This document shows, piece after piece, positions 1-61,122 of a DNA stretch of 61,122 nt (positions within the stretch are counted from its first letter, which is position 1; the number at the start of each line of letters is the position of its first letter). The DNA is from an uncultured Ignavibacteriota bacterium. GTDB taxonomy: Bacteria > Bacteroidota > Ignavibacteria > UBA10030 > UBA8401. The notes under the pieces are model-generated. The model saw nothing but the letters and a program-made list of their open reading frames with translations. It had not been told where the DNA came from and made no database searches. Position numbers and translations under genes: made by a program. The stretch is taken from assembly GCA_903861125.1 (NCBI GenBank), contig CAIOTF010000050.1, positions 1 through 61,122 of the forward strand, given 5' to 3'.

Positions 1-609
1 AACCAGTTATTAGACGGAGTGACTACGTAGTTTCTTCAATTATGAGTAAAATGCGGAGCCAGACAGCCTATTACACGATGCATCAATCTTCAATGAACTT
101 TCAAGTTCAATTCTTGACCCATGCAAATATGTCATAGCATATTTCCGTCATAAGGTAAGCAAGGGTATATACAACAGCAATACATTGTCTAAGCAATATA
201 ACATTTCTGCTGTAGCTTCCAGACCCATCCTCCCGCAATCAATACTGATTTCCTTAGAAAAATTGCCCCAAATGTAAGACCCCTTTTAACCCAACCTATC
301 TTCAAAAATAAGGACACACCCACTCCTACATTTTCCTATTGTGCTGCTATATCGTTTTCATCAGTCCTGTATCTTCGCACACACAGAAAAACCAAAGATC
401 GAATAATTTCGTAAAGGATCATTCCACGGAATTTAAATCGTACTTCCTCAGAATTTATCAACGCCATTCAATTACCTTACACAACAACGTAAGATCTGCC
501 GACTGCAACCATCCCCCCTGCAATATCACAACTGATACTTGATTCCATCACCATAGATTCATTTGCCTCCAAATCATTGCTCATAAAAACATAAAGGAGG
601 TGAACGCCT
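1..609. other. Left-edge non-coding stretch
   Basis: I recognise no gene here. Short open frames exist but none has a plausible ribosome binding site or a protein-like composition. The last bases (about 592-602) contain the strong Shine-Dalgarno sequence AAAGGAGGTGA for the following gene, so the operon promoter should lie within this stretch. No convincing -10/-35 pair was identified by eye. Confidence 0.5.
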
Positions 610-1062
610 ATGAAAACACTGATGCGTACCATTTCGTGGAAGTTCAACGATTGTACGATTGCATATCCTGAAACACCAAATAAGAAGGTTTACATAAAAA
701 GTTCGCAGGATGTTTATGAGAACTTTGCATATATGTTTCGCCAACAGGTCCGTGAGAGATTCGTGGTCTTCTGGCTCAATTCCGCAAACCGAGTGATTGG
801 GTTCGAGATCATCACCGAAGGGCTTTTAAATTCATCTTTGACCCACCCACGTGAGGTTTTCCGTGGAGCTATCGTTGCAACGTGTGCAAGTATTATAATT
901 GCACATAATCATCCCTCAGGCAATCTGGAGCCTTCCGCAGAAGACCTGTCTATCACCAATCAGATTGTTTCAGCCGGTAAGCTGCTTGGTATACCTGTAC
1001 ACGATCATATCATCTTCACCGACGAATCATACACATCCTTCGCTGAGAAGGGACTTATCTAA
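610..1062 (+). CDS. Short RadC-like JAB/MPN domain protein
   Basis: This 150-residue protein carries the JAB/MPN+ metalloprotease-fold domain of the RadC family. The zinc-binding signature is visible as AHNHPSGNLEPSAEDLS at about residues 97-113, followed by GIPVHDHII near 128-136. It lacks the N-terminal helix-hairpin-helix part of full-length chromosomal RadC (about 220 residues), so it belongs to the short type common on plasmids, phages and integrative elements. The biochemical role of RadC proteins is unsettled; a link to DNA repair or recombination is traditional rather than proven. The ATG is preceded by AAAGGAGGTGA at ideal spacing. It is the first gene of a five-gene plus-strand cluster, with 23 bp to the next gene. 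Confidence 0.88.
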   Translation: MKTLMRTISWKFNDCTIAYPETPNKKVYIKSSQDVYENFAYMFRQQVRERFVVFWLNSANRVIGFEIITEGLLNSSLTHPREVFRGAIVATCASIIIAHNHPSGNLEPSAEDLSITNQIVSAGKLLGIPVHDHIIFTDESYTSFAEKGLI

Positions 1063-1085
1063 CAATAATCCAAAGGAGTAATACC

Positions 1086-1880
1086 ATGGATCCATATGCG
1101 CACATAGAAGTAACACCCTTGTTCTCGAAAGACGGGATGAAGTCACAGGGTAAATCTGTCAGGATCGAAGATGCAGAATCCAAAACCGGATGGAATGAGA
1201 TCGGCGTTGTATCACCGAACTACCTTCTCGTTCACAACTCGCAGGTGAAAGATGTTGTCGATGCAATTGCTGACCGCTCACCGGTGAACGATTGGAAGCA
1301 GCGCAAACTGTTCTTCGACGGAAGAAGGTTCGTTTACAGCATCACAACGGACAGAATATCTGCAGAGATAACGAAGGGTGATATCGTACGGTTCGGGCTC
1401 ATAGCATACAACTCATATGACGGAACCCGCTCACTCTCTGTCGGGATGTATGCAGAACATCTCATTTGCAGCAACGGGATGACGAGCGATATGTACTTCG
1501 CCAAGTTCTCGTTCCGACATAACCAGGGAAATCTCTCATGGAATGATGAGACTCAGAAAGCATTCGACCTTCTTCTCCCCAATTCACAGACACGGTTGAC
1601 ACGCTTTGCGAAAGCATTGAATACGCTGAAGCAGAAGGATCTTACTATGCCTGATTTGCAGGAGATACGTGAGAAGCATCTGTCGGCGCTGAGCGTTTCA
1701 CAATGGGGTAAGATTGTTGACCGGTATCTCTCTCACGAAGAGCACAATGCATTCGGTATGCTCGATGCTTGTACTCAAACTTTTTGGCACAACGAGAAAC
1801 AAACACATTCCGATTACCGCAACAACAGTCTTTCAACTGACGGAATGATAACCTACGCACAACAACTATCCAAAAACTAA
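1086..1880 (+). CDS. DUF932 family phage/plasmid-like protein
   Basis: This 264-residue soluble protein resembles the DUF932 family found on phages, plasmids and integrative elements. The recognisable parts are VSPNYLLVHNSQVKDVVDAI near residues 42-61, and a central AEHLICSNGM segment typical of the family at about 124-133. The molecular function of DUF932 is not established. A Shine-Dalgarno sequence AAAGGAG precedes the ATG. The gene sits between a RadC-like gene and a RecA-fold ATPase gene with only 10 bp to the latter, which argues for joint expression and a role in element replication or recombination. The assignment rests on motif memory rather than a search. Confidence 0.75.
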   Translation: MDPYAHIEVTPLFSKDGMKSQGKSVRIEDAESKTGWNEIGVVSPNYLLVHNSQVKDVVDAIADRSPVNDWKQRKLFFDGRRFVYSITTDRISAEITKGDIVRFGLIAYNSYDGTRSLSVGMYAEHLICSNGMTSDMYFAKFSFRHNQGNLSWNDETQKAFDLLLPNSQTRLTRFAKALNTLKQKDLTMPDLQEIREKHLSALSVSQWGKIVDRYLSHEEHNAFGMLDACTQTFWHNEKQTHSDYRNNSLSTDGMITYAQQLSKN

Positions 1881-1890
1881 CGGAGGATCT

Positions 1891-2682
1891 ATGTCAAAAC
1901 CAAATCCATATTACAACAACGACAAGGAACGTGAGGAACTCAATCGGATGAGCGCCTCATTTGCATTCAACGAGGTTGAAGAAAACCCGAAGACAGTTGT
2001 GCTGATCGCCGGCAAGGAAGGAAGCGGAAAGACTCATCTTGCCTGCACAATGTCTGAACGTGAGACTATTTATTTATTGGACACTGAATATCGTGCTCAG
2101 ATTGTTACTCGGAAATTCAAGAATGTGAAATTTGCCACTGCTAAGAATTATAAGGAACTCGTTGTGGCTGTGAAACATATCCTCACGACACAGCCGTCCG
2201 GAACTATCGTCATCGATTCAATTTCTGACTTACAGACCTTTGCTGAGATCGAATATCTGGACCGGACAAAGAAAGAATCCGTGTATCCAATATTCAACTG
2301 GGGTGATGTGTATGCTCTCTGTAATGCGGTGATCGATGATATAAAGTTTTCCGGAAAGTTCAATCTCGTTCTTACAGCAAGAGTGAAGGAAGAATACATC
2401 GGCGATAAGCCAACCGGCAAGATGCTGCCTCGTGTCTATTCATCAATGCCTTATAAAGCTGATATTATTCTACAGTTCAGCAATGATGCCAAATTATTGT
2501 CGTTGAACAAGAATGGGTACACAGGGGATCTTCAATGTCCGATAAACAGCAAGCAATCTCTTGTGACTATCCTTGATATTGCAGCCAATAGAGTCATTCC
2601 TTCTAAAAACATATCAACACCAACTAACATCATTTCATCATCACAACCGAACCGGAGAGTGACTCTGCGTAAGGTTGTATAA
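1891..2682 (+). CDS. Sak4-like RecA-fold ATPase (phage nucleotide-binding protein)
   Basis: This 263-residue P-loop NTPase has Walker A GKEGSGKT at residues 41-48 and a Walker B-like strand GTIVIDSIS near 104-112. The order and spacing, with YLLDTEYR after Walker A and a CxxxxDDI helix later, match the AAA_24/Sak4 group of phage proteins. Members of that group are short RecA-like single-strand annealing or recombination proteins. The start is chosen from ACGGAGG 5 bases before the ATG. It overlaps nothing and lies 16 bp before the next gene. Placement with a DUF932 gene and a Gp157-like gene fits a phage-type recombination module. The function is inferred from fold and context only. Confidence 0.8.
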   Translation: MSKPNPYYNNDKEREELNRMSASFAFNEVEENPKTVVLIAGKEGSGKTHLACTMSERETIYLLDTEYRAQIVTRKFKNVKFATAKNYKELVVAVKHILTTQPSGTIVIDSISDLQTFAEIEYLDRTKKESVYPIFNWGDVYALCNAVIDDIKFSGKFNLVLTARVKEEYIGDKPTGKMLPRVYSSMPYKADIILQFSNDAKLLSLNKNGYTGDLQCPINSKQSLVTILDIAANRVIPSKNISTPTNIISSSQPNRRVTLRKVV

Positions 2683-2698
2683 TATAAGGAGCAACATC

Positions 2699-3274
2699 AT
2701 GACACTTTCTTTGAACCAACCGTACAGCAAACCTTTCTTCGGTAAAGGTATCTTCGTTAATGAAGCCACGATCGTTTCTATCGAAGATGTATCTGCAACA
2801 ACCCCGCACCCACTGACAAATCCCGTTGATATCGGTGTGCGGTTGGTGTTGGAGATCGGCAGAGACTTTCAACCGGAGTTATTGATCGCTGGCAACTTCA
2901 AGCGGAATGATTCAGGTGAAATCATCGGCTGGGGATCAGCCTTCCCGGTCCAGGAACTGTTCAGCAAACTCGGGTACAAAGGGACTCTTAATCCCGACAA
3001 CACTATACCGGAGGAAGCACTCGAAACAATGCTCGACAAAAAGTTCTTCCGCCTCTCCTATGTGAGCGGGATGAAGAATAACGGGAAGCCGCATTATTCA
3101 GACTGGAATATTGTTGCTTCAACCGAAGAAGGTGCTGAAACTCTTGCAAAGAGATTCCAATCTTCGTTAGCAAAAGGGTATCCCAAGAATTATAAGGCTG
3201 ATGTTCTTGATGCTACACCGTTTGAAGTAACAACTTCTGTCAATGAAACAGTTGAAGAAGGTGATGTATTCTAA
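2699..3274 (+). CDS. Unrecognised protein of recombination cluster
   Basis: This is a 191-residue protein that I do not recognise with confidence. It starts MTLSLNQPYSKPF and has many beta-prone, glycine-containing segments in the first 100 residues (VRLVLEIG, LIAGNFKRND). The acidic C-terminus ends in VEEGDVF. A beta-rich body with an acidic tail ending in a hydrophobic residue resembles phage single-strand-DNA-binding proteins, and the neighbours (annealing ATPase, Gp157-like) make that a reasonable guess, but it is inference. An in-frame TTG lies 24 bases upstream. The ATG at 2699 is preferred because AAGGAG sits 6-7 bases before it. Confidence 0.7.
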   Translation: MTLSLNQPYSKPFFGKGIFVNEATIVSIEDVSATTPHPLTNPVDIGVRLVLEIGRDFQPELLIAGNFKRNDSGEIIGWGSAFPVQELFSKLGYKGTLNPDNTIPEEALETMLDKKFFRLSYVSGMKNNGKPHYSDWNIVASTEEGAETLAKRFQSSLAKGYPKNYKADVLDATPFEVTTSVNETVEEGDVF

Positions 3275-3281
3275 TCTCATC

Positions 3282-3315
3282 ATACTATTCCGTACATGTA
3301 TGTACGGAATAGTAT
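3282..3315. promoter_or_regulatory. Perfect 34-bp palindrome between cluster genes
   Basis: Two 16-base arms (ATACTATTCCGTACAT and its exact complement) flank a 2-base centre, GT. It begins 8 bases after the preceding stop codon and ends 30 bases before the next start. There is no T-run, so it is not a standard terminator. It could be an operator for a dimeric regulator, or an RNA hairpin that sets the level or stability of the downstream message. Confidence 0.8.
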
Positions 3316-3344
3316 TCCCTAACATTTTATCCTCAGGAGTTTAT

Positions 3345-3884
3345 ATGAACACTGCAACAGTTATTGATCGTCGTGAAGATGAAATACCACCACTGCAATT
3401 GATCTCGTTCCCCACGTCAAAGGAATTGGAGAATGATCAACGGTTGCTTCAGCCGAATGCTGACGTCACACCGAGTAATTTTCAGGATATAACAAACATG
3501 ATTGAATCCATCGGGCATCTTGAAGACCAGATTGCACTCTATGGGATGCAATCGGAAGAAGCTGTTATGTTCTTCAAATCGAAGATGAACACGGCACAGC
3601 TTCGTATTGATCAGTTGAAGACCTACATCAAGGCCTTCCTTGATTCGAAGGTCCTAAAGAACATCCAGACACCTCGTGGGACGGCATATATCCGAAGGAT
3701 CAATTTAAGGCATTGGGGCGATCCTGATGCCCTCCTTACATGGACACAGGCTAACGTTCCGCAGGCGGTGAGGGTGAAATATGAGCCCGATAAGAAGCAG
3801 CTATCAGAGTACTTCAAGAAGACCGGAGACGTGCCACCTGATTACTGCGAGCAACCAGAAGAAAGGCTGTATATCAAACTGTAA
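3345..3884 (+). CDS. Gp157-like phage protein
   Basis: This 179-residue, mostly helical protein resembles the siphovirus Gp157 family. It has a long helical N-terminal region, an ICE-like block of charged helices around MFFKSKMNTAQLRIDQLKTY (about 76-95), then a PRGTAYIRRI strand and a C-terminal VPPDYCEQPEE segment. Gp157 proteins occur in phage resistance or recombination gene clusters, and their exact biochemistry is unclear. The start at 3345 is chosen because CAGGAG lies 6 bases upstream; longer in-frame starts would run through the palindrome at 3282-3315. It is the last gene before the terminator at 3948. Confidence 0.7.
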   Translation: MNTATVIDRREDEIPPLQLISFPTSKELENDQRLLQPNADVTPSNFQDITNMIESIGHLEDQIALYGMQSEEAVMFFKSKMNTAQLRIDQLKTYIKAFLDSKVLKNIQTPRGTAYIRRINLRHWGDPDALLTWTQANVPQAVRVKYEPDKKQLSEYFKKTGDVPPDYCEQPEERLYIKL

Positions 3885-3947
3885 GATCGTTCAATGGATC
3901 ACCACCGCTCCCCCCACTTTTCTCCTCATCATTCCGATCATCCTCAT

Positions 3948-3976
3948 CCACGTCATTTTGACGTGGTTATTTTTTT
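3948..3976 (+). terminator. Rho-independent terminator of the recombination cluster
   Basis: An 8-bp stem (CCACGTCA/TGACGTGG) with a 3-base loop is followed by TTATTTTTTTC. It lies 64 bases after the Gp157-like stop codon and marks the end of the plus-strand operon. Confidence 0.85.
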
Positions 3977-4141
3977 CAACACCCAAGATCAGCTTGGTGA
4001 GGATGAGAGAGTGTGGTCTGTTTTTATAGTTACAGAATCATAGCATAAAACACCCCGGGGGGATGGTCTGCCATATTGGCAAAAGCCTTAGGTTAGATGC
4101 CGGCTTACATTTGCGACAATTTTTTGATAGGTATTACACTG

Positions 4142-4236
4142 ATTACACAAATTACAGATAATAGAAATGCAGTAAGCTGTTATGATTTGAGTAAAAACAA
4201 TAAACGACATCTATTATAATATGTAATATGTGTAAT
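4142..4236. repeat. 15-bp inverted repeat pair in A+T-rich spacer
   Basis: ATTACACAAATTACA (4142-4156) is matched by TGTAATATGTGTAAT (4222-4236) in inverted orientation with one mismatch, across a 65-base spacer. A further ATTACAC precedes the left arm. The stretch 3977-4257 holds no gene. It separates two convergent gene sets and also contains the 3' side of the minus-strand ATPase operon. Confidence 0.5.
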
Positions 4237-4257
4237 AAGTGTATTTATTCAATCTTT

Positions 4258-5796
4258 TCAAGAATTATCTGTATTTTCAACCGTAACATTTTGTAACGAA
4301 TTTTGTGGCACCAATAATTCGTCCAATGATAGAAGCCTACCATAGGTCTCATCTCTAATGCCTTGGGTAAAATTACTTTCACGAGCACGATTAAGATATC
4401 TATTCTTTAATTCTTCAATTCGATCATGTTCAATTTCATAGGCCCTTCTTGATGCGCCTTGAACTGTTACGGGCTTATTATGAAAACCAAGGGTCTTCAT
4501 TTTCCTCGTCAGAGTTCCAACTTTAATGAAAGAAGGAAATTCGTGCACTCGTATTAGATATTGTAATACCGAAGAAGTCGGAAATCTTTTTAATCGTGGC
4601 ATAATCTCAACGCCATTCGGGCAATTATCGTATACGTCCTCCAAAGAGTCTACAATTATTATCATAAGATTATCTGAGGTATCCTCAAAATCTCTATCTT
4701 CTAAATAGTTCATAATGAGTCGTTTTGTATATCCCGTAACTTGAAAAGGATTGCCCTGTGGCATCTTGGAGTCGATGTAATTGGCAATTACAAGTATCGG
4801 TGCCCAGATATCTTGTTCACGATTACGAGTAATTTCGATACCATTAATCGATTCAAAGTTGTTTTGATAGGTATTGCCTATGAACTTCCCATGCTGTAGA
4901 CCAAATAAGTACAACCTGTTGACCAGATTTTTTTGCATCTCACGAACTTGTGATGAATCAGTCAATTTTTCAACTCTCTCCGTTGATAATTTCTTTTGGA
5001 GTGTAATCGGTATCGTTCGGTCTGCAAGAACATTATCAAACTCATTGATGGAAGCAAATGCCTTTGGCGAATAAACACAAAAAGATTCGATTTTTGAATT
5101 TTCATTTGTAGAACAACGCCTTGCTATCCCCTCCTTATGAAAACCTGACTTCAATATGTCCGAAAGCCCCTGAGATTTTTCTAAAAACTTACTTCCCAGC
5201 CATTCAGACTCATCCAACATCCATGTTGGAGACAATGATTCACTTTCACGAAATAGTACTGCTTGTGTTGTCCCTACCGAGTTTTGACCATTAAAGGCAA
5301 TGGCTCTAACCAAACCAAGCACTGTAGATTTACCGGTCCCCTTTTCCCCGACAAAATGCAGATACGGATAATACGAGAATGCTCTGAACATATAAGTACC
5401 CATTGTCCAGAGAGTTAAAAGTATATAGTGTTCGGGATTTGTAAATATTATGAAGCGTTTATAGTATTTTGTGATATCCTTGAACAATTCCGTAACATCT
5501 ATTGGCAAAGTATTTTCAAAAAATGTCTTTATCGTATCTGGTGACAAACCCGATTTTTGTATCTCCCTGATATTTGGTTTAAATCCATTGCCTAATGCAT
5601 CCTCCAGTTTGAAATACACCTGATCCGAATTTATCAGATATGAATCGCCTTTCAGTACCGCACCATAGTATATTTTCCCATTAATAAAATCTTGTGCGAC
5701 ATTAATCGTATCAATTCTCATGCTTGCTCGAAGAAGTGAATCAAATTCTGGTGAAATTGTGGGATTACTCCCAGATCTTTCTGGTTGCGTTGTCAT
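4258..5796 (-). CDS. Primase-helicase-type P-loop ATPase of mobile-element origin
   Basis: This 512-residue protein has a central AAA+-like ATPase domain. Numbering from the chosen start, Walker A is GEKGTGKS at about 150-157 and Walker B is WMLDESE at about 192-198. A sensor-like stretch, SINEFDNVLADRTIPITL, follows about 65 residues later. This arrangement (hydrophobic lead-in YLHFVGEKGTGKST, then a check of 'resident' sequence and an arginine-finger-like R) is that of helicase domains linked to phage and plasmid primases (D5/DUF927/DUF3631-like). No primase active-site motif is visible in the N-terminal 120 residues. A longer TTG start at 5844 exists, but the ATG at 5796 has AAGGAAAT immediately upstream. 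Replication or partition of an integrated element is the most likely role. Confidence 0.7.
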   Translation of the reverse strand: MTTQPERSGSNPTISPEFDSLLRASMRIDTINVAQDFINGKIYYGAVLKGDSYLINSDQVYFKLEDALGNGFKPNIREIQKSGLSPDTIKTFFENTLPIDVTELFKDITKYYKRFIIFTNPEHYILLTLWTMGTYMFRAFSYYPYLHFVGEKGTGKSTVLGLVRAIAFNGQNSVGTTQAVLFRESESLSPTWMLDESEWLGSKFLEKSQGLSDILKSGFHKEGIARRCSTNENSKIESFCVYSPKAFASINEFDNVLADRTIPITLQKKLSTERVEKLTDSSQVREMQKNLVNRLYLFGLQHGKFIGNTYQNNFESINGIEITRNREQDIWAPILVIANYIDSKMPQGNPFQVTGYTKRLIMNYLEDRDFEDTSDNLMIIIVDSLEDVYDNCPNGVEIMPRLKRFPTSSVLQYLIRVHEFPSFIKVGTLTRKMKTLGFHNKPVTVQGASRRAYEIEHDRIEELKNRYLNRARESNFTQGIRDETYGRLLSLDELLVPQNSLQNVTVENTDNS

Positions 5797-5920
5797 AAAT
5801 TTCCTTATGTTTTGAGTAATAAGTCGGTCAGGAATGACGCTCAATTTACAACTGGAACATTCCTGATTTGGGATCCAGACCAGTCCTGGATTGTCCGCCT
5901 ATTTAGGTTTATTTGAATAA

Positions 5921-6139
5921 TTATTTTACATTAACAAAAATGTAGCTAATGTATTTTCTGAGATTTTTTATAGAGCTTTTTTTGTGATAATCTTTACACT
6001 GCATAGTGCAGTAATATCGAAATGGCCTTACAGAATCTTTATGAACCATGGCATAAAAATATTGTTTACAAAACGAACATTTCGTTACATACATTTTATA
6101 GGTATGTTTACGACTTATTTTGACATCCATTATTTTCAT
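5921..6139 (-). CDS. Small zinc-finger-like protein
   Basis: This 72-residue basic protein has a CxxC pair (CSFC, about residues 21-24) and a second CxxxC pair (CTMQC, about 44-48), the spacing of a small zinc ribbon or treble clef. The ATG is preceded by AGGAG at 10 bases. It lies 29 bp downstream of another small cysteine-rich gene and upstream of the ATPase gene, in the same orientation. The family is not recognised. Small zinc proteins of this kind are frequent in phage early regions, where they act as regulators or host-takeover factors, but no function can be assigned. Confidence 0.55.
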   Translation of the reverse strand: MKIMDVKISRKHTYKMYVTKCSFCKQYFYAMVHKDSVRPFRYYCTMQCKDYHKKSSIKNLRKYISYIFVNVK

Positions 6140-6167
6140 ATCTAACTTACTCCTGTTTTGGTATTAG

Positions 6168-6350
6168 CTATTGATTTTTCTTCACAAAATTGCTCAAGTT
6201 GCCCATTCCTTTTCGATGTGGGTTTGTTCCCATTCTATAGATATAGAGGGAACAATACTCTTCAATACATTCTGTAACCCGTTTCCTGCTGCCATTGGAA
6301 CAATCCATGCACTTTGCACGAATGCTTTTGAGAGGAGTTAAAATCCTCAT
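6168..6350 (-). CDS. Phage-type small cysteine protein (KxIRAKCxDC family)
   Basis: This 60-residue protein has the pattern LKSIRAKCMDCSNGS, then ECIEEYCSLYIYRMGTNP. It closely follows a small family common in prophages and integrative elements, with the signature KAIRxxCxxCxxG...CxxxxCxLxxYRxGxNP. The four cysteines probably bind one metal. No function is established. The start is strongly supported by AAGGAGG 4 bases before the ATG. It is the promoter-proximal gene of the minus-strand set, directly downstream of the palindromic control region at 6371-6459. Confidence 0.78.
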   Translation of the reverse strand: MRILTPLKSIRAKCMDCSNGSRKRVTECIEEYCSLYIYRMGTNPHRKGMGNLSNFVKKNQ

Positions 6351-6370
6351 ATATCCTCCTTAAATAGAGA

Positions 6371-6459
6371 ATGCCCCAACACAATTACCTTAGTTTGTCA
6401 TGATTAAGGTGTGTTGAGGCATCTCAAAAGGTTATAAATAAGGTATACCTTAATCATGA
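6371..6459 (-). promoter_or_regulatory. Operator-like inverted repeats upstream of mobile-element genes
   Basis: Two inverted copies of a 13-mer are present: TCATGATTAAGGT (6398-6410) and ACCTTAATCATGA (6447-6459). The right copy overlaps the palindrome AAGGTATACCTT. A larger imperfect palindrome spans 6371-6422, with arms ATGCCCCAACACA and TGTGTTGAGGCAT plus inner ACCTTA/TAAGGT. It sits 20-110 bp upstream of the first small gene, where an early promoter and repressor operators would be expected. Confidence 0.6.
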
Positions 6460-6582
6460 CCTACAAATAGTAGATTATTACTTTTGGTCGAGTCAAGGGA
6501 ATAATCATGTAGATTGATTATTTTTTATTTATCACATCGATTGAATAGTTCAATCTGGGAGTGTGACATTTCAGTCGGAAGG

Positions 6583-6613
6583 AAAATAAAAAAGACGCCA
6601 GTATCGGCGCCTT
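6583..6613 (-). terminator. Terminator of the restriction-modification operon
   Basis: Read on the minus strand, AAGGCGCC-GATACT-GGCGTCTT forms an 8-bp stem with one G-U pair and is followed by TTTTTATTTT. It lies 28 bases past the stop codon of the metallopeptidase gene. Confidence 0.85.
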
Positions 6614-6641
6614 AAAGTGTATCATATAACTTTAGTCTGTT

Positions 6642-7355
6642 TTAGTATTCCCACTCACTATGAGCAACCGGAAATCGGTTCAGTTCCTCCTTGAACTGAC
6701 GCCACTGCGGTAGATATGAATCCATCAGGCGGATGAACTGTTCGTTGTGCTTGCGTTCAAGCAGATGCACCATCTCGTGTACGACAACGTGTTCGATACA
6801 ATGCAAAGGTTTCTTTGCAAGCTCAAGGTTCAGCCATATGCGCTGCGCTCTGATGTTGCACGTCCCCCATTTTGTCTTCATCTTCTTCACGCCCCACTCG
6901 TTCACGTGCACGTTCATCCGTGGTTCATATCGTTGGATAAGGCTTGGGAGGATCTCTTTCAATCGCATGCGATACCACTCATGGAGGATGGCAGCACGTT
7001 TCAACCGGTTGGTCTTCGGACGGATAAAGAGTTCCAACGTATCGTGTTTTTGATGTACTGCGGCAGGTGCATCGTGTTCAATAACTTTGAGCAGATACCT
7101 TTTGCCGAGAAAGAAATGACTCTCACCGGAGATGTAATCACGTGGCGCTTCACGTTTTTGGCTGCGGAGTTTTGTCTGATGCTTCCGTATCCATCCGAGC
7201 TTTGAAATGGCATAGAGACGTATGGTATCCAATGACATGCGGAGAGGTGCAGAGATCCTTACTCTTCCGGTGGGGGGATAAACGCTGAGGTGCAGATTCT
7301 TGATGTTCTTCTGAACTACTTCAATCGTAATATCGCCGACAGCAATCTCGCTCAC
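6642..7355 (-). CDS. YgjP-like (DUF45/M48-type) metallopeptidase
   Basis: This putative zinc metallopeptidase carries HEMVHLLE (the HExxH motif) followed by KHNEQF. It also has the WGxxxxxxxxKWGTCNxxxxRIWLNLEL block that typifies the YgjP/DUF45/WLM-like group. The family is often found beside type I restriction genes, although its substrate is unknown. I prefer a GTG start at 7355, which follows the hsdR stop with a single base between (TAA-C-GTG) and places the family block IKNLHLSVYPPTGRVRI near the N-terminus, as usual. An ATG at 7412 would add 19 residues and overlap hsdR by 56 bp. It is the last gene of the hsd operon. Confidence 0.8.
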   Translation of the reverse strand: MSEIAVGDITIEVVQKNIKNLHLSVYPPTGRVRISAPLRMSLDTIRLYAISKLGWIRKHQTKLRSQKREAPRDYISGESHFFLGKRYLLKVIEHDAPAAVHQKHDTLELFIRPKTNRLKRAAILHEWYRMRLKEILPSLIQRYEPRMNVHVNEWGVKKMKTKWGTCNIRAQRIWLNLELAKKPLHCIEHVVVHEMVHLLERKHNEQFIRLMDSYLPQWRQFKEELNRFPVAHSEWEY

Positions 7356-7356
7356 G

Positions 7357-10300
7357 TTAGTATTCTCTCTGCTGTTTGATGATGGCAAATATCCGTTCAA
7401 CTTCTTTTTCATCCTTCAGGATACCGTAGATCACTGATTTGATTTCGTTTTCCTTCTGCAGATTCCCTCTGAAGTCCGCCTTCTTCACACGCAGTACTTC
7501 TTCGTGCACCTTCAATGCTGTTGCTTCATCCTCTTCAAGATTATGATACAGCGCCCGCTGTGCCGGCGTTTCTACCCCCTGCGGAAGGTCTGCACGGACG
7601 GTGTTCATCACCTGTTTCGATAAAGCGGCGATTTTCTTCAGGTAATCTTCGTACTGAATCGCCAGTGTCTTGCGTTCTTTTATGATCGTATCAAGCAGCT
7701 CGGACATTTTATCAAAGTATGCCGGGTCTACAAGCTGCTCTTTGATAATCTTTTGACGAACATTACGTTCTATTGTCTCTGCAACAGCTTCTTGGCTACT
7801 TTTGATACCATTCGGTAGATTTTTAATAGCATCAGCAATACCACTGTTTACAATAATATCAAGCAACGTCTGATCACCGAAAGGATCTATCCTTCTGCTT
7901 TCATCAGATTGGATATAAGTATCTATGAGGTGTCTCATATCCGCCTCATAAGATTTCAGATCGAGTGTCTCACCACTTGCTATTCTAATCTCCTCACGGA
8001 GTTTCAGATAGAAATCGAGGTCCTTGTTGATGCCTGTGATCTGTCCTATTGTGTACCCTGCCTCTTCAAGTTCATCGGCGATATTGGCGTATGCTCTGAC
8101 AAGCATTACTGTCTGCTTATACAACGCAGTTCGTTTCTCTTCGTTGGCTTTCAATTCTTCGGGTTTCTCGGTGTTGCCACAGAAGTAATGGATGTACGTC
8201 AAAGTGTCTTTCGGCGGCGGCACAGGTTCGCATACCAAAGCAACTTCTTCAAGCGCATCGTCCAACCGCTCTTTACCTATCTTGAGTCTGTCCTTCAGCA
8301 TCACATCGACATCTTCCTTGCTGAACGTATCGTAATCTAATGGTGACGTATAGACCGAAAGAGCTCCTTCAACGCTTTCAAAGAGGTCTCGGTAATCTAT
8401 GATGTACCCGAACTGCTTGTCTTCACCATCAAGCCGGTTCACCCGGCAGATCGCCTGAAAGAGTCCGTGATCCTGCATCTTCTTATCGATGTAAAGATAT
8501 GTGCACGCCGGTGCGTCGAAGCCGGTGAGCAGCTTATCGACAACAACCAGCAGTCTCATGTTCACAGGTTCTTTTACAAACAGTTTTTTGGCTTCGTCTT
8601 CGTAGTCCTCTGTAGCTTTACCGTGCAGTAATTCTTTGTAGGTCTTGTACACATACTCTTTGTCGGTTTCAGTATTCTCTCCGGTACCTTCGGTAGTAAT
8701 ATCCTTGGTGGATGGATTGTAGGAGGTGATAACCGCACATTTTCCTTTTAACGGCGTACTCTGGAACAGCTCATAGTATCTTGTTGCTTCGTAGATGCTT
8801 CGTGCAACAAGTATTGCGTTTCCTGATTGGCGGGAAAGACGCTGCTTTGTAGAAAAGTCGAGCACGATGTCATTGACGATCTTCCCTAAACGTGAATGAG
8901 AACTGAGCACCTTCTGCATTGTGCCCCATTTCTTCTTGAGTTCTACCTTTTGGAAGTCATTCAATCCCTTCGTCTTCGAATCGAACCATGCGTCGATCTT
9001 ATCCTGCGATGAGATTTTCTGATCGATGTCCCGTGCTTCGTAGATAAGATCCAGTATCACACCATCAGCGACACCCTCGTTGAACTTATAGGTATGGATA
9101 TAACGTCCGAAGATTTCAAGGCTGGTCTGTTTGTCCTGCTTAAGTAGCGGCGTTCCGGTGAAGCCGATGAAGACGGCGTTCTTCAGGATCGCCTTCATTA
9201 CTTTATGCAGCTTACCGGATTGCGTACGGTGACATTCATCCACAAAGACAAACAGCTCACCAACCGCAGCCGATGGACTCTCACGAAGCTCTTCGACGAA
9301 TTTCTCAAACTGATCTACATCACGCCGTCCGAACTTGTGAACGAGTGAACAAAGCAGACGTGGCTTGGGTTGTGCCAATTGGTTCAATAGATCCTTACCG
9401 CTGGTTGTACGGTAGATCTGTTCTCCTGCATCGGTGAAGACACGGTTGATCTGTTTATCCAGCTCGTCACGATCTGTAATGATGGCAACCCGGGCATTTG
9501 GATTGTTCTCAAGTATCCATTTCGCCAGCAGCACCATAACAATACTCTTGCCGCTTCCCTGCGTGTGCCAGATGATGCCCCCCTCTTTACGCTTCACGAA
9601 CTCCTGTGCGGCTTTCAGACCGAAGTACTGGTGCGGGCGGGGAAGTTTCTTTACCTCACCGTCGAACACGACGAAGTCATACATCAGTTCAATAAGGCGC
9701 TGCTTGTTGCACAACTTGGTTATGTACTTGTCCAGCTGCAGCTGGCTTGCATCGTTGATCTCTTCTTTCCACGACTGGAAGTATTTCTCCGGTGTATCTA
9801 TCGTTCCGTACCGCAGTCCTTCGGTGTCGTTGCCGGCGAAGACAAACTGTACGGTTGAGAAGAACGATTGAATGAACTCTTTCTTCTGATTGACGATGCT
9901 CTGGCGTATCCCTTCGCCGATTGAGACAGTGCTGCGCTTCAACTCCAACACACCAACAGCAATGCCGTTCACGTATATTACGATGTCCGGACGTTTCTCA
10001 CGCTCACCTTGTACTGTTACCTCTTCAGCGATGGCAAAATGATTCTTCTCAGGATGCGCCCAGTCGATAAGGTGTATAGTTTCGGTATTTTCACCCGCAC
10101 CAACTGGCACTGGCACACCATACCGCAGATAACTGTACACTTCCTTGTTGTTCTTGAAAAGACTTCGTTCAGCGTTGTTGGCAGCGATGCGCAGTCGGTC
10201 GAGAGCCTTGTTGATGAGAGTGTCACTGTATCCACGCTGTAGGAGATAAGGGCGAAGATATGACTCTTCGATGTTGCTATTGCCTTCACGATCTTCCCAG

Positions 10301-10389
10301 TTGCCGAGGTTTTCGTATTGTAATGTGTTCTTAAATAGTTTTACAATACGATCTTGCGTATGGCGTTCTATTTGTCCTACTATGGGCAT
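7357..10389 (-). CDS. hsdR: Type I restriction enzyme, R subunit (HsdR)
   Basis: This 1010-residue endonuclease/translocase subunit cuts DNA distant from the recognition site after ATP-driven translocation. The N-terminal nuclease motifs are visible as RPDIVIYVNG (about 133-142) and GVLELKRS (about 146-153). The helicase motor follows, with HTQGSGKS (Walker A, about 275-282), FVDECHR (motif II, about 382-388) and FTGTPLL (motif III). A late QAICRVNRLDG matches motif VI. The length is normal for the family and there are no frame breaks, so it looks functional. It is separated from kilA-N by 271 bp containing two perfect inverted repeats, so it may have its own promoter. No good Shine-Dalgarno sequence is seen at the ATG. 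Confidence 0.95.
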   Translation of the reverse strand: MPIVGQIERHTQDRIVKLFKNTLQYENLGNWEDREGNSNIEESYLRPYLLQRGYSDTLINKALDRLRIAANNAERSLFKNNKEVYSYLRYGVPVPVGAGENTETIHLIDWAHPEKNHFAIAEEVTVQGEREKRPDIVIYVNGIAVGVLELKRSTVSIGEGIRQSIVNQKKEFIQSFFSTVQFVFAGNDTEGLRYGTIDTPEKYFQSWKEEINDASQLQLDKYITKLCNKQRLIELMYDFVVFDGEVKKLPRPHQYFGLKAAQEFVKRKEGGIIWHTQGSGKSIVMVLLAKWILENNPNARVAIITDRDELDKQINRVFTDAGEQIYRTTSGKDLLNQLAQPKPRLLCSLVHKFGRRDVDQFEKFVEELRESPSAAVGELFVFVDECHRTQSGKLHKVMKAILKNAVFIGFTGTPLLKQDKQTSLEIFGRYIHTYKFNEGVADGVILDLIYEARDIDQKISSQDKIDAWFDSKTKGLNDFQKVELKKKWGTMQKVLSSHSRLGKIVNDIVLDFSTKQRLSRQSGNAILVARSIYEATRYYELFQSTPLKGKCAVITSYNPSTKDITTEGTGENTETDKEYVYKTYKELLHGKATEDYEDEAKKLFVKEPVNMRLLVVVDKLLTGFDAPACTYLYIDKKMQDHGLFQAICRVNRLDGEDKQFGYIIDYRDLFESVEGALSVYTSPLDYDTFSKEDVDVMLKDRLKIGKERLDDALEEVALVCEPVPPPKDTLTYIHYFCGNTEKPEELKANEEKRTALYKQTVMLVRAYANIADELEEAGYTIGQITGINKDLDFYLKLREEIRIASGETLDLKSYEADMRHLIDTYIQSDESRRIDPFGDQTLLDIIVNSGIADAIKNLPNGIKSSQEAVAETIERNVRQKIIKEQLVDPAYFDKMSELLDTIIKERKTLAIQYEDYLKKIAALSKQVMNTVRADLPQGVETPAQRALYHNLEEDEATALKVHEEVLRVKKADFRGNLQKENEIKSVIYGILKDEKEVERIFAIIKQQREY

Positions 10390-10417
10390 ATTATCGTTGA
10401 TATTGGGTCATCGCAAT

Positions 10418-10436
10418 TTTGCACTCCGTGTGCAAA
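10418..10436. promoter_or_regulatory. Perfect inverted repeat just upstream of hsdR
   Basis: TTTGCAC-TCCGT-GTGCAAA lies 29 bases upstream of the hsdR start codon. It could be an operator or an mRNA leader hairpin. No T-run follows. Confidence 0.55.
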
Positions 10437-10532
10437 TATTTTCCAGCAATAGTTCGTTTGGGGCGTCGTATATTTGCGCTTAATTGAGTTTCAGCAACTG
10501 TATATTTTTTTATTTGCATTTACAACGTTTAC

Positions 10533-10558
10533 TGCAACTATAGAATACCATAGTTGCA
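10533..10558. promoter_or_regulatory. Second perfect inverted repeat between kilA-N and hsdR
   Basis: TGCAACTAT-AGAATACC-ATAGTTGCA has 9-bp arms. It lies in the 271-bp spacer between kilA-N (stop at 10661) and hsdR (start at 10389), which otherwise holds no gene. Dyad sites here would allow separate control of the nuclease subunit. Confidence 0.5.
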
Positions 10559-10660
10559 CTTGACTATACTACCCGATTAAGCTACTACATACAGTTTAAT
10601 AATTGCAACAGCCGTCATCCTTATAAGCAGCTCCTGCATAATTCCTTATTCCATTATTGC

Positions 10661-11473
10661 TTATTTTAATTTATTCAATTGTCTGTTTCCTACCAGTGAT
10701 TTCATTTGAGTGATGGCAATTTTATTGAGCTGTTGCAGTCGGTCTTTTTGCGGCAGTCCCTGATGTATCAAAACAGCGTTGATGCTTTCCATATTCGAAA
10801 GTACCACTAATTGCTCAATGCTTGCGGTATCACGAATGTTGCCTTCTGCTTTTGGGTGTGCATCTCTCCATTGTTTTGCCGTCATTCCAAACAACGCCAT
10901 ATTCAGTATGTCTGCTTCATCGGCATAGACAAAATTTATTTTCTCTTTTGATAGTGATGCCGGTATCAGATTTTCTTTGATGGCATCGGCATGGATGTGG
11001 TAATTTATTTTGGCTAACGTACGCTGTAAATTCCATTCTAATTTTAAGCGACTGTTCTCATCTGTTTTAAGGCGTTGAAACTCTTTAATAAGATATATTT
11101 TGAACTCGGCGCTTACCCACATTCCAAATTCAAATGCAATATCAGGGTGAGCATACGTTCCTCCGTATCTACCGGCTGTGGCTATCAGCCCAATGGCATT
11201 CGTTTTTTCCTGCCATTCTTTTACGCTTATTTTGTAATTATTCAAGCCAGCCTTACTTTTAATTATGGCAGATTCGCCATAATTAAAATCGGGATTATAC
11301 ACACTTTCCCATACAGCAAGAAACTCGACGGTATTTCTATTCCGCAGCCAGTCTGAAATAAAAAAATCGCCATCCTTTGCCTTCAGCATATCCGTAAGCG
11401 ATATAAATTCTTTATCGCCTTTGGAAATGATGGTAATATCTGTCCCTTGCACTGTTATGGTTTTATTTTTCAT
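10661..11473 (-). CDS. KilA-N domain protein within the hsd operon
   Basis: This 270-residue protein has an N-terminal KilA-N DNA-binding domain (about residues 1-130). The signature parts are FISLTDMLKAKDGDFFISDWLRNRNTVEF, split here as FISLTDMLK, ISDWLRNRNT and GTYAHPDIAFEFGMWVS. The remainder is helical with no recognised enzyme motif. KilA-N proteins are typical of large DNA viruses, phages and 'moron' genes, and related RhuM-like genes occur inside restriction cassettes. The start overlaps the hsdS stop by 4 bp (ATGA), so translation is coupled to hsdS. A regulator acting on the two dyads upstream of hsdR is a reasonable but untested idea. Confidence 0.88.
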   Translation of the reverse strand: MKNKTITVQGTDITIISKGDKEFISLTDMLKAKDGDFFISDWLRNRNTVEFLAVWESVYNPDFNYGESAIIKSKAGLNNYKISVKEWQEKTNAIGLIATAGRYGGTYAHPDIAFEFGMWVSAEFKIYLIKEFQRLKTDENSRLKLEWNLQRTLAKINYHIHADAIKENLIPASLSKEKINFVYADEADILNMALFGMTAKQWRDAHPKAEGNIRDTASIEQLVVLSNMESINAVLIHQGLPQKDRLQQLNKIAITQMKSLVGNRQLNKLK

Positions 11474-12741
11474 ACCAGTCTCGTCTTCCCTGAAAGCAGC
11501 TCCTGCATCATTCCTTGTTTGATGAGTTTGTATTTCTCCAATTTGCGTTCCAATGATTCGAGCTCAGCATCCATATCGCTGAGGACTTGGGAGATAGCGG
11601 ATTGTTCTTCGATGGGAGCTATAAAGAATTTACCATTTAAGATGCCTTTTGTACCAATATTTGCTTGAACTCCCAATGTTGCAGACGATATTGAGTAATC
11701 TCTCCAAGTTTTCATATTTGACAATGAAGTAAGGAATAAGGGGCTGATTTTCGACTTGTCAATTCTCAAATGACCAACACGCTGATTAAGTAGCATTGTT
11801 TGATTGGATTTAACAGTAGTCATTCTTCCGATTAAGTTTTTTTCAGGTGTAACATCAGTCATAGCAATTATGACATCCCCATTGTGCAGATGAAAACTTT
11901 TAAGTGAATTAAACTCAGAAGTTCGCCAATAGTTTACTTTGTTCTCATCAAACTGAAATGATCCATCCAAACCAATCTGAGCCATCGTAACAATTGGTGT
12001 CCCAACTTTGTCATATCCTTCGGCAGAGAATCCGTAACCATTTTGGAAACTAAAAATCAAATCTTCCAACTTCTTCACTTCCCACTTTCCACTAAACCCC
12101 GGCAACCGTTTCTTACCAGTCAAGAGTTGCTGCATAGCCCCTTGCTTTATGTTGCGCTTCTTCTCAATAAGTCTCTCTAACGAGGTGATGAGCGCATCGG
12201 TGTCGCTCAATGCGGTGGCGATGGCGGTTTGTTCGTTTATGTTTTTAGGGATTTTAACTTTGAATGATTTTGTTGTGCCAACACCAAAAAAATTCATCGC
12301 ACTTCCACTATCGCTTTGTGATAGTTGATTTCGAAAATGCTTCGATTTCATCGCCTGAAATAAATATCTACTGTCTGCAATATCTGGTTTAACCCTTAAT
12401 AAAGTCAATTGTGGTCCGATATTACCATGAGAAATACTTTTGTCGACATAGCCTATCGCACCCACTGATGCTCCTCGGTTTGTTAAAAGAACATCGTTTA
12501 GTTGTAAATGAGCCTTATCAAGCTCAACATGTTTTTCGAAGGAGATATAATCAATTAGCTCGTTTTTTAAGATGCCATCTTTTCCAATCACTTTTGATGT
12601 TAAGAACGGAATACCATAATCAAGAAACTCGCTGGCTTTAGGATATTGACCACCATAATTTCCGTCTTGTATTTTAATACAAATATCATTGAGAGATTTT
12701 AACTCCCAGCCGTCTGGAATTTTATCGATACTTACTTCCAT
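11470..12741 (-). CDS. hsdS: Type I restriction-modification specificity subunit (HsdS)
   Basis: This 423-residue subunit sets the DNA recognition sequence for both methylation and cleavage. It has the canonical two-fold layout of target-recognition domain 1 (about 5-165), central helical spacer (about 170-215), target-recognition domain 2 (about 218-375) and C-terminal helical spacer. The two spacers are internal repeats: TALSDTDALITSLERLIEKK and QVLSDMDAELESLERKLEKY, each followed by IKQGxMQxLLxGKxRL. It overlaps hsdM by 10 bp and kilA-N by 4 bp. Both recognition domains look complete, so a bipartite site is expected, but its sequence cannot be predicted by eye. Confidence 0.94.
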   Translation of the reverse strand: MEVSIDKIPDGWELKSLNDICIKIQDGNYGGQYPKASEFLDYGIPFLTSKVIGKDGILKNELIDYISFEKHVELDKAHLQLNDVLLTNRGASVGAIGYVDKSISHGNIGPQLTLLRVKPDIADSRYLFQAMKSKHFRNQLSQSDSGSAMNFFGVGTTKSFKVKIPKNINEQTAIATALSDTDALITSLERLIEKKRNIKQGAMQQLLTGKKRLPGFSGKWEVKKLEDLIFSFQNGYGFSAEGYDKVGTPIVTMAQIGLDGSFQFDENKVNYWRTSEFNSLKSFHLHNGDVIIAMTDVTPEKNLIGRMTTVKSNQTMLLNQRVGHLRIDKSKISPLFLTSLSNMKTWRDYSISSATLGVQANIGTKGILNGKFFIAPIEEQSAISQVLSDMDAELESLERKLEKYKLIKQGMMQELLSGKTRLV

Positions 12742-15119
12742 ATCAATCCCATTTTTTGTAAGTGCGCATTGACTTTTCTCTCCAATGCAACAACATCACT
12801 ACTCACTGTTGGCATTGGTATTGCATACCGGTCTGAAAGATCTTTAACACGCTGCGTGAGCCGTTGGCTAATACGCTGCATTTCATTCTTCACTGTATGC
12901 TCGATTGTTGCCATCCATTTATCGTCGACAACCATTGTCTTAATATCATTCTCGGACATCGCCTTGTACTTTGCTATGAGCTTATCGTTCAATACGCTCT
13001 GTGCATCCTTTATCTTCTTGCCCGCTTCAGATTCCTTCTCCGCCAATGCCAAATACTGTTCAAGCACCTTGCGCTCATCAGCAGCATCCTTCTCACTCTT
13101 AATGTCCTTCAATCGCTTCGCAACGTTCGCTTTGTTAACCTTCTCCAGTTCGGCAAAGAGTCCATCGTCGCCGCCATGCTCTTCTTCCATCTCTTCCAGT
13201 TGCGCTGTGAGTGCGTCACGGTCTGCTTCCAGCTGTTCGATAGCTTTTTGTTCGCCAGAGAAGTACCGGTAGATCATCAGCTGCTTCGGTATCAGTTTTC
13301 CTTCAAACTCCTTTTTCTCCCAGACCAGTTCGTTACCGGCTTTCCATCCGTCCGATACGATCAGGTAGAAATCGTCCTGCATTGTTGAGTACCAATAGGT
13401 CATTAAATGCTGATAGACATCGTACGGATCAATCAAACGTAGATCACCGAATGTATCAAGCAGATCTTCGCTTAACTGATGGATGAACTTCTTCGGTTTG
13501 GTTTTGCCGTCGATCTTCTTCAACAGCGGAGTGTGTTTATTCTTCCATCCAGTAAAGACTGTATCGATCTTCTTTGTATACGCCACAAACTCCGGGTGAG
13601 CAAAGATCGTCTGCTTAATGGCATCATCCTTCACTTTGATTGAACTGTAACCTTTACGGTCACTCTTTGCAAACAACTCCTTCTTGAGTGAGGGATACAC
13701 GTCCCAAAACTGTCCGAGGGCATCAATGTCTGCATCCGGTATGCCGCCCATCAAATGCGCTTCAATATCCTGTATATCCTCCGCTTCCTGACTGTCGATG
13801 TAGCGTGGGATGTTCAGGTTGAACTCCTTCTCTTCGATCTCCGCAACAGAAACCATCCGACTGAATTTCGGGATCTCCAACTGCTTGTTGAACACATCAA
13901 CGATCTTGTGGATGTCCTGTTCACGCAATCGGTTCTTGTTGCCATCCTTCTCGAAGCCCTTGCTCGCATCGATCATAAAGAGACCCTTGCGGTTCTCGGC
14001 ATTCTCTTTGTCGATAACGATAATGCACGCCGGAATACCGGTGCCGTAGAACAGGTTCGCCGGCAGACCGATGATCCCTTTGATGTATCCTTTGCGGATT
14101 ATGTTTGTGCGTATCTCCGCTTCCGCATTGCCACGGAACAGTACTCCGTGCGGAAGAATGACTGCGCCCTTCCCTTTGCTCTTCAGCGAGCGAATGATGT
14201 GCAGCAGGAACGCATAGTCACCGTTCTTTGAAGGGGGAACGCCGTATCCGGAGAACCTGTCATACGGATCATTCACAGGATCAACACCGTTGCTCCACGA
14301 CTTGAACGAGAACGGCGGATTTGCAACCACATAGTCATGCGTCTTCAACCGGTTCTTGTCATCAAGGAAGAGGGGCGTTGACAGCGTATTCCCCTGCTTG
14401 ATCTCCGCAGTTGGATTGTTGTGCAGGATCATGTTCATCCTTGCGAGAGCGGCGGTAGCAACATCCATCTCCTGCCCGTAAATCGTTAGACCTTTTTCGC
14501 TTTCATCTGCAACCTTCAACAACAGCGAACCCGATCCGCACGTAGGATCATATACGGTGGTTGAAGCTGTTGCATGATTACCCACTCCGATAATCTTTGC
14601 CATTATCCGGCTCACCTCAGCTGGCGTATAGAACTGCCCTTTACTTTTACCACTCTCCGTAGCAAAGTGCCGCATCAGATATTCGTACGCATCACCAAGG
14701 ATGTCATCACCATCTGCACGGTTGGAACTGAAGTCGAGTGACGGATTTTCGAAGATGGCGATCAGGTTGGTCAGCTTCGTAACCATATCCTTACCGCTGC
14801 CGAGTTTCTCCGAGTTGTTGAAATCGGCAACGTCAATCGTGCCGGTCAGCTTGTTCGCTTCAGCGATCTTGGCGATGATCTTCTTATTGATGTCGTCGCC
14901 AATGGTTGTCTTCCCCTTCAGCGCCACCATATCCTTAAAGCTGGCACCCTTCGGTACGGTTATCGGCGCAAACGGCACACCCGCATATTTATCGGATACA
15001 TACTTGATGAACAATAGAACGAGAACGTAGTCCTTGTATTGCGATGCATCCATCCCGCCACGGAGTTCATTGCAGCTTGCCCAAAGTGATGAATAGAGTT
15101 CAGATTTTTTGATTGCCAT
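12732..15119 (-). CDS. hsdM: Type I DNA methyltransferase subunit (HsdM), long form
   Basis: This 795-residue N6-adenine methyltransferase subunit has the S-adenosylmethionine motif DPTCGSGSLL at about 191-200 and the catalytic motif NPPF at about 267-270. The N-terminal helical HsdM domain (LWASCNELRGGMDASQYKDY) precedes them. It is longer than the common form of about 500 residues. The extra C-terminal part, roughly residues 600-795, is a charged helical region rich in K/E, probably coiled coil, ending in a segment that includes ISQRLTQRVKDLSDRYAIP. This long form is seen in a recognised subset of HsdM proteins. It is the first gene of the operon, with a possible promoter at 15212-15240. 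Confidence 0.95.
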   Translation of the reverse strand: MAIKKSELYSSLWASCNELRGGMDASQYKDYVLVLLFIKYVSDKYAGVPFAPITVPKGASFKDMVALKGKTTIGDDINKKIIAKIAEANKLTGTIDVADFNNSEKLGSGKDMVTKLTNLIAIFENPSLDFSSNRADGDDILGDAYEYLMRHFATESGKSKGQFYTPAEVSRIMAKIIGVGNHATASTTVYDPTCGSGSLLLKVADESEKGLTIYGQEMDVATAALARMNMILHNNPTAEIKQGNTLSTPLFLDDKNRLKTHDYVVANPPFSFKSWSNGVDPVNDPYDRFSGYGVPPSKNGDYAFLLHIIRSLKSKGKGAVILPHGVLFRGNAEAEIRTNIIRKGYIKGIIGLPANLFYGTGIPACIIVIDKENAENRKGLFMIDASKGFEKDGNKNRLREQDIHKIVDVFNKQLEIPKFSRMVSVAEIEEKEFNLNIPRYIDSQEAEDIQDIEAHLMGGIPDADIDALGQFWDVYPSLKKELFAKSDRKGYSSIKVKDDAIKQTIFAHPEFVAYTKKIDTVFTGWKNKHTPLLKKIDGKTKPKKFIHQLSEDLLDTFGDLRLIDPYDVYQHLMTYWYSTMQDDFYLIVSDGWKAGNELVWEKKEFEGKLIPKQLMIYRYFSGEQKAIEQLEADRDALTAQLEEMEEEHGGDDGLFAELEKVNKANVAKRLKDIKSEKDAADERKVLEQYLALAEKESEAGKKIKDAQSVLNDKLIAKYKAMSENDIKTMVVDDKWMATIEHTVKNEMQRISQRLTQRVKDLSDRYAIPMPTVSSDVVALERKVNAHLQKMGLIWK

Positions 15120-15211
15120 ATGAGGTTCTTACGTTGTATAGAAGATAATTCCGCAGGGACAATGAGATAAGATACCTACGGGAAGCGCCGGCTGTTGCTA
15201 ATTGATACGCC

Positions 15212-15240
15212 AATGTAGGGTAAAGAGTGTGCAAAATCAA
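15212..15240 (-). promoter_or_regulatory. Candidate hsdM promoter
   Basis: On the minus strand TTGATT (15240-15235) and TACATT (15217-15212) are separated by 17 bases, about 93 bp upstream of the hsdM ATG. It resembles a sigma-70-type promoter, but it was found by eye in a 473-bp gene-free stretch (15120-15592), so chance is possible. No gene was seen in that stretch. Confidence 0.3.
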
Positions 15241-15536
15241 CGCATGATTCAGCTGTCAGGACTATGCTTAACAAAGGGCGTAGGATTGATTTTATGGCAA
15301 TAGGTCAGGGTTCCAGTGGGCATATTGGGAGATGAAACTGCCGTGACGTAGTATGAGTCGGATACTGATGCATGCCTCCACCAGATGGCACTGGAAATAT
15401 CATGGATTTAGCGGATGGTCTGTAAATTCCCATTCAACGATAGTTGGCGTCCGTAGAATCGGTTATGTGATTGTATGTGGCATATTGGGTGGGAGAATTT
15501 ACGCATAAATTCGTTTGTAGGTCTCATCACCCCAAG

Positions 15537-15563
15537 AAATAAAGAAGCCTTCTTCCGAAGGCT
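15537..15563 (-). terminator. Terminator of the T9SS cargo gene at 15.6 kb
   Basis: On the minus strand AGCCTTC-GGAA-GAAGGCT is followed by TCTTTATTTC. It starts 30 bases past the stop codon at 15593. Confidence 0.75.
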
Positions 15564-15592
15564 CCTAAAGATAATATCCTATTCAGATGAGA

Positions 15593-17578
15593 CTACTTCA
15601 TATACATCATTTTATTCAACTGAGCCTTATCTCCGCTTTGCAGCTTTGCAAAATATATTCCGCTGGAAAGCTTTGATGCATCAAATGTTACTGAATAATT
15701 TCCCGCCACCTTCGTTTCGTTCACCAATAATGCCACTTCTCTTCCCAGAGCATCATAAATGGTTACTGAAACATGTCCGTTCACAGGTATTTGATAACTG
15801 ATAACTGTAGAAGGATTGAATGGATTAGGATAGTTCTGCGCAAGAGCAAATTCTTTTGGTGCATTGATAATGGTTACTTCAACTTCTTTTGAATATTCAA
15901 TCTTCCCATCACGATCAATTTGCTTCAGACGATATGTCGCTTTACCGATAGCTGACTTATCAACATAACTATACGACTGAGGGGAATTCGTCGTGCCGTG
16001 TCCTTCAACAAAGCCAATTTTATTCCAGCTGTTCTTTGATTTTCGTTCAATATCAAATCCGTAATTATTTACTTCGGTTGCTGTCGACCATTGTAAATTT
16101 GCTCCTACTTTCTCGACAGATACCACAAAAGAAGTTAGTTCAACTGGTAACGCACCGTTATTACCAAGACCGAATTCCGTCAATAATGCTGACAGTGCAA
16201 ATCCTGATGCTGATGCCGAATAATAGTCAGTTCCTGTCCCTGCTTCGGAAACAGCGGAGGTTGCTGATTGACTCCAACCACTTCCTGAATTATTTCCTAT
16301 GTAAAGACCAGATCCACGTGTAAATATGTAAGGACCAGAAGCACCACTTGGTAAATTTTCTTGAAAGGTATTCCAGAATAGTTTGGCCGAGACATTACTC
16401 CCTGCTCCACCAGACGTGATATTCCACGCCACAGGAAGAACAGCATTTTTATTGACTGGTGTATTAGTAAATGCGGGATCGGGTTTTATTCGTATCGTAA
16501 AGTTATTTGCCGTTCCTGAATTATTCAGCTGCACTAAGTTATAATACGCTGGCGTGCCGACAGGAAAGTCTTGAGCCCCCGAAACGCTATTAACGATCAG
16601 GTCGCTCGTTCCAGATGGACCATTGACAAAGTATTTATTTGCGTCATGGTTTGTTATCGTGGCACCACTTGCTATGGTTACTGAATTATTATGCTGTTGA
16701 ACCTTGCCTGAACTTCCGCTTGAAAAAGCAAAATTATGCGTCACACTGATTGGATTATTTAGTGTGAGATCGGCAGAACCTGATTGAATATTATAAAACG
16801 TGGTTGTTCCAGTTATAGATCCTGAGGTGGTGAATGAAATTGTGCCAGTTTGCGCAGTGAACGTTCCCTGATTGACAATAGAATTAACCGTAAGTGTACT
16901 GCTTCCACCATTAAAAGTCCCACCAGAGTTTATTTGTAAAACTCCCACTGTATTTGGTCCATCAAGTGTTACCGCAGAACGCAGTTCCACATTGGCAGTG
17001 CTCGCATTTGGAACTACACTCGATGTCCAGCTGCCTGTTGAACTCCAATTTCCCCCACCGACTGATGATGTATACCTTGGGAAATACGAAAAAGAAAATT
17101 CACCTTCATTCCAGGTAGTAGCATAATTGCTTGAATAAACTATTCCAACAGCACTTGCTAAATCAGAAAGACTTGTATAAAAAACATATTTTACAGTAGT
17201 TGCAGGAACATTCGCTGTTGAAGGAATTGTCCCTTTCCAAGTCCAATCTGTAGCGGTAGTATTTGCTGACGCACACGATACTGAGATTCCATTTGTCTTT
17301 GTCGGTGCAATGCCATCGGTTGTATATACCAAAAAAACATTATACCCACTGGTATTAAATTTAAAATTTACAAATAGATCTGAATTATCAAGATCAGTGA
17401 TTGTGTATTTAGCAAGTGATGTCGAAGTTGAGGCTTGCAACATGTTGGTAGCAACAGAATATCCCAATGGATTAAACCCCAACAAGGAATTTTGAACGTG
17501 ACCCGTAGGCATTGGCGCAGCAAAAAGATATGAAGCTAAAATATAAATTACGGCAATGTTGCGTAGACATTTGTTCAT
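15593..17578 (-). CDS. Secreted protein with T9SS type A sorting domain
   Basis: This 661-residue protein has an N-terminal signal peptide (IAVIYILASYLFAAPMP) and a C-terminal T9SS sorting domain (about 585-661: NYPNPFNPST, IYDALGREV, SSGIYFAKL). The body is rich in S/T/G/N with many short beta repeats, including a filamentous-type stretch of S-T-G-N strands around 175-260. A GxxSxRLKQIDRDG-type linker (residues about 540-565, YRLKQIDRDGKIEYS) is typical of Ignavibacteria-type cargo just before the sorting domain. It has no catalytic motif, so a surface or extracellular adhesive or structural role is the best guess. It lies outside the tRNA island and has its own terminator. Confidence 0.85.
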   Translation of the reverse strand: MNKCLRNIAVIYILASYLFAAPMPTGHVQNSLLGFNPLGYSVATNMLQASTSTSLAKYTITDLDNSDLFVNFKFNTSGYNVFLVYTTDGIAPTKTNGISVSCASANTTATDWTWKGTIPSTANVPATTVKYVFYTSLSDLASAVGIVYSSNYATTWNEGEFSFSYFPRYTSSVGGGNWSSTGSWTSSVVPNASTANVELRSAVTLDGPNTVGVLQINSGGTFNGGSSTLTVNSIVNQGTFTAQTGTISFTTSGSITGTTTFYNIQSGSADLTLNNPISVTHNFAFSSGSSGKVQQHNNSVTIASGATITNHDANKYFVNGPSGTSDLIVNSVSGAQDFPVGTPAYYNLVQLNNSGTANNFTIRIKPDPAFTNTPVNKNAVLPVAWNITSGGAGSNVSAKLFWNTFQENLPSGASGPYIFTRGSGLYIGNNSGSGWSQSATSAVSEAGTGTDYYSASASGFALSALLTEFGLGNNGALPVELTSFVVSVEKVGANLQWSTATEVNNYGFDIERKSKNSWNKIGFVEGHGTTNSPQSYSYVDKSAIGKATYRLKQIDRDGKIEYSKEVEVTIINAPKEFALAQNYPNPFNPSTVISYQIPVNGHVSVTIYDALGREVALLVNETKVAGNYSVTFDASKLSSGIYFAKLQSGDKAQLNKMMYMK

Positions 17579-17733
17579 TGAATAGTTCCCCCTTATTGAA
17601 AAATTATTGGTCCACAGATGTTATCGATGATATTTAATATAGTAACGTGTAACAGTAACATCAAAATAATGTCTTAGGAATCTACAAAATATGCGCACTT
17701 AATAAGATTGTTTTGTCTGATATTGAGACAGTT

Positions 17734-17895
17734 TCAATTGAACGAGATCTTAAATTTATCCACTGTTTTGTGGAGTTGTTCTGGCTGGAGGTGACTATAC
17801 ATCTGAGTGACCGCTATGCTGCTGTATCCACAAAGTTTCTGAAGTTCATTAATTGATGCTCCGAAACTCACAAGATAGATGCAAAAGATTTTCAT
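17734..17895 (-). pseudogene. C-terminal remnant of a tyrosine recombinase
   Basis: Translation of the minus strand from about 17870 down to the stop at 17734 gives LVSFGASINELQKLCGYSSI followed by AVTQMYSHLQPEQLHKTVDK. That is the characteristic C-terminus of a phage-type integrase, with the catalytic tyrosine in MYSHL. The preceding part looks frameshifted: KSFASIL appears in a neighbouring frame where the family has HTFASxL. No intact N-terminal half lies upstream on this strand. It is therefore a decayed fragment. It points away from the tRNA-Val gene and is on the opposite strand to the truncated integrase at 18387. The remaining sequence from 17896 to 18234 shows no gene. Confidence 0.75.
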
Positions 17896-18234
17896 GTTAA
17901 TAGAAGTGCAGTTTGGATTACGAGATTATTTTTCTGAAAGCATCATGATTTATTTCTCATGTAAGGCAATAGAATCCATTTTACGGCGATAGCTAACCGT
18001 TCCAGTGTGAGTATATCGGGATGAAATAATAAACGGGACATATCAGTCGACCGGGAATGTTTGCACAAGAAAATACCCACAGGAATATTATTAGCTAAAT
18101 GAAATTGCGGTTTGATTTTGAAGGAAGATAATTTTATGTTAAGGGTGTAGTCAACGGTGTAGTACAATGTGATATTTTATACTGTTAGTGAAGTTTCAGT
18201 GTATTTTCGCCCTTTAGATATTAGCGATTTCATT

Positions 18235-18309
18235 GGACGTTTAGCTCAGTTGGTTCAGAGCGTTCGCCTCACACGCGAAAGGTCGTAGGTTCAAGTCCTA
18301 CAACGTCCA
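18235..18309 (+). tRNA. tRNA-Val (anticodon CAC)
   Basis: A full cloverleaf can be drawn. The acceptor stem is GGACGTT/AACGTCC, the D stem GCTC/GAGC, the anticodon stem TTCGC/GCGAA with loop CTCACAC (anticodon CAC), and the T stem GTAGG/CCTAC with loop TTCAAGT. The discriminator base is A and CCA is not encoded. Its 3' part is repeated at 39131, which marks it as the attachment site of the island. Confidence 0.95.
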
Positions 18310-18313
18310 CAAA
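18269..18313 (+). repeat. Left attachment repeat (attL) in tRNA-Val
   Basis: This 45-bp stretch, from the anticodon loop to three bases past the tRNA end, is identical to 39131-39175 in the same orientation. It is the expected footprint of integration into a tRNA 3' end by a tyrosine recombinase. Confidence 0.92.
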
Positions 18314-18354
18314 ATTGACCACTTTTTTTCTAAAAAGTGCTTAAAATAGAGAAG

Positions 18355-18375
18355 TGCTAACAAACTGCTAACAAA
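18355..18375 (+). repeat. Candidate integrase arm sites, left pair
   Basis: TGCTAACAAA occurs twice, at 18355-18364 and 18366-18375, 11 bp apart, between attL and the integrase start. A third copy lies at 39028-39037 beside attR. Such short direct repeats near both att cores are typical of integrase arm-binding sites. Confidence 0.55.
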
Positions 18376-18386
18376 AAAGGTAGCAG

Positions 18387-19145
18387 GTGAGCACTTTTTC
18401 GCTTTTTAAACGGTCAAATGGGATCTACTATTTACTGATGGAAGTAAATGGAAAGCGGCATTGGAAGTCAACGGGAAAGAAATCAAATATTGAAGCGTTA
18501 AAAGTTCTCTCCCAAACAGAACAGAATATTTTCGAATCCACACGGAATATACGTCTTTCTAAATTCATTGAGCAGTTCATGGAATACGCTGAGATGAATT
18601 TTACCAATCGAACAAATATACTTTACGCGATTTCATTTAAACATCTTCTGGCGCTAACCGGCGATGTATTCCTTTCCTCCCTATCTCCCCGCGATATAGA
18701 CCTTTACAAAGTCCATCGCTTGAAAAAGATTGCACCTGTCACAGTGTTCATTGAATTAAGATCATTGAAAGCCGCAATGAATACGGCTGTACGTTGGAAG
18801 CTACTTAAGGATAATCCGTTCCGTGATTCTCGGCCCCCATTCATCCCAGAAAAAGCACCAGTGTTCTTCACCAAATCAGATCTTGATGCATTGCTTCAAT
18901 CAACTAACGATTTATGGTTTAAAGAAATTATTCTCTTTGCGGTTCTTACTGGTATGCGAAGGGGTGAGATTGTGAATCTTAAATGGGATGCTGTTGACTT
19001 GGAAAGAGCACTTATACATGTGCAAAGTACACCAACATTCAAAACGAAGCAGGGAAAAAGAAGAACAATACCAATTAATTCAAACTTAGGCGTGATACAA
19101 GGAAAAACAATATATTTTTCATTAGGCTCCTTTCATTTATCTTAG
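18387..19145 (+). pseudogene. Truncated tyrosine recombinase (island integrase)
   Basis: The 252-residue open frame has the N-terminal SAM-like/core-binding domain (about 45-150) and the start of the catalytic domain. The first catalytic arginine is in LTGMRRGEIVNLKWDAVDL, and the beta-strand TKQGKRRTIPIN follows. After about residue 235 the sequence stops resembling integrases and ends within nine bases of overlap with the converging cargo gene. The H-x-x-R box and catalytic tyrosine are missing, so the product should be inactive. The start is a GTG preceded by AAAAAAGG. Its location directly downstream of the tRNA is the normal place for an island integrase. The break probably reflects a deletion that brought the cargo gene next to it. 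Confidence 0.85.
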
Positions 19146-20663
19146 TAATATCATCTTCCGGATCAAAACGTTTTTCTGATTCTTGAGACGATAAAAATAT
19201 GTCCCCGATGAGACACTACTCATCTCAACTAAAATTGAGTATTTCCCTCTTGCCACATTCTCAGCCAAAACTGTTTTTATCTCTCTTCCAAGAACATCAA
19301 ATATTATTAGCTCTACTTCACTGTTTTCAGAAAGTGAAAAAACTATTGTTGTACTTGCATTGAATGGATTTGGGTAATTTTGATAGAGTTCGAATGTGGT
19401 TGGATTAATTTTATTTTCGGCTACTTTTGTCAAAATGCCAACTTTTCCTGTCCTGCCCGTATGCTGAACTTTAATTCCTCCTGCAACTGTCCAAAATGAA
19501 ATAATAGCACCTCCGTTGTTGTCGGATTCAATATGTTTAACATAAGCATCAAATGGATCGCTGATAACTGCAAAACTGTTTCCCCATTGCGATAGAAACG
19601 AAGTATCTACTGATTGCGCATACATATAATCCGTCAAAAAACCGATTTTCCCTTTTGAATTAAAAAAATATCTACCCGCTAATCCTTTTATGAGCATTCC
19701 TCGTTCACCTCCAATAAAACCGTTCCTTGAAATTCGTTTTACAAAAGTATAAGCCGTGTCCCCGTTGTCATAATATGATCCATAATGAAAAATATTTCCC
19801 GTCCCGTCCGGTAAATACGGATAATCAACATTTAAATATTCAACATTGTTGTCATCTCGAGCTTCAAAAGAAGTCGTCCACAAGGTGTCCCAATCTTTTA
19901 CAAGTTTAACAATCCTTACTTTTGTCAAATGCCCTAATGAATCGGTCACAAAAGATAAAAGTTGTACATTAAATGAGGTAGTATCAGTTTCTTGCACAAA
20001 AATATCAGAACGTAGAAACGTGCTATCGGCATCGCTTATTACACCGTTTAGATCAACAAATTTATCTTTTGCTTTCGAAGAAAATGTCAGTGATTTCTCG
20101 CCTAATCTCCCCACAATACTTGCACTTAATGAATTTTGCACATTACTTGAATCAATCATTGCTACCCACAACTTTCTCCCAGTGCTATCGTAACGCAAGA
20201 CGTTTACTCTTTGCTGTGATCCGTCAAACCAATTATAGAGTGCTATAAAACCATTCTTACCATCAGTTATTGCGGTGGTAATATTACCTGAAGGAATTAT
20301 CATTTTACCACCTACTCCCCAGCGCAAATTGCCATTCTTATCAACCCTTTGCGCTTGCGTCCCTACAATTGCGTAAATCCCCCCGTCATCATCAGGGAGA
20401 AAAACCCTCAATCCGCTTATTGGTGGAAACAAAGTTACATACGGAAGCCATTGTTTAAAACCATACGGATCGAGTTTTTGCATCCATATCTCGTTATTGT
20501 CTCCAATACCGATGATGATCGAACTGCCGTTAGGATACGACACGATGTCGCTGTAAAATCCCGGGCAGGCAAAAAGAGCGTCTTTAGTGTAAGGAGTGGT
20601 AGACCATTGCGAAAATGCAAGAATGGGGAAAACAAATAAGAGAGGAGAATAAATTGTTTTCAT
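19137..20663 (-). CDS. Secreted T9SS cargo protein, probable beta-propeller
   Basis: This 508-residue protein has a signal peptide (SPLLFVFPILAFSQW) and a type A sorting domain at the end (NYPNPFNASTTIVFSL, FDVLGREI, SSGTYFYRL). The body contains repeated strands with D-x-N-G and W motifs, such as VDKNGNLRWGVGG and YDSTGRKLWVAMI, the pattern of PQQ-like or NHL-like propeller blades in extracellular proteins of this group. No enzyme motif is visible. Its 3' end converges on the broken integrase with a 9-bp overlap. No strong Shine-Dalgarno sequence is seen before the ATG. A binding or structural role on the cell surface is inferred. Confidence 0.8.
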   Translation of the reverse strand: MKTIYSPLLFVFPILAFSQWSTTPYTKDALFACPGFYSDIVSYPNGSSIIIGIGDNNEIWMQKLDPYGFKQWLPYVTLFPPISGLRVFLPDDDGGIYAIVGTQAQRVDKNGNLRWGVGGKMIIPSGNITTAITDGKNGFIALYNWFDGSQQRVNVLRYDSTGRKLWVAMIDSSNVQNSLSASIVGRLGEKSLTFSSKAKDKFVDLNGVISDADSTFLRSDIFVQETDTTSFNVQLLSFVTDSLGHLTKVRIVKLVKDWDTLWTTSFEARDDNNVEYLNVDYPYLPDGTGNIFHYGSYYDNGDTAYTFVKRISRNGFIGGERGMLIKGLAGRYFFNSKGKIGFLTDYMYAQSVDTSFLSQWGNSFAVISDPFDAYVKHIESDNNGGAIISFWTVAGGIKVQHTGRTGKVGILTKVAENKINPTTFELYQNYPNPFNASTTIVFSLSENSEVELIIFDVLGREIKTVLAENVARGKYSILVEMSSVSSGTYFYRLKNQKNVLIRKMILLR

Positions 20664-21559
20664 ATTATGTGATTCTATGCCTATAATAGTCTAAGACAAA
20701 TGTACTCATATTATTGATTGCTTGTTCGATCGGATTACTCCATTCTAAATACATATATCCAAAATAATATTTTAGGGAGCCGATTATTAATCGGTCACAA
20801 GATATATTTGTCTCATTTTGTTTTTAATAACCGTATTAAATTGCAATTAATCTTCTCGAATTTGAGACTCGCCACTTTCGAGGTTAAAAATGGGTTAAGA
20901 ATGGATTGCTACATCTAGCACTTTGTCATGTTGCACACTCCCTAGAGCGTTGACAAGATGACAAAATGGGGTGCAGATGGGTCTTCGGAAGGCCACAAAA
21001 TAGGTCTCGGTACGTCTTGAACATATCTCGGAAGGGTCTTAGAACATCCTCAGAAGGTGTCGGAGGTATCTCTGGCACATCTAAAAGCATGACAAGTATA
21101 ATGACAAACACATGTCAAAATAGGTCGGCTGTAAGTTGTTTGTTTAATACCATTTGAGAGAATTGAGTGTTCAGTTTTGCTGTCCAAATTGAACATATAT
21201 CCTCAATTCTCGTTTCCAAATTGAAGTTTTATCCCAAAACTCGACAACATTTTGAACATTTATCCTCGGTTGTCGATGCCAAAATGAATGTTTATCCTCG
21301 AATCACGATAACGTTATAACATTTCGTCTCAACTTCCGTTGCCAAAATGAACATTTGTACTCAATTCCCACTCCAAACCTACCAATGAGCCATCCTTCTA
21401 AATCCGGAAATTTAAAATTTGGGAATCGTTTTATAGGATGGAATTCAAAAAATTATAAAAATATTCTGGCATTACCTGTGTCGATGGATTCCCGTCGTCT
21501 CTCGAAGTAGGAGCTACTCCTGAATCTCCTGTAGGGGGTTAAAGGTTGGGACCCATTTT
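20664..21559. other. Long gene-free spacer with degenerate repeats
   Basis: No convincing gene is present in this stretch of nearly 900 bp. The first part is A+T-rich. From about 20930 to 21110 a G-rich segment carries loose repeats of GGTCTTCGGAAGG-like words. From 21180 to 21370 a second, different degenerate repeat follows (separate entry). The last part (21480-21560) contains TAGGAGCTACTCCT, a small hairpin, before the 95-bp repeat. Confidence 0.5.
21180..21370. repeat. Degenerate tandem repeat, unit about 30-34 bp
   Basis: About six imperfect units follow each other, each containing a version of CCAAAATGAACATTTATCCTC and ending near CAATTCTCGTT. Examples are CCAAATTGAACATATATCCTC, CCAAAATGAATGTTTATCCTC and CCAAAATGAACATTTGTACTC. 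There is no constant spacer and copies diverge strongly, so this is not a CRISPR array. Its function is unknown. Confidence 0.6.
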
Positions 21560-21654
21560 GGTCCTCTTTCGAAAGCAGCAACCTCCCCGCCGAATAGCGG
21601 GAAGGCTTTTAACATTATTATTTCAACAGCATTAATTTCTTTACTCCAACATAA
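21560..21654. repeat. 95-bp repeat, copy 1 (gene 3' end plus terminator)
   Basis: This 95-bp stretch is identical to 24003-24097. It covers GGTCCTCTTTCGAAAG, a GC-rich hairpin and the last 37 bases of the cargo coding sequence at 21618. Perfect identity across non-coding DNA points to recent duplication or gene conversion. Confidence 0.85.
21582..21605 (-). terminator. Terminator of cargo gene at 21.6 kb
   Basis: On the minus strand CCTTCCCGC-TATTCG-GCGGGGAGG forms a 9-bp stem with one U-G pair. It is followed by TTGCTGCTTTC, which is only moderately T-rich. It starts 13 bases after the stop codon. Confidence 0.6.
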
Positions 21655-23921
21655 TTGCCCGTAGTGAGTTTGTAAAAATAAATACCGCTCGAAACATCTT
21701 TCGCATTCCAGACTGCATCATGATATCCAGCAGATTGTTCAGCATTTATAAGATTAGCAACTTCTTGACCAAGTATATTGTACACTTTTAAAGATACTTT
21801 ACTTAATAGTAGTAAATTATATTGAATCGTCGTCGTGGGATTAAATGGATTAGGATAATTTTGAAATAGCTCATATGATTTTACGATCTGTGATTGATCA
21901 TTGCCTGCAGACGTTGGTATTGTGGCCGTCGTAAATCCATAAATACCATCGATGATTGTAACGGCATAAGTAGTAGACGTTGTAACTCCGGAACTCTTCA
22001 TTAACGTGTTTGTTGTATCGTCAACAGCATTCAAGAAATTTATTCCGACTCCTTTCAGGCCTACGTACTTCCACGTTGTACCGTTATCCGATGTAAAGTA
22101 AACACCTTGGTTGGAACCCCCCGCGAAAAACGCCGCCCAAATAACTCCGTTTCTATCTACTGTTAAGGGGTACGGCGACGGCGTAGAACCGATCGTTGTT
22201 GGAAGCGGCGTCTCAGTCCAGATACTGCCATTGTATCGCCAGATTTTATCTGGACTAGAAAAAGCTTTTACAATAATATTTCCGTCTTGATCGCTCGACA
22301 ATATACCATCGCCCGCGGCAAGGATGCTGGTGTTAACAATTTTCCATGCGGAATCGCTCGACGCTTTGCTGTAGATAAACAGCTTAAGACTTCCCGAAAA
22401 TACCGTTCTGCTTAAATAAATAATTCCTTTCTTGTTATTCAAGGTGACGGTTTTTATATATTGATTTGCCTGCATGCCCAATCCTGCAGTATCGAGCTTC
22501 CACGCTTGTCCCGGTTTTTTTGTTAAGAATCTGGCGTTACCCCCTAAATATTGTGTGCCTTGTCTGTCTACCCAAAAATCATAGGTCTGTGTTCCTGTAC
22601 TAATTCCCAATGATTTAAATCCGGCGGTGTCCGAAATCCACGTGCTGCCGTAATCCGTTGATTTAACGGTATAAAAGAGCCACGAAGATGGCCCGGTCTT
22701 GATCGGAAGATTTCCATAAACATTCCCCGCAGAGTCGGATGTTAATACGTTCACACCATTGAGAAATCCTTGTTTTGGAAATACTTTTTCCCAAAGCGTG
22801 TCTCCGGAGGCAACACGATAGATGCCAAGATTAGTGGAGATGAAATAATAATTTCCCCCCTTCACGACACCCGTATAAAAATTATGTGCCCTTGATTGAT
22901 TACTTCTGGGAGAAAACACCCAACGTGTACCATAATCTGTACTTTGAAACATGCCATATCTTGTCGCAGCATAAAGAATGGAATCACCGCTTATTGAATT
23001 CACAATTTTGGTGCCCGAAGGAAGATACTCTTGTACCTTGATAGAATCTCCGATAGAAATCCAAGGTGGCGTTAAATTGGAAAGCCGGAATATCATATCC
23101 CACCCAACAGCATAAATATTTCCAAAGGCATCATCTCCAAATGAAGTAATCGTTTGAGTTATGCCGGAAGAAATATCACTCCAACTTGATCCTCGGTCTG
23201 TAGAAACAAAAACCTGTCCCGGTCTGCTTACGAATATCTTATTTTTGCGATCTACAAAGATACTGTATGCATTTTGAAATGGTGCAGGGAGCAGAGCGGC
23301 TTTCCGCCAGATATTTGAATCCGGATGTTGGGAGAAAATACCTTGACTGGTGGAGATCCATCCATAATAATTCGTATCAATTGAAATATCTGTCGTGGTT
23401 AATTTACTAATGTTAATAGAGTCGATCGCCCATGTTTTTACTGTATCCCAACTAGCAAAGACACTGCTGTTCTTTAAGACATACACCGCGTCGCCAATAA
23501 TTTTTTGAGCATTGGCAAGTATGGAGATCGGGATAGGCGTTGCTGTGTGCCATGGGTCACGAAACGGTATACTGTTTGGATCATAATATAGAATTACGAC
23601 GTTTCCGTTTGAAAGTAAAATCAATATTTTTGTTCCGTCATCAGCTTTAAAGCTTGCTGAAACGATTCTTGTCTCATTTGGTGCTGTATAAGTATAAGCA
23701 TGTTTATTTACACCATCATAGAACAATACATATACAGTTACGTGTTTTTCCGTTCTGGTCAGGATCATTCTTCTATCAGTTTTATGAGGGGCTGTTGAAC
23801 GAGCCACTTCTAGACTAAATTCGCCGACCAACGCTTTTGCGGCAACCTCAAGACCTTGCGCCAATCCATTCTGGGAAAGAATATATGAAAGCGAACAAAT
23901 TAGAACAAAATATTTTCGCAT
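21618..23921 (-). CDS. BNR/sortilin-type propeller protein, T9SS cargo
   Basis: This 767-residue secreted protein has a signal peptide (YFVLICSLSYILSQNGLAQ). A long beta-propeller body carries many BNR/Asp-box motifs of the form S-x-D-x-G-x-T-W: STDRGSSWSDIS, STDYGTRWVFS, STDYGSTWIS and TSDNGTTWKYV. A type A sorting domain follows (NYPNPFNPTTTIQYNLL, YNILGQEV, SSGIYFYKL). Asp-box propellers occur in sialidases and in non-enzymatic sortilin-like proteins; no sialidase active-site arginine triad is evident, so binding is more likely than catalysis. The start has CGGAGGACGTATG. Its last 37 bases are shared exactly with the next cargo gene. Confidence 0.85.
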   Translation of the reverse strand: MRKYFVLICSLSYILSQNGLAQGLEVAAKALVGEFSLEVARSTAPHKTDRRMILTRTEKHVTVYVLFYDGVNKHAYTYTAPNETRIVSASFKADDGTKILILLSNGNVVILYYDPNSIPFRDPWHTATPIPISILANAQKIIGDAVYVLKNSSVFASWDTVKTWAIDSINISKLTTTDISIDTNYYGWISTSQGIFSQHPDSNIWRKAALLPAPFQNAYSIFVDRKNKIFVSRPGQVFVSTDRGSSWSDISSGITQTITSFGDDAFGNIYAVGWDMIFRLSNLTPPWISIGDSIKVQEYLPSGTKIVNSISGDSILYAATRYGMFQSTDYGTRWVFSPRSNQSRAHNFYTGVVKGGNYYFISTNLGIYRVASGDTLWEKVFPKQGFLNGVNVLTSDSAGNVYGNLPIKTGPSSWLFYTVKSTDYGSTWISDTAGFKSLGISTGTQTYDFWVDRQGTQYLGGNARFLTKKPGQAWKLDTAGLGMQANQYIKTVTLNNKKGIIYLSRTVFSGSLKLFIYSKASSDSAWKIVNTSILAAGDGILSSDQDGNIIVKAFSSPDKIWRYNGSIWTETPLPTTIGSTPSPYPLTVDRNGVIWAAFFAGGSNQGVYFTSDNGTTWKYVGLKGVGINFLNAVDDTTNTLMKSSGVTTSTTYAVTIIDGIYGFTTATIPTSAGNDQSQIVKSYELFQNYPNPFNPTTTIQYNLLLLSKVSLKVYNILGQEVANLINAEQSAGYHDAVWNAKDVSSGIYFYKLTTGNYVGVKKLMLLK

Positions 23922-24002
23922 ACGTCCTCCGATTGAAAAAATAAATATAAATACTCTTTAGTTATCGTCATCGACAGAATCTACTTTTGGGTCCCATATT
24001 TG

Positions 24003-24097
24003 GGTCCTCTTTCGAAAGCAGCAACCTCCCCGCCGAATAGCGGGAAGGCTTTTAACATTATTATTTCAACAGCATTAATTTCTTTACTCCAACATAA
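24003..24097. repeat. 95-bp repeat, copy 2
   Basis: Identical to 21560-21654. It spans the end of the esterase gene, its terminator and GGTCCTCTTTCGAAAG. Just upstream on the plus strand GGGTCCCAT also resembles GGGACCCAT before copy 1. Confidence 0.85.
24025..24048 (-). terminator. Terminator of the four-gene cargo operon
   Basis: The same CCTTCCCGC-TATTCG-GCGGGGAGG hairpin as at 21582 begins 12 bases beyond the stop at 24061. It would end the transcript running from 32340. Confidence 0.6.
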
Positions 24098-25926
24098 CTT
24101 CCTGCTTGCAGTTTGTAAAAATAAATTCCTGAACTAAATCCAGAGGCATTCCACGGCACTTCCTTCCATCCCGCAGATTGTACTTCGTTCAAAAGCGTAG
24201 CGATCTCTCTTCCGAGCAGATCGTAGACGCTGAGTTTTACGTTTGCCGATGATGGAAGCGAATATCGAATTGTTGTTGACGGATTGAAGGGGTTGGGGTA
24301 ATTTTGTTCAAGAGAAAAATCTGTTGGAAGCTTGGTGTCCGGAATACCCACACCTGTTGGTTGAATCCGGATCGAAACCGTATCGGTCCATGCCGGAATA
24401 CCTTCGCTGGAAATGGTAAGAAGTAATCGGACAGTTGTTGTTGATGGGCATTGCGGATTGATTTTCACTTCTTGTCGAAAAACACCAAGACTGTCCTTAC
24501 CGGGGGGAAGGTTTCCATAAAATATTGTTGATGTTATCCCCAAGCTAATCATAGTATCCATTGTCGCTACCGTAGTTCCCACATTCCTCACCGTATCAAC
24601 AGTTCCAATATTGCCGAGACGGAATTTCAAACGAAATATATCTCCTGGATTTGGAATTGTATCCGTGGAGGTAAAGACAGCGTTTATAAATTTTACAGGA
24701 CCGTTGGTAAAAAAATATTTGGGTTGTGGCAGAATATGGTATGTACCCCCTTCTGTAAGATCATCAGTCCGTATATTGACGGTGAATCTGTTTTCGGCTG
24801 ATGGAGCAAGAAAGCGGCATCCCCAAATGCTGTCGCCGGGATTTCCGTCTCTATGTAAACCATCATTATATAAGGATACGCTGTCATATCTCAAACCTGA
24901 TACATAATCTATCAATGCAGTGAGCTTGGTTTCGTGCTTCAATGGATTGGAAACGGTGACATTAAGATAGATGCTATCCATGCCAGGACGATAATATGAT
25001 TGATTTAATTTGGCATTGTTCGACGATACTGTAAATCGAGTGTTGATAGCGGGAAATTGTTTGAAGAAATTCCATATCTCTGTAATGGCATCAATGTCGC
25101 GGTTGATGACAGTTGCGCCATTGTATGTAGGCGAACCGGGCCACTCGTGTCCGCCGCCAATAATTCTATAATGGACTACTTGAGATGTATTTGTGGATGA
25201 ACGGAAAATATATTTCACAACCGTCGATTGATCGTTCGGGTTTATATCCGGAATTGATAACATTTCTGCCGGTAAGAAGCAAAAACTCTTGTTCCGCAAA
25301 AATTCTATGGTCGAATCGACAGAAAACAGACCTGTTTTCCCACCATAATACGGAAGTAAATTATCACTGGTGCCGTTAATTGTAAGGACCGGAACGGGTC
25401 TTGTCGTGTTGTAGGATGCGGCAGTACTGTTTGTCAAAACACCTGAAACACTTGCTGCCGATGCAATTCGATTCCCCAGCAGACCTGCGAGTTTCAGGCT
25501 CATAAAACCACCGTTGGAATTACCGCAAACATACACCCTTGAGGTATCAATTTTGTACTTAGAAATAAGAGAATCAATGATCAGAGAAATGAATCCAACG
25601 TCATCGACATTTGGAGTTGGCCAACCCGGATTATCTCCGAGTCCGCTATTCCAGCGTTTGTCAAACGCGTCCGGATAGATAGTAATGAAGCCGACGCTGT
25701 CACCGAGAATATGCGAATGATGATATGTTCGGGCTTCATTAGATGATCCGCCATACCCGTAAAGATTAAAGACAACCGGTAATCCTGCTTGAGCTCCTCG
25801 ACTTTGAGGCAGATAAACGTAACAATCCCTCGCATTTCCTTCCCAAAGGAAATCCCATCGCTCTTGTGAAAACAATAACGGACTGTATAAAAGAACCACA
25901 TGTAAAACAATAAGAAATTGTTTCAT
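24061..25926 (-). CDS. Secreted CE1-type esterase (PHB depolymerase/feruloyl esterase-like), T9SS cargo
   Basis: This 621-residue protein has a signal peptide (LIVLHVVLLYSPLLFS) and an alpha/beta-hydrolase domain of the LpqC/polyhydroxybutyrate-depolymerase type. The nucleophile elbow is CGNSNGG (Ser about 137), with acid candidate GTSDNLLPY (Asp about 188) and catalytic His in GGGHEWPG (about 260). A middle domain of about 270 residues with Ig-like character follows, then a type A sorting domain. The expected reaction is ester hydrolysis on extracellular polymers such as acetylated or feruloylated polysaccharide or polyesters; the exact substrate cannot be told. The start has TGGAGGTCGTATG. 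It lies 14 bp after the serine hydrolase gene and is last in the operon. Confidence 0.85.
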   Translation of the reverse strand: MKQFLIVLHVVLLYSPLLFSQERWDFLWEGNARDCYVYLPQSRGAQAGLPVVFNLYGYGGSSNEARTYHHSHILGDSVGFITIYPDAFDKRWNSGLGDNPGWPTPNVDDVGFISLIIDSLISKYKIDTSRVYVCGNSNGGFMSLKLAGLLGNRIASAASVSGVLTNSTAASYNTTRPVPVLTINGTSDNLLPYYGGKTGLFSVDSTIEFLRNKSFCFLPAEMLSIPDINPNDQSTVVKYIFRSSTNTSQVVHYRIIGGGHEWPGSPTYNGATVINRDIDAITEIWNFFKQFPAINTRFTVSSNNAKLNQSYYRPGMDSIYLNVTVSNPLKHETKLTALIDYVSGLRYDSVSLYNDGLHRDGNPGDSIWGCRFLAPSAENRFTVNIRTDDLTEGGTYHILPQPKYFFTNGPVKFINAVFTSTDTIPNPGDIFRLKFRLGNIGTVDTVRNVGTTVATMDTMISLGITSTIFYGNLPPGKDSLGVFRQEVKINPQCPSTTTVRLLLTISSEGIPAWTDTVSIRIQPTGVGIPDTKLPTDFSLEQNYPNPFNPSTTIRYSLPSSANVKLSVYDLLGREIATLLNEVQSAGWKEVPWNASGFSSGIYFYKLQAGSYVGVKKLMLLK

Positions 25927-25940
25927 ACGACCTCCAATAA

Positions 25941-28511
25941 TTATTTCAAAACCATCATTTTCTTCACTTCAACAAAACTTCCAGTGGTCAACTGGTAAAA
26001 ATATATTCCCGACGACACTCTGCCGGCATTCCACTCCACTTCTTTCCACCCCACCGATTGTTCTTCGTTCACGAGTGTTACCACCTCGCGTCCGAGCAGA
26101 TCGTATATTTTTAAACTGACTTTACTGATAACTGGTAACTGATAACTGATCACTGTTGTTGGGTTGAATGGGTTGGGGTAGTTTTGTGCTAAATAAAAAT
26201 CCGTCAGTGTTGCGTTGTGAGCAACTGATGTAAGTTTTAATGAGAACTCAAACACATCGGCTGAAGTGAAAGGTTTTAACGTTTTGAAATAAAATTGGTC
26301 TCCGACTACGGGCTGGATATTTGGTGTTGACGGATAGAATGCAATACCCCAAGATAATGCCAGAGTTCCGGTTGAATCCGGTTCCAGAATGTGTAATTCA
26401 TCATACGATGAGATCGTGTTATTCCCGTCACCATCCATAAACAACACTTTTGTTTTTCTGTTCTTGGTAACATTTTTCACCTGGAATTTCATGAACGCTG
26501 CCGGTATTTCATAGATTGCAATCGAGGTATCTATGACGCTATTATTAAGAGTGATTGTATAATCGTAGGGAAGAGCGCGAGCCGTTACGGTCGTCGATCC
26601 GATGGCTCCTTCAAAAAGGTATGGACGGCCTTCCAAATTCGATGAGCCGGTGACCCATTTTGTATTTTTGACATCAGCTCTTATCTTTGCAGCATCCCCA
26701 ACCACAAGGCGAAGGCCATCAAAGAGAGGGCCAGGTGTGATGCCGTCAAATGGACCTGCGTTCAATACTTTCACCGTCCCGCCGAGTGTTATATCGCGAA
26801 CGGTATAAACATTATTTGCAAACGAACTGTCATCAATCGTCATACGGTAAAGATGGTCTGTTGTTTGCGATTTGTCCACGATCATAATAGAAACGGTCCC
26901 ATCCCCCAATCCCTGAACATGGTTCGCGTTCTTAAGCACCGAAAATTCAATATTTCTTACAATGAGCGAAGTATCGACGATATTCTTTGAACGTATCTGA
27001 ATTTTAGGTTTATACACCTTGCTAGTTACCAGAAGGGACGTCTTTATTCTTATTGTAATTGTTTTTGATGAATCAACCGGTAAAACAAATATACTGTCAG
27101 AGAGTGAAATCGCTGATGGGATGTTCACATTCTGATAATCGAAGTTGATATAGACAGAATCATCAGCAAAACCTCTGTTCGTCAGAATGATGCTGGTATC
27201 TTTTTGTGGTGTATTGTAATCGATGCCTCCAAAATTAATCCCTTTGCTTGTATCGATATTGACAGTAAGCCGAGGACTCGCTTTGTGGAAATACTCCGCC
27301 TCAATTGCCAGTTGAGCGGATATTTCGAGAGTTGCAGTTTCGTACAATCTTAAATCACGAGAATTACAGAATACTGAAAGAGCAACACTATCCTTTGGTA
27401 CATAATACATCGTCGTCAAATAGCCCAACGTTCCTCCGGTGTTGCCCCAAAACTCTTTACCCCCAATAAAGGAACGAAATAACCCAAAACCATAATCAAA
27501 AATTTCAAAGGCGTGTGCCGGAACGAATGACGTCATCTCCTTAAACGAAGAGGCACTCACAACTTTCCCTTCCATTAGTGATTTAATCCAACGAGCTGTA
27601 TTTTCCGGTGTTGAAAAAATAGCCCCTGCTGCCCAGCCTTGGCTGTAAAATCCGTTTCGTGAACGATTAAGAAAAGCGTCCATGAGAAGAGAACTTCCAA
27701 GAGGGATACCAAACCATTCGTGCGCAATAGTGTCGGGAGAACTCTCAAAGGGCATCAAATATGTGTGCGTCAAACCAAATGGAGTGAAAAAGCGACTTCG
27801 GATATTATTTTGATATGTATTCTTCGTCAGTTTTTCAATAATCATTCCAAGAAGCACATAGTTGGTATTGGAATACCCCCACGATGATCCTGCGACAAAA
27901 CTAGGAGCTTTGACATAGAATGTAATAACTTCTTGGGGAGTCCATATTCGTGTTGGATCATTTAGCACATTATTAAAAAAAGACGTAAAACCTGAATTCA
28001 TGTAATCATCAATTCCGGCTGTCATATTCAGAAGTTGTCTTATAGTGATGTTGCTGTCAATGTTGGCATATTTTGGAAGGAATTTATGAATTGAATCGCT
28101 TAAAGAAAGCTTCCCTTCTTCCACAAGTCTCATGATTGTTGCTGCCGTAAAGGATTTTGTAATGCTCCCTATTCCCATCACCATGCTTGGTGTCAGCGCT
28201 ATATTTGAATCAGAACTTGAATATCCGCTGGCGCCGACCCACGTGTCTCCGTTCGGTAAAATAACAGCGGCTGAAACGCCTTGATATTTAATTGTTTTAT
28301 CTAAAATTGTTTGAAGTCTTTTTGCAAGTATTGGGGTAACAGATTTACTCGAAACATTTTGAAGTGGAATATTCGCAGACTGCCCAAAAGAGATTGTAGC
28401 CATGATGAGAAAATACAATAGCATTCGTACGGATGGTTTCGATTTATTGATTGAGATGTGACGTTGCATTGTTCCACTGTTAGCATTTCGCAAAACCTGA
28501 CAATTATCCAT
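25941..28511 (-). CDS. Secreted class C beta-lactamase-fold serine hydrolase, T9SS cargo
   Basis: This 856-residue protein has an N-terminal beta-lactamase/DD-peptidase-fold domain. The catalytic SxxK is SITK (about 116-119, within MGIGSITKSFTAATI), YxN is YSN (about 213-215), and a later GNTGGTLGY stands in for the KTG-like HxG box. This fold includes DD-carboxypeptidases, esterases and EstB-like enzymes, so antibiotic resistance should not be assumed. The C-terminal half is beta-rich and includes a dockerin-like or calcium-type DGDGNNTISSYDEL segment (about 695-708), then a type A sorting domain. The start has CGGAGGCCGTATG. It is in a four-gene operon with gaps of 17 bp and 14 bp. Confidence 0.85.
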   Translation of the reverse strand: MDNCQVLRNANSGTMQRHISINKSKPSVRMLLYFLIMATISFGQSANIPLQNVSSKSVTPILAKRLQTILDKTIKYQGVSAAVILPNGDTWVGASGYSSSDSNIALTPSMVMGIGSITKSFTAATIMRLVEEGKLSLSDSIHKFLPKYANIDSNITIRQLLNMTAGIDDYMNSGFTSFFNNVLNDPTRIWTPQEVITFYVKAPSFVAGSSWGYSNTNYVLLGMIIEKLTKNTYQNNIRSRFFTPFGLTHTYLMPFESSPDTIAHEWFGIPLGSSLLMDAFLNRSRNGFYSQGWAAGAIFSTPENTARWIKSLMEGKVVSASSFKEMTSFVPAHAFEIFDYGFGLFRSFIGGKEFWGNTGGTLGYLTTMYYVPKDSVALSVFCNSRDLRLYETATLEISAQLAIEAEYFHKASPRLTVNIDTSKGINFGGIDYNTPQKDTSIILTNRGFADDSVYINFDYQNVNIPSAISLSDSIFVLPVDSSKTITIRIKTSLLVTSKVYKPKIQIRSKNIVDTSLIVRNIEFSVLKNANHVQGLGDGTVSIMIVDKSQTTDHLYRMTIDDSSFANNVYTVRDITLGGTVKVLNAGPFDGITPGPLFDGLRLVVGDAAKIRADVKNTKWVTGSSNLEGRPYLFEGAIGSTTVTARALPYDYTITLNNSVIDTSIAIYEIPAAFMKFQVKNVTKNRKTKVLFMDGDGNNTISSYDELHILEPDSTGTLALSWGIAFYPSTPNIQPVVGDQFYFKTLKPFTSADVFEFSLKLTSVAHNATLTDFYLAQNYPNPFNPTTVISYQLPVISKVSLKIYDLLGREVVTLVNEEQSVGWKEVEWNAGRVSSGIYFYQLTTGSFVEVKKMMVLK

Positions 28512-28528
28512 ACGGCCTCCGTAAAATT

Positions 28529-30598
28529 TTATTTCAACAACATTAATTTCTTTACTCCAACATAATTGCCCGCTGTCAGCTTATAAAAATATATTCCCGA
28601 CGACACTCCGCCAGCATTCCACACCACTTCCTTCCATCCCGCAGATTGTTCTTCATTCACGAGCGTTGTAATTTCGCGACCGAGCAGATCGTAGACTGCA
28701 AGTTTTACGTTCGCGGTTGATGGAAGCGAGTAGCGTATTGTTGTTGCTGGATTGAAGGGGTTGGGGTAGTTCTGAGCCAGCACAAATGTTTGCGGCATAA
28801 TGTATTCACTCTTTACTCCTGTTCCATCATGCGAGCCCTGAACGCGTCGGAACCCGGAATTGTATAGGCGACCGGACGGGTCGAATTCGACGCGACTGAC
28901 CACCCGGCAACTGACCCCATCACGGCCGTCGAACGAACCGCCCCGAAGCAACCGGTAGCCTTGTGTTGTAGACGGACCTTTTGGATCAATCGTCCCGCCC
29001 GAGGGATACGCTGAGCCATACCAATCCCAGCACCACTCCCACACATTGCCGCTCATATCATAGATGCCGAGTTCGTTCGACTGCTTTGTACCAACGGAGT
29101 GCGTTGTACTACCGGAATTTATGTTATACCATGCAACATCATCGACGGTGTTGCTGCCGCTGTAAATGAAAGGCGGAACGTGTGCTTGCGTGCCTCCCTT
29201 TGCGGCAAATTCCCATTCTGCTTCAGTTGGGAGACGGTAACCATTGGCTGTCCATTTCACGGCATCCACATTGATATTAAGTTCTCCCCTGCGATAGACT
29301 GTATCTTGTGCGCTTCTTGTGTAATAAACCGGTGTAAGTCCGTCTTTCTCAGAATGAGCGTTGCACCACTTCACAACATCATACCAGTTCACTTCTGTCA
29401 CTGGATTGTTTGTTCCAACAGGATTGTATCCGTTTCTCCCTACCGCAATTGTATCGGTTTCTGCATAACCATGTGTCAATGCCCAATTGCGCACCTCTGT
29501 CCACAACTCATTGGTTACTTCGTATTTGTCCATTTTGAAACTGCTGATTGTAACAGAAGTTGTCCCTGCAGTGAATGTGCCGCCGTCTACTGGAACCGCA
29601 GTAGTATTAACCGTCTGTCGAAAAAGAGAATCAGCCCAAACCAACAATGACGAAGCATGTCCGGAATTGAAATCGTGACCAAACGTATGTGCTCCATAAT
29701 TGTGCGTAATGCCCCATGATTTCAGTGAATCGCTGAAATCTCTGCTCATGGCATACAATGATATGAATGAATCATTCGAGCCTGCCCTGATATACATATT
29801 CATTGAATTGGACGGTTTATGATTGACAACAAAATATTGCCGTGCCAGTGTGAAAGCATCGGTTCGCAGACACGACCCGAAAATCGAGTCACGCAGCTGT
29901 CCGGTTCCTTCGACGAGAGGGAATTGGCACTTGTACGGATTTGTCGTATCAGGCGAGAATGCGCTTGCAAATCCCCAGCCCACATAGGTATAAGGTTTCG
30001 CCGCGTTCGGAGGGGTGTAGATAAAGTTGGGACTTTCAGTTGTGTTAATATATTTGAAGATTTCAGTCGCGCGTTCAAACATAATGTCGCCGCAGAACGA
30101 GGCAAATCCGGAGAAGATTTCTGGTGAAGCAAGTGCGAGCCGTGCAGACCCGCCGCCGCCCATTGAAAATCCGCCGAGAATCCAATACCTGCGGTCGAGT
30201 TTTACCGGATATTCTTGTTTGATCCATTGAACTAGGTCTTTAACGATGTAGTCGCCATGCTTTCCATTGACTGGTGAATTTGCAAAATATGTCCGGGTGT
30301 AAATTCCGCCGCTGCCGTCGGGAACAACAATGAGCATACGTTTCACCTGATTAGCGTTTAATAATGATGTCAGCGCAGAGTTGAACATATTGAATTCGCC
30401 CGGTGCCATCGTCCATCCCGGCAAAAAAATCAGTACCGGGCATGGCGATGCAGCAGAGATCGAATCAGGTTTATGCACGACAACAGTCCGGTTTTGATTC
30501 AGACTTTCGCTGAAGAACTGGCGGGTCTCGGTTGTTACTTGAGCGAAAAGATGCGTAGAGATTACAACACACATAATAAACATTAATACTTTCTTCAT
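28529..30598 (-). CDS. Esterase fused to a formylglycine-generating-enzyme-like (SUMF1) domain, T9SS cargo
   Basis: This 689-residue protein starts at an ATG preceded by TGGAGGTCACT. A signal peptide (MKKVLMFIMCVVISTHLFAQ) leads into an alpha/beta-hydrolase domain of CE1 type with nucleophile elbow GGFSMGGGG (Ser about 145). It is followed at about 340-600 by a complete-looking FGE-sulfatase/SUMF1-like domain (MDKYEVTNELW, GYRLPTEAEWEFAAKGG, DMSGNVWEWCWDWYG, LRGGSFDGRDGVSCRVVSR, GFRRVQ), then a type A sorting domain. The fold is shared by sulfatase-maturing enzymes and many non-catalytic or substrate-binding proteins; I do not see the paired catalytic cysteines clearly, so activity is uncertain. 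The fusion of these two domains on one secreted chain is unusual. Confidence 0.85.
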   Translation of the reverse strand: MKKVLMFIMCVVISTHLFAQVTTETRQFFSESLNQNRTVVVHKPDSISAASPCPVLIFLPGWTMAPGEFNMFNSALTSLLNANQVKRMLIVVPDGSGGIYTRTYFANSPVNGKHGDYIVKDLVQWIKQEYPVKLDRRYWILGGFSMGGGGSARLALASPEIFSGFASFCGDIMFERATEIFKYINTTESPNFIYTPPNAAKPYTYVGWGFASAFSPDTTNPYKCQFPLVEGTGQLRDSIFGSCLRTDAFTLARQYFVVNHKPSNSMNMYIRAGSNDSFISLYAMSRDFSDSLKSWGITHNYGAHTFGHDFNSGHASSLLVWADSLFRQTVNTTAVPVDGGTFTAGTTSVTISSFKMDKYEVTNELWTEVRNWALTHGYAETDTIAVGRNGYNPVGTNNPVTEVNWYDVVKWCNAHSEKDGLTPVYYTRSAQDTVYRRGELNINVDAVKWTANGYRLPTEAEWEFAAKGGTQAHVPPFIYSGSNTVDDVAWYNINSGSTTHSVGTKQSNELGIYDMSGNVWEWCWDWYGSAYPSGGTIDPKGPSTTQGYRLLRGGSFDGRDGVSCRVVSRVEFDPSGRLYNSGFRRVQGSHDGTGVKSEYIMPQTFVLAQNYPNPFNPATTIRYSLPSTANVKLAVYDLLGREITTLVNEEQSAGWKEVVWNAGGVSSGIYFYKLTAGNYVGVKKLMLLK

Positions 30599-30612
30599 AG
30601 TGACCTCCAAAT

Positions 30613-32340
30613 TTATTTCACAACCAAACATTTTTTCGTTTCAACAAAACTTCCCGCTGTGATTTTATAAAAATATATTCCCGACGACACAGTGCTCGCA
30701 TTCCACGGCACTTCCTTCCATCCCGCGGATTGTTCTTCGTTCACGAGCGTTACGATTTCGCGCCCAAGCAGATCGTATAAAGCCAACTTTACGTTTGCGG
30801 ATGATGGCAATGAATACCGAATTGTAGTGAATGGATTGAAGGGGTTAGGGTAGTTCTGTTCAAGACCGAACTGCATAGGCAAGTCAACGTTGTTATCCTG
30901 AACAGAATTTGGTGTTTGAATATACATTATCGTTGTGTAGACACTTCCGTCAGTTCCTGTGCTTGTCCCTGATACATATACATTTCCCGAAGCATCAACA
31001 CGGATCCCGACCGGATAGCTTGATCCGTTTGCGTATCGATATTTTGCACTCCACTCCTCGTTGCCATTAGTGCTGTATCGGATAGTAACAATACTGCTAT
31101 CGCTGGATCCTGTCACATACACATTTCCGCTGCCGTCAAGCGCGAGAGAGATGGCCCAGTCATCGTGATTCGTCGATCCGTTGTATCTTCTTGTCCAGAG
31201 GGTGTCTCCGTTGGAGTTGTATTTGATCGTTACGAAGTCATACCCAGTGTTTGGATTATTACTACTACCTGTGACATAGACATTTCCACTTCCAACGACA
31301 GCAAGGGAAGTAGCATAATTACGACCATTACCCGATCCGTTGTATCTTCTCACCCAGAGCGTATCGCCATTGGAGTTGTATTTGATCGTAGCGTAATCCG
31401 ATGAGGAATTAGAGACCCAACTAAAACCCGTGATGTAGACATTTCCGCTCCCGTCAACGGCAATTGAGGAAGTAGGACTATTATTATATATCCTTACCCA
31501 CATCGTATCTCCCGCAGAATTGTACTTGATCAACTCGCAGTCTGCAGTAAAGCTGATGAGACTGGTGTTTGCCGTGACATACACATCCCCGTTTGCATTA
31601 ACGACAATGGAGACGGGTTCGGGAGAAGAGAACCTCCCCCCTTGGAACTTCCTCACCCAAACCGTATCACCCACAGAGTCATATTTAATTGTTGTGTTGT
31701 GAGCATAGCTCCAAACGGTGCCGCCAACCCCACCATCACCCGTGATGTATACATTCCCGTAGCCGTCAACAGCAAGGGCATTTGCAACATCACTAGAATT
31801 TTCCGGATCATTGTAGCGCCGCACCCAGGTTGTATCTCCCTGTGGATTATATTTAATCGTGGCGTAGTCCAAATTCGTTCCTGAACCACCACTGCCGCCC
31901 GTGATGTAGACATTTCCACTTCCATCCACAGCAAGGGAAGTTGCATAGTCACGACCGTTGCCCGGACCATTGTATCGACGTTGCCACACCACAGCACCAT
32001 GGGAATTATATTTTATTGTTGCATAATCTTCGCCGCTTTCGCCTGTTACATAGACGTTTCCTGCATTGTCCACAACAAGATCGTTTGCCCGATCAATTGA
32101 CGAAACAAGTCCGGAACCGTAATGCCGCACCCACGCAGTGTCCACAATAGAAGACGTTTTGGAAAAGGAGTGCTGATTAGGCGCTGAATGAGTGCTGGTT
32201 TTCTCCCACGGCTTTTTTTGCATATGCGAACGAAGATAGTTTTCTTTTCGCGATTGTACATTCTGGTCTTGAATATTTTGTGCAAAGAGAAAATGAGGGA
32301 CAAAAAGAAAGATGGCAATAAATTGTAAAAAGTGTTTCAT
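30613..32340 (-). CDS. SBBP-repeat beta-propeller protein, T9SS cargo
   Basis: This 575-residue secreted protein begins with a signal peptide (QFIAIFLFVPHFLFAQ). It contains at least seven copies of a propeller repeat whose core is DGSGNVYVTG followed by YDYATIKYNSNGDTLWVRRY-like strands, the SBBP/seven-bladed propeller repeat typical of Ignavibacteria cargo. A type A sorting domain ends the chain (NYPNPFNPFTTIRYSLP, YDLLGREI, SSGIYFYKI). No catalytic motif is visible; ligand or polymer binding is inferred. It is the first gene of the four-gene operon with hydrolases, and its start has CGGAGGTTGTATG. The in-frame blades are similar at DNA level, so copy number may vary between strains. Confidence 0.87.
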   Translation of the reverse strand: MKHFLQFIAIFLFVPHFLFAQNIQDQNVQSRKENYLRSHMQKKPWEKTSTHSAPNQHSFSKTSSIVDTAWVRHYGSGLVSSIDRANDLVVDNAGNVYVTGESGEDYATIKYNSHGAVVWQRRYNGPGNGRDYATSLAVDGSGNVYITGGSGGSGTNLDYATIKYNPQGDTTWVRRYNDPENSSDVANALAVDGYGNVYITGDGGVGGTVWSYAHNTTIKYDSVGDTVWVRKFQGGRFSSPEPVSIVVNANGDVYVTANTSLISFTADCELIKYNSAGDTMWVRIYNNSPTSSIAVDGSGNVYITGFSWVSNSSSDYATIKYNSNGDTLWVRRYNGSGNGRNYATSLAVVGSGNVYVTGSSNNPNTGYDFVTIKYNSNGDTLWTRRYNGSTNHDDWAISLALDGSGNVYVTGSSDSSIVTIRYSTNGNEEWSAKYRYANGSSYPVGIRVDASGNVYVSGTSTGTDGSVYTTIMYIQTPNSVQDNNVDLPMQFGLEQNYPNPFNPFTTIRYSLPSSANVKLALYDLLGREIVTLVNEEQSAGWKEVPWNASTVSSGIYFYKITAGSFVETKKCLVVK

Positions 32341-33091
32341 ACAACCTCCGATATACCGACGGAATAGTGCCTGATTAGTGGTTCAACATATGTATAAGTA
32401 GGTCTTTTCTGTTAGCTCTATTGGTGCAAAAAATACCACTGGTGATGCATTCTTCATTTTTGATGTGCTTTAAAGACAGATCAACGATGAATTAATCTTT
32501 TTTCCACTGTAAATTAACTCACCGTATAATACTTCAGCACTTATTTTTAGCAACAAAAAAACCTCTTTCTTCGCACTCGGCGAATCCAGAGGTTATTGTG
32601 AAATAAATAATGACAAGAATCTGAATCTCAGGATTCTGTTACCAATATTTTGAAGAAAAGTAGAAATTCTGACGACTGCATGCAATAGAAAACATTAATA
32701 GAATCAAGACAATTGTGTCCTAATTATTTATTGTTAGCATTTTAGGATTTTCGTACCAGTAAGGAAAGGCTTTGGGCAATATCCTTCTACGAGGACGACT
32801 TCGCCATTGTCAGTTCGCCAAATCCCCATAGTTTCGTGGCAATGTCAAAGTGAAGTTCGACAGTTTGACAAAATGTACGGGGTTTCAAGTGTGGCGAAGT
32901 GTCATAGTTTGGTCGTTGAAAACCAAAAGAAGCCTTAGATAAAAAAATAAAAAAATTCCTATAGAAACTTGGTCTTATCCAGAATCGTGGGATTTGTTTC
33001 CCGGTCTCCGTCGAGAGGCTCAGGCGGGTAAGGAGTTAGGTACCGTGTCCGGTTGAGGCTCCGAAACGGGTCCTCTTTCTGGGTCCCATAA
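32341..33091. other. Gene-free spacer upstream of the cargo operon
   Basis: No gene is recognised. The first 150 bases should hold the promoter for the 30.6-32.3 kb operon. The middle contains a strong orphan terminator-like hairpin (separate entry), and 32780-32930 carries loose repeats of words such as AGTTTCG, AGTTCG and GACAAAATG. The end has GGGTCCTCTTTC, also found beside the 95-bp repeats. The layout resembles the spacer at 20.7-21.6 kb. Confidence 0.5.
32554..32594 (-). terminator. Orphan terminator-like hairpin
   Basis: On the minus strand AACCTCT...AGAGGTT with an inner stem TTCGC/GCGAA is followed by TTTTTTG. The nearest minus-strand stop codon upstream is more than 550 bp away and has its own terminator, so this one may end a small RNA or a lost gene. 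Confidence 0.6.
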
Positions 33092-33124
33092 ACACAAAAG
33101 CCTGCCGGGGTTACCAGCAGGCTT
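33092..33124 (-). terminator. Terminator of the 1318-residue cargo gene
   Basis: On the minus strand AAGCCTGC-TGGTAACCCCG-GCAGGCTT is followed by TTGTGTTT. It begins 21 bases after the stop codon at 33146. Confidence 0.8.
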
Positions 33125-33145
33125 GAGTTGGAACTTTAAGAGATT

Positions 33146-36100
33146 TTATTTTAAATACATCATCTTCTTCACATCAACAAAACGGTTGCGAGAACCATCG
33201 GTTGGTGTTGCTTCAATACGATAAAAATAGACTCCGCTTGCTAATCGTGTTGAATTGAACGGAGTTGAATATGTTCCCGCATTGACGATCTCGTTAACCA
33301 GCGTTGCAACCTCCCTTCCCAGTATATCATAAATTTTCAGACTGACCTTGCTGTTCATCGGCAGTTGATAATTGATCATTGTTGTTGGGTTGAACGGATT
33401 GGGATAATTTTGGGAAAGAGCAAACGATGATGGTATTGTTCCATTACGCTCTACTCTCGTCACTTGATCCATATTAATACGTATTCCCCATCCTTTGAGT
33501 GTGGCATTCTGTTGAAGATTGCTGGAGTGTATCGATAAAATCCACTTCCCTTTAACGCTCGAAGAATTAAATTTCTTCAATGGTGAAAATGGATTGTAGT
33601 TCAATGAAAAATTTGCACTTTTTCTGTCCCCAAGAACAAACGGTGCATTATCACTGAACCGACAATCGATAATTGCTGTCCCTTCGTGTTGGTAAAAGAG
33701 TGTGTCAATAATACCATTGTGTGCTAATGTCATCAAAATATTTTTTGTTGAATGCGAAAGTGATAAAGAATCAATATCAACAACAATATTCTTCACGGCC
33801 ATTCCACCGAGTGAATCTGCAATCGTTATTGTATCAGACATTGTTCCATTTGCTAACATTCGATGCAATGAATAACGTTTAAAGCGTGCAGGCAGTGTGT
33901 TCACATTGTCATACTCTTTGCGTGGTGAATGAATGTATATATTATTTTTTTCATCAGAGGAAACCAAATAGAGAGAATCATTATATCTAAGTGGTTGTGA
34001 ATATTGATAATCTTTAAAAAAAATCGGAGGTGTCGGATCAACTTCCCATGTTATCCCTTGATCAGTACTATATGAAATTTGTTCAGCAATTATTGATGTG
34101 AGTATGGTTGAATGCCGTGCTTTGGACATTGTATATTGAGATGGATCTACTGTTCGCTTTTCCCACGATGTCCCACCATTTTCTGTCCGGTATTCTCTAG
34201 GATGGAAAGAATTATTGTTGAACAAAACAGCATTATTATTGTCGAAAGCGTAGAATATCATTGAATAACCATCGTCTAAAGAAAATTTACTTCTGATCCA
34301 ATCCTTTCCATTATTTTCAGAATTATACACTTCAATATATCTGTCGATTCCATTTGTATACACAACCCAGATAACCTCTTGATTAGTCGAAATGAATTCT
34401 TGAAAATCGCCATATTCATAATTAACAATTGGAAGTGCAATCGTATCCCATTCAACGCCGGCATTTTTGGTTTGATACAGTGTTCTATTTGTCCAATCAA
34501 CATTATTTGTATAGACAAAGAATGTGTGATCTTCAGATAATCCAATTTGGCGAATACGTTTAGCAGTATCTGGCAAGAGAACTGAGTGCCAAGAATTTCC
34601 TTTATCATCTGAATATCGGAAGGTTTTGCCGTCTTTCCTGACAAACCAGTTTGCATGAGCATCAAACTGCCAAAGGCCATTTTGTCCGCCAGTATCAGCC
34701 ATAACCCATGTAGTACCTCCATTCGTAGTTTTTAATATTTCACCTGAACCCCATGGCGGCGAAATGGCTTCTTCCAATGTAAATGGAATCGTCTCCGAAT
34801 AATTGATTTGCGGGGAGACAATTGTTCTTCCATCTTTTCGTATCTGGACAATGGCTCCACCTTCACCTACTCCGGTCATTACAACTCCGCTTAGGAATAC
34901 CGAGTACAGTTTTTTCGAACCCATGTTGTAAGTCAGATATCGATCTAATACGTCACCTTTATTTCTGATGTATACCACGAAAGATCCATCATTTCCAACA
35001 GCTATATAATTATCCATTTTGTTGGTATTATTCATTGATGAGAGCTGTATCGGAGGAATACTTACCAACTCAACATAACTTTTATTAAATGATCGATGAT
35101 ACGCTTTGATGGCATCACCACATAAGTACACAACAGAACCAAGTTTTAACAACGATTTAATATTTTGACCGATGATTGATGGGCTGACTAATTCTGTCCA
35201 TGCTGCTCCTTTTGACACTCCCTCAAGCACAATCCCCAAATCGCCCACAGCAATGAACTCCACACCCGGATCATTGTATGAATAAAATGAGACATCCTTT
35301 AATGAAGCATTGGTATTGAAATTATTTGACACCCATGAATTTCCCCAATTATGGGAGACATGGATCGTACCGCTGGTTCCGACTGCAACCATATTTCCCA
35401 GCGTGTCCCAGTCGATACCATACAGCGTTTGAACACCAACATTATCGTCAACAACATTCCAAGTCGTTCCGCCATCTTTTGTTTTTAAAATATAGCCTTG
35501 TCCTATAATAAATCCGGAATCGGCATTGTAAAATTTTACTTTTTGAAAATCGGAAACCACGGGTGAGGCAACTTTTGTCCAGCTGGCACCGCTATTTGAT
35601 GTCCTCAGAATGGTAGAACTATCGCCGACAATGAATCCATTTTTTTGATTCGTAAAATATACACTACGCAGGTCGGCCGTGGTTCCCGATGCAACGGAAA
35701 CATAGGGCGTTTGTAATCCTTGTCCACCTCCATTTCCTCCCGGATCCGTCGGCGTTGTCGGTGCAACCTGAATTTTACTTATCCATACCACCGCTTTACT
35801 TTTTGCATAGCCACTCACCCCCAAAGCAATGTATGAACCATTCCCTTTGAACAAGTGCGACGGATACTCCTGGCTGACACCGGGAGAGGCATACATTGCA
35901 TAACCATTCCAAGCTCCCGAAGGTGTAAATTCAAAAAAATAATATGAACCCTCCGTAGAAAAAACTTGCGGTTTTGCAATTCCGGAAACAGCGAGATAGC
36001 CTCCCTGGTCGACAGATAGATTGTAGATCGACGAATAATTTCCGGAGCCAAAGTTTCCAACATACGTACTCTCCGCTCCATTAAAACGAAATACTCTGGC

Positions 36101-37102
36101 AATTACCGATGAGGCTGAAATTGTTTTTCCGGCGCCAACATAGACCCCTCCGTTATTATCGGCGGCGATCTTCGCCCCGCTGCTGTTGATCATCCGTTCC
36201 CACTGAAGCGCACCCTGCGAATTATATTTTCTCACCCTTCCGCCGACATCGAATGAAATAAAATGACTATATCCCATAAAAATATTTCCGGCCGCATCAA
36301 TATCCATAGCTGCGGCTTCTACACTTATCGTTTTGAGTGAAAAATTTGTGATCCATTGCGGAGGATTCATTACTCCGCCGGCTGCCGGTGCATATTTTAA
36401 TAATTTAGAGCCGGCAATGTACACAGTCGTATCAAAACGAGATTTATAGGAAACTGAAACGTATATATTGTTGAGCTGATCAATCTTCATTTGGCCGATA
36501 CCAATATCTCCGAATTCAGCCGGTGCAGCCGAAAGACCACTGATCGTTGTGTCCATCCAACGCCGATCACCGTTCGGTGAATAGGATAACATCATCAAAT
36601 ATGCCTGAAAGTTTCCTTCTCCGTTTAACTGTTCATGTGATGTGGCAATACAAACATTCCCATCTCCATCAATATCAATAAGAGTATTTCCTTCCCGATA
36701 GTTCTCTTGCGGAAGTGACAAAATGAGTTTCTTTGCCCAAAGACTGTCACCGGTCGGAGAGTATTTTGTCAGTGTTAGCTTCTTTTGATCATCGTTGGTA
36801 ACAACATATGCATTACCACTCTTGTCTGCTGCAAGCCAATATTTATACGTTATCTGATTTGACAGCGGTGTCTCGCGAATGAGCGTTCCAACATTTGAAT
36901 ATTTACTTAAAGTAATTCCGTACGAACTACCGCCAAAAGTAACGGTATAAATATTTCCGGAATAATCTCGTGCAGCATCGGACAATTGGATAGTACTGTC
37001 GGGGTTGGTTTTTGTTGTTGTCCACAGCATTTTAGGCTGTGAAAAAACAGAAGAAATGGAAACAAGCAAGAAACTAAACAGAAGTGGTAAACGACAGAAC
37101 AT
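33146..37102 (-). CDS. Very large propeller protein with P domain, T9SS cargo
   Basis: This 1318-residue secreted protein has a signal peptide (LPLLFSFLLVSISSVFSQ). An N-terminal propeller region has SBBP-like blades (DAAGNIFMGYS, DNNGGVYVGAG). A middle region carries Ycf48/BNR-type blades (TSNSGASWTKV, KDGGTTWNVV, TTNGGTTWVM, SDDKGNSWHSV). Near 1130-1235 there is a segment like the proprotein convertase P/homo-B domain (IADSLGGMAVKNIVVDIDSL ... GKWILSIHSSNLQQNATLKG then WGIRI). A type A sorting domain ends the chain. Proteins of this make-up are extracellular; binding or polymer interaction is more likely than catalysis, since no protease triad is present. It is transcribed alone. The start has only a modest GAGG 10 bases upstream. 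Confidence 0.83.
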   Translation of the reverse strand: MFCRLPLLFSFLLVSISSVFSQPKMLWTTTKTNPDSTIQLSDAARDYSGNIYTVTFGGSSYGITLSKYSNVGTLIRETPLSNQITYKYWLAADKSGNAYVVTNDDQKKLTLTKYSPTGDSLWAKKLILSLPQENYREGNTLIDIDGDGNVCIATSHEQLNGEGNFQAYLMMLSYSPNGDRRWMDTTISGLSAAPAEFGDIGIGQMKIDQLNNIYVSVSYKSRFDTTVYIAGSKLLKYAPAAGGVMNPPQWITNFSLKTISVEAAAMDIDAAGNIFMGYSHFISFDVGGRVRKYNSQGALQWERMINSSGAKIAADNNGGVYVGAGKTISASSVIARVFRFNGAESTYVGNFGSGNYSSIYNLSVDQGGYLAVSGIAKPQVFSTEGSYYFFEFTPSGAWNGYAMYASPGVSQEYPSHLFKGNGSYIALGVSGYAKSKAVVWISKIQVAPTTPTDPGGNGGGQGLQTPYVSVASGTTADLRSVYFTNQKNGFIVGDSSTILRTSNSGASWTKVASPVVSDFQKVKFYNADSGFIIGQGYILKTKDGGTTWNVVDDNVGVQTLYGIDWDTLGNMVAVGTSGTIHVSHNWGNSWVSNNFNTNASLKDVSFYSYNDPGVEFIAVGDLGIVLEGVSKGAAWTELVSPSIIGQNIKSLLKLGSVVYLCGDAIKAYHRSFNKSYVELVSIPPIQLSSMNNTNKMDNYIAVGNDGSFVVYIRNKGDVLDRYLTYNMGSKKLYSVFLSGVVMTGVGEGGAIVQIRKDGRTIVSPQINYSETIPFTLEEAISPPWGSGEILKTTNGGTTWVMADTGGQNGLWQFDAHANWFVRKDGKTFRYSDDKGNSWHSVLLPDTAKRIRQIGLSEDHTFFVYTNNVDWTNRTLYQTKNAGVEWDTIALPIVNYEYGDFQEFISTNQEVIWVVYTNGIDRYIEVYNSENNGKDWIRSKFSLDDGYSMIFYAFDNNNAVLFNNNSFHPREYRTENGGTSWEKRTVDPSQYTMSKARHSTILTSIIAEQISYSTDQGITWEVDPTPPIFFKDYQYSQPLRYNDSLYLVSSDEKNNIYIHSPRKEYDNVNTLPARFKRYSLHRMLANGTMSDTITIADSLGGMAVKNIVVDIDSLSLSHSTKNILMTLAHNGIIDTLFYQHEGTAIIDCRFSDNAPFVLGDRKSANFSLNYNPFSPLKKFNSSSVKGKWILSIHSSNLQQNATLKGWGIRINMDQVTRVERNGTIPSSFALSQNYPNPFNPTTMINYQLPMNSKVSLKIYDILGREVATLVNEIVNAGTYSTPFNSTRLASGVYFYRIEATPTDGSRNRFVDVKKMMYLK

Positions 37103-37238
37103 ATAAAAACCTCAGATATATATAGAATAAAAGAAATCCTATTCATTGTAATTGAACTAAAGGAAAGAAACAACTGCCAAATTTTTGATGTGGTGTATCA
37201 CAAAACAAAGGCGGAATCTCTGTAAAGTCTCCACTGGA

Positions 37239-37266
37239 TAAAAAAAAGAAAGGCTCACGCCCTTCT
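37239..37266 (-). terminator. Terminator of the zinc-ribbon gene
   Basis: On the minus strand AGAAGGGC-GTGA-GCCTTTCT (8-bp stem with one G-U pair) is followed by a run of seven T. It begins about 47 bases after the stop codon at 37313. Confidence 0.8.
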
Positions 37267-37312
37267 TTCTGTCTACAGCATTTGCTCCAAGGCCTTTTCG
37301 GAATGCCATCAC

Positions 37313-37546
37313 TTATATAATCGGCACTGGAAACGCTGGACGATTACCACAATATTCACAATCAGCGCTTCCACATTCGCTGTCTAGCCATATGTTGCAC
37401 ACGGGACAAAACAGACCATCGTATTCTTCGTGATATATTTTTTGAAAGCCACATACTGGACATTTCTCATTGCGCCACGGGAAACCAAAGATTTTATGAT
37501 CCCCGATGTATATGATATTTTGTTCTTCAAAATATTTAATATCCAT
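37313..37546 (-). CDS. Small protein with three CxxC knuckles
   Basis: This 77-residue protein has CPVC at about 29-32, CPVC at about 47-50, then CGSADCEYC near 58-66. The eight or so cysteines suggest one or two zinc ribbons, as in small proteins with a double rubredoxin-like knuckle. The ATG has AAAGGA upstream. It follows the sigma-like gene on the same strand, separated by a perfect hairpin, and is probably co-transcribed with it. The family is not recognised. Near the attR end of the island, small zinc proteins often act as regulators or adaptors of element functions, but nothing in the sequence proves this. Confidence 0.65.
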   Translation of the reverse strand: MDIKYFEEQNIIYIGDHKIFGFPWRNEKCPVCGFQKIYHEEYDGLFCPVCNIWLDSECGSADCEYCGNRPAFPVPII

Positions 37547-37562
37547 TTCTATATTCCTTTCT

Positions 37563-37588
37563 GAAGAGAGTGCGTGAACACTCTCTTC
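37563..37588. promoter_or_regulatory. Perfect hairpin between sigma-like and zinc-ribbon genes
   Basis: GAAGAGAGTG-CGTGAA-CACTCTCTTC has 10-bp arms and no T-run. It lies between the stop of the upstream gene and the Shine-Dalgarno of the downstream gene, so it may be an intercistronic processing or stability element. The following CTGTCTACA word recurs after the hairpin at 37247-37266. Confidence 0.6.
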
Positions 37589-37592
37589 CTGT

Positions 37593-38096
37593 CTACATCA
37601 GATACATTTCTGCTTTACTTGCGAGGCCGTGTCGGAAAGATTTAAACTGCGGATTGGAGATATGCTGGCGAGTAAGGATTTCTTTTGCCGTATAACCGGT
37701 TGAGAGATCTTCCAATATAGTCTCCTCTTGATCGGACAGACTATTGAGGAAGTCGTTCGTGATCGCGTAATCGAGCGGAGTCGTGTATGTGTTGAGCACA
37801 ACGTCTCCAACTGTTCTTGATTCACCAGATGATAGCGGTTGTTCAAGATGCACTCGGTTCGGTCTGTTGTATGCGTCGATAGTTCTCCTTCCGACTTCTT
37901 TTGCTGGAAATGCTGAACGAATATTTAATTCCTTCGAACGATAATGCATATGCGACTTCATCAATCCCAGTGTGCAGCGATCTCCAAGTCTCACTCCTTC
38001 TTTCCACGCCATCGTGATCAACTCTGATCTTTGAAGTTTATCTCTAGTGAACTGCTCTGAATAATTCCACAACGTTTGGTATTCCTGTTCGGACAT
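37593..38096 (-). CDS. Divergent sigma-70-like factor
   Basis: This 167-residue protein has the architecture of a small sigma factor. An N-terminal helical region is sigma region 2-like (LWNYSEQFTRDKLQRSEL, ITMAWKEGVRLG). A linker with EQPLSSGESRTVGDV resembles the region 3-4 linker of phage and RpoD-like proteins, where a similar acidic-S motif precedes region 4. The C-terminal helix-turn-helix is region 4-like (FLNSLSDQEETILEDLSTGY then TAKEILTRQHIS). Sequence identity to classical factors is low, so the call rests on layout. The start is strongly supported by CAAGGAGGAATT before the ATG. It lies on the island near attR, opposite coupled micro-ORFs across a palindrome-rich promoter region, and could direct RNA polymerase to island promoters. 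Confidence 0.6.
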   Translation of the reverse strand: MSEQEYQTLWNYSEQFTRDKLQRSELITMAWKEGVRLGDRCTLGLMKSHMHYRSKELNIRSAFPAKEVGRRTIDAYNRPNRVHLEQPLSSGESRTVGDVVLNTYTTPLDYAITNDFLNSLSDQEETILEDLSTGYTAKEILTRQHISNPQFKSFRHGLASKAEMYLM

Positions 38097-38132
38097 AATT
38101 CCTCCTTGTGAATGGATGTGAGTATAGACTTT

Positions 38133-38252
38133 CGTGATATGTTCTTATGCCCGAATATCACGCACATCTGATCATCAAAGAGTAAACGGTCTCGCTCCTT
38201 CCTCGCTTAACCGTTCACCTGTTCTTATACCTCGTTATAAATGGTATAAGAA
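38133..38252. promoter_or_regulatory. Dyad-rich divergent control region
   Basis: Between the sigma-like gene (minus) and the micro-ORFs (plus) are CGTGATAT/ATATCACG (38133-38140 and 38155-38162), AACGGT/ACCGTT (about 38187-38215), and the perfect 10-bp pair TTCTTATACC/GGTATAAGAA (38222-38231 and 38243-38252). GTTCTTAT also occurs as a direct repeat at 38141 and 38221. This is the expected make-up of operators at a divergent promoter. Confidence 0.55.
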
Positions 38253-38300
38253 AAAGAGCGAGCAAATATAATTGGTACAGATTATTCAGGAAGGAAACGT

Positions 38301-38366
38301 ATGGGAAATATTGTAAAGGTGATCATCACCATAATCGTAACGATCTGCAAACGGAGGATTAAATGA
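38301..38366 (+). CDS. 21-residue hydrophobic micro-ORF
   Basis: MGNIVKVIITIIVTICKRRI plus K: a single hydrophobic helix with a basic end. It has AGGAAGG 5-6 bases before the ATG, and its stop overlaps the next start as ATGA. Short membrane-active peptides look like this, but it may also be just a coupling leader for the next gene. It is too short for composition tests. Confidence 0.4.
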   Translation: MGNIVKVIITIIVTICKRRIK

Positions 38367-38533
38367 TACTCGATCCAAAAATAAATATTGCACTGGACAT
38401 CATTGAGACAATAATTAAGACCATCAAGACGGTACCAGAGGAACCAAACACGGACGAAGAGAAAGAAGAAATGCTTGCGGAATTTCTGAGGTTAGGGACG
38501 ATTCTGGTCATTCAGAAAGCGAAGAACATATAG
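38363..38533 (+). CDS. 56-residue acidic small protein
   Basis: This protein starts MILDPKINIALDIIETII and has a charged middle (EEPNTDEEKEEMLAEFL). It is predicted to be helical and amphipathic. CGGAGG lies 6 bases before its ATG, and it overlaps the preceding 21-residue frame by 4 bp. A good terminator follows 9 bases after the stop. Together these make it a credible small gene. The size and charge resemble small antitoxins or anti-sigma or anti-restriction peptides, but the family is not recognised. Confidence 0.5.
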   Translation: MILDPKINIALDIIETIIKTIKTVPEEPNTDEEKEEMLAEFLRLGTILVIQKAKNI

Positions 38534-38541
38534 ACTGTTCG

Positions 38542-38569
38542 CCCCAGTGCACGCTGGGGTGGATTTTTT
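38542..38569 (+). terminator. Terminator of the micro-ORF pair
   Basis: CCCCAG-TGCACG-CTGGGG is followed by TGGATTTTTT. It starts 9 bases after the stop codon of the 56-residue frame, which supports a real short transcript. Confidence 0.75.
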
Positions 38570-38650
38570 ACCGTTATAGGTACGCGCAATCGTTTAAATT
38601 TGCGATTTAAGGAATGATAATGGGCCAGCCATGACATTCACCATTGCCGG

Positions 38651-38791
38651 ATGAGTGTGGCGTACGGGGCATATTTAAAAGGAATTTATGGTTCAGAAGG
38701 AGAAGGATCTATTGATGATTTTGAGGATACTTGGGAACTGTGTGATAAATGTCTTTCCGCTTACGATGTTCAATTTGATTGGCATGACTAG
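38651..38791 (+). CDS. Possible 46-residue small protein
   Basis: This open frame begins MSVAYGAYLKGIYGSEGEGS and contains a CDKC knuckle near residues 31-34. It ends FDWHD. No good Shine-Dalgarno sequence is seen before the ATG, so it could be a remnant of a longer gene or chance. The protein-like composition (acidic, aromatic residues, paired cysteines) is the only support. Confidence 0.3.
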   Translation: MSVAYGAYLKGIYGSEGEGSIDDFEDTWELCDKCLSAYDVQFDWHD

Positions 38792-38800
38792 CCTTCCAAT

Positions 38801-38826
38801 ACCTCACAGCCGAAAGGCGGTGAGGT
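38801..38826. other. GAAA-capped hairpin
   Basis: CCTCAC-A-GCC-GAAA-GGC-G-GTGAGG, with flanking A-T pair, makes a stable stem with a single A-G mismatch and a GNRA-type tetraloop. No T-run follows. It could be an RNA structural element or an mRNA 3' stabiliser. The rest of 38792-39130 is A+T-rich and holds no gene. Confidence 0.4.
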
Positions 38827-39027
38827 GTAAAGATATATCTAGAGATATATAGAGATCAAAACACATAACTTCTCGCCCTTAAATACAGTCACTTTTGAAT
38901 GTCGTTGCTACTAAATATGATAGACCTTGCTACTGGGATGGCAGACCAAATAATAGATCTTGAAACCAAGACACTATAAATTATTTTTTTGTTAAGCGTG
39001 ATAAATTATATTGAAATATTATTTTAC

Positions 39028-39037
39028 TGCTAACAAA
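39028..39037 (+). repeat. Candidate integrase arm site, right
   Basis: This is the third copy of TGCTAACAAA, 94 bp inside attR. It is followed by CTGGTTAG, so a partly inverted copy (GTTAG) may also be present. Confidence 0.5.
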
Positions 39038-39130
39038 ACTGGTTAGTAGTTTTCCAAAAACCAAGTTTGTCGGCACTTCAAATTGATGTTGGTGGAAAAA
39101 TTTCGCTAATGTGGAATTTAAATAAATCCA

Positions 39131-39175
39131 TCACACGCGAAAGGTCGTAGGTTCAAGTCCTACAACGTCCACAAA
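39131..39175 (+). repeat. Right attachment repeat (attR)
   Basis: This 45-bp stretch is identical to 18269-18313 and holds the 3' part of tRNA-Val without its 5' half, so no tRNA can form here. It is the displaced original tRNA end created by island insertion. Confidence 0.92.
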
Positions 39176-39180
39176 GACAA

Positions 39181-39207
39181 ACCCGAGAGACACTCTCGGG
39201 TTTTGTG
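39181..39207 (+). terminator. Displaced terminator of tRNA-Val
   Basis: ACCCGAGAG-ACA-CTCTCGGGT followed by TTTGTG lies 5 bases after attR. Before insertion it would have followed the tRNA gene directly, so it is probably the native tRNA terminator. Confidence 0.75.
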
Positions 39208-39230
39208 TTATATTCATGGCGGTTTATCGG

Positions 39231-39300
39231 TCCCGACACAAAACGTCGGGATGCTGAGACCGGCTTCCACTCGCATATAAATTGCTCGCGGGCTGGTCTC
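39231..39300. repeat. Palindromic inserts between att copies
   Basis: TCCCGAC-ACAAAAC-GTCGGGA (39231-39251) closely matches an element at 54079-54099. Next to it GAGACCGGC (39256-39264) and GCTGGTCTC (39292-39300) form a second imperfect dyad. No gene is present. Confidence 0.6.
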
Positions 39301-39305
39301 GCAGC

Positions 39306-39325
39306 TCAAGTCCTACAACGTCCAC
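39306..39325 (+). repeat. Third copy of tRNA-Val 3' end
   Basis: TCAAGTCCTACAACGTCCAC (20 bp) repeats the last T-loop to acceptor bases of tRNA-Val, 130 bp beyond attR and in the same orientation. It suggests an earlier insertion at the same site, now largely deleted. Confidence 0.75.
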
Positions 39326-39330
39326 CAGAG

Positions 39331-39368
39331 AAGCCTTAAAACAAAACGTTATAAGGCTTTTTTATTTT
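39331..39368 (+). terminator. Terminator after the third tRNA end copy
   Basis: AAGCCTTA...TAAGGCTT (8-bp stem, 13-base loop) is followed by TTTTTATTTT. Its position right after a tRNA 3' end copy suggests a former tRNA terminator. Confidence 0.7.
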
Positions 39369-39492
39369 ACAGCCCTGCCGTGTTGGTGCGTTTTTGAATT
39401 CTCAGCTTGCATTTCTGCTTGCATACCATGATAGGAATTTCCTGTTTCGTCCGTGAATTGCTTCTGTCTGGTAGCGTGAAACGGAACAGCAG

Positions 39493-40299
39493 TTACATAA
39501 TGCCGAGGAACGCCATGATGATTTCTGAAAGGATGAGGATGATGATGATCCATTCAAGGATCTGGGCCCGCTGAGCTTCGAGCCGGGAGATAACGAAGGT
39601 GCTTGAACGTGAAATAATAGAGACTTTTTGCTGTATCGCGCGAATCCGGTCGTCAAGATCGAATTCGCGTTTTAATCTTTTATATAATTCGTCGATCTTT
39701 TTCCCGCCGCTCCACACAATCTCCGGCTCATCAAATGCGGAAAGATTATACGCCAGTTCCTGCTCAACGGAGATCGCTAATCCTACTTCCTTGGTGAGAG
39801 TCTTTTCATTTTTTTGGATCCTGCCTTCTCTCGCCAGTGTGGATACGGATTCTTCCAATTGGCCGAACGTGTCGGAGATCAGCGATTCATAATATTCCAA
39901 AGAGACGGAACGGCTCAAAACGATGCTGACTACCATCGCAATATCTTTTGTGAACTCTTTAATAAAGAGTTCCTCCGTCCCTTCGGGCATTTTCAGTTTT
40001 GAGGTAATGTTCAGCACGAAATAATCTTCGCTGAACCGCCGGTTCGGCCGCAGAGCGCAGCCGCGCAATGTGTCTAGCGTTTCGGTGATCTCCGGCTGGG
40101 TGTGGTTGAAGAAAACGATTGAACCGTAATCGAACACGCCGATCATTTTGTGGAAACCGGTCTGCGCAAGAAGAGGGTTCATGCTCAGAATTTTCCCGGC
40201 AAAATTGTTTACCAGGATATCGCGGGCAGCTTTCAGATCGTACGATGAAGCAACATCGTACGCTTTCACAACTATTTTTTCGGATTCGGGCTTTTTCAT
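39493..40299 (-). CDS. RMD1/DUF155 family membrane-anchored protein
   Basis: This 268-residue protein of the RMD1/YagE (DUF155) family has the recognisable parts IGVFDYGSIVFFNHT (about 47-61) and LNITSKLKMPEGTEELFIKE. It also has a long helical stretch (QKVSIISRSSTFVISRLEAQ) and a single C-terminal membrane helix (ILEWIIIILILSEIIMAFLG). Eukaryotic members act in mitochondria (RMND1); the bacterial function is not known. It is the first chromosomal gene outside the island on this side, pointing toward it, with about 190 bp to the tRNA-end repeats. It probably forms its own unit or follows ispG, 46 bp upstream on the same strand. Confidence 0.82.
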   Translation of the reverse strand: MKKPESEKIVVKAYDVASSYDLKAARDILVNNFAGKILSMNPLLAQTGFHKMIGVFDYGSIVFFNHTQPEITETLDTLRGCALRPNRRFSEDYFVLNITSKLKMPEGTEELFIKEFTKDIAMVVSIVLSRSVSLEYYESLISDTFGQLEESVSTLAREGRIQKNEKTLTKEVGLAISVEQELAYNLSAFDEPEIVWSGGKKIDELYKRLKREFDLDDRIRAIQQKVSIISRSSTFVISRLEAQRAQILEWIIIILILSEIIMAFLGIM

Positions 40300-40345
40300 A
40301 GAATATCGGTAAAGCCGGATCAGCTAACGGCTTTGATTTGTGGTG

Positions 40346-41497
40346 TCAATTTTCCGGTTGAAACTTACGCACTTCCTCCACCACCACATCCACGATCTCG
40401 CTTTCTTTAATCTTGCGGATCATCTGCCCTTTCCGGTATAAGATGCCGACACCTTTTCCGGCCGCAATACCTATATCGGCATCGCTCGCTTCGCCGGGTC
40501 CGTTCACAACACAGCCAAGCACGGCGATCTTCACCGGTTTCTTTACCCCTTCAAGACGCTTTTCCAGTTCCGCCATGATGCCAAAAAGATCGATCTCAAG
40601 CCGTCCGCATGTGGGGCACGCGATCAATTCAACATTGCGCGTTGCGAGACCGAGCGAACGGAGGATCTCTTTCCCCACTTCAACTTCTTTCACCGGTTCA
40701 TCGGTCAGCGATACGCGGATCGTATCACCAATCCCTTCGGCCAGCAGCGTGCCGATGCCGACCGCGGATTTAATTGTTCCTATGCGCGTCAGGCCTGCTT
40801 CCGTTACGCCGAGATGCAGCGGAATGTCGGTCCGTTGCGCTACAAGACGGTACGCTTCGATCATCAGCCGCACGTCGGTCGATTTCACGGAAATGATCAC
40901 ATCACGGAAATTGAACTCGTCGCAAATACCGACGTGACGCATAGCCGATTCGTATAATGCTTCCGCGGTAGGGTAACCGAATTTTTCAAGAATATCCTCT
41001 TCCAGCGATCCGGAATTTACGCCGATACGAATCGGTATTCCTTTATCTTTTGCCGCCGTCAGCACCTGACGGATACGGTCCTTCGATCCGATGTTTCCCG
41101 GATTGATACGAACCTTGGCAACGCCGGCTTCAACAGCTTTCAATGCAAAGATATGGTTGAAATGAATATCCGCCACGACCGGTATCGGTGACTGACGGAC
41201 AATCTCGGCCATTGCATCTGCCGCTTCCTTGTCATTCACGGTGACCCGGACAATATCGCAACCGGCTTCATGTGCATCAATAATCTGTTTTACCGTTCCT
41301 TTAATATCGTCCGTCTTTGATTTCGTCATTGTCTGCACGGAGATCGGTGCGCCTCCACCGACCTTGATTCCGCCGATGTTCACCTGGCGGGTATGGCGGC
41401 GTATGCCGACTTTGTAACCCGACGGTGATGAATTTGCTTGTGCATTCTGAGAGGGCTGAATGACCGGTAAAATATTTTCCATAGGTACCATAACCAT
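40346..41497 (-). CDS. ispG: 4-hydroxy-3-methylbut-2-enyl diphosphate synthase (IspG/GcpE)
   Basis: This is the 4Fe-4S enzyme of the MEP isoprenoid pathway, converting methylerythritol cyclodiphosphate to hydroxymethylbutenyl diphosphate. At 383 residues it is the normal bacterial short form. The TIM-barrel start VNIGGIKVGGGAPISVQTMT (about 39-58) and cluster ligands C294 and C297 (ACPTCGR) and C329 (LGCVVNGPGE), with Glu at 336, are all visible. The N-terminus has about 28 extra residues. The start is uncertain: ATG codons at 41497, 41491 and 41482 are possible and none has a clear Shine-Dalgarno sequence. A GC-rich hairpin at 41500-41519 lies directly before the first ATG. Confidence 0.96.
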   Translation of the reverse strand: MVMVPMENILPVIQPSQNAQANSSPSGYKVGIRRHTRQVNIGGIKVGGGAPISVQTMTKSKTDDIKGTVKQIIDAHEAGCDIVRVTVNDKEAADAMAEIVRQSPIPVVADIHFNHIFALKAVEAGVAKVRINPGNIGSKDRIRQVLTAAKDKGIPIRIGVNSGSLEEDILEKFGYPTAEALYESAMRHVGICDEFNFRDVIISVKSTDVRLMIEAYRLVAQRTDIPLHLGVTEAGLTRIGTIKSAVGIGTLLAEGIGDTIRVSLTDEPVKEVEVGKEILRSLGLATRNVELIACPTCGRLEIDLFGIMAELEKRLEGVKKPVKIAVLGCVVNGPGEASDADIGIAAGKGVGILYRKGQMIRKIKESEIVDVVVEEVRKFQPEN

Positions 41498-41499
41498 AA

Positions 41500-41519
41500 G
41501 GCCGGCATTAACACCGGCC
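41500..41519 (-). other. GC-rich hairpin between rhomboid gene and ispG
   Basis: GGCCGG-TGTTAATG-CCGGCC on the minus strand begins 16 bases after the rhomboid stop and ends just before the ispG start. It lacks a T-run, so it may be a weak terminator or a structure that limits ispG translation. Confidence 0.45.
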
Positions 41520-41535
41520 CTCCATCAATAAATAA

Positions 41536-42450
41536 TTAGTTCAGCTTTTTACTTGCATCGAAAAGAATCTTTTTCTCTTCTGTACTGAGACTCTGATATC
41601 CATTCTTGCTGATCTTATCCAGTATCGCGTCGATCTGCACCTGAGCAATTTCTTCTTCTTTTTTCCTGTGTTCGGACAAATCGTATATTGTAGCATCACT
41701 CACATTGGCATACTTTTGAGGCTGCTGCGGCTGTTGATTTTTTATAAAACCGGTCATTTTCGAAAAGACATTTGGCCCCTCATCCGGACCGCGTAATGAT
41801 GCTCCGAACTGGTACCCGTCCGCCATCAGATACAGAAATCCGACAAGTGCACCGCCAAGGTGGGCAAAGTGAGCAACGCCGTCCATGCTTCCCACCGAGA
41901 ATATTTCGAACGCCATGTACATCACAACAAAATATTTTGCTTTAATGGGCAGAAGAAAATAGATGTAGATCTGCCGTTCAGGAAACATCATGCCGAACGC
42001 AAGCAGAACCCCGTACACCGCGCCTGAGGCTCCGACTGTCGGTCCCACGCTCGTGAACAGTGGTGCCACCAGCAGGTTGGCAAGTCCGCCGCCGAACCCG
42101 CACAGCAGATAATAGATGAGGAACTTCTGCGAACCCCACACATGTTCCAGTTCCATTCCGAACATCCACAGTGCAAGCATATTAAAAAGAATATGCGTAA
42201 AACTTGCGTGCATGAACATATAGGAAAATAACTGCCAGAATCCGAATCCGGAACCGAGAGGCCACAAGGCGAATGAATGATAGAAAAACTGTTCGAAAAA
42301 GAATTCACCCACGCGGAAATTGCCGAGGAACATCATTCCCAGGAAGACAGCCCCGTTCGCAATGAGAATACTTTTGATCACCGGCGGAAAGAACTGGAAT
42401 CCGCCGAAGAAACTTGGTCGAAAATAATTACCGGAACGATTATAAGCCAT
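41536..42450 (-). CDS. Rhomboid family intramembrane serine protease
   Basis: This 304-residue polytopic membrane protein has the catalytic serine in VGASGAVYG (Ser about 142) and the catalytic histidine in AHFAHLGGALVGF (His about 197). The upstream HASFTHILFNMLALWMFG segment (about 81-98) supplies the conserved loop histidine and asparagine. Six membrane helices are expected. A C-terminal cytosolic tail of about 90 residues carries KYANVSDATIYDLSEHRKKE and ends in a basic helix; a similar small tail domain is common in Bacteroidota rhomboids. It cleaves membrane proteins within the bilayer; the substrates are unknown. It precedes ispG on the same strand, 38 bp apart. Confidence 0.93.
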   Translation of the reverse strand: MAYNRSGNYFRPSFFGGFQFFPPVIKSILIANGAVFLGMMFLGNFRVGEFFFEQFFYHSFALWPLGSGFGFWQLFSYMFMHASFTHILFNMLALWMFGMELEHVWGSQKFLIYYLLCGFGGGLANLLVAPLFTSVGPTVGASGAVYGVLLAFGMMFPERQIYIYFLLPIKAKYFVVMYMAFEIFSVGSMDGVAHFAHLGGALVGFLYLMADGYQFGASLRGPDEGPNVFSKMTGFIKNQQPQQPQKYANVSDATIYDLSEHRKKEEEIAQVQIDAILDKISKNGYQSLSTEEKKILFDASKKLN

Positions 42451-42510
42451 AATTTTCCATTAAATTACAAAAATCATACTTGTCCAAAATAAATCTAAAG
42501 AACTTTCTCT

Positions 42511-42671
42511 CTTCTTTTCTTAAAGGGACAAGAAAAGAAGCAAAAGAACCCCTTGCGAAATTTAACGCTCGCGATGAATTCCGTTCGCTCATGCCCGTTG
42601 ATGGCAGAAAACGCCATCAAAAGTCCCGTCATTCATCGCTTTCCCATTCGCTCAATCCTCCTAAATTTCGC
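42511..42671. repeat. Composite nested inverted-repeat element
   Basis: First is CTTCTTTTCTT (42511-42521) with AAGAAAAGAAG (42530-42540). Then a nested set follows: GCGAAATTTA (42555-42564) pairs with TAAATTTCGC (42662-42671), GCGATGAAT (42571-42579) with ATTCATCGC (42631-42639), and TTGATGGC (42598-42605) with GCCATCAA (42613-42620). All pairings are perfect and in nested order, so the whole unit can fold as a long branched stem. It lies in the 391-bp spacer between rhomboid and pgk, where no gene is supported. Dispersed intergenic elements of this look occur in Bacteroidota. Confidence 0.75.
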
Positions 42672-42841
42672 TCCCACCCACTTTTAGAACAACTCTGGTA
42701 TATATAAAGAAGGACCTTCTTTTTGTTTCACTCAAAAACTTGTCCAATTTGATAAATACAAACTACTTTTAATCTTTCAGTCACATTATTTTGCACAACA
42801 GCATCCAAAAATCAAACAACACATTTCAACACCTGTTTTTT

Positions 42842-44107
42842 TTATTTGTCGTTCAGTGCTGCCACACCGGGAAGCACTTTCCCTTCCAGAAATTCGAGCG
42901 ATGCTCCGCCCCCCGTTGATACATGGGAAACATCTTTTTCCAATCCAGCTTTTGCTATTGCCGCGGCCGAATCCCCTCCGCCGACAATTGTTGTTGCGCC
43001 AAGTTTTGTTGCATCCGCAAGTGCTTGGACAATGGCATTTGTTCCGGCAGCAAAGTTGCTCATTTCAAAAACGCCCATCGGACCGTTCCAGACAACCGTC
43101 TTCCCCCGTTTAATCTCATCAGCAAAGAGTCTGATCGTTTCCGGACCGATATCCATACCAACACTACCGGCAGGAATAGAGTTCACGTTTACGATGCTTG
43201 TCGGTGCATCATTGTCAAATTTCTCTGCTACCACGCAGTCAACCGGCAGCAACAGTTTAATGTTCTTTGCCTTTGCTTCATCGATCAATTTCTTGGCAAG
43301 GTCGATCTTATCCTCTTCCAAGAGCGATTTCCCGATCTCCATTCCCTGCGCCTTAAAAAAGGTGAACATCATTCCGCCGCCGATGAGAAGCGCATCTACT
43401 TTTCCCATCAGGTTCTGTATCACATCAATCTTTCCGGAGATCTTCGCTCCACCCATAATTGCAACATACGGTTTCACGGGTGTGCTTGTTGCTTTCACAA
43501 GATACGCCAGTTCCTTTTCCATCAAGAATCCGGCGACTGCCGGCAGAAATTTTGCGACCGTTTCGGTTGATGCATGCGCCCTGTGTGCAGAACCGAATGC
43601 ATCATTCACATACACATCGCCGAACTGCGCCAGTTCCTTCGCCATCTTTTCGCGGTCAGCAGACTCTTTGCCGGTCTCTTCCTTGTGGAAGCGTGTATTC
43701 TCCAACATCAGAATCCCGCCGTTCGCCAGCGAATCGACCATTGCTTTTGTCTCTGCTCCGATTGCAGCAGGAGCAAGAGCAACCGCACGTCCTAACAATG
43801 AAGAAAGACGTTCGACGACCGGTTTCATTTTATGTTTTCCGTCGCTGAAGGATTTTTCATCAAACGGTTTACCGTCTTTTTCCGCCTTCTCTTTCGCTTT
43901 CTGCGTGTCCTTTTTCGGATCGCCGAGGTGCGACATCAATACCAGTGATTTTGGTTTCTGTTCAAGAATATAATTGATGGAAGGAAGGGCCGCTTTGATG
44001 CGGATGTCGTCTTGAATGACTCCGTTCTTCAGCGGAACATTGAAATCAACGCGCATAAGAACGCGTTTGTTCTTCAGGTCGATATCAGTAATGGTTTTTT
44101 TATTCAT
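42842..44107 (-). CDS. pgk: Phosphoglycerate kinase
   Basis: This is the glycolytic enzyme that transfers phosphate from 1,3-bisphosphoglycerate to ADP. At 421 residues it is slightly longer than usual (about 395), because of a lysine-rich insertion around 70-95 (DTQKAKEKAEKDGKPFDEKS). Conserved parts are RVLMRVDFNVPLKNG, FGSAHRAHAST, MGGAKISGKI, VVWNGPMGVFE and the nucleotide-binding GGGDSAAAI. It is cytosolic. It lies 3 bp after the outer-membrane-like gene, and gap is upstream on the same strand with a terminator in between. The ATG start is natural for the family (MNKKTITDIDLKNKRVLMRV). Confidence 0.97.
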   Translation of the reverse strand: MNKKTITDIDLKNKRVLMRVDFNVPLKNGVIQDDIRIKAALPSINYILEQKPKSLVLMSHLGDPKKDTQKAKEKAEKDGKPFDEKSFSDGKHKMKPVVERLSSLLGRAVALAPAAIGAETKAMVDSLANGGILMLENTRFHKEETGKESADREKMAKELAQFGDVYVNDAFGSAHRAHASTETVAKFLPAVAGFLMEKELAYLVKATSTPVKPYVAIMGGAKISGKIDVIQNLMGKVDALLIGGGMMFTFFKAQGMEIGKSLLEEDKIDLAKKLIDEAKAKNIKLLLPVDCVVAEKFDNDAPTSIVNVNSIPAGSVGMDIGPETIRLFADEIKRGKTVVWNGPMGVFEMSNFAAGTNAIVQALADATKLGATTIVGGGDSAAAIAKAGLEKDVSHVSTGGGASLEFLEGKVLPGVAALNDK

Positions 44108-44109
44108 GA

Positions 44110-45183
44110 TTAAAATTTAAAGTAGAAAAGTATGATGTATGGTTGATAATGAATTCCGAGCCGGAACGATTCACTAATTGCATAGACAAATCCGAAATCA
44201 AAATTAAAGGGATTCTTCGTTTCCATATTCTGCACCATTTCGCGGTACGACGGCTGATACCGGTCATAATACGCCTGGCCGATGATCTTAAAACGGTCCG
44301 TGATATCGCTTTCCAATGCTACCCATAACCGCGGCATCGTTTCTGTACGGTGCAGTATCACGCTCGCTCCTGCATGATACGACGTTCTCCCCTGTCCGTT
44401 CTGTTTCAAAAACGAATGCGAGTAACCGGCAAAGATCTCTGTCCAAATAAAATAATCATTCGATGATCCAACATCCTGCCATTCGCGCACTTTTTCCTGC
44501 TTGCTCGCCATTCCAAACGGGTCGTAGATCATACGATCAACAAGAACCGAGCGCTGTTTACCGGTCGGTCCTGCCGAATGGAGATGGAAACCAATAGCCG
44601 CTGCATTCTCCGATTCAACATCCCCGCTTTTGTAAATCTGAAACTTCGGGCGGATATTCATGTCCGCCAAAAAATAACGCCAGTATGACGATGAGATATC
44701 TATGTCCTCCGACAGAGCAACGCCCCATGAAAGTCCGCTGAAATAGACGGAACCTTTTTCCAGTGTATATCCCGTCGGATCGAAAAAAATGTCTGTTAAA
44801 CGTTCACGGCCGTAGAAGAACTCTTCCTTTTGCGCCGAACCCGGTATCGGAGAATCCGCTTCCGACGTCCGGCCGATCTTCTCCTTGCTTATCGTAACAA
44901 TTCCGAACGATGTCTGCAGTGTATAATTCAGTTCATCCCTCGAAAGAATTCCTCCCGTTACGATGCTTCCATCGTTTAAATACAGTGTGATCGTCTGTAG
45001 TTTAATATCCGATTTCCGGACCGAGACTTCGCCGAATGACGTCTGAACAACAAAAACAGAATCGTTCTCCGTTAGTATGGTTCCGTAGATCTTGTCGCCG
45101 TTCTTTAACGGGAAAGTTTTCTCAGCCTTCTCCTGGCTATAGATAACTCCAATGACCAGCAATGTAAACAAAAGAGTCTTCAT
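44110..45183 (-). CDS. Predicted outer-membrane or periplasmic protein
   Basis: This 357-residue protein has a signal peptide (MKTLLFTLLVIGVIYSQ). Two repeated small beta modules follow (KTFPLKNGDKIYGTILTEND, then LYLNDGSIVTGGILSRDE), each with a hydrophobic core and ending in a V(S/T)(V/I)(R/S)K motif; this resembles the bacterial SH3/DUF repeats seen before porin-like domains. The rest has alternating aromatic strands (SGLSWGVAL, FGFVYAISESFRLGIHYQPY) and ends in IILFYFKF, an aromatic C-terminus typical of beta-barrel proteins. The function is unknown. The start at 45183 is preferred over an ATG at 45207 because it begins the signal peptide and has GGGGAAAA upstream. It lies 3 bp before pgk and is probably co-transcribed with it. 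Confidence 0.65.
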   Translation of the reverse strand: MKTLLFTLLVIGVIYSQEKAEKTFPLKNGDKIYGTILTENDSVFVVQTSFGEVSVRKSDIKLQTITLYLNDGSIVTGGILSRDELNYTLQTSFGIVTISKEKIGRTSEADSPIPGSAQKEEFFYGRERLTDIFFDPTGYTLEKGSVYFSGLSWGVALSEDIDISSSYWRYFLADMNIRPKFQIYKSGDVESENAAAIGFHLHSAGPTGKQRSVLVDRMIYDPFGMASKQEKVREWQDVGSSNDYFIWTEIFAGYSHSFLKQNGQGRTSYHAGASVILHRTETMPRLWVALESDITDRFKIIGQAYYDRYQPSYREMVQNMETKNPFNFDFGFVYAISESFRLGIHYQPYIILFYFKF

Positions 45184-45203
45184 AGTAGCATTTTCCCCGA
45201 GAA

Positions 45204-45238
45204 ACAAAAAGGCTGACCCGAACGACGAGATCAGCCTT
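45204..45238 (-). terminator. Terminator of gap
   Basis: On the minus strand AAGGCTGA...TCAGCCTT (8-bp stem, 14-base loop) is followed by TTTGTTTC. It lies 50 bases past the gap stop codon and overlaps the start region of the next gene. Confidence 0.75.
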
Positions 45239-45287
45239 GCTGAACGTTAAGACGCTGAAAGATCATCGATCCTTGTACGATCGGGAA

Positions 45288-46451
<1,164 letters not shown>

Positions 46452-46618
46452 TTACGAATGAAAAAAGCCATTGATCTATATTTCAATGGCTTTTCGAGAA
46501 AAAAAATGGGAATAATCTTAGAGAAGAATTTCTACACCATTGTTCCGGACACACTTCCACAGCACAATTGTTTTCCGATGTGACAATGGGAAATGATTTC
46601 CATTGCGGGACTGCTGCA

Positions 46619-47032
46619 CTAATTCTCTATGAGCACGGTCGCATTCCCGGGCCTGACAATGCACGACAACGTCGGGTAGGTTCCGTCGGACATCTCTGCA
46701 TTTCCGACAGCCTCCAGCACGACTTGCGATACTGTTCCGGCCGTCCGTATGGAATAAACGCCGTTGCCGTTATTGGATAACTCAGTAGAAACAAGCCGCG
46801 CCATACCGGCTGCATTGGCAGTCAACCCGATATAGGTGTGAGCTCCGCCCGCCATGGAGGCCGGCGTGTTATAGTATTGCTGCGCTTTTACCGAAATATT
46901 CAGCAGGTCGGCAGCAAGTGCATCCTTGTTTGAGGTCACCGCATTTTCGTTCACGAGGATGATGGCAACCGAAATAGAGATACCGACGATGATCATGCCC
47001 AAAATAATAAGCAGAATTTGTTGATTTCCCAT
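46619..47032 (-). CDS. Pilin-like membrane-anchored small protein
   Basis: This 137-residue protein has an N-terminal hydrophobic helix (QQILLIILGMIIVGISISVA, about 4-23), a short helical linker (DLLNISVKAQQYYNTP) and a small beta-rich domain (TYIGLTANAAGMARLV, GVYSIRT, TVSQVVLEAVG). The layout is that of a type IV pilin or pseudopilin, and the helix continuation with AQQYY is pilin-like. It lacks the classical GFxxE cleavage site; the N-terminus is only MGNQQ. It may be a minor pseudopilin of a secretion or motility apparatus, or a variant class found in Ignavibacteria. No neighbouring pilus gene is present. The function is not assigned. Confidence 0.6.
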   Translation of the reverse strand: MGNQQILLIILGMIIVGISISVAIILVNENAVTSNKDALAADLLNISVKAQQYYNTPASMAGGAHTYIGLTANAAGMARLVSTELSNNGNGVYSIRTAGTVSQVVLEAVGNAEMSDGTYPTLSCIVRPGNATVLIEN

Positions 47033-47155
47033 AGACAGTCTCTCAAGTGTTGATGTTACAAATATATCGCCAATCTGTAATCATTGCAATCCTTATTTTT
47101 TTTTGGTGACTGATTTCACATTGAAAGTCTGATGATATTCCTCTATTTTGGTTCA

Positions 47156-47986
47156 ATGAAACTTTTCTCATTTTTATCGCCCTCCGCACTGAAGCCAACG
47201 TGGCAATTCTCCGCCCGGCATATTTTATGGAGGGTTATGTTCTCCGAACACGGCCACATCGTCTGCGAGGACCGTGATACCGAGGCAAAATCAGCACAAT
47301 TTTTCTGTATAGATACAGCCAATAATACCGTGTTGTGGGAGAATAAAAATTTTGGCGAACCATGGTGGATTGGCTTAAGTGCAATAACACGCGACCGCTT
47401 ATATCTGCACGGATTTAAGAAACCGGATATGCCCGGTCAGAAGAACATTACTGCCGTTGACTTGAGCAGCGGCAATATCCTCTGGAACAATACTGAATGC
47501 GCATTTACGGCACTTCAGCCTCCGTACGTATACGGGTACAAGGATATGTTCGAACGCCGCCTCTATTATAGAGTAGACGACCAGACCGGAACGGTCCTTG
47601 AAGAGATGCAGAATCTGCCCGACGATATTGTCCCGAATTTGCAGTATGAAAAGACAGATTTCATTTTTCCGCAGCAAACAGAAGCCGCGGATGAGGAACT
47701 TTGGAGGCGAATCAGTGCCGAAAACGGATTCATAAGTGCGGAACACATTACAACGGACAATTTCACTGTCCTGAATGTTTATTCTCAGAATTCCGCACTG
47801 GAACAGGGTTTGAAAAACACGCTTTCCGTTATTGACACAACGACCAAGAAAAAAGTATATTCCGTTGTGCTGAATGAGTCCACGCCATACCCGGTACCGG
47901 ACTCGTTTTTTATGGATGGTCAGAGAGTATATTATATCAAAGAACGGAAAACATTCGTTGCTTTGGATCTGCAGAAACGGAAATAA
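47156..47986 (+). CDS. DUF4905-like protein
   Basis: This 276-residue, apparently cytosolic beta-rich protein begins MKLFSFLSPSALKPTWQFSA. The blade-like repeats FCIDTANNTVLWENKNFG, AVDLSSGNILWNNTE and VIDTTTKKKVYSVVL resemble PQQ-type propeller strands. The pattern is that of DUF4905, a Bacteroidota-specific family of unknown function. An ATG at 47132 would add 8 residues; the family usually begins with MK, so 47156 is preferred, but neither start has a clear Shine-Dalgarno sequence. It lies 62 bp upstream of the Fe-S oxidoreductase gene on the same strand, possibly as part of one transcript. Confidence 0.65.
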   Translation: MKLFSFLSPSALKPTWQFSARHILWRVMFSEHGHIVCEDRDTEAKSAQFFCIDTANNTVLWENKNFGEPWWIGLSAITRDRLYLHGFKKPDMPGQKNITAVDLSSGNILWNNTECAFTALQPPYVYGYKDMFERRLYYRVDDQTGTVLEEMQNLPDDIVPNLQYEKTDFIFPQQTEAADEELWRRISAENGFISAEHITTDNFTVLNVYSQNSALEQGLKNTLSVIDTTTKKKVYSVVLNESTPYPVPDSFFMDGQRVYYIKERKTFVALDLQKRK

Positions 47987-48047
47987 TATCGAACCCGGCG
48001 GCTTGTGCCGCGAGCGGTCCGAATGATGATCAGCAAAGGAACTATCA

Positions 48048-50093
48048 ATGGAACTTCACCAGATCGCCTTCTCGCTTCTTTTTCTCGCATCGATCGGTTT
48101 GTTCGGATTCAGCGTAAAAAAATTGATCGCAACACTGCGGTTGGGAAAAGCGGAGAACCGGTTTGACAATATCCCCCGCCGTCTGAAAAATGTTTTTACC
48201 ATCGCTATACTGCAGACGAAACTGATGCGTGAGCCGGTTGCAGGAACTTTTCATGTGATGATCTTCTGGGGATTCATTGCATTGTCGCTTGTTGTTGTAG
48301 AATCGATCATTGAAGGGATCACCGGACATTTTTCGTTCTCGTTTCTCGGTGCCGGATATTCCATCATCACATTTTCACAGGAAATATTCTGCGTGCTGGT
48401 GATGATCGGTGTGGCAGGCTCGCTGTGGAGAAGATTTATTACAAAAGTACAGCGCCTGCAGGTTGACGCACACGGAAGCAAAGACGCCGCCATGATCCTT
48501 GGCTGGATCTTTTTAATTGTTACGACAACATTGTTCCAGAATGCAACACGAATCGCCATCGGCGTGTATCAGCCGGGAGCGCAATTTCCGGTATCGTCGG
48601 TTCTGGCTACATTTTTCTCTTATAATCAGACTACCTATTTTGCGGAGATTCTTTTTTGGTGGGGACATATCACGCTCGTCCTTGCATTCCTAAATTATCT
48701 TCCGTATTCAAAACATCTGCATGTTCTCACCTCCGTACCGAATGTATTTTTCGCTTCATTGAAACCGAAAGGGGCACTGACACCGATCAATCTGCAGGAT
48801 GAGACGCTGACCAAATTCGGCGCAAGCGATGTGGAAGATCTTACATGGAAACAATTGCTGGACGGTTACACCTGCACCGAATGCGGACGCTGTGAATCCG
48901 TCTGCCCTGCGCATCTCACTGGCAAGCCGCTTTCACCGCGCAAAGTAATTGTCGATACGCGCCGCCGAACCGCAGAAAAATCACCGGTACTGCTTGCGGG
49001 AACTGCGGAAACAGAGCAGACTATTGCCGGCAACACGCTGCTCGATCACTATCTTACGGAAGATGAACTCTGGTCATGCACCACCTGCATGGCGTGCGTT
49101 AATGAATGTCCTGTGATGATCGAACATGTGGATGAGATCGTTGATATGCGGCGCGGACTGGTTCTGAACGAGTCACGCTTTCCGCCCGAATTGAAGACCG
49201 TGTTCGATAATCTTGAGCGGAATTTTACTCCGTGGGGTTTTTCGCATTCCACGCGAGCCGATTGGGCTGAAGGCTTGAACATACCGAAGATGGCCGAGAT
49301 CGGTGATGCAAAGAATGTTGATGTTCTCTTCTGGGTCGGATGTGCCGGCGCCTACGATGCACGCTATCAAAAAGTATCCGTTGCGTTCTCCAAGCTGATG
49401 CAGCATGCCGGAATTTCGTTTGCAATACTCGGCACGGAAGAAAAATGCAACGGTGATGCAGCTCGAAGAATGGGGAATGAATATCTTGCCCAGACCATGA
49501 TGACGGAGAATATCGAAACATTGAACCGCTATAACGTAAAGAAGGTCGTCGCCACTTGCCCGCATTGCTTCCATTCCCTGTCCAAAGAATATCCGCAGTT
49601 CGGAGGGAATTTTGATGTGGTCCACCATACGGATTTCCTGAATCAGCTTGTGGAGGAAGGAAGGATCCGCATAGACAAAACGGATAAGAACAAACAGTCC
49701 GTTACGTATCACGACTCGTGTTACCTTGCCCGGTACAACGGCGTAGCAGAAACACCTCGCACGGTGCTGCAGGCGGCCGGAGCAGAACTGACGGAAATGC
49801 CCAGAACAAAAGATAAAGGACTTTGCTGCGGTGCCGGAGGAGGCAGGATGTGGATGGAGGAACATCACGGCAAGCGGATTAATATTGAACGGACGGAGGA
49901 AGCATTGGCCACCGGTGCGGCAACAATCGCTGCTGCGTGTCCGTTCTGTCTGACAATGATGAATGACGGAGTGAAAGCCCTGCAGAACGAACAGTCCGGC
50001 AGCGCAGCACCACAGGTACAGGTAAAAGATATTGCCGAACTATTATGGGAAGCGGTGGAACGAAACAGTCCGCCACAGATGAAAGCATCGTGA
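48048..50093 (+). CDS. Membrane-bound (Fe-S) oxidoreductase, HdrD/CCG type fused to cytochrome-b-like helices
   Basis: This 681-residue protein has an N-terminal membrane part of five or so helices (about 1-225), similar to nitrate reductase gamma/DsrM-type cytochrome b subunits. Two 4Fe-4S clusters follow: CTECGRCESVCP at about 276-287 and CTTCMACVNECP at about 344-355. Two CCG (DUF3390-like) domains come next, with ATCPHCFHSL and CGAGGGRMWMEE, of the heterodisulfide-reductase D type. Such fusions pass electrons between a quinone pool and a soluble disulfide or flavin partner. No partner subunit is visible in the window, so the physiological partner is unknown. It overlaps the next gene by 4 bp. 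Confidence 0.88.
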   Translation: MELHQIAFSLLFLASIGLFGFSVKKLIATLRLGKAENRFDNIPRRLKNVFTIAILQTKLMREPVAGTFHVMIFWGFIALSLVVVESIIEGITGHFSFSFLGAGYSIITFSQEIFCVLVMIGVAGSLWRRFITKVQRLQVDAHGSKDAAMILGWIFLIVTTTLFQNATRIAIGVYQPGAQFPVSSVLATFFSYNQTTYFAEILFWWGHITLVLAFLNYLPYSKHLHVLTSVPNVFFASLKPKGALTPINLQDETLTKFGASDVEDLTWKQLLDGYTCTECGRCESVCPAHLTGKPLSPRKVIVDTRRRTAEKSPVLLAGTAETEQTIAGNTLLDHYLTEDELWSCTTCMACVNECPVMIEHVDEIVDMRRGLVLNESRFPPELKTVFDNLERNFTPWGFSHSTRADWAEGLNIPKMAEIGDAKNVDVLFWVGCAGAYDARYQKVSVAFSKLMQHAGISFAILGTEEKCNGDAARRMGNEYLAQTMMTENIETLNRYNVKKVVATCPHCFHSLSKEYPQFGGNFDVVHHTDFLNQLVEEGRIRIDKTDKNKQSVTYHDSCYLARYNGVAETPRTVLQAAGAELTEMPRTKDKGLCCGAGGGRMWMEEHHGKRINIERTEEALATGAATIAAACPFCLTMMNDGVKALQNEQSGSAAPQVQVKDIAELLWEAVERNSPPQMKAS

Positions 50094-51067
50094 GCGCGAA
50101 AACGACCATATCGAAAGAAATCCTGCCAACGCCCGAAGAGCGTATGGCGTGGTTTGCAGAGTACGAACGCGTTAAAAAAGTGCCGGCTGTCTGCAAAAAA
50201 TTCGGCATCAGCCGGAAGACGTTTTATAAATGGCTGAAAAGATACAATACCTCAAAAAAATCTTCCATCAGTCTCGAGAACCGTTCGCGCAAACCTCATA
50301 ACAATCCAAGGGCAACGCCGGAACATATCATCCAGCGATTAAAGAATCTTCGTGAACAGACAGGGTTCGGACAGAAACGGCTGCGGTTGTACCTTTCGCT
50401 GTGGTACGGCATCGATCTGGCAGAGAATACGATCTGGAAGATTCTGCGCCGCAGCGGCATTGATATGAAGGGGACGAAAATAAAGCGGCGCACAGTGAAG
50501 CCGAACGATCCGCTGCTGCCGGGGGACAGAGTGATCATATTTGTGAAACAGTTTGAAAAATCAGTCGGCAAACAAAAATTCTACTATTATTCTGCTGTTG
50601 ATGAATGCACACACGTGCGTATTGCAAAGATGTACGCACGGCACTCCACCCTCTCCGCACTGGATTTTGTTCAGTATATGCTGATCTCATTTCCTTTTCC
50701 GATCCACTATATGCGTACACCGCTGGATAGTGCATTCACCAGTATTGCAATGTCACGTTCGCGGACTCATGCATTCACGCAGAATTTGCGGCGGCTCGGC
50801 ATCAAGCAGCAGATCCCGACCAGAAAACAATCGCAATCAAAATTACATGCCGATCGGATAAAAATATTCGACGCACCCGATGCGTTCATTTCATTCCCGT
50901 TCAATTCCCTTGCTGATGCAGAACGGCTGATCCGAAATTCCTTGTTCGACTACAACAACAAGCAACCCCGAAAAGAGATCGGGATGCTCACTCCTCTTGA
51001 GAAGCTCAGAACATTCGAACAGTTCAAAGAGGTCGACGAGTTCGATCCAAAAAAAGATCTGTCGTAG
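50090..51067 (+). CDS. IS481-like transposase-derived protein lacking the DDE triad
   Basis: This 325-residue protein (GTG start) has an N-terminal helix-turn-helix (VCKKFGISRKTFYKWLKRY, about 35-53) and an integrase-core (rve) fold like IS481/IS3 transposases. Aligned by eye to IS481, the first catalytic aspartate region reads PGDRVIIFVKQF (Phe where Asp is usual), the TDNG box reads TPLDSAF, and the NGKVER box reads SQSKLHADR, so all three acidic residues seem replaced. AVDECTH matches a conserved but non-catalytic aspartate. The GTG at 50090 overlaps the oxidoreductase stop (GTGA), which implies coupled translation; an ATG at 50045 is also possible. No terminal inverted repeats were noticed around it. 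It is probably a domesticated DNA-binding protein. Confidence 0.75.
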   Translation: MSAKTTISKEILPTPEERMAWFAEYERVKKVPAVCKKFGISRKTFYKWLKRYNTSKKSSISLENRSRKPHNNPRATPEHIIQRLKNLREQTGFGQKRLRLYLSLWYGIDLAENTIWKILRRSGIDMKGTKIKRRTVKPNDPLLPGDRVIIFVKQFEKSVGKQKFYYYSAVDECTHVRIAKMYARHSTLSALDFVQYMLISFPFPIHYMRTPLDSAFTSIAMSRSRTHAFTQNLRRLGIKQQIPTRKQSQSKLHADRIKIFDAPDAFISFPFNSLADAERLIRNSLFDYNNKQPRKEIGMLTPLEKLRTFEQFKEVDEFDPKKDLS

Positions 51068-51197
51068 TCCGGACCATATTCACATTCCGCGTCACTCATC
51101 AATTGCATTACCGCCGCCACACCAAATATGAATTTCTTTTGTTCGCTCCGGACATTTGATTATCTTTAAAGAAAATGATCAAAGGAATTTTTCCGTT

Positions 51198-51782
51198 ATG
51201 AAAATAATGCTTCATCCAATCATATTGCTCCTGACAACCGCAGTACTTTTCCAATCGTCGTTTGCACAGCGCACCGTGCGTATGAATATCGAACGGATGG
51301 TTTCCGATGCAGCCATGATAGTTCATGGAACAGTAACCAATGTAGAATCTGCTGTCGATCCGCAGACGAACATCCTTTCAACATTCGTTACATTTTCTGT
51401 AACGGAGAATTTTTTCGGCGTCAATGAACCATCCGTTACGCTGAAAATGGTAGGCGGGAGAACAAAACGTTCGACGCTGACATTCGCCGAAATGCCTCAG
51501 TTCAAGAACGGTGAAGAGGTCTACGCGATGTTTTATGCGCCCAGCAAATACGGATTTACAAGTCCTGTCGGTATGGGACAGGGGAAATTCAGCGTGATAG
51601 CCAACGGACCGTCCGGCATAAAACATGTAAGGAATGCATTGAACAATGTCCGATTATTTTCAGGCGTAAAAAATGTTTCCGTGCTTGCCACAGTTTCTCA
51701 GGCTGCGACAGATCAGTCCGAAATAACCGCAGAAGGTTTTTCTGCAACAATCCGCTCACTCGTCTCAATCCTGAAGAAATGA
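51198..51782 (+). CDS. Secreted small protein paired with matrixin protease
   Basis: This 194-residue protein has a signal peptide (IILLLTTAVLFQSSFAQ) and a beta-rich domain with the pattern DAAMIVHGTVTNVES ... TFVTFSVTENFFGVN ... VGGRTKRSTLTF ... PQFKNGEEVYAMFY. This resembles a family I recall being encoded beside matrixin-type metalloproteases in diverse bacteria, where it may act as an inhibitor, chaperone or propeptide-like partner. That link is from memory and context, not from a search. It has no sorting domain. The start at 51198 begins the signal peptide and has AAAGGA upstream. It ends 4 bp before the protease gene, so the two are an operon. Confidence 0.65.
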   Translation: MKIMLHPIILLLTTAVLFQSSFAQRTVRMNIERMVSDAAMIVHGTVTNVESAVDPQTNILSTFVTFSVTENFFGVNEPSVTLKMVGGRTKRSTLTFAEMPQFKNGEEVYAMFYAPSKYGFTSPVGMGQGKFSVIANGPSGIKHVRNALNNVRLFSGVKNVSVLATVSQAATDQSEITAEGFSATIRSLVSILKK

Positions 51783-51786
51783 ACCA

Positions 51787-53901
51787 ATGAAACCACTATC
51801 ACGCCTGTTTTTCTATTTCGTTATTATTTCATTCATTCCGGCATTTATGTTTGCCGGCGGACCGTTGTACACCATGAACGGCAAAGCGGCCCGGTACCAA
51901 TCGAATGTTATCTCGTATAAACTTGACCGCGGTTCATTCGGCATATTCACAAGTGCACAGGCACGCACGCTTGCCAATGCAAGTTTTAAAGTGTGGGAGG
52001 ATGTCGCCTCCTCCAATGTGATGTTCCAGCACACCGATGCGGACACGCTGACGGTGGATGTGAACGGCACCAATTTTCTGCAATACACAACGCTCACCGA
52101 TTTCAAGTATGACGGCATCAATCCGATAATTTTTGACAGTGATGGATCGATCACTGATGCGTTGTTCGGAACCGGAGCATCGGCAAGCGTAATTGGTTTT
52201 GCCGGTTCGGGTGATGCGAACAATGACGGATATTTTGACGAGGGGGAATCGGTGATGAACGGAGTTTTCGCCAACGGCGGAGTGAACAGTTTTACGCTGG
52301 AGGAATGGAAGTCAACATTCGTTCATGAATTCGGTCATTTTTTAGGACTTGATCACACGCAGATCAATGGCGAATATGAGAATGTTGCATCAATGACCAT
52401 CTACATACCAACCATGTACCCGTTCGCAACGGCAAATGACGTTCCGCTCGGTGATCTGAATCTTGACGACATCGCTGCAATATCGGCATTGTATCCGGAA
52501 GCAAGTTTTGCTACGTCCACAGGAAAGATCTCCGGTTCAATCACCCGCGCAAACGCTTTCGTTGTTCGCGGTGCCAATGTTATCGCCATCAGCACAGGAT
52601 CCGATTCATTAATGAACCGAATATCTACCGTCTCGGATTATTTTGAACAAAATACCGGAAACTATACTGTAACGGGTCTTACACCGGGATCGTACGTGAT
52701 CCGCATTGAACCGATTGATCCCAATTTTATCGAAGGTTCAAGCGTTGGCCCATATGCGATTGACGCAAGCGGACTCTCCTTCGTAAATCCGGTCTCCATG
52801 GAATATTACAACGGCATCAATGAATCGGGCGATCCGGCAACCGACAATCCGTACGAAAAAACAGCGGTCACCGTCACTGCCAATGCAACTGTGGCAAACA
52901 TTAATCTGATCGCTAACGGTAAACCGGCCAGTGCATCAACTTTGCTCACGGAAGATTTTCCGTTCTCAGGATTACTGACAACCAACGGATGGACAGCGCA
53001 CAGCGGAATCACCAATACTCTTTCGACGACAGCGGGATTAACATTCAGCGGATATTCAAATAACACCGGCAATGCAGCTGCTGTAAGCAATCTTGGCGGA
53101 GAAGATGTCAATAAAGCCATTGATGCGCAAAGTGATAACGGCACATCGATCTTTGCATCGCTTCTGGTGAAAGTGACCGATTCCTCTTCGTCAAAGAGCG
53201 GAGATTTTCTTTTTCATTTAGGGAGCAGAAGTTCTCCCACCAGTTTCTCGTTATTTTCATCGCGGCTGTTCATACGGATTGTTTCGGGGAGCGTTAATTT
53301 CGGAATAAGCAATACTACCACCGCAACATATTCTGCCGTACCGTATGCAAAGAACACCGTTTATTTTGTAATGATGAAATACACTATTAATACCGCAGGA
53401 AACGATGAGGCAAAGCTGTGGGTCTTTTCCGGTACAGCACCGTCATCAGAGGCCAATGCCGGAACTCCCCTGGCGACAAGTTTAACAACATTGGGACAGG
53501 ACGCGATCAATGCGATTGGGATCCGTCAGGGAAGCAGTACAACATCTGTTGCGGCTGTTCTTGACGGCATTCGTGTCGGCACCTTATGGTCGGCACTGCC
53601 GACCGGCAACCAAGAAATGAGCGGTCCCGAAATTCCATCGTCCGTTGAACTGATGCAGAACTTTCCGAATCCTTTTAACCCTACAACATCCATCCGGTTT
53701 GCATTGCCGTCCGCTCAACATGCAGCGATAAGAATCTTCGATCTGCTTGGAAGAGAGATCGCAACCGTTGCCGAAGGATCTTTTTCTGCCGGTGTTCACA
53801 ATGTTTCGTGGAACGGTTCGGGACTTTCAAGCGGAACATATTTCTATGTTTTAGAAACGGAGAACCATCGCGAGTTTAAGCGAATGGTCTTATTGAAATA
53901 A
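51787..53901 (+). CDS. Matrixin-family (M10A) metalloprotease, T9SS cargo
   Basis: This 704-residue secreted protease has a signal peptide ending FMFAGGP and a catalytic domain to about 240. The extended zinc motif HEFGHFLGLDH (about 180-190) is complete, and PTMYPF supplies the Met-turn methionine. A GDANNDGYFDEGE calcium-type loop lies at about 142-154. Carboxypeptidase-regulatory-like and concanavalin/LamG-like beta domains follow (about 245-600), then a type A sorting domain (NFPNPFNPTTSIRFALP, FDLLGREI, SSGTYFYVL). The enzyme should act on extracellular protein after export. It is the second gene of a two-gene operon ended by the terminator at 53923. The start has ATGAACCA-type spacing without a strong Shine-Dalgarno sequence. 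Confidence 0.9.
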   Translation: MKPLSRLFFYFVIISFIPAFMFAGGPLYTMNGKAARYQSNVISYKLDRGSFGIFTSAQARTLANASFKVWEDVASSNVMFQHTDADTLTVDVNGTNFLQYTTLTDFKYDGINPIIFDSDGSITDALFGTGASASVIGFAGSGDANNDGYFDEGESVMNGVFANGGVNSFTLEEWKSTFVHEFGHFLGLDHTQINGEYENVASMTIYIPTMYPFATANDVPLGDLNLDDIAAISALYPEASFATSTGKISGSITRANAFVVRGANVIAISTGSDSLMNRISTVSDYFEQNTGNYTVTGLTPGSYVIRIEPIDPNFIEGSSVGPYAIDASGLSFVNPVSMEYYNGINESGDPATDNPYEKTAVTVTANATVANINLIANGKPASASTLLTEDFPFSGLLTTNGWTAHSGITNTLSTTAGLTFSGYSNNTGNAAAVSNLGGEDVNKAIDAQSDNGTSIFASLLVKVTDSSSSKSGDFLFHLGSRSSPTSFSLFSSRLFIRIVSGSVNFGISNTTTATYSAVPYAKNTVYFVMMKYTINTAGNDEAKLWVFSGTAPSSEANAGTPLATSLTTLGQDAINAIGIRQGSSTTSVAAVLDGIRVGTLWSALPTGNQEMSGPEIPSSVELMQNFPNPFNPTTSIRFALPSAQHAAIRIFDLLGREIATVAEGSFSAGVHNVSWNGSGLSSGTYFYVLETENHREFKRMVLLK

Positions 53902-53922
53902 CGTCGGTGAACAGGTAACAAC

Positions 53923-53952
53923 AAAAAGGGGTGATTGATCACCCCTTTTTTG
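53923..53952 (+). terminator. Terminator of the matrixin operon
   Basis: GGGGTGAT-TG-ATCACCCC with five A before and six T after is a strong, symmetrical terminator. It could also work on the opposite strand. Confidence 0.88.
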
Positions 53953-54020
53953 TTAGATCTATATTTTCGCACGCCTCAGTCCCACCCGCCGCATCAATAA
54001 ATGATGCGGAAATAACAACC

Positions 54021-54073
54021 TTATTTCATCAAGAGCAGTTTCCTCAACTGAGTTTTTTTGTCCGATGTAAGTC
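54021..54073 (-). pseudogene. Orphan tail of a T9SS sorting domain
   Basis: On the minus strand this reads RLTSDKKTQLRKLLLMK and a stop, the typical end of a type A sorting domain (compare LTSSGKTQMKKLLLLK at the end of the neighbouring gene). The rest of the domain is absent and the upstream side is replaced by the palindromic element at 54079-54099. It is a remnant of a deleted or recombined cargo gene. Confidence 0.65.
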
Positions 54074-54078
54074 GGGCA

Positions 54079-54099
54079 TCCCGACAAAAGACGTCGGGA
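54079..54099. repeat. Dispersed short palindrome, second copy
   Basis: TCCCGAC-AAAAGAC-GTCGGGA matches TCCCGAC-ACAAAAC-GTCGGGA at 39231-39251; the following base context (CGCT versus TGCT) is also similar. It appears to abut the orphan sorting-domain tail, as an inserted miniature element would. Confidence 0.65.
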
Positions 54100-54124
54100 C
54101 GCTTTGGTTGATTGATTTCTTCTA

Positions 54125-55972
54125 TTACTTAAGCAACAACAATTTTTTCATTTGCGTTTTTCCACTCGATGTTAGATTCGCAAAGTATATTCCACTCGAT
54201 AATTTAGCACCGTCGAACTGCGCGGTGTATGTTCCGGCATCTTTCACTTCATTCACCAGCGTTGCAACTTCCCGGCCGATTGCATCATAGATCTTCAGCG
54301 TTGTAAAACTGTTCGCTGAGAGCTGATAGCTGATCGACGTTGTGGGATTGAACGGATTCGGATAATTCTGTTCCAACGAAAATTCTTTCGGCGCACTTGC
54401 TGCGGTGACTTCTACGGTTTGCGAATATTCAAACTTTCCGTCGCGGTCGATTTGCTTCAAGCGGTACGATGTTTTTCCGTTTGCGGATTTGTCGGTGAAG
54501 GAATATGATTTTGGTGCGTTGACGGTTCCGTTTCCTTCAACGAAGCCGATGCGTACCCAGTCATGCTGAGCGACCGAGCCGTTCTTTGGCGAGGGAGACG
54601 AAGCATCGTTCGCTTGCTCAGGGTGACCAGTTGTTGTTGTGCGTTCAATTTCGAAGCCGTAGTTGTTTGTTTCGGTTGCGGTGTTCCATTTCAATTCTAC
54701 GCTTTTCTCTGCGATCTCTGCGGTGAACGACGTGAGTTCAACCGGCAGGAGTTGATCGGGATTACTTTTCAGTCTCGGGTAATTTCCGGAGAGAAGTTCC
54801 CATGTAGTAGTAAAGTTCCATCCGGCGTCGGAATAGTTCGATTTTGTTTTCATCCACGTGGTGTTGTGGCCTTCAAGAGATGGAGTTGCCGTTCCATTCC
54901 CCACACCCGGAGATGTAAATATGTCCGTGTTCCAGTACGAAACTGTATATGATGATCCGGATCCTGTCTGTCCGACAAAACCGCCTTTCAATGATCCTCC
55001 CGTGACAGAACCGACTGCATAACAGCGTGCAACTGTGGTTGATGATGCATCAATGCCGATAAAACCGCCGGCGGTATTGTCGCTGCTTCCAATGCTGATG
55101 TTTCCGGATGCATAACAGTCTGCTATCGAAACTGTACTTGTGTATCCTGCAAAACCTCCTGCTTTATTTTTTGCTGAGACGTCGCCTCTCGCATAGCATT
55201 TGCTCACTGTCGACCCGTCTATTGAGCCGACAAAACCGCCGATCCTGCCGCCATTAACCGCCGAGACGCTTCCTGTCGACAAACAGTCGGTAATTGTCTT
55301 GCTTGAAACATTGCCAAACAAACCACCGACAAGCGCAACATCGTCCGCGACCGTGCACGTTACGCTGGCGCTCGATTTGCAATTGGTGATGCTTCCTCCG
55401 GATCCGTACACCCAGCCCGCCAATGCACCTGCATATGGTTTCGTACCGTTCACCGTAATACTTCCGCCGGAAATTGTGACATTATCGATCGTCAGTCTAT
55501 CGGCTAACCCGATGAGAATGCCGGACTTGCCTTCAATAGAAGACGATACTGTGACGCTGGCTCCGGAAAGCACAAGGTTCTTCACTGTTCCATTAATTAC
55601 ATAACCGAACATTCCATTATAGTCGCCTGTTCGATTGATATAGAGTTCGGTGACCGTGTAATTCCCGCCGTCATAGGTACCGGTAAACTTTGTGGTTACA
55701 TTTCCGATCGGAGAAAAACCGGCATTCGAGTTCCATGTATTGGATCCAGAAATATCGATGTTTGCTGTTTGTAAAAAGTAACTTCCCCAAGATGAAGAAT
55801 TTTGCGTTATCCAGTATAAATTATTAACATCTGCGATGAGATAGGGAGTGCCTGAAGTCCCGCTGCCTGAAGGCGCTGTTGGAGTCGGATTAGCTGCATG
55901 GAGTTTTCCTGTATAAGTAACAAAGGCCAAAACCAGCAAGAGCCGGATCATTTTTATAGCAGTTCTGTTCAT
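54125..55972 (-). CDS. GLUG-repeat surface protein, T9SS cargo
   Basis: This 615-residue secreted protein has a signal peptide (IKMIRLLLVLAFVTYTGKLH, then AANP) and a long run of GLUG-type repeats, as in M26 IgA-protease-associated adhesin regions: GGFVGSIDGSTVSKCYARGD, GGFAGYTSTVSIADCYASGN and GGFIGIDASSTTVARCYAVG. These give a right-handed, beta-solenoid-like stalk. A linker with SYRLKQIDRDGKFEYSQTVE precedes the type A sorting domain (NYPNPFNPTTSISYQLS, YDAIGREV, SSGIYFANL). No peptidase motif is present, so adhesion or a structural role is inferred. It is transcribed toward the matrixin gene. No Shine-Dalgarno sequence is evident beyond CAGGAG about 10 bases upstream. Confidence 0.86.
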   Translation of the reverse strand: MNRTAIKMIRLLLVLAFVTYTGKLHAANPTPTAPSGSGTSGTPYLIADVNNLYWITQNSSSWGSYFLQTANIDISGSNTWNSNAGFSPIGNVTTKFTGTYDGGNYTVTELYINRTGDYNGMFGYVINGTVKNLVLSGASVTVSSSIEGKSGILIGLADRLTIDNVTISGGSITVNGTKPYAGALAGWVYGSGGSITNCKSSASVTCTVADDVALVGGLFGNVSSKTITDCLSTGSVSAVNGGRIGGFVGSIDGSTVSKCYARGDVSAKNKAGGFAGYTSTVSIADCYASGNISIGSSDNTAGGFIGIDASSTTVARCYAVGSVTGGSLKGGFVGQTGSGSSYTVSYWNTDIFTSPGVGNGTATPSLEGHNTTWMKTKSNYSDAGWNFTTTWELLSGNYPRLKSNPDQLLPVELTSFTAEIAEKSVELKWNTATETNNYGFEIERTTTTGHPEQANDASSPSPKNGSVAQHDWVRIGFVEGNGTVNAPKSYSFTDKSANGKTSYRLKQIDRDGKFEYSQTVEVTAASAPKEFSLEQNYPNPFNPTTSISYQLSANSFTTLKIYDAIGREVATLVNEVKDAGTYTAQFDGAKLSSGIYFANLTSSGKTQMKKLLLLK

Positions 55973-56104
55973 AATGCGATCTCCTGAAATTTGTATAAAG
56001 TGGGGCTATTTATGTTTTATTCTTTTTATTATTCTCGGTAGCTGATTTCCATCCATTACGTCAGCCATGACGGTTTTGATATGCAGTGGTGCGTCTGATA
56101 GTTA

Positions 56105-56134
56105 TTTAAAACCCGCCAAGCATCTGACGGGTTT
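56105..56134 (-). terminator. Terminator of the 1602-residue cargo gene
   Basis: On the minus strand AAACCCG...CGGGTTT (7-bp stem, 12-base loop) is followed by TAAATAAC. It lies 12 bases past the stop codon at 56147. Confidence 0.7.
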
Positions 56135-56146
56135 GTTTGAACATGC

Positions 56147-59100
56147 TTATTTCATGACACTCAACCGCTTCACATTCGAAAAGCTCCCGGCATCCAACCG
56201 GTAGAAATACACGCCGCTGGAGAGACGCGAGGCATCAAAGGTTGCCGTGTAATTGCCGGGTCCCATCTGTCCGTTCACCAGCACAGCCACTTCCCGGCCG
56301 AGCGCATCGTAGATTTTTAACGACACATGCTTGGCAACCGGCAGCTGATAGTTGATTGTTGTGCTTGGATTGAACGGATTCGGATAGTTCTGTCCGAGCG
56401 CGAATTCTTTAGGTACGGTTGATCCGGTAAACGATGCGCGTTCGACCGGAAGCACACCCGCGTTTGTGTAGGATATATCATCGACAACAACTGCCGGGGT
56501 TCCATTATATACAAATTCGATTTTCGTGACCGAAGTGGCATTTGTAAAACTCACTTGTTGGTAATCAACATTGAATGGAACAGTTTTTTCCGCCACCAAT
56601 TGATTTGATGAGTTATAACACTTAATAATAAACGATGTATTATCATGGAACATATCAGCAACCATGATCCATAATGATTCAACATTTATACTGTGATCTG
56701 CCTGAATATTATCTCCGGAAAGACCGACCAATGCTGCATTCGAACCACTATGAGGCATTCCAAGAAAATTCCGAATATTTATCCAGCCGTTTAGCGACCA
56801 ATTGATTCCATTCTCAGAAAATTTCTGAGTGCCGAATGCCTGGTTCTCAAAACCAAGCGTTGATTGTCCGGGGTGTATGAACGTAAAGCCTGCAAGTGTG
56901 GCTGTTCCGTCCGGTGTAGTTACACTGACATTTCCGCTTGTTCCGCTTGCCACCACAGCTGTGATGGATGTAGCACTCACCACGCTAAAGGAATCTGCCG
57001 CTGTTCCACCAAAACTCACTGCCGTTGCTCCGGTAAAATTGGTTCCGGTAATCGTTACAGTATCTCCCGGTCCTGCAGAAGTTGGGGTAAACGAAGTGAT
57101 GGCGAGTGGAAACACACCTGCGTTTGTGTAGGATATATCATCGACAACAACAATCGGGGTTCCATTATATACAAATTCGATTTTCGTGACCGAAGTAGCA
57201 TTTGTAAAACTAACTTGTTGGAACTCATTGCTGCTTGTAACACTTTTTTGCACCACCAATTGACCTGATGAGTTATAACATTTAATAATAAACGATGTAT
57301 TATCATGGAAAAAATCAATAACACCAATCCATAATGATTCAACATTTATACTGTGATCTACCTGAATATTATCTCCGGAAAGACCGACCGATGCCGCATT
57401 CGAACCACTATGAGCCATTCCAATAATATTCTGAATATTTATTATGCCGTTCAGCGACCAATTGATCCCATTCTCAGAAAATTTCTGAGTGCCGAATGCC
57501 TGGTTCTCAAAACCAAGCGTTGATTTTCCGGAGGATATAAACGTAAACCCTGCAAGTGTGGCTGTCCCGCCCGGAGTAGTTACGCTAACATTTCCGCTTG
57601 TTCCGCTTGCCACCACTGCTGTGATGGAAGTAGCACTCACCACGCTAAATGAAGTTGCCGCCGTACCTCCGAAACTCACTGCCGTTGCTCCGGTAAGATT
57701 CGTACCGGTAATAGTTACGGTTGTTCCGTTTGCTGCCGATGTCGGCGTGAAGGAACTAATCACAGGGGCTGGGACAAACGTAAACCCTGCATGTGTGGTT
57801 GTTCCGCCCGGTGTAGTTACACTAACACTTCCGCTTGTTCCGCTTGCTACTACTGCTGTGATGGATGTTGCACTCACTACACTAAATGAAGTTGCCGCCG
57901 TTCCGCCAAAACTCACTGCCGTTGCTCCGGTAAGATTCGTACCGGTAATAGTTACGGTTGTTCCGCTTGCTGCCGATGACGGCGTGAAGGAACTAATCAC
58001 AGGGGCCGTGATAAACGTAAACCCTGCATGTGTGGCTGTTCCGCCAGGAGCAGTTACACTAACACTTCCGCTTGTTCCGCTTGCTACTACAGCTGTGATG
58101 GATGTTGCACTCACTACGCTAAATGAAGTTGCCGCCGTTCCGCCAAAACTCACGGCCGTTGCTCCGGTAAAATTGGTACCGGTAATCGTTACGGTAGTTC
58201 CGCTTGCTGCCGATGTCGGCGTGAAGGAACTGATCACGGGGGCCGGTATAAATGTAAATCCTGAAAGTGTGGCTGTTCCGCCCGGTGTAGTTACACTAAC
58301 ACTTCCGCTTGTTCCGCTTGCTACTACAGCTGTGATGGATGTTGCACTCACTACACTAAATGAAGTTGCCGCCGTTCCGCCAAAACTCACGGCCGTTGCT
58401 CCGGTAAAATTGGTTCCGGTAATAGTTACCGTTGTTCCGCTTGCTGCCGATGTCGGCGTGAACGAAGTGATAACGGGGGCCGGGACCAATGGTAATGCAT
58501 TTTCATACGCGCCCATGGTCGGGTAGCCGACACTCCGTGTCGATCCGGCATAATCCGCAGTGAGACCCGATATGGGGGTTGCAATAATTGTTCTGGCTGT
58601 AGTTTTATAATCCGCAACCGCTGTTCCGCCTGCGTTGGCAAAGGAGGGATTTGTATTCAGACTGTGCACATCCTGACCAGTGACAACGGGCAATCCTGAT
58701 TTACCCCCGTTGAAATATCCCAGCACGCCGCTTGTACCCGGTGCGTAATAATCGTTGTAATCGCTGGTGAACGTCCCAGCATCGTTGATGTACATTCCGT
58801 AATGTGTTCCCGTTGCCCCGCTGTTGTTGGAGCGGGCATTAAATAAAATATTATTCTTATAGATTCGTGTACTGGTGCTGGAATTGTATAACGCATAACT
58901 CGACAAACCTCCCGCCGTCGGTGTTCCGTGGATGTACACCGTATTATAATACACCTTGGAGTTGCGAGTCGACGTGCCTTCTTCATAAATACCATAAATT
59001 TCGGATATCGTATTGCCCCCCAGACTCACAATATTGTTAGCGATCAAAGCGATACACCGATCTTTTTTAGCGATGCCATAGTATTTTGTATATGGACAAT

Positions 59101-60955
59101 TACCGCTGACCCCGGCTGACGACAACCCATAGACAAAGTTCCGTGTAACCGTATTTTCGGCTCCTTCGTACGCATCGAAATAGATACCGTAGATCTGCGG
59201 ACCAGCACTTGTTCCTGTTGCAGATATATTATAGACGGTATTGCCCGAACAGTCATTTGCTCCGGAACTTCCGGAACAGTATATGCCATACATAAATCCT
59301 TTGAAAGAGGTATGCGTATTTTTCAAATTATAGACGGTGTTATTCGTCAGCGTCACTAAAGCGTAAGAGGTCACCCAGATTCCGCCTTGTACCGACGCAT
59401 CGCGGCCGCTGCCTTCATTGGAATTTGCTATGGTCAGATCGTGTATGGTGTTGCCGGTAATAGTAAGCGGGGCAGAAAGGTCATAACTGCGGATCCCGCT
59501 CACAATGCCGATATTGGTGTTGCTGTTATTCAGGTACGATATCGTATTGCTGTTAATCGTCAGTCCTGTGGCAGCCCCGCCTACATTTGTAATACCAACC
59601 ATATTTTGCCAATTTCCAGTACTTGCCGATGTACAGGAAATGGGGTTCGTTTCACTCCCTATCGTATTATTGCTGATAATTCCGCTGGTATTACCGTTGC
59701 CTCTGTAAATTCCATAAAACCAGGTCATATATTCAGCACTGGTGTTGTTGCAGGTAATCCCCCCGATATTATTATACTGACAGGTAATGTACCCGAAACC
59801 GTTCAACACTATTGGAACAACAACGGAACCTGTATAGTCAAAATTAAAAGTCATTTTTGGTGTACCTGATAGAGAACCGATCGTATTCGGTTCACCGGAA
59901 ACACCCACAGTGACATCGCCCGCACTTATGAAGATTCCCCCCATCCAGCAATTCTGATAAGAATTGCTCCAGCTGAATCCGTTTATCGTGTTCCCCTTAA
60001 CAACGCTCGGCGTACCCGTTCCCACTGAATTTATGTAGATTCCGAAAAACTGATTATTTGCGGCAATCGTTTTTGTCCAGGTACCAGTACAATTTGCAGA
60101 ACTCCCTCCGATGTAATTGCCGCTTACTGTAAACCCGGCTGCTTCAGTGTTGATATAGATCGGATAGTAAGAGCCTCCGCCGGCAGGGATAAAGGTCGTC
60201 GTCTCATAAAAACTGTTTCCGGATATTGTTGAAGCTGCCGTACTTGTATTCAGATTCACACCTTGTGAAGTGTTTGCGTGATTCACAAAATCGTAAATAT
60301 TATTATTGCTGACCGTCACCGTGTTTGCCGCGCCGCCCGAGTATATGGCATTTATGGGGCGATTGGCATCGGCAGAATTTGTAATATTATTATTGTCTAT
60401 CAGATTGCCTGTGTTAGCAGCTGTCGCACTCAAAAAGATAACACCTCCGCTGCCATCCGTGCTGGAACCTTTTACCGTACAATATTTAATCGTATTGTTA
60501 TTGGCACCGTTGTACAGCCGGATAGTACTTGTACCACTAGTAGTGGAATTACTCGTATTCGTAATTACAAGATTTTTTGTTGAGCCTGCGGCATTCACTC
60601 TTCCGTCAATGGTCACATTATCGGCGCCTTTCAGGTCGATCAGCGGGGCATCGAGATTTCCGCTGATGGTTTTTCCGGACACGGTCGGATAGATCGATAC
60701 GGATGTGTAGCTGGCGCTTCCGTTTCCGCTTGCGTTGAGTACCGCCGAAGCAGTTTCCGTTGTATTGTTAATAATATTCAGCGTGATGACGCCGGTATTC
60801 AACGTACCGTTATTGATGGCATCGAATGCTGCTTTCAGTGTTGTGTAGTCAGCGCCCGATGCGCCGACCGTTTTGGTAATATCAGCTTTTGCCATCGGTG
60901 CAAGTAATGCACCCGCAAACAGAAGAATTGCAAATATTAATTGAACTTTTTTCAT
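56147..60955 (-). CDS. Giant beta-helix and IPT/TIG repeat surface protein, T9SS cargo
   Basis: This 1602-residue secreted protein has a signal peptide (LIFAILLFAGALLAPMAKA). The N-terminal 800 or so residues form a right-handed parallel beta-helix, with many NTI-YxN and GNTI-type rungs (SNNNIYDF, KGNTINGFSW, ITGNTIHDLT, YYNTVYIHG). Four tandem IPT/TIG immunoglobulin-like domains of 79 residues follow (ITSFTPTSAASGTTVTITGT ... GGTATLSGFTF), then a beta-rich domain of about 135 residues (STLGFENQAFGTQKF...), a fifth IPT domain, a second copy of that domain, and the type A sorting domain. The repeats are nearly identical at DNA level, so copy number may vary. Adhesion or polysaccharide binding is likely; beta-helix rungs can also be lyases, but no catalytic motif was seen. 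Confidence 0.88.
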   Translation of the reverse strand: MKKVQLIFAILLFAGALLAPMAKADITKTVGASGADYTTLKAAFDAINNGTLNTGVITLNIINNTTETASAVLNASGNGSASYTSVSIYPTVSGKTISGNLDAPLIDLKGADNVTIDGRVNAAGSTKNLVITNTSNSTTSGTSTIRLYNGANNNTIKYCTVKGSSTDGSGGVIFLSATAANTGNLIDNNNITNSADANRPINAIYSGGAANTVTVSNNNIYDFVNHANTSQGVNLNTSTAASTISGNSFYETTTFIPAGGGSYYPIYINTEAAGFTVSGNYIGGSSANCTGTWTKTIAANNQFFGIYINSVGTGTPSVVKGNTINGFSWSNSYQNCWMGGIFISAGDVTVGVSGEPNTIGSLSGTPKMTFNFDYTGSVVVPIVLNGFGYITCQYNNIGGITCNNTSAEYMTWFYGIYRGNGNTSGIISNNTIGSETNPISCTSASTGNWQNMVGITNVGGAATGLTINSNTISYLNNSNTNIGIVSGIRSYDLSAPLTITGNTIHDLTIANSNEGSGRDASVQGGIWVTSYALVTLTNNTVYNLKNTHTSFKGFMYGIYCSGSSGANDCSGNTVYNISATGTSAGPQIYGIYFDAYEGAENTVTRNFVYGLSSAGVSGNCPYTKYYGIAKKDRCIALIANNIVSLGGNTISEIYGIYEEGTSTRNSKVYYNTVYIHGTPTAGGLSSYALYNSSTSTRIYKNNILFNARSNNSGATGTHYGMYINDAGTFTSDYNDYYAPGTSGVLGYFNGGKSGLPVVTGQDVHSLNTNPSFANAGGTAVADYKTTARTIIATPISGLTADYAGSTRSVGYPTMGAYENALPLVPAPVITSFTPTSAASGTTVTITGTNFTGATAVSFGGTAATSFSVVSATSITAVVASGTSGSVSVTTPGGTATLSGFTFIPAPVISSFTPTSAASGTTVTITGTNFTGATAVSFGGTAATSFSVVSATSITAVVASGTSGSVSVTAPGGTATHAGFTFITAPVISSFTPSSAASGTTVTITGTNLTGATAVSFGGTAATSFSVVSATSITAVVASGTSGSVSVTTPGGTTTHAGFTFVPAPVISSFTPTSAANGTTVTITGTNLTGATAVSFGGTAATSFSVVSATSITAVVASGTSGNVSVTTPGGTATLAGFTFISSGKSTLGFENQAFGTQKFSENGINWSLNGIINIQNIIGMAHSGSNAASVGLSGDNIQVDHSINVESLWIGVIDFFHDNTSFIIKCYNSSGQLVVQKSVTSSNEFQQVSFTNATSVTKIEFVYNGTPIVVVDDISYTNAGVFPLAITSFTPTSAGPGDTVTITGTNFTGATAVSFGGTAADSFSVVSATSITAVVASGTSGNVSVTTPDGTATLAGFTFIHPGQSTLGFENQAFGTQKFSENGINWSLNGWINIRNFLGMPHSGSNAALVGLSGDNIQADHSINVESLWIMVADMFHDNTSFIIKCYNSSNQLVAEKTVPFNVDYQQVSFTNATSVTKIEFVYNGTPAVVVDDISYTNAGVLPVERASFTGSTVPKEFALGQNYPNPFNPSTTINYQLPVAKHVSLKIYDALGREVAVLVNGQMGPGNYTATFDASRLSSGVYFYRLDAGSFSNVKRLSVMK
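57540..58487 (-). repeat. Four tandem 237-bp repeats encoding IPT domains
   Basis: Units begin at 57540, 57777, 58014 and 58251, exactly 237 bp (79 codons) apart, and differ by a small number of bases. On a larger scale the block 56450-57112 is repeated at 57110-57772 with an offset of 660 bp (220 codons), covering the FENQAFGTQKF domain plus one IPT domain. Confidence 0.9.
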
Positions 60956-61012
60956 ATGATCCCTTTCTATTGGTATTTTGGAGAGACATAGTCAATAGTT
61001 GTGTAAATAATT

Positions 61013-61122
61013 TTAAGCCGCTAACCGTAACTTAGATTGTTTCTTTGGATGCAACCTATCAATTGTTTGAGCAACAAGTTTATAACCGTGTAGTTTCTTC
61101 AACCGTGTTTGTAAAGTCGTTA
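61013..61122 (-). CDS. Partial gene at right edge, possibly a transposase C-terminus
   Basis: An open frame enters from the right edge and ends TAA at 61013. The 35 visible residues are basic and include KKLHGYKLVAQTIDRLHPKK and a KLRLAA end. Such a tail resembles the C-terminus of insertion-sequence transposases, but this is weak. The start lies outside the window. No terminal inverted repeat could be confirmed without the other side. Confidence 0.35.
   Translation of the reverse strand, partial: TTLQTRLKKLHGYKLVAQTIDRLHPKKQSKLRLAA

Follow-up and report, generated by a model that had tools for sequence, protein, structure and literature searches.

A sigma-like gene and its back-to-back half-sites as a putative switch of tRNA-associated integrative elements

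Plasmid pBS32 of Bacillus subtilis encodes SigN (ZpdN), a weakly ECF-like sigma factor that activates its own promoter, is triggered from a LexA-repressed SigA promoter and has a regulon on pBS32 in which homologs of DNA replication genes are found (PMC6751061). The locus described here would resemble this system in having a weakly ECF-like, sigma-like factor on a mobile replicon and a motif before its own gene and, in some elements, before gam and primase genes. It differs in that SigN resides on a plasmid of a Gram-positive host, whereas the present relatives lie on chromosomal, tRNA-associated elements mostly labelled Ignavibacteria, and in the back-to-back paired site, which is present here and is not mentioned in the passages of PMC6751061 consulted. 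With ECF sigma factors (group 4), the 167-residue protein shares its size (about 165 aa), the sigma2-linker-sigma4 layout of its model and the autoregulation suggested by the motif; unlike them, it falls below all curated cut-offs, no −35 motif was found and an anti-sigma partner is without support. The elements themselves are like tRNA-targeted integrative elements and phage satellites such as tycheposons (compare PMC11389934): a tyrosine integrase and att repeats at a tRNA 3′ end are present in the window, a D5/DUF5906 primase and a Mu-Gam-like protein occur in larger elements, and the cargo is variable and includes defence genes. Unlike tycheposons and phage satellites, they carry a resident sigma-like switch, and in the open-access literature searched we found no report of a sigma factor on such integrative elements.

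The window, i.e., the whole stretch of 61,122 nucleotides analysed, contains an island with att repeats at a tRNA 3′ end and a truncated integrase, the hallmarks of a tRNA-targeted integrative element (Table 1). An integrase also adjoins a tRNA in L073 and L075. The window integrase corresponds to residues 5-233 of its 362-aa counterpart in the C7 element, the ORF of which is uninterrupted, and a search of the window for relatives of primase or gam found none; since the integrase is truncated and neither of these genes was found, the window island is probably immobile by itself. The sigma-like gene, the zinc-type gene and the ATGA-coupled 21- and 56-residue ORFs near attR are all where the earlier note had placed them. 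The inverted repeats that it had seen between the genes are real as well, and they resolve into a palindrome, a further half-site and a pair of arms; the + strand half-site of the palindrome points to the micro-ORFs, and the inverted repeat formed by the arms recurs in G411 and in no other of nine upstream regions compared. Of the terminator that had been assigned to the micro-ORF pair, the hairpin can be seen, while the terminator scan as a whole did no better than chance (2 found, 1.6 expected). The hairpin and T-run 3′ of the zinc gene are absent from the output of this simple scan. No Pfam model exceeds its cut-off for the 77-aa Cys-rich protein. An RNA hairpin in the sigma-side leader was not clearly above shuffles in any locus compared; the leader folds in L018, L019 and L021 and weakly in C7, and no clear fold is seen in the window, C37, L017 or L020. 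A 46-aa ORF at 38651-38791 was rejected as a conserved gene, its frame being interrupted by stops in the nearest relative, L017.

Table 1. Positions of the island features and of the regulatory module in the window
Feature	Position	Strand
tRNA-Val, integration target	18235..18310	+
attL, perfect 45-bp direct repeat at the 3′ end of tRNA-Val	18269..18313	+
Tyrosine integrase, C-terminus missing; positions 3-74 of 172 of Phage_integrase matched	18402..19124	+
Seven large cargo ORFs, read as secreted-type; homologous C-terminal ends recur among them	19137..37102	-
Hairpin followed by T-run 3′ of the zinc gene, probable terminator ahead of the cargo	37240..37271	-
Cys-rich protein, 77 aa, two CPVC motifs, zinc-ribbon-like	37313..37546	-
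Strong hairpin lacking a U-run, between the genes for the sigma-like and zinc proteins, −17.1 kcal/mol	37563..37588	-
Putative divergent ECF-like sigma factor, 167 aa	37593..38096	-
Half-site on the sigma side, GGCATAAGAA, 45 nt 5′ of the sigma-like start codon	38142..38151	-
Inverted repeat, arms GTAAACGGT (38182-38190) and ACCGTTCAC (38210-38218), extra stretch between half-sites	38182..38218	.
Outward half-site pair (palindrome), GGTATAAGAA on each strand, 11 bp between	38222..38252	.
Micro-ORF 1, 21 aa, hydrophobic with basic C-terminus, 3′ of a Shine-Dalgarno-like site	38301..38366	+
Micro-ORF 2, 56 aa, ATGA-coupled to micro-ORF 1	38363..38533	+
Terminator-like hairpin (12 pairs, 38537-38564) and T-run, 3′ of the micro-ORF pair	38537..38569	+
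attR, perfect 45-bp direct repeat	39131..39175	+

The 167-aa protein marks a family of homologous tRNA-associated integrative elements. Its own genome (4.19 Mb) has three intact copies, namely those of the window and of contigs C37 (83% identity) and C7 (62%), together with a degenerate copy on contig C49 and weak matches elsewhere; the distance to a tRNA gene is about 1.5 kb for C37, 4.4 kb for C7 and 0.3 kb for C49. Carriers make up 3 of 22 genomes of the family and, by profile search, 12 of 98 genomes of the order, several of the copies being broken, and a single-sequence search of a phylum sample matched one genome in 395, which was the own genome. Searches of 72,556 plasmid records and 50,697 phage records and two scans of viral contigs gave no relatives. 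A bacterial genome collection yielded six loci on five contigs, all from metagenome bins, with the labels Ignavibacteria, Ignavibacteriae and Ignavibacteriales and, for one contig, Bacteroidia; two of the elements, L019 and L021, share a single contig, and L017, L020 and L022 were taken to be the same as the G411 and G400 matches and counted once. Among the genes 3′ of the sigma-like gene in L019 and L018 are those for restriction-modification and for a reverse transcriptase with a CARF protein. The sigma-like gene is under purifying selection, with a dN/dS of 0.07-0.26 in 18 of 21 pairs and saturated dS in the other three, dS exceeding 1 throughout.

Assignment of the protein to a class was attempted at the level of both sequence and structure. 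The earlier note had called for a sigma profile match, and at the level of curated models this failed: no sigma cut-off was passed in Pfam (all seven members) or NCBIfam (window protein), Sigma70_r2 matched none of the seven members, and a PHROGs search with the window protein alone gave no match up to E 1. Below the cut-offs, Sigma70_r4 reached a best E of 0.01 (two of seven members), Sigma70_r4_2 an E of 0.018 (one of seven) and PHROG_351, annotated as "RNA polymerase sigma factor", a best E of 2.2e-4 over residues 83-155 (three of seven members at E ≤ 1). The Pfam sigma models are outscored by GerE, a LuxR-type helix-turn-helix, which is matched by all seven members with a best E of 1.5e-4 and which on the window protein reaches E 0.0085 and 16.1 bits against a cut-off of 23.5, short of membership. 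The best match of the seven-sequence profile in the PDB is DevR (E 8e-4), with RpoD at E 0.031. In an hhalign comparison with 16 sigma-family proteins of the same genome, the profile scored 32.0 and the best of 100 column shuffles 20.7. The profile is thus related to sigma factors beyond chance, although hhalign itself gives a probability of 45% and the alignment is confined to region 4; regions 2 and 4 had aligned together in an earlier set that included one wrong ORF.

The AlphaFold model of the protein is of middling confidence (pLDDT 67.5, pTM 0.38), and a second model built from seven sequences was no improvement (pLDDT 64.7). Helices are predicted at residues 3-13, 20-40 and 43-61 and, after a low-confidence linker, at 107-119, 122-133, 137-144 and 148-166, suggesting a sigma2-like domain (1-63), a linker to about residue 105 and a sigma4-like domain to residue 167. 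Nine of the twelve best Foldseek matches carry the name of an ECF-type sigma factor (SigL, SigH, RpoE), and the remaining three are initiation-complex chains F with the sigma unnamed; they align over 164-174 columns with a best E of 8.8e-3, all E values being above 0.001, and the top ones have a whole-chain TM of about 0.32 and an rmsd of 17-25 Å. Taken separately, the two halves superpose better: VIA-align placed residues 1-63 on region 2 of SigJ (60 aligned, 2.2 Å, Z 7.5) and residues 93-167 on region 4 of SigF (68 aligned, 2.0 Å, Z 9.5), with the proviso that a Z below 8, or below 13 for helical bundles, may reflect a common arrangement. The fold, the weak profile matches, the hhalign score above shuffles and the conserved promoter-like motif described below together argue for the sigma reading, and for the compact control module with a sigma-like gene that the earlier note had seen here. 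The protein is a proven member of no known sigma family; it is probably a very divergent two-domain (sigma2 and sigma4) ECF-like sigma factor, far from known families.

The supposed operators turned out to be outward-facing half-sites, GGNATAAGA[A/T]. Upstream of the sigma-like gene, the common pattern is TTCTTATACC ... GGNATAAGAA, i.e., two outward half-sites between the sigma-like gene and its divergent neighbour, in which the sigma-side boxes read GG[A/C]ATAAGAA or near and the divergent-side boxes GGTATAAGA[A/T] or near. In the window and L017, there is, about 80 bp beyond a tight 11-bp pair, a third half-site adjoining the sigma-like gene. One such −10-like box lies just upstream of the sigma-like gene in 15 of the 16 copies whose 5′ end is present. 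The motif was defined on eight loci and held up in a test on eight later copies that belong to other families and match from residue 1: seven (L049, L050, L052, L053, L054, L058 and L059) show the half-site on the sigma side, with the pair complete in five, L053 being cut by the contig end and L054 being without a partner. Some of the seven are truncated or broken further down. At five held-out loci, the sigma-like gene is accompanied by an integrase and primase or gam was undetected, most of the contigs being partial. The half-site was sought and not found at L056, a weak match (residues 1-43, E 4.6e-6), and at the copies without a 5′ end (L051, L055, L057, L060, L062 and the C49 relic). The exact paired pattern occurs at three loci in the own genome, each adjoining a copy, and in 2 of the 22 family genomes, both of them carriers, with 0 matches for the reversed control; the carrier G400 (L020), whose versions have one mismatch, escapes the exact pattern. 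Judged by comparison with relatives, the half-sites are above chance. Their spacing is either 8-12 or 22-24 bp, with nothing in between among 13, a grouping that may reflect evolutionary history rather than function since the loci are related.

The position of the boxes is consistent with a promoter. On the divergent side, the end of the motif lies 16 nt (C7), 18 nt (L049) or 21 nt (C37 and L019) from the start codon, with a Shine-Dalgarno-like site in between; with as little as 16 nt to the start codon, the boxes suit a −10 and not a −35 element. No −35 element above shuffles was found, which counts against the sigma reading, the best hexamer occurring in 12 of 26 compared with a shuffle maximum of 14. 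Boxes without a listed inverted partner stand ahead of two gam operons, that of L019 (exact) and that of C7 (GGTATAAGAT); a box also lies upstream of the C7 primase. When 250-nt upstream stretches were compared, using a list compiled once hits had already been seen, 3 of 13 core starts outside the divergent site scored at least 13.8 bits, as did 1 of 19 cargo or zinc starts, with 0.002-0.003 expected per start or stretch from shuffles and host DNA. The motif is missing at the other 10 of the 13 core starts, including three of four primases and all six recombinases or integrases tested. Further good half-sites lie within genes or elsewhere (window 40435, L018 12386, L020 10498), and seven matches of at least 13 bits were found in L072, L075, L077 and L078. 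These data support a core regulon with an autoregulated switch, the regulon being partial. For the cargo of the window, which the earlier note had expected to be driven by the sigma factor, the picture is different: none of the seven genes has a half-site within 250 nt upstream, and the best scores at their starts, −3.2 to 3.1, compare with a training range of 13.1-17.5. A 103-aa cargo gene of L019 has a half-site 52 nt upstream. A shared cargo promoter motif was also searched for de novo and rejected, as only AT-rich words emerged; the excess of 8- and 9-mers over shuffles means little, given that three of the seven segments examined fall within the homologous gene before them.

Behind the divergent box, the first frame preceded by a Shine-Dalgarno-like site has 21-30 codons in 7 of 13 loci (window, L017, C7, L021, L049, L050 and L059), an apparent recurrence in which L059 is counted by its 22-codon ATG version. 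By reading, these frames are hydrophobic or amphipathic with a mostly basic C-terminus. Five of the seven have another short frame behind the first (56 aa in the window and in L017, 33 in C7, 28 in L050 and 44 in L059), and C7 and L059, although from different families, have by eye a motif in common, G-x-I/L-I-V-K-I/V-x-I-I-I-C-x-G-G. The gam operon of L019 also opens with a frame of like style, of 29 aa and ATGA-coupled to gam. At the same position, C37 and L019 encode a 112-aa protein and L018 a DUF932 protein, and L020, L052 and L058 have no clear candidate frame behind the divergent box. Between the window and L017, the 21-aa ORF differs by 0 synonymous changes and 2 in changed codons and the 56-aa ORF by 4 and 13, too few in either case to judge selection. 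The 21- and 56-residue pair fits the apparently recurrent micro-ORF set behind the half-sites. In the 22 family genomes, clear relatives of the 56-aa protein (E < 1e-17) are confined to the own genome and G411. Since other genes take its position in other elements, the sigma-like protein does not regularly go together with the 56-aa protein, and the proposed role of the latter as a sigma-binding anti-sigma factor is unsupported.

The main rival to the sigma reading is a conventional regulator that would bind the same half-sites as a dimer through a C-terminal helix-turn-helix and repress or activate promoters of the housekeeping sigma factor in both directions. It would account for the GerE matches of all seven members, for DevR as the best sequence match in the PDB and for half-sites that are inverted and fall into two spacing classes about one helical turn apart. 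However, spacings that range from 8 to 24 bp and single half-sites before two gam operons for which no inverted partner is listed speak against it; in addition, GerE stays under its cut-off for the window protein, and the N-terminal half of the model matches sigma2 folds. We consider a dimeric regulator unlikely, if still credible.

It is also imaginable that GGNATAAGAA is the operator of another regulator, of the element or of the host, and that the sigma-like gene is only a neighbour. The motif overlaps the region in which each gene probably starts, which would fit an operator, but the divergent gene varies from element to element, the sigma-like gene is the sole constant neighbour seen, and away from sigma-like genes the exact pair was not found in the own genome or the family, which makes this explanation improbable. 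Very improbable, finally, is the scheme in which the sigma-like factor drives the cargo operons with the 56-aa protein as its anti-sigma factor: the absence of the motif at all seven window cargo starts, the hairpin and T-run between the sigma operon and the cargo, the 112-aa, DUF932 or other short frames in place of the 56-aa ORF in other elements and the narrow distribution of its relatives all argue against it, and what speaks in its favor is the position, the divergent arrangement and the single L019 cargo gene.

In sum, we favor, with a probability of roughly 60%, an autoregulated sigma switch for the core genes of the element itself, not for its cargo. In this model, the 167-aa protein, with sigma2 and sigma4 as its only domains, would direct the host RNA polymerase to the −10-like GGNATAAGA[A/T]. 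Two back-to-back elements 8-24 bp apart would serve both the sigma-like gene, in a positive feedback loop, and the divergent operon. This operon frequently opens with a micro-ORF or a pair of them and, in some elements, continues into replication genes; single boxes would serve other core operons, i.e., gam in two elements and primase in one. Once turned on by its trigger, the switch would amplify itself and express core functions, with the cargo under other promoters. More tentatively, these elements may form an undescribed class of chromosomal integrative elements of Ignavibacteria that would be controlled by their own sigma factor through a single-box, back-to-back divergent promoter, the firing of which would produce hydrophobic, mostly basic micropeptides of 21-30 aa, encoded immediately behind it, early in the life cycle; we see this as a possibility rather than an expectation.

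The module is real, conserved and functional-looking, and the earlier sigma guess is probably right. Mobile islands are usually seen as controlled by repressors or helper activators. By analogy, a sigma-like switch would be a counterpart of SigN on chromosomal integrative elements of another phylum. The elements supply a candidate sigma factor of great divergence, together with micropeptides that can be tested, and the half-site motif would provide a way to recognise element core genes in uncultured bacteria. If true, an element-linked promoter signature would offer a direct means of following when these islands become active.

All seven cargo genes of the window's island have homologous 122-nt ends, which we take to encode the type IX secretion C-terminal sorting domain, and several of these genes are adjacent or overlapping, as in an operon. 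At L018, a locus with a related element, the cargo adjoining the sigma-like gene comprises a CARF-domain protein and a reverse transcriptase of the RT-Protease/RT-TIR type, together with two more proteins without a PADLOC match in this stretch; this cargo looks like an unfamiliar defence operon. In the related element on contig C7 of the window's own genome, the 150-aa protein encoded in coupling downstream of the micro-ORF pair had no Pfam match at an E value of 0.01 and, on our reading, resembles a papain/C39-type cysteine peptidase. The 77-aa zinc protein has a broken relative (68%) on this contig, located beyond the element's integrase.

The half-sites, conserved outward-facing promoter-like boxes next to the sigma-like genes, are spaced 8 to 12 or 22 to 24 bp apart at the 13 paired loci, with no intermediate values. 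Further good half-sites at five related loci are possibly additional members of the proposed regulon, or chance occurrences.

Positions of features in the window and at related loci
Feature	Locus	Position
Seven cargo genes	Window	19137-37102
Sigma-like gene to 56-aa ORF, compared with L017	Window	37593-38533
Partial att copy	Window	39284-39328
Gene for 150-aa protein	L008	8957-9409
Cargo, putative defence	L018	10891-18582
Broken zinc-protein relative	L065	G000:C7:73244-73432
Further half-sites	L072	2868, 6699, 15489
Further half-sites	L075	7315, 15018
Further half-site	L077	11245
Further half-site	L078	7508
Further half-site, preceding 103-aa gene	L019	8734

A third, partial copy of the att repeat (62%) lies beyond attR, with the tRNA end kept over 20 bases, and is possibly a scar left by an earlier neighbouring element. 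Contig CAILKW010000498.1 carries two related elements of the sigma-like family, L019 and L021, with one end close to a tRNA-Asn; L019 has a serine recombinase and L021, by reading of the sequence, a similar gene. We regard the pair as accretion at a single tRNA.

Between the window and the related locus L017, DNA identity is 90% in the 56-aa ORF and only 71% in the adjoining sigma-like gene. Judged from this comparison, the step is a mosaic boundary, which suggests that the sigma-like gene has been exchanged.
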